This document shows positions 1 to 44,203 of a stretch of DNA of 44,203 nucleotides, piece after piece (position 1 is the stretch's first letter; every line of letters starts with the position of its first letter). This DNA is from a virus: positions 1 to 44,203 of the IMG/VR virus record IMGVR_UViG_3300030388_001677. One strand, 5' to 3'. The notes under the pieces are model-generated. The model was not told the origin of the DNA. It saw only the letters and a list, made by a program, of their open reading frames with translations, and did no database searches. The translations under genes were made by a program, and so were the position numbers.

Positions 1-65
1 GAACAATGGATGCAAATGGAAAACCAGGAATGTTTTACACATCAATTCCAGGAAGAAGATTGTGA
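1..65 (+). CDS. 3' end of a hypothetical protein (partial)
   Basis: The third reading frame is open from the window edge to a TGA at 63-65 and ends in ...GMFYTSIPGRRL. Its third codon positions are nearly all A or T, as in neighbouring genes. The first frame is also open and ends at a TGA at 139-141 that overlaps the next ATG (ATGA), so the true frame is not certain. Too little sequence remains to infer a function. Confidence 0.35.
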   Translation, partial: TMDANGKPGMFYTSIPGRRL

Positions 66-137
66 TGCAAACCTTTTACAAGGAACATCCATTTTCGATA
101 TTATTATAGATATAAATAAAACCAAAAACAATAAATC

Positions 138-605
138 ATGAAACAGACTAAAAAAGAGATTACGCTTTGGGCAAGACAATGTTCAGTAACTGGACAGGGA
201 ATAATGGCTGGGTATGTATGGAGTGATGGATGCTTCTATTGTGTTGATGATGATGCTATTGCTCATCCTGAATTCAGAAAAGACAGAGAGAATATAATAA
301 ATTATATACCTGAAGATATTTACGATATTGATGGTTATGAAAATTATGATGAAGATGAAGATGAAGAATATTTATCTGCAATAAAAAGAGTAAAACAAAA
401 CAAGGATACCGATAAGGATTTAATGACTCTTTCTTACTTATTTGGTCTACACTATTACACAGAATGGTTAGACGATGAAGATGTTCAATATGCCGAGATA
501 GATGGTGTAATGCATGAAGAGGGAACAGATGAATTTAATGAAGCTTGCAACAAGCGTTTTATAGTTCCGTTTAATGAAATATACTCAATACTAACTAAAA
601 ATTAA
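138..605 (+). CDS. Acidic hypothetical protein
   Basis: 155 residues, not recognised. It is rich in Asp, Glu and Tyr, with an acidic run around residues 66-80 (DIDGYENYDEDEDEE). No signal peptide, membrane segment or catalytic motif is visible. The start follows an A-rich leader with no Shine-Dalgarno sequence. It heads a run of closely spaced plus-strand small genes: the next gene begins 6 nt after its stop. Small acidic proteins in early phage operons are often host-takeover factors or nucleic-acid mimics, but nothing here proves that. Confidence 0.75.
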   Translation: MKQTKKEITLWARQCSVTGQGIMAGYVWSDGCFYCVDDDAIAHPEFRKDRENIINYIPEDIYDIDGYENYDEDEDEEYLSAIKRVKQNKDTDKDLMTLSYLFGLHYYTEWLDDEDVQYAEIDGVMHEEGTDEFNEACNKRFIVPFNEIYSILTKN

Positions 606-610
606 TAGAT

Positions 611-1042
611 ATGAAAAGACAAGATTTCAACCAAATGATGAAGGATTCATTTGGAGACAGAGTGACAAACATTCCTTCAAAAACAGTAGTAAAATATATA
701 GATGAACAGTTGTTAATAGCAGAATTTATGGAAACATACATTGTTCCAGACAATCAGTTAATAGCAGAATTTATGGAGTTAGAAACAGAAATATTTTCTG
801 GAATTCTACACTACTACCACAGAGAGTATGACAGTGGAAGTTGGTACAAATTAGATGAATTATCTTATAACGATAGTTGGGATTGGCTAATGCCTGTAAT
901 TGAGAAGATAGGAACTCATACTTTAAGTTCTACAATAGAAATGTTAGCTGAGTACTACTATAAAGATGGAGATAATCAAGATGGATTAGAAGGTATTGAG
1001 GAATTCCACAAAGCAGTAGTATTTTATATTAAAAACAGATAG
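611..1042 (+). CDS. Hypothetical protein with an internal tandem duplication
   Basis: 143 residues, not recognised; acidic and rich in Tyr and Trp. A 15-codon unit is duplicated in frame near residues 34-63: QLLIAEFMETYIVPD is followed by NQLIAEFMELETEIF. The DNA keeps a 21-bp perfect repeat, so the duplication looks recent. The next gene starts 3 nt after the stop, which indicates an operon. Function unknown. Confidence 0.75.
   Translation: MKRQDFNQMMKDSFGDRVTNIPSKTVVKYIDEQLLIAEFMETYIVPDNQLIAEFMELETEIFSGILHYYHREYDSGSWYKLDELSYNDSWDWLMPVIEKIGTHTLSSTIEMLAEYYYKDGDNQDGLEGIEEFHKAVVFYIKNR
712..777 (+). repeat. 21-bp direct repeat, 45-bp period
   Basis: The 21 bp at 712-732 recur exactly at 757-777. 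The 45-nt period keeps the frame and duplicates IAEFME in the encoded protein. Both copies begin GTTAATAGCAGAATTT. Confidence 0.9.
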
Positions 1043-1044
1043 AT

Positions 1045-1278
1045 ATGGAAGAAACTACAGACATACAAATAGGAGGTGTTACTTTGATAGTATCATACAC
1101 CTATGAGAAGGAAGAAGACAGCACCTGGTTCTATATCGGCTCTGCTGCTGAAGTAACGATAGAGACTATTTTTATAGAAGATAGTCTCATAGATCTATAC
1201 GAATTATTAGAGACATCAAGCTATAAATTTATCGTTGAATTAGAAGATATAATAATAGAAAAACACCAAAATAGATAA
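1045..1278 (+). CDS. Small acidic hypothetical protein
   Basis: 77 residues, not recognised. The sequence alternates beta-type stretches (IQIGGVTLIVSYTY) with acidic ones, so a small beta-rich cytoplasmic fold is plausible. It sits tightly between neighbours on the same strand (3 nt after the preceding stop). An antisense frame across its 3' end (1221-1406) is judged a shadow because this frame fits the operon spacing. Confidence 0.65.
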   Translation: MEETTDIQIGGVTLIVSYTYEKEEDSTWFYIGSAAEVTIETIFIEDSLIDLYELLETSSYKFIVELEDIIIEKHQNR

Positions 1279-1281
1279 CTT

Positions 1282-1416
1282 ATGAAAGAAAAAAAACCAA
1301 GACAATATCGCTCAAGACAAGGGCGTTCAGACAGAAAATATGCAGAGAGTTTAATTGTATTAACGATTGCAGCTGCAGGCTTATTTATAATAACAATAAT
1401 AATCATTTTAACTTAA
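1282..1416 (+). CDS. Tiny single-pass membrane protein
   Basis: A 44-residue frame from ATG 1282 to TAA 1414-1416. A basic N-terminus (MKEKKPRQYRSRQGRSDRK) is followed by one hydrophobic helix, about residues 24-43 (LIVLTIAAAGLFIITIIIIL). Positive-inside topology would leave the N-terminus in the cytoplasm. It lies 3 nt after the preceding stop and 4 nt before the next ATG, so it fits the operon exactly. Phages use such peptides for lysis, superinfection exclusion or membrane takeover; the sequence does not show which. Confidence 0.65.
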   Translation: MKEKKPRQYRSRQGRSDRKYAESLIVLTIAAAGLFIITIIIILT

Positions 1417-1420
1417 AATT

Positions 1421-1648
1421 ATGGCATACTTAGAAACACAAAAAGACAGAGACTTTAACAGAATAACATCTCTAATGGGAGACTACATGGAGTCTCAAAA
1501 AACAATCAAAACCATGAAGAGAGACATGGAAGATTTAAAGACCAGGATAAAAGAAATGCTTGACTGGAGCGACAGGATTGGTAGTGATGAAATTCACGAG
1601 TTAAATCAATTCTTATTATGTATTAACAAAGCAATTAAAAACAATTAA
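1421..1648 (+). CDS. Small coiled-coil hypothetical protein
   Basis: 75 residues, almost entirely helical. Charged heptad-like segments lie around residues 20-50 (ESQKTIKTMKRDMEDLKTRI). No membrane segment or catalytic motif is visible. It lies between two tiny membrane-protein genes and might act with them, but this is only positional inference. Confidence 0.65.
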   Translation: MAYLETQKDRDFNRITSLMGDYMESQKTIKTMKRDMEDLKTRIKEMLDWSDRIGSDEIHELNQFLLCINKAIKNN

Positions 1649-1650
1649 AC

Positions 1651-1761
1651 ATGGGATATACAAAAGAATATTTAAAAAAAGACCCAAACAACTGGAAGTG
1701 GTTAATTTGTTTTTATACAATAGCTTTAGTAGTATGTTTAATTTTATCTATACAATTTTGA
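1651..1761 (+). CDS. Tiny single-pass membrane protein
   Basis: A 36-residue frame starting 2 nt after the preceding stop and ending at TGA 1759-1761. A polar N-terminus (MGYTKEYLKKDPNNWKW) precedes one hydrophobic helix at about residues 18-36 (LICFYTIALVVCLILSIQF). It is the last gene before the intergenic hairpin. Function unknown. Confidence 0.6.
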   Translation: MGYTKEYLKKDPNNWKWLICFYTIALVVCLILSIQF

Positions 1762-1808
1762 GTTTAGAATTAAGACATAATAAATTAGGAATTAATCGTT
1801 AAATAGTA

Positions 1809-1816
1809 TAAATTTG
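1809..1816 (+). promoter_or_regulatory. Candidate Bacteroidetes -7 box
   Basis: TAAATTTG matches the TAnnTTTG -7 element of Bacteroidetes housekeeping promoters. It lies in a non-coding gap upstream of the operon beginning at 1898. No good -33 TTTG is visible at the expected spacing, so support is limited. Confidence 0.4.
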
Positions 1817-1839
1817 TACTGTTGTTGTGCATGTTGATT

Positions 1840-1876
1840 CCACTGCCACGCTATGAGAATAGCGTGGTTTTGGTGG
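1840..1876 (+). terminator. Intergenic hairpin, terminator or 5' UTR structure
   Basis: A perfect 9-bp stem, CCACGCTAT (1846-1854) and ATAGCGTGG (1859-1867), encloses a GAGA tetraloop. CCAC at 1840-1843 can pair with GTGG at 1873-1876 to extend it. Only TTTT follows the inner stem. It may end the upstream small-gene operon, or structure the leader of the operon at 1898 if the -7 box at 1809 is used. Confidence 0.6.
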
Positions 1877-1897
1877 TAAAATTCAAAATCAAATTAT

Positions 1898-2236
1898 ATG
1901 CCTACAAAAATAAAACACTGGACTACTAACTCTACAGAATCAGTGATTGAAACATCAAGTGACACTGAGTTTTTGATTGAAGAAATTGGTCAAGATATAA
2001 TCAAGTTACTTAAAAGCAAAAATAAAGCTTACGGAAATACAGCAAACAATCCTCCTCAAATATTTTCTAAACTTTCTGCTAAGGAAGGAATATTAGCAAG
2101 AATTGATGATAAGTTGTCCAGGATTACTAAGTTAGGATTTGACAATAACGATAGCGAAGACACTTTAAAAGATTTAATAGGATATCTTATTTTATTAAAA
2201 GTACAAATTAGAATAGAGGAAAACACAAACTCTTAA
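1898..2236 (+). CDS. DUF1599-like nucleotide-metabolism protein
   Basis: 112 residues. KAYGN at 43-47, RIDDKLSRI at 68-76 and EDTLKDLIGYLILL at 87-100 match, from memory, the pattern of DUF1599 (nucleotide modification associated domain 1). That is an all-helical family related in style to MazG/dUTPase-like NTP pyrophosphohydrolases and found in many phages. A role in controlling nucleotide pools or base modification is likely by family. It opens the replication operon after the hairpin at 1840-1876. No base-modification enzyme was seen in this window. Confidence 0.7.
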   Translation: MPTKIKHWTTNSTESVIETSSDTEFLIEEIGQDIIKLLKSKNKAYGNTANNPPQIFSKLSAKEGILARIDDKLSRITKLGFDNNDSEDTLKDLIGYLILLKVQIRIEENTNS

Positions 2237-2256
2237 ATTCAAAATAACATAAACAA

Positions 2257-2553
2257 ATGAAAGATTTTTTAGACTATGCAAATTCAGTAGCCGAAGAGTT
2301 CCATGTCACAATGGACTCAATATTTGAAAAAAACAAACGTCCAATGTTTGTGGAGGCACGACAGATGTTGTATTTATTATGCAGAGAGAAACCAATTAGA
2401 ATTTCTTATATACAACATTACTTAAAAGAGCAAGGTTATGATGTATCTCATACTACTATTATGTATAATTATGAGAAAGCAAAAACAAAAGTTTCAAAAG
2501 ACAAGTCATTCAAAGACATCTTTAATAAATTAAAAAAGAAGCATGTGGAATGA
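2257..2553 (+). CDS. DnaA domain IV-like DNA-binding protein
   Basis: 98 residues. Residues 30-80 resemble the C-terminal DNA-binding domain of DnaA: EARQMLYLLCRE as the first conserved helix, then a helix-turn-helix ending VSHTTIMYNYEKAK, comparable with the DnaA signature around HTTV. The AAA+ domain is absent, so the protein can bind DNA but not act as a full initiator. Its place ahead of the recombination and replication genes suggests origin recognition or transcription control. Its last 11 nt overlap the next gene. Confidence 0.65.
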   Translation: MKDFLDYANSVAEEFHVTMDSIFEKNKRPMFVEARQMLYLLCREKPIRISYIQHYLKEQGYDVSHTTIMYNYEKAKTKVSKDKSFKDIFNKLKKKHVE

Positions 2554-2956
2554 AATAGATTATTTTACAATTCCTCAAGTTTGGGAACAAGCGATAACTG
2601 ACCCAAGGTCAGTAGTACAAAATCTACCTAAAGGCATATCTATAATTGCTAATGGAGTTAAACTAATGAAGTTTCAAGAAAACATTGAAATGTTTAACAT
2701 GAATAAAGGTGGGGATTATTTTAAAGAATTGGATGAGGATGAATATGCTTTGTTTCACGAAGGTGGCTGGAAGGTTGGGTTAATAAAATTAGCTATTTCT
2801 AATTGTTTATTCAAGTTAGATTTAATTGAAAAACGAATTCAAAATGAAGTTAACACTCGTAAAAACGATAAGCACATTCAAAACTTAAAAAATCGTAGAG
2901 AGAAAATACTAAAGAAGTATACTACGCATCAAACTAAATTAAATAAAATCAAATGA
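2543..2956 (+). CDS. Hypothetical protein in the recombination operon
   Basis: 137 residues, not recognised. The N-terminal half is mixed (WEQAITDPRSVVQNLP), and the C-terminal half, about residues 90-137, is basic and helical, with coiled-coil character. It overlaps both neighbours by a few nucleotides (11 nt upstream, 4 nt ATGA downstream), so translation is probably coupled with the DnaA-like and annealing proteins. Confidence 0.7.
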   Translation: MWNEIDYFTIPQVWEQAITDPRSVVQNLPKGISIIANGVKLMKFQENIEMFNMNKGGDYFKELDEDEYALFHEGGWKVGLIKLAISNCLFKLDLIEKRIQNEVNTRKNDKHIQNLKNRREKILKKYTTHQTKLNKIK

Positions 2957-3633
2957 ACAAAATGGAAAAACAGACAAATTATTTTGAAGAGTTGGCAAAA
3001 ATCAACATCAATGACAAAGTACAAAAAAAGGGTAATTTCCCTTACTTATCTTGGGCGCATGCTTGGGCACAATTTAAATTAAAGCACGCTGATGCAAACA
3101 GAAAAGTTTATGAATGGAAAGTAAATCCACAAGATGAAAGTGGTAGAAATTATTTTGATGATGGAAAAACTGCATGGGTAAAAGTTGGCACTTGCATTGA
3201 GGGTTATGACAACACAAGAGATAGAAATCCTCTTGGACAAGAACACATTGATCAATTGCCAATTACAGACTTTAGAAACCAAAGTATTAAAATAGAAAAG
3301 ATTACTTCTATGGACGTTAATACTTCTATACAAAGGTCTACTGCTAAATCTATTGCAATGCATGGATTAGGGCTGTCATTATGGGTAGGAGAAGATATAA
3401 GGGCTATTGGTGGAGAAGATGACGTGGTTATCCAGCCGAAAGTTACAAAAGCTGTAACAAAAGCTACGCTTACGTTAAAGTCAGATAAGATTGAAAGAAT
3501 TTTATCATTTATAGCTGACAACAAATCTCAAGGTTTGTCCTGGTGTATTGAGCAAATCAAAACTAAATACAATTTGACTCCAAAGATTGAAAAAACTTTT
3601 GAGGCAGAATTTAAAAAACTTCAAACAAAATGA
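2953..3633 (+). CDS. DUF1071-type single-strand annealing protein
   Basis: 226 residues. The N-terminus (NYFEELAKININDKVQKKG then FPYLSWAHAWAQFK) and the later STAKSIAMHGLGLSLW are hallmarks, from memory, of DUF1071, a family of phage recombinases that anneal complementary single strands. It is immediately followed, with an ATGA overlap, by a PDDEXK exonuclease. This is the usual exonuclease-annealase pairing for double-strand break repair and concatemer formation. The C-terminal 60 residues are variable and Lys-rich, possibly contacting SSB or exonuclease. Confidence 0.8.
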   Translation: MNKMEKQTNYFEELAKININDKVQKKGNFPYLSWAHAWAQFKLKHADANRKVYEWKVNPQDESGRNYFDDGKTAWVKVGTCIEGYDNTRDRNPLGQEHIDQLPITDFRNQSIKIEKITSMDVNTSIQRSTAKSIAMHGLGLSLWVGEDIRAIGGEDDVVIQPKVTKAVTKATLTLKSDKIERILSFIADNKSQGLSWCIEQIKTKYNLTPKIEKTFEAEFKKLQTK

Positions 3634-4421
3634 TAAATCCATTTGAAACAAAATCTCAAGTTTTAGAGAAGTTGCAAGATGATGAATTGTATTATGGGTC
3701 TTATGGTAAACAATATTTGTCAAATTCAGACATATTTAAATTACTAAAAGACCCAACACAATTTGGAAAAAAACAAGAGGAAACTCTTCCAATGGTACAA
3801 GGGAGATACTTTCACACTGCAATGCTTGAGCCTGAAAAACTAAAAGACTTTAAAATTATAGATGCCTCAACAAGAAGCACTAAGCTTTATAAAGAACAAA
3901 ATGATGGTAATCTTTTACTTCTTGCAAAAGAAAAAATGCATTTAGATTACATGATTTCTAAAATGAAAGGTAGTTTAGTTATGTATGATTTAATATATGC
4001 AAAAGGAAATGAATATGAGATTCCTAACATTGAAAGTATTATGGGTCACATGTGGAAGGGAAAAGCAGATATTATAAATAATAATAGCTTCGAAGTAGAG
4101 ATTAATGGAGAGGTTAAATTGTTTCCTGATGGTGCTATTGTTGACATAAAAACAAGTTCCGATAGCTCAAAATTTATGTACTCAGCTCGGACTTATAATT
4201 ACGATAGTCAGGCATATATTTATCAACGAATGTTTAACAAACCTATGATTTTTCTGGTAATTTGTAAGGCAACAAACAAGTTATCTATTTACGATTGTTC
4301 ACAAGAATTTATACGATTAGGACAAGAAAAAGTAGAAAAAGCAACAGAGGTTTATAATATATTTTTTAGTGATGACAAAAGCAAAAACATTAATAGTTAC
4401 ATTCATACGCAAACTTTATAG
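3630..4421 (+). CDS. RecE/YqaJ-like PDDEXK exonuclease
   Basis: 263 residues. Visible motifs are YLSNSD at 29-34, GRYFHTAMLEPE at 58-69 (motif with H62 and E67), GKAD at 144-147, VDIKT at 171-175 (D172 and K174) and QAYIYQ at 194-199. This is the PDDEXK_1 (DUF3799) architecture of phage RecE-like 5'-3' exonucleases. It would resect double-stranded ends to give single strands for the annealing protein encoded just upstream (4-nt overlap). Length is normal for a stand-alone catalytic domain. Confidence 0.8.
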   Translation: MINPFETKSQVLEKLQDDELYYGSYGKQYLSNSDIFKLLKDPTQFGKKQEETLPMVQGRYFHTAMLEPEKLKDFKIIDASTRSTKLYKEQNDGNLLLLAKEKMHLDYMISKMKGSLVMYDLIYAKGNEYEIPNIESIMGHMWKGKADIINNNSFEVEINGEVKLFPDGAIVDIKTSSDSSKFMYSARTYNYDSQAYIYQRMFNKPMIFLVICKATNKLSIYDCSQEFIRLGQEKVEKATEVYNIFFSDDKSKNINSYIHTQTL

Positions 4422-4572
4422 TTATATAATAACTAAATATGAAATAAGAATAGATCAAAACATTTTGTGGATGGAAGTTCCAACCATTTGCAAAAGCCGA
4501 AAAGATAAGGATGAAATTATCTTAACTGCAATAGAACATTTGGAGCAAACAATTAAAATTAATAAATTATGA
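4372..4572 (+). CDS. Small basic hypothetical protein
   Basis: 66 residues from ATG 4372 (a GTG lies one codon earlier). Its first 50 nt overlap the end of the exonuclease gene in another frame, and its stop overlaps the next start (ATGA), which supports real translation. Basic and beta-like; not recognised. Part of the recombination operon. Confidence 0.55.
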   Translation: MTKAKTLIVTFIRKLYSYIITKYEIRIDQNILWMEVPTICKSRKDKDEIILTAIEHLEQTIKINKL

Positions 4573-4850
4573 GTAAAGAAACACCAATTTACGTGGGGAA
4601 CGGAACAGAGAAATTTGATGGCAATTTGATAGAAATATCAGTATGTCTTTCTGAACTATCACAAGAACATCGATTTGAGTATGATGGAAAGTGGTATGTA
4701 AAATTAAAAGTGAGTAAAAGAAGAGAAGTTGACCAATATGGTAGAACACATTCTGTCGCTATTAATCAGTACAAACCAAAAGAAGAGGAAACAAAGAGTA
4801 AAGTAGAGAGTAAAAAAGAGCCTGAAGAAGGAGCTGATTTACCATTTTAG
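4569..4850 (+). CDS. Probable small single-stranded DNA-binding protein
   Basis: 93 residues. The first 70 are beta-rich (IYVGNGTEKFDG, KWYVKLKVSKRREVDQYGR), compatible with a compact OB-like fold. A Lys/Glu-rich flexible tail follows and ends EEGADLPF. The acidic tip with terminal Pro-Phe is typical of SSB proteins and recruits replication partners. No database comparison was possible. It is the last gene of the annealase-exonuclease operon, just before a strong terminator. Confidence 0.55.
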   Translation: MSKETPIYVGNGTEKFDGNLIEISVCLSELSQEHRFEYDGKWYVKLKVSKRREVDQYGRTHSVAINQYKPKEEETKSKVESKKEPEEGADLPF

Positions 4851-4860
4851 TCTCTAATTT

Positions 4861-4900
4861 AACACACGAAAGGGGGGGCTACCCCCTTTTCTTATGTGTT
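4861..4900 (+). terminator. Rho-independent terminator
   Basis: AAAGGGGG (4869-4876) pairs with CCCCCTTT (4882-4889) around a GGCTA loop. Outer AACACA (4861-4866) pairs with TGTGTT (4895-4900). A T-run is included in the descending arm. It lies 10 nt after the stop of the SSB-like gene and closes that operon. Confidence 0.75.
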
Positions 4901-5070
4901 TAATATGTTTGTTTTAATTTAAATTATACAACTATATAGAATTCGACAACAATTATTATTTATATATACATATATTTACTATTTTTTGAACATAATGAAC
5001 ATAAAAGAAAGTATTAACCTTATTTATAAGGGTAAAGAGTGAATTTTTAATAAAATCAAATCAACATAAA
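4901..5070 (+). promoter_or_regulatory. AT-rich control region before primase-helicase
   Basis: A non-coding gap of about 170 nt, nearly all A/T. It holds three GAACATAA octamers: 4988-4995, 4997-5004 and 5073-5080, the last just inside the next gene. It also holds an inverted repeat at 5014-5035, where CCTTAT (5018-5023) pairs with ATAAGG (5026-5031). These features suit an operator or an origin-proximal element. No convincing -33/-7 pair was recognised. Confidence 0.4.
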
Positions 5071-7479
5071 ATGAACATAACTATATTCAAAGACATAAAA
5101 GATACCTCACAACCATTCTACAGACCAGTTGAGGTAATATTACAAAGAATACAAGAAGGAGCATCTAAAGATTTAGTAAAAAAAATCAGAGGTACAAAAG
5201 ACAAGGAACAAAGAAACAAATACAAGCAAGGTTTACCAGCGGTGTGTTTTTCAGGAGTATTTACTAAACGCTCTGACAGTTCTATAACAAAACACAGCGG
5301 TTTAATATGCTTAGACTTTGATGGATATCCATCTAACAAAGAAATGTTACAAGAAAAAGAACGCCTATCAAAAAACAAATATATTTATTCTGCTTTTATA
5401 TCTCCAAGTGGTAATGGAATAAAAGCATTAGTTAAAATACCAGCTGATGCAGACTTACATAAAACTTTCTTTTTAAGTTTAGAAAAAAGTTTAAACTCAT
5501 TATATTTTGACAAAACCTCTAAAAACATTTCCAGGGTTTGTTATGAGTCATATGACCCATTAATTTATATCAATGAAAACTCCAGCATTTGGGATAAAAT
5601 AGAAGAACAAGAATATAATGCTGTGATAAAAAAGGTAGATATTCCAACTATTCCAGTCACTGATGAAAACAAAATAGTAGAGATTTTAGTAAAGTGGTGG
5701 GAGAAAAAATATCCCATGAATGAAGGAGAGAGAAACCACAACACTTATGTGTTAGCTTCAGCATTTAATGATTTTGGTGTTAATCAAACCCTGGCAGAGT
5801 ATATTCTAAATAATTATTCTTCCAGGAATTTTACTCAAGATGAAATTAAAAGAACAGTAACCTCTGCATACGCTAACAAACAAAACTTTGGGTCTAAATA
5901 TTATGAGGACGAGGAAAAGGTAAATCAAATAAAGCATAAATTAAAAAGAGGCGTATCAAAAAAAGAAATCCGAACTCAATTGGAGGAGTCGAATATCGAG
6001 GTCGGAACAATAGAAAAAGTAATTACTCGACTCGAAGAAGAACAATCCAACAGTAAGTTTTGGACTAAAAACGAGAAAGGTACAGTTAGAATAGTGCACA
6101 TACTCTTTAAGTATTTTTTAGAAGAGAATGGGTTTTACAAGTTTAATCCAGTTGGAAGTAAGAATTATATTTTTGTCAGAGTAACAAACAATCTTATAGA
6201 TCACACAACTGAAAAAGAAATTAAAGACTTTATACTTGATTACCTATTAGAAATAGATGACACCACTGTATATGATTATTTTGCTGAAAACACAAGATAC
6301 TTTAGAGAAGAATTTCTTACGCTTCTTTCATCAATAGATGTTTATTTTATCGAGGATAATAAAAACACTTCGTATCTGTATTATAAAAATGGTGCAGTTA
6401 AGATTACTCACAATGATATTAAAATTATAGACTATTTAGATATTGGAGGTTATGTTTGGAAAGACCATGTTATAGACAGAACTTTTATACGATGTGAGTC
6501 TACTGATTGTGATTATAGAACTTTCATAAGAAACATTTGTGGTAATGATCATAGTCGTGAAAGCTCCATGAGGTCTACCATAGGTTACTTACTACATGGA
6601 TGGAAAAACTTATCCTATTGTCCAGCCGTTATCCTTAATGATGAAGTCATCTCTGACTTCCCACAAGGTGGTTCTGGAAAAGGATTGTATATGAATGCAC
6701 TGGCTCACATGAAGAAGTTAGTAGTGATAGATGGAAAGTCGTTTAATTTTGAGAAAAGTTTTGCTTATCAATTAGTTTCAGCCGACACGCAGATTCTTTG
6801 TTTTGATGATGTAAAAAAGAATTTTGATTTTGAAAGATTGTTTTCCGTAGTGACAGAAGGATTAACATTGGAGAAAAAAAACAAGGATGCAATTAAAATA
6901 CCTTTTGCTAAATCGCCTAAAGTGGCCATTACTACCAATTATGCTATAAAAGGAAAAGGTAATTCATTTGAGAGAAGGAAATGGGAGTTGGAGTTAGCAC
7001 ATTTTTATACGAAAGACTTTACTCCACTGCAAGAATTTGGAAAATTAATGTTTGGAGAATGGAATGATGAAGAATGGTGCCAGTTTGATAATTATATGAT
7101 TGAGTGTTTACAAACTTATTTAGAGCATGGTTTAATAAAAAGTGATTTTGTCAATCTAAAAATTAGAAAACTATCTGCTGAGTCATGTCATGAGTTTATA
7201 GAATGGTGCGGAATTATTGGTGGCAGCGCAAATGAAAAGCTGGTGGCATATCAAAAATTATATAAGAATGATTTATATATGGATTTTGTTGAAGAGAATC
7301 CAGACTTTGCTCCTAAATCTAAAATGACAGTATCACGAACTAAATTTAACAAATGGCTTTTGGCCTTCAGTGATTATAAATTTGAGTGCGCTCCTGAAGA
7401 AGGTAGAGATGGACCAGGGAAGTGGTTAATATTCAGAAACAAACAAAGGTTAGAGACAAACGGATTCTTAGATATTTAG
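5071..7479 (+). CDS. Primase / SF3 helicase fusion (VirE-N-like)
   Basis: 802 residues. The N-terminus resembles BT4734/VirE-N primase-type domains: ICLDFDG with D81 and D83 as likely metal ligands, SPSGNGIKALVKI about 20 residues later, and a conserved RVCYESYDP. A helical PriCT-like segment spans about 205-270. The C-terminal ATPase has Walker A GGSGKG (533-538), Walker B ILCFDD (575-580), sensor ITTN (620-623) and Arg finger FERRKW (633-638). It probably primes and unwinds the phage replication fork. The residue after the Walker A lysine is Gly rather than Ser/Thr. Confidence 0.8.
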   Translation: MNITIFKDIKDTSQPFYRPVEVILQRIQEGASKDLVKKIRGTKDKEQRNKYKQGLPAVCFSGVFTKRSDSSITKHSGLICLDFDGYPSNKEMLQEKERLSKNKYIYSAFISPSGNGIKALVKIPADADLHKTFFLSLEKSLNSLYFDKTSKNISRVCYESYDPLIYINENSSIWDKIEEQEYNAVIKKVDIPTIPVTDENKIVEILVKWWEKKYPMNEGERNHNTYVLASAFNDFGVNQTLAEYILNNYSSRNFTQDEIKRTVTSAYANKQNFGSKYYEDEEKVNQIKHKLKRGVSKKEIRTQLEESNIEVGTIEKVITRLEEEQSNSKFWTKNEKGTVRIVHILFKYFLEENGFYKFNPVGSKNYIFVRVTNNLIDHTTEKEIKDFILDYLLEIDDTTVYDYFAENTRYFREEFLTLLSSIDVYFIEDNKNTSYLYYKNGAVKITHNDIKIIDYLDIGGYVWKDHVIDRTFIRCESTDCDYRTFIRNICGNDHSRESSMRSTIGYLLHGWKNLSYCPAVILNDEVISDFPQGGSGKGLYMNALAHMKKLVVIDGKSFNFEKSFAYQLVSADTQILCFDDVKKNFDFERLFSVVTEGLTLEKKNKDAIKIPFAKSPKVAITTNYAIKGKGNSFERRKWELELAHFYTKDFTPLQEFGKLMFGEWNDEEWCQFDNYMIECLQTYLEHGLIKSDFVNLKIRKLSAESCHEFIEWCGIIGGSANEKLVAYQKLYKNDLYMDFVEENPDFAPKSKMTVSRTKFNKWLLAFSDYKFECAPEEGRDGPGKWLIFRNKQRLETNGFLDI

Positions 7480-7507
7480 AAGAATTAAATTAAATCAAAT
7501 ATATTTT

Positions 7508-8737
7508 ATGGAACTAAGAGATTACCAACAAGAAGTTGTGAACCAGGGATTACCAATAATTAAAGCTAATAAATTTTTGTATCTTGCATTAGAGGTTAGG
7601 ACAGGTAAAACACTTACAAGTTTGAGTATGAGTAATCTTTTGCCAGTCTCTAATCTTTTGTTTATTACAAAGAAAAAAGCAATCAGTAGTATTCAATCAG
7701 ATTATGATATGTTGTCTCCAACATATGATGTTACTATAATTAATTACGAGTCTTTACATAAAATAAATCAAAAAGGATGGGACATGATTATCCTTGATGA
7801 AGCTCATTGTATGGGAGCGTTTCCTAAGCCAAGTAAAAGAGCAAAGCAAGTCAAGAGTCTTATATTAAAAAACAAATGTTTTGTTATACTGTTGTCAGGA
7901 ACACCAACTCCTGAGTCTTATAGTCAAATGTATCATCAAGTTTTTTCTATACCAGCCAATCCTTTTGCTAAATACAAAAACTTTTATAGATTCTCTGATG
8001 ATTATGTTAATGTAAAAGTAAAGCCTATAGGTGGGCTTCAGATTAGAGATTATAGTCATGGATCAGAAGATATTTTAAAGAAGATGAAACCATACACAAT
8101 TTCTTATACACAAAAAGAAGCTGGCTTTAAAATTCAAACTGATGAAGAAGTTTTATATGTGGATATATGCCCAACAGTTATTGATCTTGTAAATAGATTA
8201 AAAAAAGATAAAGTTATAGAAGGAAAGGATGAAGTTATATTAGCTGACACAGGCGTTAAGTTAATGTCAAAAACTCATCAGATGTTTTCAGGAACAGTAA
8301 AGTTTGAGAGTGGAAAAGCTCAAGTGTTATGTCATGCCAAAGCAAAGTTTATTAAAGAAAAGTTTAAAAACAAAAAGATAGCTATTTTTTATAAATTTAA
8401 AGCTGAGTTAACTGCGTTACAAGATATTTTTTCAGGAAATTTATGCACTGATTTAGAAGTTTTTAATACCACAGACAAAAGTATTGCATTGCAAATTGTA
8501 TCTGGTCGCGAGGGAATTAGTTTATCTAAAGCAGAAAACTTAATATACTATAACATTGATTTTAGTGCTACAAGTTACTGGCAATCAAGAGATAGAATGA
8601 CAACAAAAGATAGAAAATACAACAAGATTTTTTGGATTTTCGCAAAAGGAGGCATTGAAGATAAAATATATAAAGCCGTAGTAAAGAAGAAAGATTACAC
8701 CTTAAGACATTTTAAAAGAGATTTATTAAGTTTGTAA
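7508..8737 (+). CDS. SF2 DEAD/SNF2-type helicase
   Basis: 409 residues. Motifs in order: LRDYQQ at 3-8; Walker A VRTGKT at 30-35; Walker B DEAH at 97-100; motif III SGTPTPE at 130-136; and the C-terminal RecA-like lobe with SGREGISLS near 331-339 and QSRDRM near 359-364 (motif VI arginines). It should be an ATP-dependent DNA translocase in phage replication or recombination. It is shorter than typical SNF2 proteins but has both RecA lobes. It lies 28 nt after the primase-helicase. Confidence 0.85.
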   Translation: MELRDYQQEVVNQGLPIIKANKFLYLALEVRTGKTLTSLSMSNLLPVSNLLFITKKKAISSIQSDYDMLSPTYDVTIINYESLHKINQKGWDMIILDEAHCMGAFPKPSKRAKQVKSLILKNKCFVILLSGTPTPESYSQMYHQVFSIPANPFAKYKNFYRFSDDYVNVKVKPIGGLQIRDYSHGSEDILKKMKPYTISYTQKEAGFKIQTDEEVLYVDICPTVIDLVNRLKKDKVIEGKDEVILADTGVKLMSKTHQMFSGTVKFESGKAQVLCHAKAKFIKEKFKNKKIAIFYKFKAELTALQDIFSGNLCTDLEVFNTTDKSIALQIVSGREGISLSKAENLIYYNIDFSATSYWQSRDRMTTKDRKYNKIFWIFAKGGIEDKIYKAVVKKKDYTLRHFKRDLLSL

Positions 8738-8738
8738 C

Positions 8739-8921
8739 ATGAAGTTTATAAAGTTTTTATTAATTTGGATTAGCCAAAATTTAGCTATACCTTTTTGGGT
8801 AGTGGGGCACATACACTTATCTATTCACACCTTTCATGATGTTGTAGAAATAGTATCCTCATTAAGTTTAAATGTGATAGTTTTTATTGGATTTATGGAA
8901 GATTATAGGGAAAACGGATGA
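8739..8921 (+). CDS. Small membrane protein
   Basis: 60 residues with two hydrophobic stretches, about 4-26 and 36-53, separated by a His-rich loop (GHIHLSIHTFH). It starts 1 nt after the helicase stop and overlaps the nuclease start (ATGA at 8918-8921), so it is probably translated. Not recognised; a helical hairpin in the inner membrane is likely. Confidence 0.55.
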   Translation: MKFIKFLLIWISQNLAIPFWVVGHIHLSIHTFHDVVEIVSSLSLNVIVFIGFMEDYRENG

Positions 8922-9157
8922 AGGAACAACAAATACAAGCGAAAAGAATAAAACAATTAGAAGCTGAGGGATATTATGTAATTAAACTAATAGTAACAAA
9001 CAAAAATGGTATACCAGATTTAATCGCTATACCTCCACAAAGCGGTGTGTTGTTTTCAGAAGTAAAAACACCTAAAGGAAAACTTTCAGTAATACAAAAA
9101 TTTAGAATTAAAGAGTTAGAAAACCATGGAATACATACCGAAGTTTATAAAGGATAA
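8918..9157 (+). CDS. VRR-NUC domain nuclease
   Basis: 79 residues, a complete minimal VRR-NUC fold. GIPDLIA gives D34 and FSEVKTPKG gives E48 and K50 of the PD-(D/E)XK site; Q60 follows in SVIQK. Phage VRR-NUC proteins of this size act on structured or branched DNA, often as Holliday junction resolvases. Its place next to helicases and near the annealase-exonuclease pair fits resolution of recombination intermediates. Confidence 0.85.
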   Translation: MKEQQIQAKRIKQLEAEGYYVIKLIVTNKNGIPDLIAIPPQSGVLFSEVKTPKGKLSVIQKFRIKELENHGIHTEVYKG

Positions 9158-9167
9158 GGGATATGAT

Positions 9168-9497
9168 ATGGAAGAAGAATTCATGGATTTTTTTCATGAG
9201 TTAGATCCTTACTTAGCTTTTTGTATTGCATCTCATATTGATGAAAATGTTGTAGACATAGAGCCTAATGAAAACATAACAACTATTTTAGGCGGAGTAG
9301 TTCAGCATGAAGGAGAAGCAATTTGTTTTGCTTTAGAATTAATGAGATTGCCTGGCATGGTTGTCAACCTAACAGACTTAACTTTAATATCCATGGATGA
9401 ATACCTGGACTTGATAAACTTAAATTCATATATAAAATCAAATGAGAGAAGCTTCAAAAAAAAAAAAAATATTAAAACTTTATATTCAAGACCTTAA
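9168..9497 (+). CDS. Acidic hypothetical protein
   Basis: 109 residues from ATG 9168, 10 nt after the nuclease stop. An upstream ATG at 9126 would give 123 residues but overlaps the nuclease by 32 nt. Acidic, with a hydrophobic middle part (LDPYLAFCIASHI). Its last 19 codons read through a 14-A tract in the overlap with the next gene, giving an odd Lys-rich end (SFKKKKNIKTLYSRP). Function unknown. Confidence 0.6.
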   Translation: MEEEFMDFFHELDPYLAFCIASHIDENVVDIEPNENITTILGGVVQHEGEAICFALELMRLPGMVVNLTDLTLISMDEYLDLINLNSYIKSNERSFKKKKNIKTLYSRP

Positions 9498-9777
9498 AAT
9501 AAACATTAACGAATTGGCGGTGTTAAGTGATAGTAATTTACAATATGTAAAACAATGCGTAAGAGATTATCACATTGATTTAGTTTCTTATGAATTTATG
9601 TGTATAGCACCCAGCTATTGTACTCCTGGAACTTATTATTTATTTAATGAAAACGGAACCGAGAGAGCTTTAAAAAAAGTGGGGGATACTATTTACCCAG
9701 AACATCAATTAACAGACTTAGAAGAGCTTTTTATTCGCTTAAACCTATGTAAACGAATCGTTTATAATGAAGATTAA
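9442..9777 (+). CDS. Hypothetical protein, possible HTH
   Basis: 111 residues. ATG 9442 is preceded by AAATCAA, the same leader as other genes here, so it is likely a real start despite overlapping the previous gene by 56 nt. After a Lys-rich start, residues 12-35 (LYIQDLKININELAVLSDSN) could be a small helical DNA-binding element. The rest (YCTPGTYYLFNENG) is beta-like. It contains the A14 tract near its start. Not recognised. Confidence 0.55.
   Translation: MREASKKKKILKLYIQDLKININELAVLSDSNLQYVKQCVRDYHIDLVSYEFMCIAPSYCTPGTYYLFNENGTERALKKVGDTIYPEHQLTDLEELFIRLNLCKRIVYNED
9456..9469 (+). repeat. Homopolymeric A14 tract
   Basis: Fourteen consecutive A residues inside the overlap of two genes in different frames. 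It is a potential site of polymerase slippage, or of sequencing error. Confidence 0.9.
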
Positions 9778-9815
9778 TTTGTTTATTCCAAATATTTTAT
9801 TTAATTTACAATAAT

Positions 9816-10067
9816 ATGCCTTTAACTATAGAAAATTGCAAGTATACAGTTAGCGATATTGACAAGATATTAAACTTCACTACTTGGTCCGCACAAAAAA
9901 AAATTGACACATTACTACACATGGATTGTGATATGTATTGTAATTTAGGAATTGAATCTCCTAAATTTGAAGTTAAAGACGTAAAACAAAAATCAAAAGT
10001 CATATACAGAACTATCAAAAAAATTGATGATGCGATCGGGAAGTCGCTTCTTCACAATTTAGATTAA
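9816..10067 (+). CDS. Small hypothetical protein
   Basis: 83 residues, basic at the C-terminus, not recognised. It begins after a 38-nt AT-rich gap and ends 7 nt before the next gene on the same strand. The antisense frame covering the same region is a shadow. The helical segments (VSDIDKILNFTTWSAQKKID) do not identify a family. Confidence 0.6.
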   Translation: MPLTIENCKYTVSDIDKILNFTTWSAQKKIDTLLHMDCDMYCNLGIESPKFEVKDVKQKSKVIYRTIKKIDDAIGKSLLHNLD

Positions 10068-10074
10068 AAGATAG

Positions 10075-10266
10075 ATGGCACAAGTTTCTTCGGAAGATAT
10101 AAATAGTATTAATCACATAAACCATGTGACTAACGGAATTCATGACCTCGCAAATCAATTATATGAAGATTTGCACGAAAGAGATCATAAAAAAGCAAAA
10201 GAAAAAGCTACAGAAATTTGCAAAATTATGTCAGAATTAATTAACAGCATGACAGATGAAATCTAA
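10075..10266 (+). CDS. Small helical hypothetical protein
   Basis: 63 residues, hydrophilic and helical, with several His (INHINHVTNGIHD). No membrane segment. Its stop lies inside the start of the small lipoprotein gene (11-nt overlap), implying coupled translation. If the lipoprotein is a lysis component this may be a partner, but no sequence motif supports it. Confidence 0.6.
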   Translation: MAQVSSEDINSINHINHVTNGIHDLANQLYEDLHERDHKKAKEKATEICKIMSELINSMTDEI

Positions 10267-10357
10267 GGCTATAATAATAATCTTATGTTTATTATTGTTG
10301 GGTAGTTGCAAGCCATTTAAAAAAATTCCTAAAAATTTACCAAAAATTGCAAGATGA
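10256..10357 (+). CDS. 33-residue lipoprotein, possible o-spanin
   Basis: ATG 10256 to TGA 10355-10357. A basic start (MKSK) and a hydrophobic run (AIIIILCLLLL) lead into the lipobox LGSC at 15-18, so Cys18 would be lipid-modified after signal peptidase II cleavage. The mature part is a 16-residue basic, Pro-containing tail. The start overlaps the preceding gene by 11 nt and the stop overlaps the next ATG (ATGA), so both borders fit translational coupling. Size and type resemble Rz1-like outer-membrane spanins, but no i-spanin or endolysin is recognised nearby. Confidence 0.65.
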   Translation: MKSKAIIIILCLLLLGSCKPFKKIPKNLPKIAR

Positions 10358-10674
10358 ATAAAGCTATAGCCAATGAATTACAAGAATTTTGCCAAACAAT
10401 CGCTGAAAGGTATTCTGATATTAAAAGAGTGGGAAATATAGGTAACGAAGTTTTTTTGGTAGAAGAAATTATACCAACCTCAGACCATAGTGCTGTTGTT
10501 AATTTTTCAAAATCAGGTGGTAAAATTGCTGTTGCTTTTTTTTATTATATTAATAGAGGAAGGTCTAAAGGCTGGAAGTATTTTTTCCCAACTGACTCAC
10601 ACTTAAATGGATTTCATGCTTTTCTATATTATAAATTAGAAGCTGAAAGACGAAATTACACTAAGAATTTTTAA
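10354..10674 (+). CDS. Hypothetical protein at the end of the early block
   Basis: 106 residues, not recognised. A mixed alpha/beta pattern with a run FFYYINRGRSKGWKYFFPTD around 73-92 rich in aromatic and basic residues. It is coupled to the lipoprotein by an ATGA overlap. Its stop overlaps the stop of the convergent minus-strand gene by 4 nt, leaving no room for an intergenic terminator. Confidence 0.65.
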   Translation: MNKAIANELQEFCQTIAERYSDIKRVGNIGNEVFLVEEIIPTSDHSAVVNFSKSGGKIAVAFFYYINRGRSKGWKYFFPTDSHLNGFHAFLYYKLEAERRNYTKNF

Positions 10675-10922
10675 ATATTAATCAGTATCTTTGCAAGTTT
10701 TTTTTCGTAAAGCATTTCAGAACATTTCTCATAGTCTTCTATAGTTGCAAAATAATCTATAAGAATGTCATACACATCCCCTTCTAAAGGAATGTGTTTT
10801 CTTGTGGGATTAAAAATAAATGTAGAAGAAATATTTTTTTTAATTAAATCATCAACAGATAGCTTACCAGTAATTACTAAGTAACTATTAATCATGCAAT
10901 CATGTTGATTAAAATCACTCAT
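10671..10922 (-). CDS. Small acidic hypothetical protein, last late gene
   Basis: 83 residues, not recognised. The C-terminal half (DVYDILIDYFATIEDYEKCSEML) is acidic and helical. It overlaps the end of the 2,973-residue gene by 8 nt, so it is probably translated from the same late transcript, and it is the last gene of that unit. It might be a regulatory or cargo partner of the large protein; this is inferred from position only. Confidence 0.65.
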   Translation of the reverse strand: MSDFNQHDCMINSYLVITGKLSVDDLIKKNISSTFIFNPTRKHIPLEGDVYDILIDYFATIEDYEKCSEMLYEKKLAKILINI

Positions 10923-13900
10923 TTAAATAATATTCGTCCATTAATCTTTTAGTTTCTTCTTTAGTTTTACGAACTTCCTCTTCATATTCTCGTATTTCAT
11001 CTGCATATTCTACTTCATAATCAGCCAAATCTTGTTGTTGTTGTCTGTATTCATCAGGAAAATATCTTTTCATTTCAGCCTCAGTCATTGTTGCTGGTTT
11101 GGGGTTAGATTTTTTCTTCTTTTGTCCTTCACGCACATAATCACCAAAATTAAATAATTTTAATATCATGTCACCCATATTTTTTGTGTCACCAGTTATT
11201 ACATCACTATAATTTTCAAATAATCTTTTTAATTGAGGAGCTGGTATACCACTTAAAGTAGTAAGTTCAAGCCAAAATCTTGTTTCATATTCAGCACTTT
11301 TAACTGGGTCTTTTGTATTATTAAATTGACTCCACAATCTACTTAGTGTTGCAGCTTGTTCAAGTATTGGAATACTTGTAGGCTTATCAGCCCAATACTT
11401 ACCAGTGGCAGTATCTTTAACTGTATTTAATACATCTCCAAGGATAAATAAAGCATTTAAATTACCTAATATTGATGAATACAATATCTCTTCCAAATCA
11501 TCTTCTCTTCTGTCTCTTAATAGTCCTGGAGCACCCATACTTACAAACTTAAATAACGATGGCATAACAAAATGATATGTTGCTAAAGTTCTAAGGTTTT
11601 GCCAGTAAGTTCCTTTACCTTGTTTTTTACCACTTCTAACTAATCTGGAAAAATTTCTGGCTGCAATAATTTCTCTTCTTAAATATTGTTTTGGTGTAGT
11701 TAAAAACATATTAAAAGCACGCTCTAAAGAATTACCTGTTTGATAGTAATCTTTGTCTTGAAGATCATAAGACTGTTGTGTTCTTAATGTATCATCTTCA
11801 AATCGTTTTATAGCATAATCAATAGCATCTTGATCATTTGCATTTTCATTTTCTGAAAAATATTGTGCTTTGTAAAATTTATAATTAGGTAATCCACCCA
11901 ACATAATTGCTCCTTTATCTCCAAGCATTGTAAAGGACATTAACATATTAGTTAATGTGTTTTGTGTTTCGCGATTAAAATATTTGTTAATTAAACTGTT
12001 CTGAGCATCTAATCTTTGATATGTTTTATCTTGATATGTTTCAATTACACGACTAATTGGTTTACCATATCTATCTTGCAGAACTACTGAATTACTCATT
12101 ATTTCTTTAAGATCAGAATTAATGCTACCTATTGACCCTGCAGCATATTTAATCCAATTATCATATCCTATATCATTTCCATAAGTAACAAAAGATGTCA
12201 TTTGTTTTAATATCAATGTAGGGTTAAATCCTAATCTTGATAATAAAAAAGTGTTATTAAAGAAATTAACTAATTCCATTCCTTTTTGATGTTTAGCACC
12301 TTTGTTAGCTATTTTCTCTATTTGATCTTGAATGTAATCATTAATTTTAGCTCCATATTTTTCATTAATTACTTCTTTAACAGCGGAGTCTTGAAATATT
12401 TTATTTATATTTTTAATTGGTAATGCATACGCGGCAAAATATTCCATGTCACGAGTATAATTAAGTAACGCATCTAACGCATTAAATTGTCCAATTGGAT
12501 TTGCATTTTCCATTCTAAATTTTGTACTTGCTGCAGAAACATTAGTTATCCACGACTTGTTACCTTCAGAACTTAATAAATCTAAACCAACAATGTTATC
12601 CTCTCCTTTTCTATATAATCTTCCTGCATAATATTTATTCCAAGGCATATCAGTTCTATATACCTTATTGTAAGTTTCATTATAATAATCATATTGAGAA
12701 GGATAAAATTCATTTACCATCCAATCACCTAAATCTATAAGTTTGTCCCCTAATTTAGATTCTATATCTTCTTTTATTCTTGATGAATATTCACTTTCAA
12801 TTTTAAATCCTTTATTAAGATAAGCCAATACTCCTGAAAAATCAGTTGGCATAAATGTTTCATCAAAAGAAGCTAATAAAGAAGGATCTCCACCTTGATT
12901 TCTATAATATAATAACTCATTTTTAGATATCATTATATTATTATTATTCATTTCTTCGTTTATAGCTTGAAGCAAAACTACTTTTTCACCAGATTCCATC
13001 TTAGAATCTTTTTCTATTCTTGTTTTTTCGTTTTCTAATAAAGTTTGTTTAGCTTCATTTATTAATAAACTTTCATCTTGATTAGAATTTTTTCTATTAA
13101 CCTTAGTCCATCCTTTACCAAACAACTCTGTCATCTTTATATTTAAAGCCAACTCATGATTAAGCATTCGACCTTTATACAATCTTGTTGCTTTACGAAT
13201 TTCCTGACCTACAACTTCTTGAGCAAAACCACCGAATAATTCTCCAGTAGATAATGAAACTCTATCCATTAAACCAGTCAAATCTTCAGCTGAACCTAAA
13301 ACATAAGATTCTGCAGCTCTAACACTATTTTTAATTCCTAATGCTAATCTTTTTCGTAAAGTAATAGGATTTAATTTTCCTCTTTCATTATCTACTTTTA
13401 TTTTCTTTTTTAAATCTCTAAATTTTTGTAATACATCTGCTTGAGTAATATTTTTTTTCCCAGAATCTTTTAATTCTTGTAATGGATCAATTATTACTCC
13501 CATTTCTTTTAACATACCAAGAGCATTATTCATGTATTTAGTAGAATCTTTTAAAAGTTGTAATTGAAGCCCTGTTACACCTATATCTTGCAATTGATTT
13601 AAACCAAATAAAATTTGCTCGTAAGCATTTGTTTTTTTACTATTAGTTTGTTCCATTAACAACGTATTATTGTATGCTAATGCTATTGTTAAATCAGCTA
13701 CAAATTGTGCTTCTTCAGGAGTTAATGTTTTATCAATTGTAGTTTCAACTCCAGAAATAGTGATTTTTTCCGTTTCTAATTTAGTAATTTCATTTAATAA
13801 TTTTTCGTTTTTATCGTTTATTTCATCAGCAGTAGTGTTTTTAGATTTTTCTATTTTACCTGGTTGGCCTTTTTTGCCAGGAACATAACCAATAATGTTT

Positions 13901-16900
13901 TTTTGTATTGCTCTTATTCTATCTCTTACTACTGTAGTAACTCCTACACCTTTTAATCTTCCAGACATTACTGCTTGAAATTGTTTATTCAATATTTCTA
14001 TTATTGAAGACTCTAAACGCGTATTAGTTATTGTCGTAACTTTATCAGTTATTTCTTCAACAATAGCTTTAAAGTTAGTTTTGTCTACCGCATTAACTTT
14101 ATCTATTAAGCTTATATAAGCAGATTTATTTTGTGGATCACGAGGCATTACACTTCTTATGTATTGTCTTAGTTTTCTTTGTATTCTTTTTGCCTCTCCT
14201 TGTGCCCATTTGATATCACGAATATTTTTGTTTAGATTAAATATTCTTAAACCATTACGAGCATTGGTGTCTGGAGATAAATAATTTAAAATATCTACTT
14301 CCATTGCCTGTTGTTGAGAAGTTCTTCTTGAACCTTTACCACCTTCATTTACATATTCAGGTAGAGTATACATATACTCTATAGTTTCATTTACTAAATC
14401 TTCATTACTAACTTTGTTTTTTCTTTTTCGATTGTTAGCTGTTAGTAATTTTTTATAATATTCATTTATTTTATTTAACAAAGGAACTCCTTTTTTTAAA
14501 CCACCCTCAATGTTTGTAAAACTTTTAGGAAAAGTGGTAAATAAATCAGTGTCTATTTTTAAAGCGTCTTTAATTTCTTTAATAGAAAACCCTTTTCGTT
14601 TCATATAATAAGACAATTCGCCATTGTTAAATCCAGCCTCTCTACCTGTAATTACAATATTCATGGCATCACTCTCGTTATCTAATAATTGATATTTGTT
14701 TTTTCTTGACTTCTTAGCTAAATTTTTAGGAATAACTCTACTTCCATTAGGTCTACTAACAAATACACCTCCGCCACCTCCATAATTACCTAATGCTGCT
14801 CTTTTAGCTACGTATCCAGGGCCAACTCTATTCCATTGTCTTTGGATATCTGACACCATTGCTTGAGCACTATAGTAACCACTATCTGGCATGTATGTTT
14901 GATTTATTAAATCTAATTCTGTAGTTATTTTTTGTTCTTTATTTTTTCTTTTAGATTTAGGAGCTTGAATTTTTCTAACTCCACTTCCGTAAGGAGCTAC
15001 AACTTGACTTTGTTGTGATGCAGATAAAGATTCTTCATAATTTTCTCTCATGACTTCAGGCATAAGATCAAATGCGTTTATTTTTTTATTAGGCACTCCT
15101 AAGACTTCTCCTAAAATATCATTTTGATAAGTTGAGTGATTAGAGTTTGCTTTTACACCTTTTGGTTTTAATACCAATAAAACATCATTTAGTTCAAAAT
15201 TATTTTCTTTATAGAAACCATCTCTTAAACTTTCAATATCTATAAATCCATCAGATTCACTTATTAATTTATGCAATTCTGTGTTTGGTGTGTTTTCTTG
15301 TGCAATAATACCAGCTAAGAAGCTTTTTCTTGTTGTATTTGATTTTGCATTTTTAATTGCATCCCAGCTATCGTATTTTTCTACAATATCTCTTACAACT
15401 TTTATTGGTTGTTTATTAAAATTGTTTATGTTATTTTTAAACGTATTAAAATCACCTAATTTAGAAGTGAATATATCAAAAACATTTTTATTAGCTAATA
15501 AACTTGCTTGAGGTGAACCACTAATAATAAATATATAATCAGCATTTTTTGCGTTTTTTTCTAAAGAACTTTCTTTTAATCCACTTGCCCAAACAATATC
15601 ATTATCTTTATTCTCTTGAACAAAAGGATAACTTGGACCTCCATCTATAACATTACCATTTACTTCACCAACACCTAATTGATCAGCAACCCAGAACCAT
15701 ACGTTTTGGTTTTTACTTTCTATATCATTAAGTAATGGGGTAATATCTAATTCGTTTTCAGGACTTATTAATGAGTTGACATAATCACCATCAAAATCTA
15801 CTTTTTGTTCTTTGTTTTTTCTTTCATCGGTATCTAATACAATAGTAGTTGGATTTCCAATAGGTGCTGTTCCATAGCTATCTAACTCTGCTGTAATATC
15901 AGAAATTATTTTAACATCACTTTCAACTATCTCTTCACCTCTTCTTAATTTACCTGAAACAAGATTTAAAAAATCTATAACTTCTTCATCTGATTTAGAT
16001 AAAGTTTCAGAAAATGGAGTTTTAATACCTATTTTTTTAAAAAATCTATTAAGTAATTTAATTAATTTGTTTTGCGCAGGTTTTTTTAATGAACCATATT
16101 CAGCAGCTAACACTCCCATTAATTCAGAAAATGCTTCTTCACTTTTATCTTCTGACTCATACTTACTAATAAACTTTTCTATTCTTTCGTTTAAGTTACC
16201 TTCTTGAGCAGGAAGAATTTTCTTTAAACTAATTAGCATTCTATTAAAAACTGCTGTTGTTTTAGCATCAGTAGAAATTAAAGCATTTGAAATAGCATGC
16301 ACTACTTCATGATAAGGAGTACTTGTTGTAGCCTCCTCCATATTAATATGAATTGTTTGAGAAGTACTATTATAAAAACCTTTCGTAAGTTTCCCAGTGG
16401 CTTTTTTAAATTGTTCACTATTATCATGTATAACAAATCTAACCTTTGGTAAATATTTGTTTACAGATTTAGCAGCTTTTTTAGCATTTTTTATTAAAGT
16501 AGTTTGAAAGCTACTGCTTCTTTTATTAGGATTTTTAGATTTGTTTCTACTAATGTTAGGTGTAACAATTTCGTTTGTTTCAGTATTTTCATCAAAAAAC
16601 GAATCTATATCTTCTTTGGTTTCAGTGCTTATTTCCTCTTCCGTTTCATTCTCATTTTCAAGTGCATTGGTTTTCTTTGGCTTTCCTTTGATCTTTTTGG
16701 GACCTTGTTCGGAAGATTCAGATTTGGAGTCTCCTTTTCCCATTTCGCTGCTATTTGTGGAAGATTCTGATGCATCCACTTTCGTTGTGCTTTGCTTCTG
16801 AAGGGCATCTTGTTTTGTTTTAATTTGTTCTGGAGTGGGATTTTCCACACCCTCTTCATTTAATTCATTTATTGCATCTTCTTCTGAGACAAAAGTTGGT

Positions 16901-19836
16901 AAATCACTTTGTTCTTTTTTTAATTTAGCTTTATTGTCCGCCTCTTTAGATCCTATTTCTCCTAATCTAACTTTTATTGCATCTAACTGAGTTTGTTTAT
17001 CTTGATATGTACCCAAATCAGGGTCCATACCTTCCATCTCATTTGTTAGTCTATTTTTTTTAAAAATTAATTGTAATGCTTCTACTTTTTGTGATTCAGA
17101 TAAATCACTTGCTACATCTAAATCAGTTGAAGCTTTTCTTAATATATTAAAATTTAAAAGTCTTGTTTTACCTTCAATTTTACTTATAAGACCTTGAGCT
17201 ACATCTGTATCATTTTTTGCTTCAAATCCTTTAACATATGTTGGATCATTTTTTATTTGATTAAACATTTCAATCATCTGATTGGTTATGGTTTGTCCAG
17301 GGTTTTTACCATAGATACCATCCATAATAGCATAAGGAGAAGCTAAAGCAAATCCTCCTACAGCTTCTGCTGCTGCAGAATGTCCAACTTGTTTCCAGTA
17401 TTCCATACTCCAGGCTTCTGGATTTTTAAATAAATCCTTTCCTTTTATCGAATTGTAAATGTCTTTTCCTCCAATATCAGTAATTTCTTGTAAAGCACCA
17501 GTTTCGGCTTCTGACAAAGCGGCTGGGGTTACTCTTGATGCAAATCTAAAAGCTCCACTTTTTGCAATACCACGAGTAGCTGAGTTGTCAAGAACATTTA
17601 AAACTGCTTTTCTAAACATAGCTGGAGTTGCACCTTTTGGAAGTTTAGCTAAAGCCTCTGAAGTTATTTTAGTAATAAACCCTGTAGCAGACTTGCCTGT
17701 TAATAGATTTCTAAAACCTACTGACTCTAATATACCAGAGGTAATAGCTAAAGGTAAAACGATAGCTTTTTTTTCGTTTTCACTTATCCATTCAAACTCA
17801 GGATTTAATTCCATTTGTTCGTTTAATTTATCTGCATGTAATAAAGCCATTCCAATTAAAGTTGATTGACGATACCCATCAGTTGCCCAGGCTTTTATAG
17901 CTTGACCCATTCGTTTCATAAACTTTTTACTTTGTTTATTTCCTTTGGGTATTTTTTTTTGTTTTATAGCCTGTACAATCATAGGTATTAAAGCTGGAAG
18001 AGACTCTGCAGCTCCATATAATCCAGTCATTACAATACCTGAAGCTCCGCCTTGATTCATTTGAGCTTGAACTCTTTCTTCACTTACATTTGCTACACCT
18101 ATTAAATCTTGAAAAAAAGATCTTGATTCATCTTTAAAACTTTTTTTCTTTTTTTTAACTTTTTGATCTCCTACTAAATCATCTATTTGTTCAAATATGT
18201 TTGATATTCCAAATACAGGAGGAGCTGAAACCCATTCATCTTCTTCTATACTATAAAGTAAAGGTTTATCATATTTCATACGTGGCTGACTCATTCCGAT
18301 ACCATCTGAACCCCAATCATATCTAATACCTTTTCTTATGTCATAAACACCATTAGGCAATCGACTTAATCTTGGGTCATCTTTAACAATTAAATACTCA
18401 CCTTGTAAAGCATTTCCTTTTAAATCTTTAGGTTTAGCTCCTAAATCTGTTCCAGTTCGAATACTTAATGAAGAAATATCTTCAATCCCTTCTTTCTCTA
18501 CAAGAGAATTTATATCACTTTGGTCTTTTAAGCTATTTGACCATTCTGTAAATCCTTCTATTGATTCTTTAGCCGATTCAGGAACAAGAACACCTTTGTA
18601 ACCTTCATATACTCTAATAAATTCAGCTCTATATTCATCCTCGTCCATTCCATAATCATTGCCAGCAATACCTTGTGCAACATTGTAAAACAAATCTAAA
18701 CCTGTCCCACCAATAGTTGTAAGTGCAGAATCAAAATAACCAACAAATTTATTATAAAAACCACTTATTGCGGTTCCAACAGCGGTTCCATCTTGTTCTT
18801 TCATTCTAACATAGTTGCCTACAGCAACATCAACATCTTTGGCATTATCACTAAATGCGCTAAATTGTTGATTAAGAACATTACCTTGTTTAGCTAAATA
18901 TCTACCTTCTTCTAATTCTAATTGATATGCCTCTGCAAATTCAGGGTCTTGAAACATTGATGCTTCTGCATTTGAAAAACGCAACATCTGTTCTTCGTGA
19001 TTACTTTTTCTATCTAAATATTTACTAAACCTTGAAGAAATTGATGCAGAGTTTTTTTGTATAGCTTTTATATCATTAAGTCTTGCTTCAGCACTAAAGT
19101 ACTTTTTTTTAGAAGCATCATAATTTGCTTGAAGATTACTAACTACCGAAGCATCTTGATTTTTTCTTAAAAAATCTCTAAGAGCTCTTGCTTCTTGAGA
19201 ATTATCTCCTGCAAACCATGAGTCTATTTTAAATTGTTCTTGAGCACCAGTTTTAGTTGCAGTAACCGTTACATTATCAAAAACTCCAGATTCTTCAAAT
19301 TCAAAACCATAATCATTAAAATGATAGTTTAGTCTATTGACAACAGGCTCTTCATCTCTTGTAAATAAGTTTTTGTTTATAAAAGCTAATGATCTTTCAA
19401 AAGGTGTTGCATCAGCATCATAAGTAATTGTATCATCTTCACCAATAGAAGTTAAATCAAAAGTTCCACCTTCCTCAGTTTCATCATATTTTACATTCTC
19501 TGTAATAGTTTCTGCACCTTCTGTAGGAGTAAGATCTTCATTTACTAATTCATTATTTACAGAGCTATAACTATCTCCCTCAACAATTTCATTTCCTACT
19601 CTTTCTGTAGTTACTTCTTCTACTTCTTCTTCTACTATTGGTGCAGATGCAGAAGTAAATCCTATATCTGATTTAAAAGTTTCTAAATCAGGAATGTCAA
19701 AATTTTCCAACATGCTTTCTCTGAAACGAATTAATTTCGATTCGTCTTGCATATCAACAACAAATTGCTCAAATGGTGGTAAATCAAATATAGATGTACC
19801 GCTTTCGTATAATTTTCTTAATACTTCTTCATTCAT
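10915..19836 (-). CDS. Giant polyvalent virion protein with metallopeptidase motif
   Basis: 2,973 residues, the largest gene. The first 60 residues (LYESGTSIFDLPPFEQF and a second copy-like stretch) match the N-terminal pattern of phage internal or polyvalent proteins. Hydrophobic segments lie near 596-620, 693-708, 2754-2773 and 2783-2803. An acidic, Ser-rich linker (about 1000-1095) precedes a zincin-like domain with HEVVH at 1176-1180. Linkers containing R-K-N-K recur at 1339-1342, 1630-1633, 1711-1714 and 1805-1808. Its place after ejection-type genes suggests it is packaged and delivered with the DNA. Peptidase activity is inferred from the motif only. Confidence 0.8.
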   Translation of the reverse strand: MNEEVLRKLYESGTSIFDLPPFEQFVVDMQDESKLIRFRESMLENFDIPDLETFKSDIGFTSASAPIVEEEVEEVTTERVGNEIVEGDSYSSVNNELVNEDLTPTEGAETITENVKYDETEEGGTFDLTSIGEDDTITYDADATPFERSLAFINKNLFTRDEEPVVNRLNYHFNDYGFEFEESGVFDNVTVTATKTGAQEQFKIDSWFAGDNSQEARALRDFLRKNQDASVVSNLQANYDASKKKYFSAEARLNDIKAIQKNSASISSRFSKYLDRKSNHEEQMLRFSNAEASMFQDPEFAEAYQLELEEGRYLAKQGNVLNQQFSAFSDNAKDVDVAVGNYVRMKEQDGTAVGTAISGFYNKFVGYFDSALTTIGGTGLDLFYNVAQGIAGNDYGMDEDEYRAEFIRVYEGYKGVLVPESAKESIEGFTEWSNSLKDQSDINSLVEKEGIEDISSLSIRTGTDLGAKPKDLKGNALQGEYLIVKDDPRLSRLPNGVYDIRKGIRYDWGSDGIGMSQPRMKYDKPLLYSIEEDEWVSAPPVFGISNIFEQIDDLVGDQKVKKKKKSFKDESRSFFQDLIGVANVSEERVQAQMNQGGASGIVMTGLYGAAESLPALIPMIVQAIKQKKIPKGNKQSKKFMKRMGQAIKAWATDGYRQSTLIGMALLHADKLNEQMELNPEFEWISENEKKAIVLPLAITSGILESVGFRNLLTGKSATGFITKITSEALAKLPKGATPAMFRKAVLNVLDNSATRGIAKSGAFRFASRVTPAALSEAETGALQEITDIGGKDIYNSIKGKDLFKNPEAWSMEYWKQVGHSAAAEAVGGFALASPYAIMDGIYGKNPGQTITNQMIEMFNQIKNDPTYVKGFEAKNDTDVAQGLISKIEGKTRLLNFNILRKASTDLDVASDLSESQKVEALQLIFKKNRLTNEMEGMDPDLGTYQDKQTQLDAIKVRLGEIGSKEADNKAKLKKEQSDLPTFVSEEDAINELNEEGVENPTPEQIKTKQDALQKQSTTKVDASESSTNSSEMGKGDSKSESSEQGPKKIKGKPKKTNALENENETEEEISTETKEDIDSFFDENTETNEIVTPNISRNKSKNPNKRSSSFQTTLIKNAKKAAKSVNKYLPKVRFVIHDNSEQFKKATGKLTKGFYNSTSQTIHINMEEATTSTPYHEVVHAISNALISTDAKTTAVFNRMLISLKKILPAQEGNLNERIEKFISKYESEDKSEEAFSELMGVLAAEYGSLKKPAQNKLIKLLNRFFKKIGIKTPFSETLSKSDEEVIDFLNLVSGKLRRGEEIVESDVKIISDITAELDSYGTAPIGNPTTIVLDTDERKNKEQKVDFDGDYVNSLISPENELDITPLLNDIESKNQNVWFWVADQLGVGEVNGNVIDGGPSYPFVQENKDNDIVWASGLKESSLEKNAKNADYIFIISGSPQASLLANKNVFDIFTSKLGDFNTFKNNINNFNKQPIKVVRDIVEKYDSWDAIKNAKSNTTRKSFLAGIIAQENTPNTELHKLISESDGFIDIESLRDGFYKENNFELNDVLLVLKPKGVKANSNHSTYQNDILGEVLGVPNKKINAFDLMPEVMRENYEESLSASQQSQVVAPYGSGVRKIQAPKSKRKNKEQKITTELDLINQTYMPDSGYYSAQAMVSDIQRQWNRVGPGYVAKRAALGNYGGGGGVFVSRPNGSRVIPKNLAKKSRKNKYQLLDNESDAMNIVITGREAGFNNGELSYYMKRKGFSIKEIKDALKIDTDLFTTFPKSFTNIEGGLKKGVPLLNKINEYYKKLLTANNRKRKNKVSNEDLVNETIEYMYTLPEYVNEGGKGSRRTSQQQAMEVDILNYLSPDTNARNGLRIFNLNKNIRDIKWAQGEAKRIQRKLRQYIRSVMPRDPQNKSAYISLIDKVNAVDKTNFKAIVEEITDKVTTITNTRLESSIIEILNKQFQAVMSGRLKGVGVTTVVRDRIRAIQKNIIGYVPGKKGQPGKIEKSKNTTADEINDKNEKLLNEITKLETEKITISGVETTIDKTLTPEEAQFVADLTIALAYNNTLLMEQTNSKKTNAYEQILFGLNQLQDIGVTGLQLQLLKDSTKYMNNALGMLKEMGVIIDPLQELKDSGKKNITQADVLQKFRDLKKKIKVDNERGKLNPITLRKRLALGIKNSVRAAESYVLGSAEDLTGLMDRVSLSTGELFGGFAQEVVGQEIRKATRLYKGRMLNHELALNIKMTELFGKGWTKVNRKNSNQDESLLINEAKQTLLENEKTRIEKDSKMESGEKVVLLQAINEEMNNNNIMISKNELLYYRNQGGDPSLLASFDETFMPTDFSGVLAYLNKGFKIESEYSSRIKEDIESKLGDKLIDLGDWMVNEFYPSQYDYYNETYNKVYRTDMPWNKYYAGRLYRKGEDNIVGLDLLSSEGNKSWITNVSAASTKFRMENANPIGQFNALDALLNYTRDMEYFAAYALPIKNINKIFQDSAVKEVINEKYGAKINDYIQDQIEKIANKGAKHQKGMELVNFFNNTFLLSRLGFNPTLILKQMTSFVTYGNDIGYDNWIKYAAGSIGSINSDLKEIMSNSVVLQDRYGKPISRVIETYQDKTYQRLDAQNSLINKYFNRETQNTLTNMLMSFTMLGDKGAIMLGGLPNYKFYKAQYFSENENANDQDAIDYAIKRFEDDTLRTQQSYDLQDKDYYQTGNSLERAFNMFLTTPKQYLRREIIAARNFSRLVRSGKKQGKGTYWQNLRTLATYHFVMPSLFKFVSMGAPGLLRDRREDDLEEILYSSILGNLNALFILGDVLNTVKDTATGKYWADKPTSIPILEQAATLSRLWSQFNNTKDPVKSAEYETRFWLELTTLSGIPAPQLKRLFENYSDVITGDTKNMGDMILKLFNFGDYVREGQKKKKSNPKPATMTEAEMKRYFPDEYRQQQQDLADYEVEYADEIREYEEEVRKTKEETKRLMDEYYLNE

Positions 19837-19838
19837 AT

Positions 19839-22040
19839 TTAGTATGCTGTTGGTTTCCCTCCTTTTCGGTTGGCTAATTCATTATTTGCTTGATTTGTAA
19901 TTTGTTGACCTGCCTCAGCTAACATCTGATCTAATTTAACAAAAGTTGTAGCCTTACCAATATCTAAATCACTAACACCAGGCACATTTATTACTTTATT
20001 GTTAAATGTAATAACTATTCTTTTTGTAGCTGCATCAAATTCAACTTTTGAATTACTTCTAAGAGCAGATGGTAAATAAGCAGTTAATACTTTTTGCAAT
20101 GGTCCATCAATTTGTTTTTTTCTTCTGGAAGTAATCGAATAGCCGAAGCTTGGTAAAGTGGTTTGACCAGAAGCAATTTTATTTAATTCTTCAGCTCCTG
20201 TTACATTTGGTAATTTACTATTACCATCTCTTATAATAGCAGAACCTGCACTTTTAATAGGATAAGGATTTCTTGCTGCATAATTTACAGCATCTTCTCC
20301 GACATAAGTTTGAGGAATTTTTCCATTTGCTTTAGCAGCATCTAATTCAGCAGCGGTTACTGTTATACCTTTTGCTGCAGCTTTAATTGCATCTGTAGTT
20401 GGTTTATAACCTGCAAGCTCTGTATCCGCTTCTTCTTGTGTAATGGTATTAGCTAAAACCTTAGCATCTAAATCTGCTTTAAAAGCATCAACTAAACTTG
20501 TTGTAGCATTACTAATTTTTATTTCTGATGAAATTTCAACATCAGTCATATTTCTTGTACTCTTAGTTAATTTCTTATTACCTTTTCTATATGCAATTAA
20601 AGTGTCATCATAACTCATAGTAGCTGGAGTTACTAATTCAAATATTTCTCCTGCCAAATCCTCTGTGGTTCTCATTGTACCATTTGTATCTTTTCTACTT
20701 ATTGTTTCTTTTTTGCCATTTTGATACGTTATTACAATATTATCTCCTTGTCTTTTAATTGAGTCAATTAAATCTTCTTCTCGAGTTTTACCTTTATTCA
20801 TGTCTTGTATACCTCGTGCACTTGAACTACTAAATGAGCTCATGTCTCCAGCAACAATATCATTAACTCTTGTTAAATATCCAACATTTTCTTGTTCTAC
20901 AGCATTTTGACCTATTGTTGTAGAATTAGCTTGTGGAAATTGAACACCACTTTTGCTTTGTATCATTTTACCCATTTGAGTTTCAAATTCTAAATCGGTC
21001 TTTTTTCTTACTTCTCCTTCTAAAAAACTTTTATCATTAGGTTCAAAAGTTGGAGGATTAGTATTAGCATTTACTTTAATCCAATACTTTTCATCTTTAC
21101 CAGGATGTAATTCTTTAAATTGTTTTAATGATTGAGCATATTTAAATTCATCACCCATTTGTACTGCAGTTCTTGATAAAACAGTGTCATCATAAGAAAC
21201 TTTATCATATATAGCGTCTTTTAAATCTGTTAACTGTGCTTTTATTTGAGGATCTGTATCTATTAATCTAACATTTTCTTCACTTAATAAATAAACCCCT
21301 GGTAAACCATCTACAGCCGTTCCTTTTACAGAAGTTTTTATAAATTGTCCAATTGTATCTGCGTATTCATTAACTTGAAATTGAATATCTCCAGAAGTTC
21401 TGGATGATTGAAAATTAGTTCTACTGTTTACACTGCTTGCAGGTAAATATGCCTCTGGATTATCTTCAAAAGATGGAGTTGAACCATCTTCGTTTAAAGT
21501 AATTATATATGAAGTCATAGTTCCTGGATCAAAATAATTTCTTTTTCCATTCATATTATTTATTCCTTCATTACCTTGAGCCAGAAATCTTTCGTCAGCA
21601 CCAGAACTATTATCATTAATTCTTGTCATTGTTCTTTCGTTATATGCTTTATAACTTTTAGCAGCTATACCCCATTGAGCCATTTGATCTTTAGCTCTTT
21701 GCATCGATCTTCTAAAATCTTGAGGAGCTAATTCTCCTTTTTTTAATAACTTTTGTTGCATCATTAAACTTTGCTTTAAACTGTTAGCAAATTCTAAAAC
21801 ACCATCACTAAAAGTTTTATCTGCATTTAATTCTATTTTAGCTACAGAGCTATATAATTCATCAGCAGAATCATCAATTTCTTTTTTCTTTCTCTGCTTT
21901 TCATCACTTATATCAGTAAATACTTTTGTAAAATCTTTTGATATTTGACTGTAATTTACTCTTGATGCAGCATCTTTTGGTACATAAGTTTCGTAAATTG
22001 AAGGATCAACTGTATTTAAAGTTGGTTTGAATTCTGCCAT
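19839..22040 (-). CDS. Probable internal virion / ejection protein
   Basis: 733 residues. The N-terminal third is strongly helical and coiled-coil-like (EKQRKKKEIDDSADELYSSV near 50-70), followed by a longer mixed region rich in Thr, Asn and Asp. No signal peptide or catalytic motif was seen. It lies between a small Ala-rich internal protein and the giant polyvalent protein, 2 nt upstream of the latter's start, a layout like the three-protein ejection cassette of podoviruses. The function is inferred from this context. Confidence 0.65.
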   Translation of the reverse strand: MAEFKPTLNTVDPSIYETYVPKDAASRVNYSQISKDFTKVFTDISDEKQRKKKEIDDSADELYSSVAKIELNADKTFSDGVLEFANSLKQSLMMQQKLLKKGELAPQDFRRSMQRAKDQMAQWGIAAKSYKAYNERTMTRINDNSSGADERFLAQGNEGINNMNGKRNYFDPGTMTSYIITLNEDGSTPSFEDNPEAYLPASSVNSRTNFQSSRTSGDIQFQVNEYADTIGQFIKTSVKGTAVDGLPGVYLLSEENVRLIDTDPQIKAQLTDLKDAIYDKVSYDDTVLSRTAVQMGDEFKYAQSLKQFKELHPGKDEKYWIKVNANTNPPTFEPNDKSFLEGEVRKKTDLEFETQMGKMIQSKSGVQFPQANSTTIGQNAVEQENVGYLTRVNDIVAGDMSSFSSSSARGIQDMNKGKTREEDLIDSIKRQGDNIVITYQNGKKETISRKDTNGTMRTTEDLAGEIFELVTPATMSYDDTLIAYRKGNKKLTKSTRNMTDVEISSEIKISNATTSLVDAFKADLDAKVLANTITQEEADTELAGYKPTTDAIKAAAKGITVTAAELDAAKANGKIPQTYVGEDAVNYAARNPYPIKSAGSAIIRDGNSKLPNVTGAEELNKIASGQTTLPSFGYSITSRRKKQIDGPLQKVLTAYLPSALRSNSKVEFDAATKRIVITFNNKVINVPGVSDLDIGKATTFVKLDQMLAEAGQQITNQANNELANRKGGKPTAY

Positions 22041-22058
22041 TTTATTTGTTTATATTAA

Positions 22059-22706
22059 TTACGATGGAGTTACTGGATTTCCTCCTAAGCCTCTGATTAC
22101 TAAGTCTAACTCTGCTTGTTCCTCTGGTGTCATTAGTTTTCCATCTCTACCATACAGTTTACCAAAAGTTGCTGCAGATCTGACACCATCTCCTATTGAA
22201 GACATTCCTTGAGTTATATTAGCTGCTCGAGCTTCTAAAGCTTCTTTTTCTTTTTGAGATTCATCTCTCGCTTGACCTACATCCATTCCAACTAATTGTT
22301 GTTTAACATTTTCTCTTGATTGAGCTTTAGTTACGCCAAGATCATAAATGTCTTTTTGCATTCCAATACGAGTTTTTTCATTTGTCAATGCAGAATTTGC
22401 TGCAACTTTTCCTATTCCTGCTGCAAGATTTCTTGCATCTCCACTTTCTTGTAACGCTTGAATAGATTGTTGATTGTTAGCTTGATTTTGTTCAAATTCA
22501 GCTCCAAAAGCTTCTAAAGGAACATTTAATCCTTCAAAAAAGTTTTGTTGCACATTCTCACGAGCTTGATCCATAAGTCGTTTTGACTCTTTAGCTGCTT
22601 TATCTGCTGCTTTTCTTGCTTTTCCTGCTGCTCCAAAAGACATTCCTGTTGATGCAAGACTTGAAGCCACTCCTATTCCTGCTGCTACTGCTGTAAACGC
22701 TGCCAT
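22059..22706 (-). CDS. Ala-rich internal virion protein, ejection type
   Basis: 215 residues. A hydrophobic Gly/Ala/Ser-rich N-terminus (AAGIGVASSLASTGMSFGAA, about 7-26) could insert into membrane. A long helical region with regular Ala, Lys and Gln follows. This resembles the small internal core/ejection proteins of T7-like and P22-like phages (gp14 or gp7 type) in size, composition and position, not in any diagnostic motif. Proteins of this kind help form the channel for DNA entry. Confidence 0.65.
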   Translation of the reverse strand: MAAFTAVAAGIGVASSLASTGMSFGAAGKARKAADKAAKESKRLMDQARENVQQNFFEGLNVPLEAFGAEFEQNQANNQQSIQALQESGDARNLAAGIGKVAANSALTNEKTRIGMQKDIYDLGVTKAQSRENVKQQLVGMDVGQARDESQKEKEALEARAANITQGMSSIGDGVRSAATFGKLYGRDGKLMTPEEQAELDLVIRGLGGNPVTPS

Positions 22707-22707
22707 A

Positions 22708-23118
22708 TTATATTTTTTTAATTAATTCACTGGTATATGCATCTCCTTTAATATATCCTAAATCTTCGTAAGTTTTAATTAAAGACTGGTTTTTTATTAA
22801 TGCGTACATAAATGTTTTGTTTAAAGTTTTTGCTCTTTCTTCTAAAGATAACAAAAGAAGATTTATAGCTTTAGCTCTTTTTATTTTATCTTTATAATTA
22901 AAATTAGAAATAATAAAGTCACACCAAGCTATTCCTGAGTTTGTATTATATAAAAACCCTGCTACAACTGGTGTCTCTCCATCATAGACCATAAAACCTC
23001 CTTTACCCATTTCTGGTAAAAAATCTTGAGGTGGTGGTGTCCATCTCCAATCTTTCCACCAACCGCATAATACGTCTTGATAGTCAGAATCTTTAAGCAA
23101 CTTTAAATTTAATTTCAT
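22708..23118 (-). CDS. GNAT-family acetyltransferase-like protein
   Basis: 136 residues. The pattern suits a compact GNAT fold: N-terminal strand and helix, then GGFMVYDGETPVVAGFLY (central beta-hairpin), a helix rich in Ala/Leu (RAKAINLLLLSLEERAK) and a final NQSLIKTYEDLGYIKGD, where acceptor-side GNATs carry N..s...yeklGF. The canonical acetyl-CoA loop Q/RxxGxG/A is not clear, so activity is uncertain. Single GNAT genes within virion-gene blocks are common in Bacteroidetes and marine phages. Target unknown. Confidence 0.65.
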   Translation of the reverse strand: MKLNLKLLKDSDYQDVLCGWWKDWRWTPPPQDFLPEMGKGGFMVYDGETPVVAGFLYNTNSGIAWCDFIISNFNYKDKIKRAKAINLLLLSLEERAKTLNKTFMYALIKNQSLIKTYEDLGYIKGDAYTSELIKKI

Positions 23119-23124
23119 TTAAAG

Positions 23125-23132
23125 CAAAGATA
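23125..23132 (-). promoter_or_regulatory. Candidate -7 promoter box
   Basis: On the minus strand this reads TATCTTTG (TAnnTTTG) in the 22-nt gap before the GNAT gene. A transcript from here would have almost no leader. The spacing to any -33 element falls in the upstream gene. Confidence 0.4.
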
Positions 23133-23140
23133 GTAAATTT

Positions 23141-23959
23141 CTATGGATAACTTTTCATCACACTACTTCCAACGGAATATAGTTCAACTGGATCAGTAGA
23201 GTTGTTATTAAGAGTAAATTGTAAAAAATATCCACGCGCTCCATGCGATTCAGCAACAGAGTTTTTAATGTACATAATAAATTGACCTGTAGTAGGAATT
23301 GTTTGTCCAGTAGTGTCTACAGTAATACTATATGCTCCATCTACATTACTTATTAAAGTTATAACGCCTGCATTAGTAGGACCATTTGTCGCTATTCCAT
23401 TAACAACAGTAGATGCAAATGCAGTATCTCCTTGGCTTATAATGCCTCCTGGAGGAACTGAAAAAGTTATAACTGTTGCAGCAACTGGTTGCCCAGCTGC
23501 TATAGTTCCAATTCCAAGACCATTAGCTGAACGCTGTCTCCAATTAACTACATTATCATTTGTTCTAAGAAAAGAAAACCATTCGCCTTCTTTTTCTACA
23601 AAATATGTTTCTAACATAGATGCAGGTGTTCCATCTGTAATATCAGTTGATATTGCTGTTGCAGACCATCTTGCTTGGTTAGTATCAGTTACAGTGGTAT
23701 TAGATTCATATGAAAGTGTTTTAAATAACTTTATGTTTTCAGTGGGTTGTGGATTAAAGACACTTGTAATGCTTGAAGCTGTAAAAACACCATAATAAGT
23801 ATTACGATTAGCTCCAGTATTATGTCTAAAAATATTGCCGTTTTTAAATGTATAAAAATAACTATTCATTCCAATCATATATTCAGGAAGAAAAGAATAA
23901 AACGAAGGCCATCCTACAAAAGGTTCGCCTGTTGAATATGTTAATGTATATGCTGGCAT
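23141..23959 (-). CDS. Tail / ring-associated structural protein
   Basis: 272 residues, beta-rich with many Asn, Thr and Gly. The stretch SYFYTFKNGNIFRHN near 33-47 and the ending GARGYFLQFTLNNN...VELYSVGSSV resemble the terminal part of hub/stabilization proteins of crAss-like and related phages (from memory). It lies two genes downstream of the 1,576-residue hub protein and may be a split-off segment of that assembly. No enzymatic motif. Confidence 0.6.
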   Translation of the reverse strand: MPAYTLTYSTGEPFVGWPSFYSFLPEYMIGMNSYFYTFKNGNIFRHNTGANRNTYYGVFTASSITSVFNPQPTENIKLFKTLSYESNTTVTDTNQARWSATAISTDITDGTPASMLETYFVEKEGEWFSFLRTNDNVVNWRQRSANGLGIGTIAAGQPVAATVITFSVPPGGIISQGDTAFASTVVNGIATNGPTNAGVITLISNVDGAYSITVDTTGQTIPTTGQFIMYIKNSVAESHGARGYFLQFTLNNNSTDPVELYSVGSSVMKSYP

Positions 23960-23977
23960 AATTATTTATTTTCTAAA

Positions 23978-24931
23978 TTAAATACAAACTACTAAAGACG
24001 TTATAACTCCGTTTGCTACTGTCATACATCGTCTGGTTCCTGATATTACAGTGCTATATTGCCCATTTATTAATTCATTAACTCCATTTGCATCTGTAAA
24101 AACCCAATCATTTACTGCTGGAACTCCTGCAGATCCTGATACTGGCATATTAAATACAGGTAAATCAAAATTTGCATATTCACACGCAACAGTACAATTG
24201 TTGCCAGATTGCGTACACGCAAAAGAAGTTAAAGCCTGAGGACATAGTACTGCAATACTCCATGCCGTACCACTACAAGGACCTTCTATTGTAAAACTAA
24301 CATTTTCTGGAGAAGCATTAGGTTTTGGAATAACCATTACAGTATTGCCAGGAGCGTTAGTTGTAAAACTAACACCTCCTGAAGCTTGATTACCATAAGG
24401 TCCTAAAGTCGCTGGTGTTCCAGTATTTACAAATTGATTAGTACCAGAGTCATATTGAAAAGTTCCTCCAGTAGTCGTAGCCCCATTACTTCCATTTGCG
24501 TTGCTCATACTTAAATTACAACTTGATGCATTAGAAATTGTACCTATCATTCCTTGCAAGTATCCTTCACTTGGACTTGAATATTCGGATGCACTAACAC
24601 TATCGTATGTCCATGTACATTTATCTGGTACACTTTGTGGATTAAATGTAACTTTTGAAGCACCTATAGAGTTTCCTAAATTTAATGTTAAGAAAAACTT
24701 TCCTGTTCCTCCAGATCCATTTACACCACTCCCACATGGAATTGAACAATTATCACATGGTAAAGGTTGTAGTAACGTAGGGTTTGAAGGTCCTCCAATT
24801 AATTGTCTTACAATACCGTTTTGACCATAATAACCATTAGATGCAACTGCAGTTAATGTTGAATTCGTATATACCATTGAAGCGTTAGCAAAACTAACTC
24901 CATCAAAATAATATGTTCCTAATACTCCCAT
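23978..24931 (-). CDS. Cys-rich tail fibre/appendage protein
   Basis: 317 residues, rich in Gly, Ser, Asn and Thr, with paired Cys (CDNCSIPC near 59-66). The N-terminal portion (YYFDGVSFANASMVYT) and the C-terminal portion (NDWVFTDANGVNELINGQY, final Cys) look like two copies of one beta module, also found at the C-terminus of the adjacent hub protein and in the 96-residue protein at 43.7 kb. Likely a tail appendage or spike part. Disulfides or metal binding are possible; receptor binding is inference. Confidence 0.6.
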   Translation of the reverse strand: MGVLGTYYFDGVSFANASMVYTNSTLTAVASNGYYGQNGIVRQLIGGPSNPTLLQPLPCDNCSIPCGSGVNGSGGTGKFFLTLNLGNSIGASKVTFNPQSVPDKCTWTYDSVSASEYSSPSEGYLQGMIGTISNASSCNLSMSNANGSNGATTTGGTFQYDSGTNQFVNTGTPATLGPYGNQASGGVSFTTNAPGNTVMVIPKPNASPENVSFTIEGPCSGTAWSIAVLCPQALTSFACTQSGNNCTVACEYANFDLPVFNMPVSGSAGVPAVNDWVFTDANGVNELINGQYSTVISGTRRCMTVANGVITSLVVCI

Positions 24932-24943
24932 AATTTTATTTAA

Positions 24944-27900
24944 TTAACAAGTTCCTTGTTGTATTACTATTCCTGCAGAATTTACTTGTATCCATCCTGA
25001 AGTATATTTATAAAAACCAATTTGTAAAATATTAGTAGGATCACAAGTTGAACCACTATAAACTAAACTACCTACAACTGGATATGTAGTTGTTGGATTT
25101 GTATTTAAAAAATAGAAAGTCTGATTTAATGGTTGTCCACATGCGGTAGTTGCTGTTGACTGTACTCTACTGGATTGCCATGAAGTACAAACAAAAGTAC
25201 AATCACAACATGCATCTGTTCCAGAATCTACATCAAAACATAATTGTTGTGCTGTAGTAGTTCTAAAATCATATATTACATATAAATATGTATTAGATAA
25301 AGGTAAAGTAAATGCTGGAGTAGTAGAAGGAGTTATTGTTCCTCTAAAAATATTTGGCGCTGGAGACGTAATTAAACCTGCTGGTATTATATTAGTAGCA
25401 GCCGCTAACAAAGCTGGTATTCCAGTTGTTACGTTAGTAGTATTTGCATACGCAAACGAAGAAGATAAATACCTTAAAGTATAAGGTAATGAATTAACAT
25501 CAAAATTATCTGTACCAATTTTATTTGTTCCAATAAAGAAATCTACTCCATCATAAGGAAATACTCCTAAAGAACGTACACCTGATTGTAAATCAAATAA
25601 AGAAGCTATCGTTGAATTACTTCCTAATTCTACACTTGTACTTGCAATAGGACTTACGTGAGTTGCAGTATTCCATCCATATTCTGCGTGAATAAATTGA
25701 CCAGCATCAACATTTGAATTTAAGACAACTTGTATTATTTTTATATTTTCTTCAGTTGGACAGTTTCCTACTAAAGAATAAGATGCTGCATTTGTTGGAG
25801 TTACTGTTATTGTTGCTTTAGTAGGTGAATTTAATGATTTATTAAATGTATAATTACCAGTAGTATTAGTTATAGTAACAGGAGTTCCTGTTATACCATT
25901 CCAAACTCCAGACACCACTACAGTTCCAGTTACTGTTAAAGTTACTGTTGTAGTAGAATCTATAATTTGCCCAAAATCTATAACAAAATCTTTTGCAATT
26001 GTTTTATTATTAAATTCTAAAGTTGTTCCACATGGTATTGGTGGCACAGGAAACGGTACTGGAATATCATTTGTGTTTAAAACATATTCATCCATATAAG
26101 GATCAAATGCTCCTAATTTTTGCGTGGTAAGTTGTGTTATAAATTGATCTCTAAACCATGAACGCATTCCTTGTTCTGAAATAACAGTTAATGCAGTGTT
26201 GTTACGATCTGTACCTTTTAATTGTAACACAGCTAAACGCTTAGTATCAGTAAAAAACATATGAAAACCATGTGCTACAAAACTTTCTGGATTAAAACTT
26301 ATACCATATTCTTCAATACGAGCTATTTGTGTTCCTAAAATTTGTGGAACGGATATAATAGAACCTCCACCTACAGCATCAGTAATAACATTTTTACCTG
26401 CAATAACATAAGATATTCTATCTTCTTGCAAAACTAAAATATCTGTTTCTCTTGGATGCATTTTCATAATAGGTCCAAAAGAACTTTCTAATACTTTAAA
26501 ATTAGCTAAACCTAAATTAAATTCATTTAAATTATTTACACCTGAATTACTGCTATACACACCACTGTATGTCATTTCATTAAATCTATCTGCTTCTGAA
26601 TAATCTGTGTTACTTGCACCTAATGCACGTTGACCCATAACTACACTTTTAGCAGCTAATAAATCTTTTATTTTATAACTTTCTACACCATTTCCAAAAG
26701 TATAAACATCCATAAAATCTAAAGTTATAAACGCATCAGTATTTGCTGTTTGTTTAATGTCTCCTGGTTTTCCGTTAATTTGATGGAATCCTCCTTCTAT
26801 TTCAAAATCTTCAGAAGCATCATAAAATATTTCAGTATTTGCTGCAGCTGGTTCTGTTTCAAAAACCATTAAATTATTAGCTCTTGTAATTACAATTTCT
26901 ATTTCACAAAAAGCATCGGAATCTTTTGCAGGCCATTGATGTCTACATCCTTTAATGCCTGGTTTAATAGCTAAATATAATGGTTCAGTTAAATTAATTG
27001 TTCCATTATAATTTTGTTGCCAAAATTGCCATCTTGCACTATCATCAACACAAGTTACATTTGAAGCTGAAGTTGCAATATCAGTGACAAATACTGAGTC
27101 TCCTGTATTTCCTTCAGTAATTACACCTGTATTAGGATCTATATTATCTCCTACAAACCACTCATAAAGATTACCATAAGTTCCAGAAGAAACAAATTGT
27201 TTTTCAAATTCGTATCTTTTTCCATTACATCCACAACACCTGTCTTGTCGACCATATATTGCTTTTATGTAAATTATACTTCCAGCTGGAATATTGTAAA
27301 CATTATAAGTAGTAGGATTTACAGTAGTATTAGAGGTAAAAGCAGGATAGTTAGCTTGAACCGTACAACGATTCTCTGAATCAGACCTGTCTTTTATTTC
27401 ACCTTCTTCTATTACTGCATCATCAAGAACAGCTACATTAAAGTTTTGAGCTTTAATAATCATATATAAACCAGGAAGTTGAAAAGTATCTTCTCCTAAT
27501 TCGTTAGTTGTAGCTAAAAAGTTTTCAGCTTCTGCTACTACATCTAAAATCTCACATTCAACTATAGTTTCTATTGGACCACTTACATCTCTTTTAACAA
27601 AAAGAGTTTGTCCTTTAGTTACTTTGTTTTGATTATCTCCTTCTAATTTAAAATATATATTATTGTTACTTGGACGAACATAAAAAAAGTTAGAGTAAAT
27701 AGTTTCATAACCTGCTTTACTTGGTTTAACCACAAACTTATAACGAGTTGCCCAAGAGGGGGGAAAACTTGATATAGTTACTTGTATTTCATTTTTAGAA
27801 ATAGAAGCACTTGCAGGTACATAAACAGTATTATATTCAGAAACTAAAACTGTTGATGCTCTTGCAAAGTCATCCATATAAACTAAGCCAGTTTCATAAT

Positions 27901-29674
27901 CTCTATTGCTATGTAATGAACCAGTATCAAATGTAGATGTGAAATTACCTGTAGCAAGTTCAACTCTAAAATACTCCCACAAATTAGTTGTAACACCATT
28001 TGTAATATCTTGAAATTGCATAGCAATTGGTTGAAAAGAAATAATGTTTGAACCAGGAGTTGTAACATATCTAAACCCTTGTTGAGCCGTAGCATTTGTT
28101 ATACTACTATTAAATTTAGTCCAATTAGCACAATTAGTAGGGACACTTAACGCACAATTAAATGTGTCAGTTAAAGATGAACCTTGAGCACATGTAGCTA
28201 TTGGTTGAAAATTACTATTTAATACAGTACCTATTCTTGAAGCAAATTCTGGGCTTGAAGCCATATCATATACTGAAGAAAAATCAGTTGGTAATCTAAA
28301 AGAAAAAGACACAGTCGCATCTCCATTACTAAAAGTTGGTAAATAACAAGGTGTTGTTGTCGTCCCATTAATTTGATCACGAGTTAATCTAATGTCAAAA
28401 CTTATAGTAGAATCTTTTTTTAATTTAGTTGCTATATCTGTTAAATCAAACGAAGCTAAAGAATTAATTACTGTTACAGATGTTCCAGATAATGTATAAT
28501 CTATACCAGTTGAAAGTGTGGCATTTTCTAAAGACTGCGCATCTACTAAAATTGATTTTAAAGAAGTTTGATAGTTAATAGCAATTTTACTTTCAGTGCT
28601 ATTAGTAATGTTATATTGATCAACATAATTTCCATACATTAATCTATTTCCTTGTATTATTTGAGCTTTAGCTGTACGAGGTACATTATCATATAATCTT
28701 AATAATTCATCCGAACCAATAACATTATATATTTTACTGTTATTAAATACATAAGTTTGAACACTATTATTAGCCCATCCATAATCTGATTTATCAAATT
28801 TTTCTATAACAAAAATAGTGTTACTATTAGAATCTTTATATAATAAATCTACTTGTTTAACTTGTCTTGGTCCAGTGTTAAAACTAACTCTTACAGAGTT
28901 ATATTCATTAACCATACCAGCATTGTTGTAATTGTTGGTATCAAAACGAAAAGCTCCTGGTTGAAAAGCAGCTAATGAGAATAATGATGTAGCACTATAT
29001 TCGTTATCTTCATAACGAAATCTATATGCAAAAGACAAAAACCTGTTTTCAATATAATTTTCATCTCCTGGTGATTGTAGTAATTCTAATGTAGGAGCAC
29101 TTAACTCTAAACCTGAATATCCTGGTGGTTTTAATATAACATTTAAATCTTCTACAGTTACATTATCACTATATGGATTTGTTGTGTTAGGGTCTAAGTA
29201 ATTTCGAGTAACATTTATTTTTCTTGGAGGATTTAAATCATCTGTCCAAAATAATAAATCATCTATTAAACTAACACCAGTTATTAAATAAGAAGTGTTA
29301 AAATTTAACACAGATGTTGATGCCACATGTATTGTAACACCAGTACTAATTGTGTTATAAGAAATAATAGCATCTAATGTGCCTCCACCTACAGCTGAAT
29401 TGGATGGGTCATGAACAAACCAATATATAGTCTCGTGAATCCCATCTTCTAACGCTCCAATAGTTATAGCATTTGTTGAAAAAGTTACATTATTCCATTT
29501 TATAGTAGTAAGTTGCTCATTACCTCTTGAATTCTCAACAGCACCCACTTCTGTGGTTTCTGTAGAACCTAAACGTACATTAAGTGCATCAATATACTCG
29601 CCAGGAGGAAGAAGTCTTTCATCTATAGACTTATTCATCCTACCTTTAATAAAATTAGTAGTTACTATACCCAT
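24944..29674 (-). CDS. Tail hub / stabilization protein (P22 gp10-like)
   Basis: 1,576 residues. The N-terminus (FIKGRMNKSIDERLLPPGEY, then IDALNVRLGSTE and GAVENSRGN) is the recognisable start of tail-hub or stabilization proteins of crAss-like and P22 gp10-like families. The middle is beta-rich, with a Cys cluster CCGCNGK and a conserved-looking block HPRETDILVLQEDRISYVIA. The last 70 residues form the Cys-bounded module shared with other virion proteins (PVVGSLVYS...). It would close the tail tube below the ring proteins encoded just upstream. Confidence 0.75.
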   Translation of the reverse strand: MGIVTTNFIKGRMNKSIDERLLPPGEYIDALNVRLGSTETTEVGAVENSRGNEQLTTIKWNNVTFSTNAITIGALEDGIHETIYWFVHDPSNSAVGGGTLDAIISYNTISTGVTIHVASTSVLNFNTSYLITGVSLIDDLLFWTDDLNPPRKINVTRNYLDPNTTNPYSDNVTVEDLNVILKPPGYSGLELSAPTLELLQSPGDENYIENRFLSFAYRFRYEDNEYSATSLFSLAAFQPGAFRFDTNNYNNAGMVNEYNSVRVSFNTGPRQVKQVDLLYKDSNSNTIFVIEKFDKSDYGWANNSVQTYVFNNSKIYNVIGSDELLRLYDNVPRTAKAQIIQGNRLMYGNYVDQYNITNSTESKIAINYQTSLKSILVDAQSLENATLSTGIDYTLSGTSVTVINSLASFDLTDIATKLKKDSTISFDIRLTRDQINGTTTTPCYLPTFSNGDATVSFSFRLPTDFSSVYDMASSPEFASRIGTVLNSNFQPIATCAQGSSLTDTFNCALSVPTNCANWTKFNSSITNATAQQGFRYVTTPGSNIISFQPIAMQFQDITNGVTTNLWEYFRVELATGNFTSTFDTGSLHSNRDYETGLVYMDDFARASTVLVSEYNTVYVPASASISKNEIQVTISSFPPSWATRYKFVVKPSKAGYETIYSNFFYVRPSNNNIYFKLEGDNQNKVTKGQTLFVKRDVSGPIETIVECEILDVVAEAENFLATTNELGEDTFQLPGLYMIIKAQNFNVAVLDDAVIEEGEIKDRSDSENRCTVQANYPAFTSNTTVNPTTYNVYNIPAGSIIYIKAIYGRQDRCCGCNGKRYEFEKQFVSSGTYGNLYEWFVGDNIDPNTGVITEGNTGDSVFVTDIATSASNVTCVDDSARWQFWQQNYNGTINLTEPLYLAIKPGIKGCRHQWPAKDSDAFCEIEIVITRANNLMVFETEPAAANTEIFYDASEDFEIEGGFHQINGKPGDIKQTANTDAFITLDFMDVYTFGNGVESYKIKDLLAAKSVVMGQRALGASNTDYSEADRFNEMTYSGVYSSNSGVNNLNEFNLGLANFKVLESSFGPIMKMHPRETDILVLQEDRISYVIAGKNVITDAVGGGSIISVPQILGTQIARIEEYGISFNPESFVAHGFHMFFTDTKRLAVLQLKGTDRNNTALTVISEQGMRSWFRDQFITQLTTQKLGAFDPYMDEYVLNTNDIPVPFPVPPIPCGTTLEFNNKTIAKDFVIDFGQIIDSTTTVTLTVTGTVVVSGVWNGITGTPVTITNTTGNYTFNKSLNSPTKATITVTPTNAASYSLVGNCPTEENIKIIQVVLNSNVDAGQFIHAEYGWNTATHVSPIASTSVELGSNSTIASLFDLQSGVRSLGVFPYDGVDFFIGTNKIGTDNFDVNSLPYTLRYLSSSFAYANTTNVTTGIPALLAAATNIIPAGLITSPAPNIFRGTITPSTTPAFTLPLSNTYLYVIYDFRTTTAQQLCFDVDSGTDACCDCTFVCTSWQSSRVQSTATTACGQPLNQTFYFLNTNPTTTYPVVGSLVYSGSTCDPTNILQIGFYKYTSGWIQVNSAGIVIQQGTC

Positions 29675-29675
29675 A

Positions 29676-30590
29676 TTATTTTATCCATTTATTCTGACCT
29701 CTTAAATTTTGTAAGAGTCTGCCAGGATGTATATTACTTAATCTTATTTTTGCATTTCGTAACAAAGACGATTTGTCTTTTCTTGCTCTATTTACAATAT
29801 ATTCCTGAACACCAAGTCTTGCGTTTAAAAGAGAATACCTAATATAAGCATAAATGTATTCTTCAAATAATTTATTTACACTAACTTGAGAATCATCACC
29901 ATTTTCCATACCATCAGAAACATATTCTAATACTATCGATTCTGCTTGTGCGGCTGAACTAAAATTAATTACACCTGCTTTTTTGTCTATTGTAAAAGTA
30001 GGATTAATATTTGCTGTTTCTGTATTTAATCCAAAACGTGCTCCTATAGCATAATCAAAATACCAACACCCATCTAAATTATAACCTTGTTGATTATTAA
30101 AAGGACTGTTGTCATTTAAATAAATGCCAGCCGTTGCTCTACTTAAATCTACTTCTGAATCTTGAGGACTTAAAGCGTTTCCATCTTGATCAAATAATAC
30201 ATTGGAATTATTATCTTGCAAATATGCAGATGACCAATTAGTATGAATGTTTTCTGATAAAGGATATAATATACCACCTTTGTAACAAGAAATTCTTACC
30301 CAATTTACAAAATCAGAAGGTAATACATATCTGTATGAATTATCTAAATCAAGTTGCAATATTTTAATTTCTTTCATTGCATCATAATTCAATTCTTGAA
30401 TTCCTCTTTTTGCATGAAATAAAACTTGGTATCTACTAAGATTGTTTATTATTTCGTGATTACCTTGATACATCAACATAAAATTATTTACTATTTCTTG
30501 TAAAGATGTATATTGATATGAGCCCCAATTTGAATCTGTTGGAACAGTACCATTATTTTCGTAATATTGATATTGAGATATATATGCCAT
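29676..30590 (-). CDS. Head-tail connector/ring protein
   Basis: 304 residues. The sequence FHAKRGIQELNYDAMKEIK (about 59-77), then YRYVLPSDFVNWVRIS and a C-terminal helix bundle ending in RPGR-like HPGRLL, matches from memory a ring/connector family (tail tubular protein A or gp4-type role) present in crAss-like and many marine Bacteroidetes podoviruses. It starts 1 nt after the stop of the second connector-type gene and is followed 1 nt later by the hub protein. Part of the tail-assembly operon. Confidence 0.65.
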   Translation of the reverse strand: MAYISQYQYYENNGTVPTDSNWGSYQYTSLQEIVNNFMLMYQGNHEIINNLSRYQVLFHAKRGIQELNYDAMKEIKILQLDLDNSYRYVLPSDFVNWVRISCYKGGILYPLSENIHTNWSSAYLQDNNSNVLFDQDGNALSPQDSEVDLSRATAGIYLNDNSPFNNQQGYNLDGCWYFDYAIGARFGLNTETANINPTFTIDKKAGVINFSSAAQAESIVLEYVSDGMENGDDSQVSVNKLFEEYIYAYIRYSLLNARLGVQEYIVNRARKDKSSLLRNAKIRLSNIHPGRLLQNLRGQNKWIK

Positions 30591-30591
30591 G

Positions 30592-31524
30592 TTATGATGA
30601 TTCTTGTGTTTCGTTTATTTCTTCTTGTTGCCCAAACTTATAGACATCAGCTTCTCTAATTTCTATACCTACATATTGACAGATTTTAGCAATTAAAAGT
30701 GGCTCGTCTGATAAAGGTAATTCAAAATCTTGAAAACTTGTTGAAGTTGGATCAAACAATGGTTCTCCAGATTGTAAAGAAATAAATGTCCATTGTGGTG
30801 TTAAAGGATATCTTACATATTGTGTTTGTATAGCTCCTCCTTGTATAATTGTGTTTGGATATACCGTAATAGTATTAAGATCCAACACATACGCTGGAAA
30901 CTGTGTTGTGGGAGCTGTTAAATTAGAACTTGTAAGTAAAAATATTTTATTTTGATTTACCCTTTCTACTTCTGTAATATTATTATTGTCATATATGCTA
31001 TAGTTTTCAGCTATAGCAAAAACATTATTACTTACTACTAAAACATTATTATTAGTTATAGCCGTAATATATGCAAAAGTATTATCTGATGTATTAGTTA
31101 TTACATTTCCTACTTGAACTGTTGTAGTAAAATTAGCATTTACATCTGTTAAAGTATTTGCTGCCGCAGCTGTTGTTGTTCCACTGGCCTTTAATGTAGG
31201 ATAGTAAAATATTTTGTTTATTAAATAATAATCAACTGGTAAATTATATAAATTAGATAAACCAACATTAGGTTGTGCTAAATAAGATGTAATTGAAAAA
31301 CTATCAATTACTTCAACTAAACCTTTTACAATGTCTGCATATCCAGTTCCTGAAGTACGATTGTTTTCTCGGTTTATCCAACTGTTGTATTGATAAAAAT
31401 AATCTTCATAAATGTCAAGTTGAGCCTGCTTACAATATAGATTAAAATCTTGAGGTGATATATATCCATAATTGTTTTTATTGGCTATAGCTAAGACTGT
31501 ATTACGTACATCGTTAATAGGCAT
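30592..31524 (-). CDS. Connector/ring protein with inserted beta module
   Basis: 310 residues. The helical N-terminus (NKNNYGYISPQDFNLYCKQA, 15-34) and the C-terminal part (PLLIAKICQYVGIEIREADV) match connector-type proteins. A beta module (NTLTDVNANF...VGNVITNTSDN...YITAI) is inserted at about 118-178. The same module occurs twice in the neighbouring 283-residue protein, so the insertion probably moved within this cluster. The start lies 17 nt downstream of a TATCTTTG box, and this gene begins a new transcription unit. Confidence 0.65.
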   Translation of the reverse strand: MPINDVRNTVLAIANKNNYGYISPQDFNLYCKQAQLDIYEDYFYQYNSWINRENNRTSGTGYADIVKGLVEVIDSFSITSYLAQPNVGLSNLYNLPVDYYLINKIFYYPTLKASGTTTAAAANTLTDVNANFTTTVQVGNVITNTSDNTFAYITAITNNNVLVVSNNVFAIAENYSIYDNNNITEVERVNQNKIFLLTSSNLTAPTTQFPAYVLDLNTITVYPNTIIQGGAIQTQYVRYPLTPQWTFISLQSGEPLFDPTSTSFQDFELPLSDEPLLIAKICQYVGIEIREADVYKFGQQEEINETQESS

Positions 31525-31540
31525 AATAAAATATTTATAA

Positions 31541-31548
31541 CAAAGATA
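31541..31548 (-). promoter_or_regulatory. Candidate -7 promoter box for the tail operon
   Basis: The minus strand reads TATCTTTG, 16 nt before the start of the 310-residue connector gene and directly after the T-run of the preceding terminator. Confidence 0.5.
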
Positions 31549-31586
31549 ACAAAAAAAAAGAGGCTACTTTTATTTAGTAGCCTCTT
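31549..31586 (-). terminator. Rho-independent terminator
   Basis: Read on the minus strand, AAGAGGCTAC pairs with GTAGCCTCTT (31577-31586 with 31558-31567) around a 9-nt loop, followed by nine T residues. It lies 23 nt after the stop of the 283-residue protein. Confidence 0.88.
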
Positions 31587-31609
31587 CTTTAAGTTAGTAA
31601 ATTTTACTT

Positions 31610-32449
31610 CTAAAAAACTCTCAATATAAAATATTCTCTGCCGCCTAACCATGTAGCGTTAGTCGATGAATCATAAGTATTTAAAGGCGGAACAAAATCT
31701 ACTGATATATCAGACCATGGTTGTTGATACGCTGAAACAGCTGCATCTTGTATTCCAGATTGAAAATAAAAGTTTTTTGTTTGATCTATAGCTCCTGTGT
31801 CAGATAAAGCATATGTAATAGTGTTAAAATCACTTGATTCTACATCATATTGAATTTTTGCAAATCCTCCAGACGTAACTGCTGGTATTGGACCTACATT
31901 ACTTAGATTTGATGTTCTTACTAATTCTTCAAAATTATCAGGTTTTACTCTACTTACAATATAAGTTTCGTTATTAGTGAACACATCATCTAATACACCA
32001 AGTTTAGTAACTGACACTGAAGTAACTGAAGTTACTACACCATCAATAATGTTAGTAATTGAATCTCCTATTTGTACACCTGCTGAAACAAAATCAACTC
32101 CTGAAGTATCAACTAAAAATTTAGCTTCAGTACTTGAGGTAGTTCCATATTGTAATACAGTTTTTTCTGGCATATAAATATAATATGCTGCTGCTGCAGG
32201 CACACCAGTTCCTTGTGCCGCTGTTGGTCCTATAGCAGTTAAAGCTAAAACGGTATCTGAAGTGATTGCAGTTACAATATACATTTGTCCTCCTGTTGCT
32301 GTTGCTGTTGTTCTATCATGAACAATAGCGTTTATCAATACTCTTTGAGTAAAGGCAGCGCCTGTGTCTGTAAGAGTCACCCCTACTGGTGTTGTTGCTG
32401 TCCCTGATAAGACAACTTTTAATACTGGTACTTTTATAAATTTTTCCAT
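31610..32449 (-). CDS. Virion protein with shared N-terminal tag and two beta modules
   Basis: 279 residues from the ATG that gives MEKFIKVPV. An ATG four codons earlier overlaps the preceding stop, but the shared tag with the two upstream genes favours the later one. Two beta modules follow: about 14-90 (VTLTDTGAAF...YIVTAITSDT...YYIY) and 100-168 (FLVDTSGVDF...VQIGDSITN...ETYIV). The rest is mixed. It is the last gene of the head unit, before a strong terminator. A capsid decoration or head-fibre role is likely from position; not proven. Confidence 0.6.
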   Translation of the reverse strand: MEKFIKVPVLKVVLSGTATTPVGVTLTDTGAAFTQRVLINAIVHDRTTATATGGQMYIVTAITSDTVLALTAIGPTAAQGTGVPAAAAYYIYMPEKTVLQYGTTSSTEAKFLVDTSGVDFVSAGVQIGDSITNIIDGVVTSVTSVSVTKLGVLDDVFTNNETYIVSRVKPDNFEELVRTSNLSNVGPIPAVTSGGFAKIQYDVESSDFNTITYALSDTGAIDQTKNFYFQSGIQDAAVSAYQQPWSDISVDFVPPLNTYDSSTNATWLGGREYFILRVF

Positions 32450-32460
32450 TTCTATATTCA

Positions 32461-32808
32461 TTATGCTATTGCTATTGCACTTAGCGGATTAATAATTACT
32501 TCAACAACTGCAGGGTATACGACAGGTGGTGTAGATGATCCTTTAGGGTCATGCTTAACCGATACTTCTGTCCATCCTGATGTAAGAGCACTTTCAATTG
32601 CTTTTGTTATTGAAACTTGAAGAGCTGGAGTTGCGACTGCTGATGCAGCTGGCCACGTTAACGTAATAGTTTTTCCTCCTAAATATTTGATTGAAACCGA
32701 TGTTGTTGTTGGTTGACCTATAAGACTTATTCCAGTTATAGATACTAATTGTGATTGACTATTTGTCCCATTAGCATCTAATACTGGGATACTTAAAAAT
32801 TTTTCCAT
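32461..32808 (-). CDS. Small virion protein, tag-sharing paralogue
   Basis: 115 residues beginning MEKFLSIPVLD. The arrangement IKYLGGKTITLTWPAAS, then a helix (VSITKAIESALTSGW) and terminal strands parallels the adjacent 101-residue protein (SYGSGKVITITHAT, FLQDKIVSALQTDW). The pair are clear paralogues with weak identity. Probable capsid decoration protein or a beta-rich linker. Ends exactly where the 283-residue gene begins. Confidence 0.65.
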   Translation of the reverse strand: MEKFLSIPVLDANGTNSQSQLVSITGISLIGQPTTTSVSIKYLGGKTITLTWPAASAVATPALQVSITKAIESALTSGWTEVSVKHDPKGSSTPPVVYPAVVEVIINPLSAIAIA

Positions 32809-33156
32809 AATAATAATGTTTTATGTTTTAATAATAATGTTATGATAATACGATGTTTGATACTGCATAAACAGGAACTGAAATTAACGCTGGTTGTTTC
32901 CAATCTGTTTGTAATGCCGAAACTATTTTGTCTTGTAAAAAAGATCTAAATTGTGTTCCTGAATTTGTTCCTGAAGCTGCACCTACTGTAGCGTGAGTAA
33001 TTGTAATTACTTTTCCACTTCCGTAAGATATAACTGTTGATGTAGGTGCTGCTGCTGCTGCGCCAACTTCAATAAGTTTTATATCATTACAAGGAACTAA
33101 GCTGTTTTGTTTTCCAGTTACTGGAATACTTAAAAATTTTTGCATAATAATAATAA
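32786..33156. repeat. Duplicated start region of tandem paralogues
   Basis: About 30 bp at 32786-32818 recur with few changes at 33123-33156. They cover the first codons of the two paralogous genes and their AATAATAAT-type leaders. The core shared string is ATACTTAAAAATTTTT on the plus strand. Confidence 0.75.
32840..33145 (-). CDS. Small virion protein, tag-sharing paralogue
   Basis: 101 residues starting MQKFLSIPV. It has Ala/Gly-rich beta strands around 30-60 and a helix FLQDKIVSALQTDW. It is a paralogue of the next gene (115 residues). It heads a short unit of three tagged genes bounded by a terminator-promoter module upstream and a terminator downstream. Strong late expression as a decoration protein would fit; this is inference. 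Confidence 0.65.
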   Translation of the reverse strand: MQKFLSIPVTGKQNSLVPCNDIKLIEVGAAAAAPTSTVISYGSGKVITITHATVGAASGTNSGTQFRSFLQDKIVSALQTDWKQPALISVPVYAVSNIVLS

Positions 33157-33175
33157 TTTATGTGTTAATAAGACA

Positions 33176-33183
33176 CAAAGATA
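33176..33183 (-). promoter_or_regulatory. Candidate -7 promoter box
   Basis: Minus-strand TATCTTTG, 30 nt before the start of the 101-residue gene, and directly after the T-run of the terminator at 33184-33212. Confidence 0.5.
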
Positions 33184-33212
33184 CAAAAAAAAACTACCTT
33201 TTTTGGAGGTAG
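33184..33212 (-). terminator. Rho-independent terminator
   Basis: CTACCT (minus strand, 33207-33212) pairs with AGGTAG (33194-33199), followed on the minus strand by a long T-run. It lies 28 nt past the stop of the 252-residue head protein. Confidence 0.82.
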
Positions 33213-33240
33213 CTTTTAAATTAGTTGTATGTAAATAATA

Positions 33241-33999
33241 CTATTGGTCTTCAGTTTTTAATCGTTTCTCTAAAGCTTTAAAAGTTTCAATTCCATCATC
33301 CGATTGAAAGTAAGAAGATATAATAAATATTGGTTCTTCTCCAAAAGGAATAGTTAACATTTTCTTTTTGTTTTTAGGTAAACTAAAATAAACATCTTTG
33401 TTATTATTTCTATAACTTAAATATCCAGCATTAAAAAATTTAAACACTTTGTCTTGTAAATCCAACATAGGATCATTTAATGAATCCATAAAATCAATTG
33501 GTTCTTGTTTAGCATACAATAATATGTCTCTTTTAATTTCTGTTGTAGACATTTTATCTACATCACCACCTAAAAGAACACGTGCTATTGTAATTAACTT
33601 TTCTGTTTTTAAACCTTTAGCTATAATTTGTGCTTCTAATTCCATTTCTACAATTGATAGTTCTTCAGCTGCATCACGTTCTTGATTTATTTCTTCATAT
33701 AGATTTCCGTTTTGTGGATGAATATTTAAAAATTTCTGTAGAACTTGATTTTGTTTAGGAACAAATAAAATACCATCTTCGAACACTATAGGTTCTAAAA
33801 TTGCATTTCCATCTTGTTCATCTTCAAAAGGTGACTTTTGATTTCGCGCATAACGTAAGGCACGATTAGTTCCTTGTTCTTCGTCAAAATGTAATAAAGG
33901 AAATCTGTTTGAGTTTCGAGAGGCTAACATAAAAGATAATGGAGCGCTTTCTCTTGTAAGTCTGTAGAATTTATCTACAAATTTTGATTGTTTTTTCAT
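33241..33999 (-). CDS. Head-associated protein of unknown role
   Basis: 252 residues, mixed alpha/beta. A basic start (MKKQSKFVDKFYRLTRESAP) and a helical centre with YEEINQERDAAEELSIVEME near 101-120. It resembles a conserved gene of unknown function following the major capsid protein in related Bacteroidetes phages (memory, not checked). It has its own flanking terminators, so it may be transcribed separately. Could be a head-completion or auxiliary capsid protein. Confidence 0.55.
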   Translation of the reverse strand: MKKQSKFVDKFYRLTRESAPLSFMLASRNSNRFPLLHFDEEQGTNRALRYARNQKSPFEDEQDGNAILEPIVFEDGILFVPKQNQVLQKFLNIHPQNGNLYEEINQERDAAEELSIVEMELEAQIIAKGLKTEKLITIARVLLGGDVDKMSTTEIKRDILLYAKQEPIDFMDSLNDPMLDLQDKVFKFFNAGYLSYRNNNKDVYFSLPKNKKKMLTIPFGEEPIFIISSYFQSDDGIETFKALEKRLKTEDQ

Positions 34000-34023
34000 T
34001 ATAATATAATTTAATTTGATTTA

Positions 34024-34060
34024 TAAAAAATAATTACCCTCATCATTATAATGAGGGTAA
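34024..34060 (-). terminator. Rho-independent terminator after the major capsid gene
   Basis: Perfect 10-bp stem, TTACCCTCAT on the minus strand (34051-34060) with ATGAGGGTAA (34034-34043), a 7-nt loop and a T-rich tract downstream. It starts 17 nt after the capsid stop. Confidence 0.88.
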
Positions 34061-34076
34061 ATATTACTACTACTTA

Positions 34077-35543
34077 TTAGTTTTGGAATAAGAAGAAGTT
34101 GTTTGCACCTAAAGTACATACAGCTCTTTCTGATAGGAAGTTTACTTCCATCGCATCCAAGTCACTTGTTCTTGCACCACCAGCAGAACCAGTAATCCAA
34201 GTTTTGTAACGTCTGTCTTCAGTTTCTGAAGCTCTATATCTAACATGTAAGAATGGTCTCTTCGCGTTCTTACCTAAGATTTGATCATATACAGTAGTTG
34301 AACCAGCTGGAACTAAAAGTCCGTTTACTGCTCCACCAACCATGTCACCTCTCATTGTAGGATCGTTTAAGTATTTCCAATCTGACTTGTAGAAATCATA
34401 ACCTCTTCTGAATCCAGTGAATCCAAGATTTAAAGCCATTTCTTCATCATTGTCAAATAAACCATATGAAGTACCACCTGCTCCGTAAGAGTTTTGTGCT
34501 GCTAACATATCATCAATATCAAATGAGAAGTTTCTGTTAACGAAAATTACATTTTCCTCAATAGAACCTTGCTTATCAAGTCTTTGAATTATTTGGTCAA
34601 ATTGTGCAAGAACTTGTGGGTTACCACCGCCCCAAACATTACCTCTTTGTCCAACAACGAAGAATATACCATCTGAACCATTAAGGTTAGCGGCAGAAGC
34701 ACCAACTCCAGTTCCTTGTAAAAAGTCACCAGCTCCAGATGTCGCATCTGCAGGTACTGCTTCTATCATTGCAGTTTCTAAGTAATCTTCAAAACGTAAT
34801 CTTGTTTCGTGCTCAGATTTTAAATACCACAAGTATCCACTTGCACCATTTTCAGTTGTTACTTCAATCCATCCAATTTGAGCCATGTCAGAACCAGAAA
34901 CAGCATATCTGTCTTTGATTATAATTGGCTTGTTACTGAAGATAAAGTCATCAGCTTCTTGAGATCCTTGCATACCTACAGTTCCTTTGTTAAATTCAGA
35001 ACCATATACAAAAATATCACAAGATACACCAGCAGCTACTGCTTGTCCAGTTGCTTCATAATAAGCAATAGTTACAAGATTTGGAGCTGCAGCCGTTGGA
35101 GCTACAGTTACAATACCTTTGTTGCTTAAATTTGATCCAGCTGTATTATCAGTAATCATTACTGTTTGTCCTACTCTAAGTGCGCCAAAACCTTGATTCG
35201 TTCCTCCTAATGCAGGATTGAAGTTAGTAATGTTGTTTGGAATAGTCCATTGCACATTTCTCGAAGCTGCACCTGCTGCTGAAGCAGAAGTACATCCTTG
35301 ATATTTTGTGTGTAGTCTTCCTTGTTCTGCCCATTTGATAAGGTCAGAATTAGAAGGCATTTCAGCACCTACCATTCTTAAGAATGATGCTACTGTACGA
35401 TTTCCATATCTTTCAAATTCTTTTTCATAAGTATCTGGAAGATACTGATTTAAGAAATCAAAGTTGTTGATATAGTTTGTAGACAACGGTACTTGTTGAC
35501 TACTTGGTTGTAAATCAAAACCAGGGGTTACATTTACTGCCAT
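34077..35543 (-). CDS. Major capsid protein
   Basis: 488 residues. The N-terminal region (YINNFDFLNQYLPDTYEKEF, 24-43, then GNRTVASFLRMVG) is helical. The remainder suits an HK97-fold shell protein: a central LRFEDYLETAMIEAV spine-like helix, RGNVWGGGNPQVL and a C-terminal beta domain ending in TLGANNFFLFQN. It sits directly after the probable scaffold and portal genes, in the standard head order, and is followed by a strong terminator as expected for the most abundant product. Its codons show somewhat more G/C than the flanking genes. Confidence 0.8.
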   Translation of the reverse strand: MAVNVTPGFDLQPSSQQVPLSTNYINNFDFLNQYLPDTYEKEFERYGNRTVASFLRMVGAEMPSNSDLIKWAEQGRLHTKYQGCTSASAAGAASRNVQWTIPNNITNFNPALGGTNQGFGALRVGQTVMITDNTAGSNLSNKGIVTVAPTAAAPNLVTIAYYEATGQAVAAGVSCDIFVYGSEFNKGTVGMQGSQEADDFIFSNKPIIIKDRYAVSGSDMAQIGWIEVTTENGASGYLWYLKSEHETRLRFEDYLETAMIEAVPADATSGAGDFLQGTGVGASAANLNGSDGIFFVVGQRGNVWGGGNPQVLAQFDQIIQRLDKQGSIEENVIFVNRNFSFDIDDMLAAQNSYGAGGTSYGLFDNDEEMALNLGFTGFRRGYDFYKSDWKYLNDPTMRGDMVGGAVNGLLVPAGSTTVYDQILGKNAKRPFLHVRYRASETEDRRYKTWITGSAGGARTSDLDAMEVNFLSERAVCTLGANNFFLFQN

Positions 35544-35569
35544 AATTTTTAAATTTTAATTGGTTAAAC

Positions 35570-36718
35570 TTATTTTTTTGTACTTCTAATTTTGAGTCCT
35601 CTTCCACTGGTATCCGATTTACTCTTAACGGTTCTTATTTGAAGACCATCACGAGTAGCTAATCTTGGGGCTTGTCTAATATCCATATTAATGTTTTTTG
35701 ATTTTTTAGAAACATTATCTACAGTATTAGAAACTCCTTGATTATAAAAGTGTTGAGCAAATTTTTCTGGATTCATAGCAACCGAAATTGCTTTATGATA
35801 TTCTTTAGCGTCTTTAATTAGTCCTGAATCATCCATAAATTTATTTAAAAAATTATTGAAATCAGATTGGACATTTTTTAATTCTTCTGAAGTACCAGGT
35901 TTGTAAGTAATATTTTTATCATCCCCTACATTGAAATCAAAACCTTTGAAATCATTGGTAAAAACCTCATCGGTTTTTTGGTGGAAATATTCATATTTCT
36001 TTTTGTTTGCATCAGCAACAGTTTTAGATTCTTCAACATAACTTTTATAAGCGTTAAGATTTTTTTCTTGATCTTGAGATAATCCACCCCCACTTGACTC
36101 AAGAGGGATTTTATATTTATCTTTTTGTTCATTTAAAAACTTCTTTGCTTTTGCAAGTTCTCGTTTTTTTGCTAATTTAATTTTCTTAATATCTTTAGGA
36201 TCATCTAAGTCTTCATCAAAACTAAATTTATCTTCTATGATATCTTGAATATCTTCAGAGTCTAATCCTTCTTCGGTAGACTCATAATAATTAGCGAGTA
36301 CAACATCGTCTTCCATGCCATCAATGTCTTTTTGTAAATTATAGAAGTCATTAATACCACGTCCAGTATCTTGTTTGTACTTAAAATACGCAGACACATC
36401 TTCTGGTAATTCAGGGTTTGCCTCTTTTTCCGCAAACAATTCATCAACAGAGTTTATATCTTTGTTGTATCTATTCTTAATATAAGAAAGAACGTCTTCG
36501 TCATTTAACTCTGACGAGGGAGTATTTTGTTGTGTATCGTCTTTTTCTGACTCAACACTATTATCGTTTTCTATAGAAGATAAATCAATTCTTTGAATAC
36601 CATCAGAATTCTCTTCTTGAGATTCAAATTGTTCTTCGTGGTCTTGTAATAATTTTTCTTCTACTTGAGCTTTTGACTTATTGTCAAAGCCATCAATTGC
36701 TTTTACTTTAATTTCCAT
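35570..36718 (-). CDS. Probable scaffolding protein
   Basis: 382 residues, very acidic and largely helical or disordered. The N-terminal 85 residues are rich in Glu, Asp, Ser and Gln (EEQFESQEENSDG). The centre has charged helices (KKIKLAKKRELAKAKKFL near 178-195). The end is strongly basic (LQIRTVKSKS...LKIRSTKK), as in scaffolds that dock on the inner capsid surface. Position between portal and major capsid genes supports the call. No protease motif was seen. Confidence 0.65.
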   Translation of the reverse strand: MEIKVKAIDGFDNKSKAQVEEKLLQDHEEQFESQEENSDGIQRIDLSSIENDNSVESEKDDTQQNTPSSELNDEDVLSYIKNRYNKDINSVDELFAEKEANPELPEDVSAYFKYKQDTGRGINDFYNLQKDIDGMEDDVVLANYYESTEEGLDSEDIQDIIEDKFSFDEDLDDPKDIKKIKLAKKRELAKAKKFLNEQKDKYKIPLESSGGGLSQDQEKNLNAYKSYVEESKTVADANKKKYEYFHQKTDEVFTNDFKGFDFNVGDDKNITYKPGTSEELKNVQSDFNNFLNKFMDDSGLIKDAKEYHKAISVAMNPEKFAQHFYNQGVSNTVDNVSKKSKNINMDIRQAPRLATRDGLQIRTVKSKSDTSGRGLKIRSTKK

Positions 36719-36734
36719 TAGATTTAATTTTTAA

Positions 36735-36752
36735 CAAAGTTAATACTTATTT
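36735..36752 (-). promoter_or_regulatory. Candidate late promoter, conserved 18-mer
   Basis: Minus strand reads AAATAAGTATTAACTTTG, ending 17 nt before the scaffold start. It has a TAnnTTTG box (TAACTTTG) and matches two other sites at 39251 and 43693. It lies in the portal-scaffold gap. Confidence 0.5.
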
Positions 36753-36771
36753 ATTTAAAATTTTAGACATT

Positions 36772-39207
36772 TTATCTTGGATTAAATTCTGCAAAATCAA
36801 AACCATCTAAACTGTCTTCATTAGATTCAAAGTTAATAGGAGGTAATCCTCTTTTCTTTTGTTCTATCATTTCAGAAGTTTGTGTAGATTGTTGACTTAT
36901 TCTATTATCTTTTGCTAATTCTCTTTCAGTTTCTCGAGTTTGAAGTTGCTCAGATTCAACTCCTTTTAATTGCATTTGATAACTAAATTCTGTAGCCATT
37001 AAATCAGCTTTTAATTTAGCTTCAACTTGTAATTTTTGAATTGCAAATTCCATTTCAGATTGAGATAATTGAACTTTACCTTGTAACTCTTGCTGAGTTT
37101 GTTGCATTGCCATTTGTGCCGCAGCTTGTTGAGCTTCCATTTGTTGTTGAGCTTGCATTTGTTGAGCTTGCAATTGTTGAGCTTGCTCTGCTTCCATTTT
37201 TTTCTTACGTTTTAATTTAAGAAGTTGATTAGCCATTTTTAAATTATTAACTTCTCTAATATCAATAGCATCTTCTAAACTAATATCTTTTTGAGATAAT
37301 GCCATTTGAATATTTTGTTCAAGCATTTGTTTTTGTTCTTCATCTGGAGACATTTCTATAAATATTCCAAAATCATACATATATAAATCTTTTACTTCTT
37401 CTAAAATATTTACATTATATTTTCCTATCTGCATTGCAAATTCTTCTCTAAACTCTGCAAATTCTAAAATATCAGCTGTTCTAATAGCTAAACATTCTGC
37501 CATTCTACGTGCAATAAATAAACTTGCATCTAAAATATGTCTTGTAGCTACATTAGAATTTAAAGCTGCTAATTTTTGAACACCTACTAACGAATACGGA
37601 TCAGGTTTAGAACCATCTCTGGCTTCATTTAAACCTGTCACTTGTCTAATCATATCTAAGTAATGATTGTAATTACCTATAAGCATTTGTAATTTACCAG
37701 CACCACTATTAGAAGTTAACTGAGTAATTGGAACTTTAGCATTATTAAATTCACCATCTTGAGTATAACTTCTTCCTACAACACTACCAGTTTGAAAATA
37801 TAAACGTAATGCATCTTCAGGATTATAAGCATTTCCAGAACCTAAATCAACTTCATTTAAACCATCAGCATCAATAAACACACCATCTGGCACAACTCTT
37901 GATACTACTTGTTGTATTTTTAAATGAGTCATTTGAATTAAATCTGCAAATGGAATCATTCTACGAGTTAAAGATTCAAAAGCACCTTTATAATTTCTTG
38001 GAGCACAAGCTACGTAATTAGAATAAGCATATTGACTTGCAGATTTTGGACGAACCATGTTTTCTGCTAATTTCCATTGAAGCATAATGTTAGTTCCCAT
38101 AACCATTACACCATCATACCAAACATCTATTCTTTTTTCTATTCTTTCAAATTTATTTTCATCCTGCATTTCTTGAGGAGGATTAAATTCGTCAGTTTTA
38201 GCTACAGTTTTAAAAGTACCATCAGCCATTTCTTTCTTTTTATAAACAAAAGAATGAGTTGATTTATAATTAAAATATAATAACGTAGCGGTATCTCTGT
38301 GAAACATGCTATTATTATACGCTTGAGCGCCATCATAATAATCATACCATGATTGACTGTACTTAGATATTTCTTCTAAATCTGAATTAGTTAAAGAAGG
38401 ATCTATTTTTATTAATTCTCCAATTGGAACTGTTTTAATTTCACCCCAATAAAAACAATCTTTAAAATAAGGATCTTCTGTATAACTATAAACAACATTT
38501 GCGGGATCTACATAATCAATAGTAACTCCCTGTCCTTGAAGAAACATGTGTTTTGCAACTCCAACACCTAAAACTGCAATATCGTAATCTACTCTTTTAC
38601 GAGTATCATCATAATGATTTTCAGCAAACAAAGTATTAATAGCTTCTTCTTCTGCAATTTCAACAGCTGGCTTATACTTCATGTTCATAAACAGTTCTAA
38701 TTCCTCACCATTTTCTGGCAATTCTTCTTCTGCTATATTAAAAGTGTCTATACCAAAGTCTTTGTTCATTTGTTGCAAAATAGGTTTAGCTATCATATCT
38801 GCTTGAACAAGTTCTTGAAAAGCATTTCTTTTTTCTGCAGACATTACATCTTGAGCATATGCATTAACTTTGAAAAGTCTATCTGACATTCCATTAACTA
38901 CAATGTCAATAAATTTAGGAATAATAGGAACAGGTGTCCAATCTAAGTTTAAATAACTTAAATCTCCATCTACTGTAATTTCGTTTTTGTATTTAGCAAT
39001 TGATTGCTCTCCTCGCGCGTACGTTCTTAATCTATTGTATTCTGCCCATTGACTATAGAATCTGCAATTATTTCCATCTTTTCTGAACCATTCATATTGA
39101 ATAGCTTGGCCTACTTTTAATCCAAACTCCATTGTGTCTTTTGTAGAATCTGAAACAAATTGGTCTGGAAAAGCAGCCGACTGTATATTTACTTTTACTT
39201 CTTTCAT
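36772..39207 (-). CDS. Portal protein
   Basis: 811 residues. The N-terminal half carries features of large portal proteins: YLNLDWTPVPIIPKFIDIVV at about 85-104, GVAKHMFLQGQGVTIDYVDP, and a late conserved-type block LDMIRQVTGLNEARDGSKPD. The C-terminal region (about 668-712) is an extended Gln/Ala-rich coiled coil (QQLQAQQMQAQQQMEAQQAA) typical of portal barrels. It follows TerL with a 4-nt ATGA overlap. It would form the dodecameric vertex for packaging and tail attachment. Confidence 0.85.
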   Translation of the reverse strand: MKEVKVNIQSAAFPDQFVSDSTKDTMEFGLKVGQAIQYEWFRKDGNNCRFYSQWAEYNRLRTYARGEQSIAKYKNEITVDGDLSYLNLDWTPVPIIPKFIDIVVNGMSDRLFKVNAYAQDVMSAEKRNAFQELVQADMIAKPILQQMNKDFGIDTFNIAEEELPENGEELELFMNMKYKPAVEIAEEEAINTLFAENHYDDTRKRVDYDIAVLGVGVAKHMFLQGQGVTIDYVDPANVVYSYTEDPYFKDCFYWGEIKTVPIGELIKIDPSLTNSDLEEISKYSQSWYDYYDGAQAYNNSMFHRDTATLLYFNYKSTHSFVYKKKEMADGTFKTVAKTDEFNPPQEMQDENKFERIEKRIDVWYDGVMVMGTNIMLQWKLAENMVRPKSASQYAYSNYVACAPRNYKGAFESLTRRMIPFADLIQMTHLKIQQVVSRVVPDGVFIDADGLNEVDLGSGNAYNPEDALRLYFQTGSVVGRSYTQDGEFNNAKVPITQLTSNSGAGKLQMLIGNYNHYLDMIRQVTGLNEARDGSKPDPYSLVGVQKLAALNSNVATRHILDASLFIARRMAECLAIRTADILEFAEFREEFAMQIGKYNVNILEEVKDLYMYDFGIFIEMSPDEEQKQMLEQNIQMALSQKDISLEDAIDIREVNNLKMANQLLKLKRKKKMEAEQAQQLQAQQMQAQQQMEAQQAAAQMAMQQTQQELQGKVQLSQSEMEFAIQKLQVEAKLKADLMATEFSYQMQLKGVESEQLQTRETERELAKDNRISQQSTQTSEMIEQKKRGLPPINFESNEDSLDGFDFAEFNPR

Positions 39208-41447
39208 CTGTTAAGTAGTTGGCTTATTGAACTCTTGTTATTATATCTTGCAAAGTTAATGCTTATTTTTGATTTTTCTTTAGTCGGAGTATATAGGTGT
39301 TTCTGATTAGCCATAATTGCTAATCCAGAACTAATGGCTGCATCAAACTTAGTTCTATTGCTAATATCAAATTTAGCCCAGTCTTCTAATGTTCTTTGAA
39401 AATACATCATACCCATATCATCTTGCTGTCTATAACTGCCATCCATATCTAATCCAACATGTTTTTCAATGTAAGATTCTATGGCAGATGCGTGAGCTTG
39501 TTTAACATCTTCACTTGAATTGGGTATACCGCCTAATTCTTTTTCTGTTTTTGATAATTTATTATATTGTTTGTCAGGTCTATTCAAGCTAAATTTTCTA
39601 TAACCTCTATTTTTAAAATGATATAACAATCGAGGTTTGTTGTTTTCTACTAATATTGGCATTCCATAAAATATACAAGCCATTAAAACTTCTTCAAAAA
39701 ATATTTCTGCAGTTTGTGGTCGAGCTATGTATTCTAAAAAAAAATGATTGCTTGGAAATTCTTCCATATTAAATTTAGACAATCCATGCAAAGCTCCGTT
39801 AGAACCAGTTCCAACTACAACACCTGATATGTCATAAGAATCACAACCAAACGAACCTAAATGTTCATTTCCAGGATACTTTAATCCTTGTTTAGTAATA
39901 ACATTATTTTGCATACCAGATTTAGGTAAGTAAGATACAAAAAATCTACCTCTTTTGTTTGGAGTCCAAACAACTGTAGTATCTTTAATTCCATCTTTCC
40001 AACTAAATGAACCTTGTGTTACGTGATGATCAATTATTAACGAATCATTATAATCAATTTGTTGATATATTTTAGTTAAATTAAACAATGATTGTTTAGA
40101 TTCATCTCTAAAAGCATGTGATTCAGAACGAGGAAATTGACGATAATATTCATTTAATGCATCTGGATCTGAAGCTAAAGACTCTACTTCATTTTCCCAA
40201 TAATTAATAGCTCCAACATCTATATTTTCTCCATCTATTCCTTTAATATTTAAATCTTCTCCTCTTAAAACTGGCATTCCATGTCTATCAATAAAACCTT
40301 CCATATTCCATTCCATAGGAATAAATAAATTATATAAACCACTTTTTGTTTGTCCATTTGAATTACGTTTGCTACAATCTGAATCGTAAAATAATTGTTT
40401 AAAATTATTACCACCTTTATCCAAAGCATTTGATGTTGACCCCATCATGCATTTTCCTATAATTTTTCTACCTAAACGTAAACAAGTTTTTGTAACCCTC
40501 CAGTTATTTAATATGTTATCTGGTCGTTCCCATTTACCACTTTCATCATGTAAAAGTAATTGTAGTTTTTCTCCATCATAACTGTTATCTCCAGTATTTT
40601 TCCAATCAATAGTTGTGTCTAATCCTTCTAATTGTTCCTCTCCTAAATCAAACATATTTTTTTTAGTAATTTTAGATGCTGGAACTCGATATGCTAACTC
40701 TGTTTTTGGTTTATCCATACCATCTTGAATGGGTTTAAAAAAGAAAGGATAATTATTTGAAATAGGAACAACTTTATCTGTAAACATTTTTTTTGCATCA
40801 GAACCAGTTTTTGATAATATACCTATACGAGAATCTTTGTTTATAGTTCCCATATTAACACCTTCTCCTGAAGCCATAAATGAAAATCCAGAACGTCTTA
40901 TTTTTAAATAACACATTCCAAAACTTCTTTTATCTAATTTAGATGCTTCCCAAAATAAAAAGAAAATTCTATTTGCTTCTCTAAAGTCAGGAAGACCAAT
41001 GTCAATTTTTGTCCATTGCAAATACATGTAATGAGTACCTGTAATGTAAGTTGAAATTCCATTGTTTAAAAACCAATAACCCTGTTCTCTTTTATTAAAT
41101 TCATCTTCAATATAATCAATCCATTGATTTTTAAATTCAGAAGGTGCTTCGTGCCATTGAAATATAGACTGTACTCTTTTTAAAGATTTAGGATATTCAA
41201 TAGGTTTCCAAAATTGATTTTCTGATTTTAATTTAGAATGTATTTTAGGGGTTTGTGGTAAGGCTATTTTTAAATTATTAATATTATATATATCACCAAT
41301 AGTTCCATTTTTAGATACAATTATAATATCATATTTTTCGTTATAACCTGGTTCCCAAGTTTTTGCTTTATTTTTTTTTGCTATAACTGCATTAGGTATA
41401 ACATTAAAAATTTTAACGTATAAATTATCTTGAACGTGATTCTGCAA
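39204..41447 (-). CDS. terL: Terminase large subunit
   Basis: 747 residues. YITGTHYMYLQWTKIDIG (134-151) and DFREANRIFFLFW (154-166) are typical of the TerL family in crAss-like and allied Bacteroidetes phages. The Walker A position reads IRRSGFS (183-189), a degenerate P-loop; Walker B is LLLHDES (297-303). The RNase H-like nuclease has GCDSYD (D536), VEN (E601) and TKFDAAIS (D702). It should drive ATP-dependent packaging and cut concatemers. The start overlaps the preceding helical gene by 23 nt. Confidence 0.88.
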   Translation of the reverse strand: MQNHVQDNLYVKIFNVIPNAVIAKKNKAKTWEPGYNEKYDIIIVSKNGTIGDIYNINNLKIALPQTPKIHSKLKSENQFWKPIEYPKSLKRVQSIFQWHEAPSEFKNQWIDYIEDEFNKREQGYWFLNNGISTYITGTHYMYLQWTKIDIGLPDFREANRIFFLFWEASKLDKRSFGMCYLKIRRSGFSFMASGEGVNMGTINKDSRIGILSKTGSDAKKMFTDKVVPISNNYPFFFKPIQDGMDKPKTELAYRVPASKITKKNMFDLGEEQLEGLDTTIDWKNTGDNSYDGEKLQLLLHDESGKWERPDNILNNWRVTKTCLRLGRKIIGKCMMGSTSNALDKGGNNFKQLFYDSDCSKRNSNGQTKSGLYNLFIPMEWNMEGFIDRHGMPVLRGEDLNIKGIDGENIDVGAINYWENEVESLASDPDALNEYYRQFPRSESHAFRDESKQSLFNLTKIYQQIDYNDSLIIDHHVTQGSFSWKDGIKDTTVVWTPNKRGRFFVSYLPKSGMQNNVITKQGLKYPGNEHLGSFGCDSYDISGVVVGTGSNGALHGLSKFNMEEFPSNHFFLEYIARPQTAEIFFEEVLMACIFYGMPILVENNKPRLLYHFKNRGYRKFSLNRPDKQYNKLSKTEKELGGIPNSSEDVKQAHASAIESYIEKHVGLDMDGSYRQQDDMGMMYFQRTLEDWAKFDISNRTKFDAAISSGLAIMANQKHLYTPTKEKSKISINFARYNNKSSISQLLNR
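39251..39268 (-). promoter_or_regulatory. Candidate late promoter, conserved 18-mer inside terL
   Basis: Minus strand AAATAAGCATTAACTTTG, inside the last codons of TerL and 44 nt before the portal start. It is nearly identical to sites at 36735 and 43693. Because it is also coding, coincidence cannot be excluded. Confidence 0.4.
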
Positions 41448-41700
41448 ATCCTTTTGGTGTATTATTTTGTTTTATATCTATACCTTCTAACTTATTATTT
41501 TCATCTTCAATACGTTTTAAAATTTCAAACGCATCAAATATTGCTAATTTTTTAGTTGCTGCTGCATTTTTTAATCTATCTGCCGCTAACTCATCATCTT
41601 TATCATATTTAATAATATCTTCTTTAGCAACTTTAATTAATTGAGTAACAGCTTTTTGTCCAGCTTTTATAATTTCTAATTTTAATTCTTTATTATTCAT
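41425..41700 (-). CDS. Possible small terminase subunit
   Basis: 91 residues, helical (LKLEIIKAGQKAVTQLIKVA, then LAADRLKNAAATKKLAIFDA). It lies directly upstream of TerL and overlaps it. Position and small helical nature suit TerS, although the usual N-terminal HTH is not evident. It could instead be another packaging accessory. Starts on the base where the upstream gene stops. Confidence 0.45.
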   Translation of the reverse strand: MNNKELKLEIIKAGQKAVTQLIKVAKEDIIKYDKDDELAADRLKNAAATKKLAIFDAFEILKRIEDENNKLEGIDIKQNNTPKGFAESRSR

Positions 41701-42263
41701 TATAATAGTAAAGTTATATTATTAGTAAACATTCTGTATAGAACTTCGTCTTCAATTATAAACTCATATTCTGATTCTGGTTTAAAAGATATCTCATCTC
41801 CTTCTTTTAATCCTAAGTTTTCTAATTCTGTATTAATGTATTTAATAATACCCATTAAAGGTTCTACACTACCACTTTTTCCTAAAAAAGATTCTTTAAT
41901 TGGAATAGGTTTAATAAAACAATACTTGTCATAACCTCTCCATTTATTGTTTGATTTAAATAAAAAGAATTGATCTGGATCTACAAAAAATAAATTTTCT
42001 CTAAAAAAAGATTTTCCACTTTTTCTACGACCTTGAATGTCATTATAAAATTTAAAAACATTATGATGTACAACTAAAGTGTCTCCAATTTTTACTTCTC
42101 CTTTATAATTTATAGGAAGTTCTATAACTTCCGCAAAACGATTAGAGGCTTTATGATTTTCTTCTGAAGTACTGGTTATAAATTCTATACCAGCTATGTT
42201 AGTAGTGTTGTTATACCTCTTATTATTAAAGGGTTTAACAATAAAAGAATATGGTGATTGCAT
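41700..42263 (-). CDS. GroES-like co-chaperonin candidate
   Basis: 187 residues. AEVIELPINYKGEVKIGDTLVV-type spacing (about 44-65) and the second half GLKEGDEISFKPESEYEFII...LYRMFTNNITLLL resemble the start and end strands of Cpn10 (VGD..l.f and il.e.di.av). Between them, an insertion (NDIQGRRKSGKSFFRE) could be a mobile loop or roof. Phage co-chaperonins such as T4 gp31 help GroEL fold the capsid protein. Position ahead of the head genes fits. No database check was possible. Confidence 0.5.
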   Translation of the reverse strand: MQSPYSFIVKPFNNKRYNNTTNIAGIEFITSTSEENHKASNRFAEVIELPINYKGEVKIGDTLVVHHNVFKFYNDIQGRRKSGKSFFRENLFFVDPDQFFLFKSNNKWRGYDKYCFIKPIPIKESFLGKSGSVEPLMGIIKYINTELENLGLKEGDEISFKPESEYEFIIEDEVLYRMFTNNITLLL

Positions 42264-42487
42264 TAAAAGTTTATATTATACTCTAAGGATATTGGAAGAG
42301 TTGTTTTAAACTCTTTCCATAGTAACACTTCTTCACCTCTATGAATCCATATTTTATACGATTCGGTAGTTGGCTCAGACTGTATTAGATGTATGGCATA
42401 ATTGCCGCCTAATACTTCTTGTCCTACAATATAATGCATAGCACCAGACTTGTAGTCTGCTCCTATGGAGATTTTCCTAATATCCAT
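42263..42487 (-). CDS. Small beta-rich hypothetical protein
   Basis: 74 residues, not recognised. KISIGADYKSGAMHYIVGQE and YKIWIHRGEEVLLWKEF suggest a small antiparallel beta fold. Starts 4 nt after the upstream stop and shares a base with the GroES-like gene start. Its conserved-looking spacing in the packaging cluster suggests a late-gene accessory role, otherwise unknown. Confidence 0.6.
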   Translation of the reverse strand: MDIRKISIGADYKSGAMHYIVGQEVLGGNYAIHLIQSEPTTESYKIWIHRGEEVLLWKEFKTTLPISLEYNINF

Positions 42488-42491
42488 TTGA

Positions 42492-43013
42492 TTAAAATTC
42501 AGTTCCTACTGTAAGAACTCTGTAAAATATATTTAAATATAATATACCATTACCTTGATTAACAGTGTTTCCTGTAGATAAATTACAAGTTGTGTTAGAG
42601 GTAAGAGTCATATTATCTGCCATTACTGGTTTGATAATTGAATCTGTAGCGGAATTTAAAGTAGCTAAAGCTATATTATGATAAAGGGCAGTTCCAACTT
42701 TTATTGGAGCATCTGCTGCAAAGTTATATTGAGTATTGCCTACATCAAAAAAATAATCTAAGCTAACAATATCTATAACTTTATTTGCACCTGGTGATGC
42801 AATTAAAACTTTATCTGTTCCTTGTAATGCTAATAATTCAGCAGAAGTGACAGTGACATGAGCAACTAACGTGTCTAATCCAAATAAAGATTGTATTCCT
42901 GAAAACGTACAAGTTTTTGTTATCTTCTGATTATCTTTATCAGTTAATATAACATAGTCATTCGCATCTGGAATAATTGTCGGATAAGCCGTAGTGTTAC
43001 TAATTCTTGCCAT
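42492..43013 (-). CDS. Beta-rich virion protein (fibre/decoration type)
   Basis: 173 residues. The N-terminus (MARISNTTAYPTIIPDANDY) and the repeated short strands (KVLIASPGANKVIDIVSLDY, DAPIKVGTALYHNIALA) are typical of small phage fibre or baseplate-like proteins. No catalytic motif. It starts 1 nt after the coiled-coil gene stop. Likely a virion surface component. Confidence 0.6.
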   Translation of the reverse strand: MARISNTTAYPTIIPDANDYVILTDKDNQKITKTCTFSGIQSLFGLDTLVAHVTVTSAELLALQGTDKVLIASPGANKVIDIVSLDYFFDVGNTQYNFAADAPIKVGTALYHNIALATLNSATDSIIKPVMADNMTLTSNTTCNLSTGNTVNQGNGILYLNIFYRVLTVGTEF

Positions 43014-43014
43014 T

Positions 43015-43260
43015 TTATTCTTCTTCTTTTGGTTCTGGATCTTTTACTTCTCCAGTTTGTAAATTAATTATTGCATCTTTTCCAAATTCTCCCATTAATA
43101 TTTGCTCTTGTTCTGCAAATTTTTTCTGGATATCATTTAATCCATTTAACAATGAACCTTTTTTAATTTCACAGTCAGCTATCTGAATTTTAGCTTGATT
43201 GAATTCATTTTGTAATCCTTGTAGTAATTCTAATTGCTCTTTACTTAATTGTTTTGACAT
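43015..43260 (-). CDS. Small coiled-coil virion-cluster protein
   Basis: 81 residues. Strong heptad-type helix over residues 5-55 (EQLELLQGLQNEFNQAKIQI), then FGKDAIINLQTGEVKDPE. This pattern is widespread among small marine-phage proteins (from memory) but its role is unknown. The leader before the start reads AATCAAATCAAATAAA on the minus strand, and a -7 box lies 30 nt upstream. Confidence 0.6.
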   Translation of the reverse strand: MSKQLSKEQLELLQGLQNEFNQAKIQIADCEIKKGSLLNGLNDIQKKFAEQEQILMGEFGKDAIINLQTGEVKDPEPKEEE

Positions 43261-43290
43261 TTTATTTGATTTGATTAGTTAATATTTATA

Positions 43291-43298
43291 CAAATATA
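43291..43298 (-). promoter_or_regulatory. Candidate -7 promoter box
   Basis: Minus-strand TATATTTG, 30 nt before the start of the coiled-coil gene, in a 49-nt gap. Same spacing as the box at 33176. Confidence 0.4.
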
Positions 43299-43309
43299 CA
43301 ATTATTTTT

Positions 43310-43681
43310 TTATACTTCTTCTATCGGTGGCGCTGGAGGAGTTGGATTCATCCAAGTAAAATACAAGTCTTCGTTTACTGGAGTCATTTCAAGAGCTATA
43401 ACCTTAGCTATGCTCGATTGCATTACAGGTACATCTAATGATCCTTCTAACCACCCAATAACTACAGCTTCAAAAGCCTCAGTATCTGCGTAAGGTGTAA
43501 AAGGAGTTCCAGCTACGTAAGTATAACTTTGTGTTCCCATCATAGTTGATGAATAAGTTTTGCCTCCAGATTCTTCAGAACCAGTATATCTGTAATGTAC
43601 AGTGTAGATTACATTGTCTTGACCTTCCGCTTCAATGTGAGCGTTCATTTGTGGGATATCCCATTTGTAAATAATTGCCAT
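43310..43681 (-). CDS. Hypothetical late protein
   Basis: 123 residues. IYKWDIPQMNAHIEAEGQDN, then YTVHYRYTGSE and AFEAVVIGWLEGSLDVPVMQ. It resembles small conserved proteins found in structural clusters of marine phages, with unknown role. The C-terminus is Pro/Glu-rich. Separate leader of 38 nt with a promoter-like 18-mer. Confidence 0.6.
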   Translation of the reverse strand: MAIIYKWDIPQMNAHIEAEGQDNVIYTVHYRYTGSEESGGKTYSSTMMGTQSYTYVAGTPFTPYADTEAFEAVVIGWLEGSLDVPVMQSSIAKVIALEMTPVNEDLYFTWMNPTPPAPPIEEV

Positions 43682-43692
43682 AATTTTTTTTG

Positions 43693-43710
43693 TAAAGTTA
43701 ATGTTTATTT
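43693..43710 (-). promoter_or_regulatory. Candidate late promoter, conserved 18-mer
   Basis: Minus strand AAATAAACATTAACTTTA, 12 nt before the start at 43681. Two of 18 positions differ from the site at 39251, including the last base of the TAnnTTTG box. Confidence 0.4.
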
Positions 43711-43719
43711 AATTAATAA

Positions 43720-44010
43720 TTAGCATAAGAGTATTTGACCAACTGCTCCGTTAAAGTCAACTCTGTATTTAGTGTTTCCTGCTTTTCTAAAACCACTACT
43801 TAAAAATGTTGTACCTGCTGAATCTGAATAAACAACATCACCAACAACTGGATTAGTACCAGATCCATCATGATAATATGTTTGATTTATAGTTGCGGTG
43901 CAGGCTTGCTCGGTTCTTACTGCTAAAGAACTACTATATGAGGTTAAACTACTACAGTCTTTATCGTAACCATACCAGTCGGAAAATTTATAGGGATAAG
44001 CTATAGGCAT
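43720..44010 (-). CDS. Small virion protein consisting of the Cys-bounded module
   Basis: 96 residues. After a short aromatic N-terminus, residues 36-96 form the module seen at the end of the hub protein: ACTATINQTYYHDG, PVVGDVVYSDSAGTTFL, SSGFRK and a terminal Cys. Beta-rich. It may be a stand-alone copy of a surface module that attaches to head or tail. Function inferred from shared sequence only. Confidence 0.65.
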   Translation of the reverse strand: MPIAYPYKFSDWYGYDKDCSSLTSYSSSLAVRTEQACTATINQTYYHDGSGTNPVVGDVVYSDSAGTTFLSSGFRKAGNTKYRVDFNGAVGQILLC

Positions 44011-44020
44011 AATTTATGTT

Positions 44021-44203
44021 TTAAGGGCAATCGCAACTTGTTGATGTTACTGCTCCAGTTGATGTATTTGTTACTATTGCAGGGCAACTACAAGTATTTT
44101 GGCCAAACCAAACTGTTCCACTTGGTCCAGCCATAAATCCACCACCACCTGTATATATTGATCCACTTACATTGTCATATATAATAGTACCAGTTGTTAG
44201 AGC
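44021..44203 (-). CDS. C-terminal part of a Cys-rich virion protein (partial)
   Basis: 60 residues open to the window edge. TIIYDNVSGSIYTGGGGFM may belong to the same beta module, and the end has NTCSCPAIV and a final SCDCP. The start lies outside the window. Position and composition suit another surface protein in the same unit. Confidence 0.6.
   Translation of the reverse strand, partial: ALTTGTIIYDNVSGSIYTGGGGFMAGPSGTVWFGQNTCSCPAIVTNTSTGAVTSTSCDCP

Follow-up and report, generated by a model that had tools for sequence, protein, structure and literature searches.

Why does a giant phage protein carry the same short basic string several times over, and what does the string mark? To address this question, we analyzed a 44,203-nucleotide stretch of viral DNA (the window), which is part of a virus record of 50,144 bases. 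A stop-free open frame encodes a protein of 2,973 residues (Table 1), in which a sequence-only reading had noticed the string R-K-N-K and suggested that it lies between unlike segments as a linker or processing motif. The string is indeed present four times, at residues 1339 (15811-15822), 1630 (14938-14949), 1711 (14695-14706), and 1805 (14413-14424), and the first two copies are extended to RKNKEQK. As that reading had stated, the first copy directly follows the metallopeptidase region; all four fall within a 470-residue stretch past the HEVVH sequence.

Table 1. Features of the giant protein and their positions in the window
Feature	Residues	Positions	Strand	Basis
Giant polyvalent protein of putative virion type, 2,973 aa		10915..19836	-	open frame and annotation of relatives
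N-terminal duplicated tag, SIFDLPPFEQF / ENFDIPDLETF, 29 residues apart	1-60	19657..19836	-	
N-terminal region, kept in relatives, outside the cargo zone	61-1112	16501..19656	-	segment search
Zincin-like metallopeptidase domain	1113-1335	15832..16500	-	alignments, fold topology
Border motif copy A, RKNKEQK, metallopeptidase / core domain	1339-1345	15802..15822	-	
Core cargo domain, widely shared, without Pfam match	1346-1629	14950..15801	-	
Border motif copy B, RKNKEQK, core domain / cassette 1	1630-1636	14929..14949	-	
Exchangeable cassette 1, basic (pI ~10), missing or replaced in relatives	1637-1710	14707..14928	-	
Border motif copy C, RKNKYQL, cassette 1 / cassette 2	1711-1717	14686..14706	-	
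Cassette 2 domain, common to ~27 relatives	1718-1804	14425..14685	-	segment search
Fourth RKNK, basic patch without Gln, not a border-motif copy	1805-1808	14413..14424	-	
C-terminal region, kept in ~20-25 relatives	1809-2973	10918..14412	-	segment search

The giant gene is flanked by packaging and structural genes (terminase, P22-like portal, and virion genes), and the product of 23141-23959 on the minus strand matches the C-terminal domain of the crassvirus muzzle protein (Pfam PF25729, E 1.2e-8), a match that ties the phage group to crAss-like virions. Because of these neighbors and the muzzle-domain match, we assign the window, on its gene content, to a crAss-like podovirus of the Flavobacterium-phage kind. 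Relatives with phage records include the elemo and Gundel phages, where the giant protein is annotated 'structural protein', a label that fits a putative virion role. Searches of the giant protein or its cargo zone with Pfam, PHROGs, and PADLOC gave nothing useful, and neither an effector domain nor a Pfam 'large polyvalent' domain was recognized in the window protein; the modules found in relatives are a methyltransferase, a SAM lyase, DUF3293, and an L5 gp82-like module. In the relative L002, the giant protein is divided into two ORFs with the break at 16087-16117, and since an ambiguous residue (X) is near the break, an assembly error probably accounts for the split.

Most relatives (e.g. 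L023, L045, L055, L063, L064, L065, and L071) begin with a phage-specific duplicated peptide like the one in the first 60 residues of the window protein. The two copies are ~29 to 31 residues apart in the window protein and in L065 (FDLGSY twice) and ~12 to 15 apart in other relatives (PPSDAV, LPSPE, DKKPWEQY, LPKPxDIL), often with KKK[D/E] next. The tag was not found in other ORFs of the loci checked, and a possible role is as a signal for packaging or docking.

The repeated string could be due to chance or composition in the Lys- and Asn-rich protein of an AT-rich phage. The giant protein is 9% Lys and 7.5% Asn, and RKNK is its commonest tetrapeptide. Its composition predicts 0.08 occurrences and a first-order Markov model 0.26, and at least four were reached in 0.02% of simulations, a figure that alone proves little because the string was picked after it had been seen. 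For the fourth RKNK, at the junction of cassette 2 and the C-terminal region, composition is probably the explanation, and we rejected this site as a border copy: it lacks the Gln, it is placed between two helices in a block predicted at pLDDT 91, and the patch is kept where the border motif differs. RKNK is found at this site also in L002, L009, L015, and L020, all of which have RQQ as border motif. Since it is confidently folded and common to relatives with a different border motif, the fourth RKNK is a separate patch, and the surrounding NNRRKNKLS, with which the C-terminal region begins, is shared by the window and these four relatives independently of the border motif.

When the linkers were aligned across homologues, the literal RKNK was not conserved at the borders, and most homologues had their own version there. 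Among the first six homologous proteins, only L002 has R-K-N-K, and it has it at the fourth site, so R-K-N-K was rejected as the conserved unit. These first homologues instead showed a short basic stretch ending in Gln-Lys at both borders of the domain that follows the peptidase, and this stretch recurred elsewhere in the same proteins: KGKQQK, KQRQQK, KGRQQK, and KGRQQK in L002, IKAQK three times in L003, and KKQK in L004. Versions found at borders include REQK, RQQK, RKQ, RFQ, and KAQ. Judged from these alignments, the conserved unit is [R/K]-x-Q-[K/R/I/V/L], its form in the window is RKNK[E/Y]Q at residues 1339, 1630, and 1711, and RKNK is the private version of the window phage. Had the literal RKNK been the search string, the idea would have been wrongly refuted, since the version at the borders is a different one in most homologues.

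To follow the motif more widely, we built a profile of the core domain that lies between the two RKNKEQK copies; it found 64 viral loci, and no match was found in cellular genomes. This unannotated but widespread domain has the signature VWFWVADQLG ... SNHSTYxNxIxGEVVGVP ... VAPYG. Most proteins have a version of their own on its two sides, such as KSREQK/KGREQK (L010), KGRQQK/RGRQQK (L013), PRQRK/PRQRK (L012), RKKQ/RKKQ (L042), and IERFQ/IERFQ (L048). Domain borders were set by searching segments of the window protein against homologues, with the motif not used, and the motif sites coincide with the end of the metallopeptidase, the end of the next domain, and the end of the exchangeable cassette (borders A, B, and C). 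The three homology-defined borders read RKNKEQKV, RKNKEQKI, and RKNKYQLL in the window, GRESKI, GREQLP, and GREQML in L027, GRQSKI, GRQQRD, and GRQQKM in L028, and SRKQ/AREQ/KREQ in L037. The elemo phages of Flavobacterium sp. BAL314, which have this peptidase subtype, show SRFQA, TRQQK, and VRMQK at candidate borders of gp18 (residues 1683, 2079, and 2302). Most relatives with cassette 2 also have the C-terminal region. Where the cassette is missing (L010, L013, and L021), a single motif links the core domain to cassette 2, and where a methyltransferase and a small cassette take its position (L002, L015, and L017), there is a motif at each end.

The fit is poor in L029, L053, and L026, and the borders are unequal in L033 and L068 (RES, RQQ); in the window, copy C amounts to no more than RKNKYQ. 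In L026, KTE is found at all three borders (TKTEKT, VKTEIP, and TKTEVF) in place of R-x-Q, as if the site specificity had shifted. L011, L038, and L066 carry the border motif in tandem ahead of cassette 2 (EKAQRxVDEKAQK).

AlphaFold2 prediction of residues 1100 to 1865 (50 sequences, mean pLDDT 79.7, pTM 0.46) placed copies A, B, and C at or beside weakly predicted linkers. For copy A, the linker has a pLDDT below 50 and the motif is at its edge; copy B falls on a local dip to 63, and copy C is in a stretch below 50 (model residues 614-619). Thus, the proposal that R-K-N-K lies between unlike segments holds by homology borders and model for residues 1339, 1630, and 1711, but not for 1805, which is inside a fold. 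In a model of L009, three of the four RQQ copies are in stretches with pLDDT below 50, while the first, at pLDDT 86, is just past such a stretch. Foldseek gave no match in the PDB at E <= 0.001 and, among viral models, matches to other phage giant proteins only.

The domain upstream of copy A has the features of a zincin-like metallopeptidase. HEVVH occupies residues 1176 to 1180 (16297-16311), and a candidate for the third-ligand Glu is found in EEAFSEL (1233-1239). The HExxH was invariant in alignments of 17 and of 50 rows, and a conserved Glu is present in the second C-terminal helix. The predicted order of helix, three-stranded sheet, and two helices is as described for the metallopeptidases of polyvalent proteins. 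When profiles of the peptidase and of the zone were searched against PDB sequences, the matches were weak and unrelated only.

We then asked whether the two borders of a protein resemble each other more than they resemble the borders of other proteins. Matching of the middle residue by eye was set aside in favor of automatic tests. In a dereplicated set of 23 proteins that have this peptidase subtype, the similarity of border A to border B averaged 21.0 within a protein and 16.2 between proteins (z 5.3), a difference reached in 0 of 50,000 permutations, while z ranged from -1.0 to 2.9 for random windows and from -1.1 to 1.7 for random basic windows. An identical [RK]x[QS] tripeptide was present at both borders in 10 of the 23 proteins, with 2.3 expected. 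An earlier run of the test with 29 proteins gave P 2e-5, and P values in this work overstate independence, even after 65 to 70% dereplication, because the proteins are related.

As a second test of recurrence, we used an independent set. A peptidase-only profile gave 80 loci, with 51 proteins lacking the core domain but having enough sequence, and dereplication to below 65% peptidase identity left 19 proteins; the set was found by a pattern requiring HExxH and so holds no members with a dead peptidase. Per-protein shuffle tests of recurrence were underpowered, and the test was therefore pooled. Over the 900 residues that follow the peptidase, R-x-Q occurred 67 times (34.0 +/- 5.5 expected), and identical within-protein R-x-Q pairs numbered 34 (2.3 +/- 1.8 expected), a count reached in 0 of 2,000 shuffles. 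There was no excess before the peptidase (26 vs 33.7 expected). One protein, L140, contains five copies of RKQ, of which three read DAPQSRKQ. The shuffles, the composition-matched windows, and the independent set reject chance, which is refuted for copies A and B and is extremely improbable as an account of the motif as a whole; the case for copy C comes from its position and from the homologues.

The presence of the motif tracks the type of peptidase. Of 29 dereplicated core-domain proteins, 23 have this peptidase subtype and six have a divergent peptidase (HESSHP or HEGIHP) or no peptidase; border A carries [R/K]xQ in 17 of the 23 and in none of the six (Fisher P 0.002). The corresponding counts at border B were 19 of 23 and 1 of 6 (Fisher P 0.005), and background rates for stretches of that size were 8% and 16%. 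In sequence comparisons the motif also appeared to covary with the peptidase (rho 0.37, vs 0.23 for the core domain), which is only suggestive.

If modules were swapped through short repeated linker DNA, the motif could be a by-product of recombination and its protein sequence would have no role of its own. A few pairs of copies do share 18 to 23 identical bases (L022, L140, and L027), and codons for the same residue were identical at 218 of 339 positions, slightly above the 185 expected. However, the codons differ in most pairs, what the copies share is a protein pattern of three to four residues with free flanks, and the motif is tied to a peptidase subtype. Since the codons of the copies mostly differ, selection has acted on the protein, and the copies are kept mainly at the protein level. 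The codons do not support recombination as the sole cause, which we regard as quite improbable; module exchange via linker DNA may occur in addition but does not explain the pattern.

The motif could also be cut by a protease other than the built-in one, either an unannotated head-maturation protease of the phage or a trypsin-like or periplasmic protease of the host. It is basic and exposed, as trypsin-like host enzymes prefer, and several virion ORFs in the window have no Pfam or PHROG function. In the record, Pfam and PHROG recognized no protease besides the HExxH domain and an S74 tail-fiber chaperone, and no prohead protease gene was matched in the ORFs scanned, several virion ORFs being unannotated. 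(Outside the window, L072 encodes at 309-5960, minus strand, a tail-fiber-like protein of 1,883 residues with a C-terminal Peptidase_S74 intramolecular chaperone.) Against another protease, the motif tracks this peptidase subtype, and it is nearly confined to the giant protein, whereas head-protease sites recur in many head proteins (PMC10052503). A scan of 17 contigs for their own motif gave, outside the giant protein, just one stray match each in L022 and L053, so that in these contigs the motif is not common to several head proteins, as it would be in substrates of the T4 gp21 or phiKZ gp175 type. With a host protease, there would be no reason for the phage-specific middle residue to change at every border together. 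We consider cutting by another protease unlikely.

A further reading, to which we give a small chance, is that the motif remains uncut and is a docking or translocation signal read by one partner that is specific to the phage (among the portal, ring, or ejection proteins) and serves, for instance, stepwise unfolding of the modules at ejection. Phage-specific short motifs can coevolve with a binding partner too, the duplicated N-terminal peptide resembles such a signal, and in the related crAss001 virions the cargo is partially unfolded for ejection through the tail (PMC10172136). Docking leaves unexplained the link to the peptidase subtype, as well as why the copies start at the end of the peptidase domain with no excess before it.

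Taken together, these results reveal a repeated motif, matched within each protein and linked to one peptidase subtype, at borders of the cargo zone. The comparative evidence favors a processing site, as the sequence-only reading had proposed, although the unit is [R/K]-x-Q and not R-K-N-K. As the simplest account of the sequence comparisons and the models, we hypothesize that the giant protein is probably a virion polyprotein and that the motif copies are the cleavage sites by which its HExxH peptidase frees the cargo. That cleavage takes place, at which bond, when, and by this protease, is what we infer from the pattern. The N-terminal part with its duplicated tag and the conserved C-terminal part would flank the cargo zone, in which each module is bounded by a short exposed linker carrying the phage's own [R/K]-x-Q-[K/R/I/V/L]; the metallopeptidase just upstream would recognize the motif and cut at or beside it, either in cis or between copies, while the head matures or once ejection has taken place. 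If the cut follows Gln, the predicted fragments are the N-terminal part with the peptidase (~150 kDa), the core domain (33 kDa), the basic cassette (9 kDa), and cassette 2 with the C-terminal part (144 kDa). New cargo would be gained by insertion of a module together with a motif copy, and cargo could therefore change while processing is kept. MARTX-type multi-effector toxins, which are secreted by bacteria, offer an analogy only: in them an internal protease frees effector domains at repeated interdomain sites, but it is a cysteine protease and the sites are different.

Autoproteolytic processing by the metallopeptidases of polyvalent proteins was proposed in 2017 by Iyer et al. (PMC5512222), and the window protein is like the proteins described there in being very large and multidomain, with an HExxH...E peptidase among variable effector-like modules. 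Unlike in that description, a phage-specific [R/K]-x-Q that goes with one peptidase subtype recurs at its borders. Repeated linkers had been taken as already known in polyvalent proteins, but the word 'linker' does not occur in that paper, the main one on polyvalent proteins, and we found no cleavage site or border motif described there; in the open-license literature, the autoprocessing idea is known and we found no description of the border sites. Counting against self-processing, the virion RNA polymerase of N4, which is also large and polyvalent and has a metallopeptidase, enters the virion without being cut (PMC5512222). As is proposed for the window protein, DdrB and DarA of phage P1 are internal, injected, and proteolytically processed, but in DarA a single cut is made by a separate prohead protease, and for DdrB the processing is assigned to its own peptidase by inference only, and we found no repeated border motif reported in these sources (PMC5512222, PMC12810830). 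As with the head-maturation proteases of T4, phiKZ, and SPN3US, a phage-specific short motif recurs at the (here putative) cleavage sites; in those phages a separate protease acts on many head proteins, mostly removing N-terminal propeptides (PMC10052503), whereas in the window the sites are inside one protein, between cargo modules, and the metallopeptidase is built in. The crAss-like virion cargo proteins (PMC10172136) are similar in that the virion type is related, as the muzzle-domain neighbor indicates, and the cargo is large; the terms 'cleav', 'protease', and 'peptidase' do not occur in that crAss001 structure paper, which describes no cargo processing.

Metallopeptidases are the commonest domain of phage polyvalent proteins, and the border motif offers exact candidate sites for their targets. 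As the motif varies between phages but matches within each, it predicts fragment sizes, provides a rule by which unannotated giant proteins can be divided into modules, and opens self-processing to direct tests. More tentatively, a large group of podoviruses might possess self-cutting giant virion proteins with a phage-private cleavage code, in which the peptidase and all [R/K]-x-Q sites change together; such a code would insulate coinfecting phages from one another, and the linker would act as a plug-in adaptor for injected effectors. If true, self-processing would explain how injected effectors can be exchanged without redesign of their carrier.
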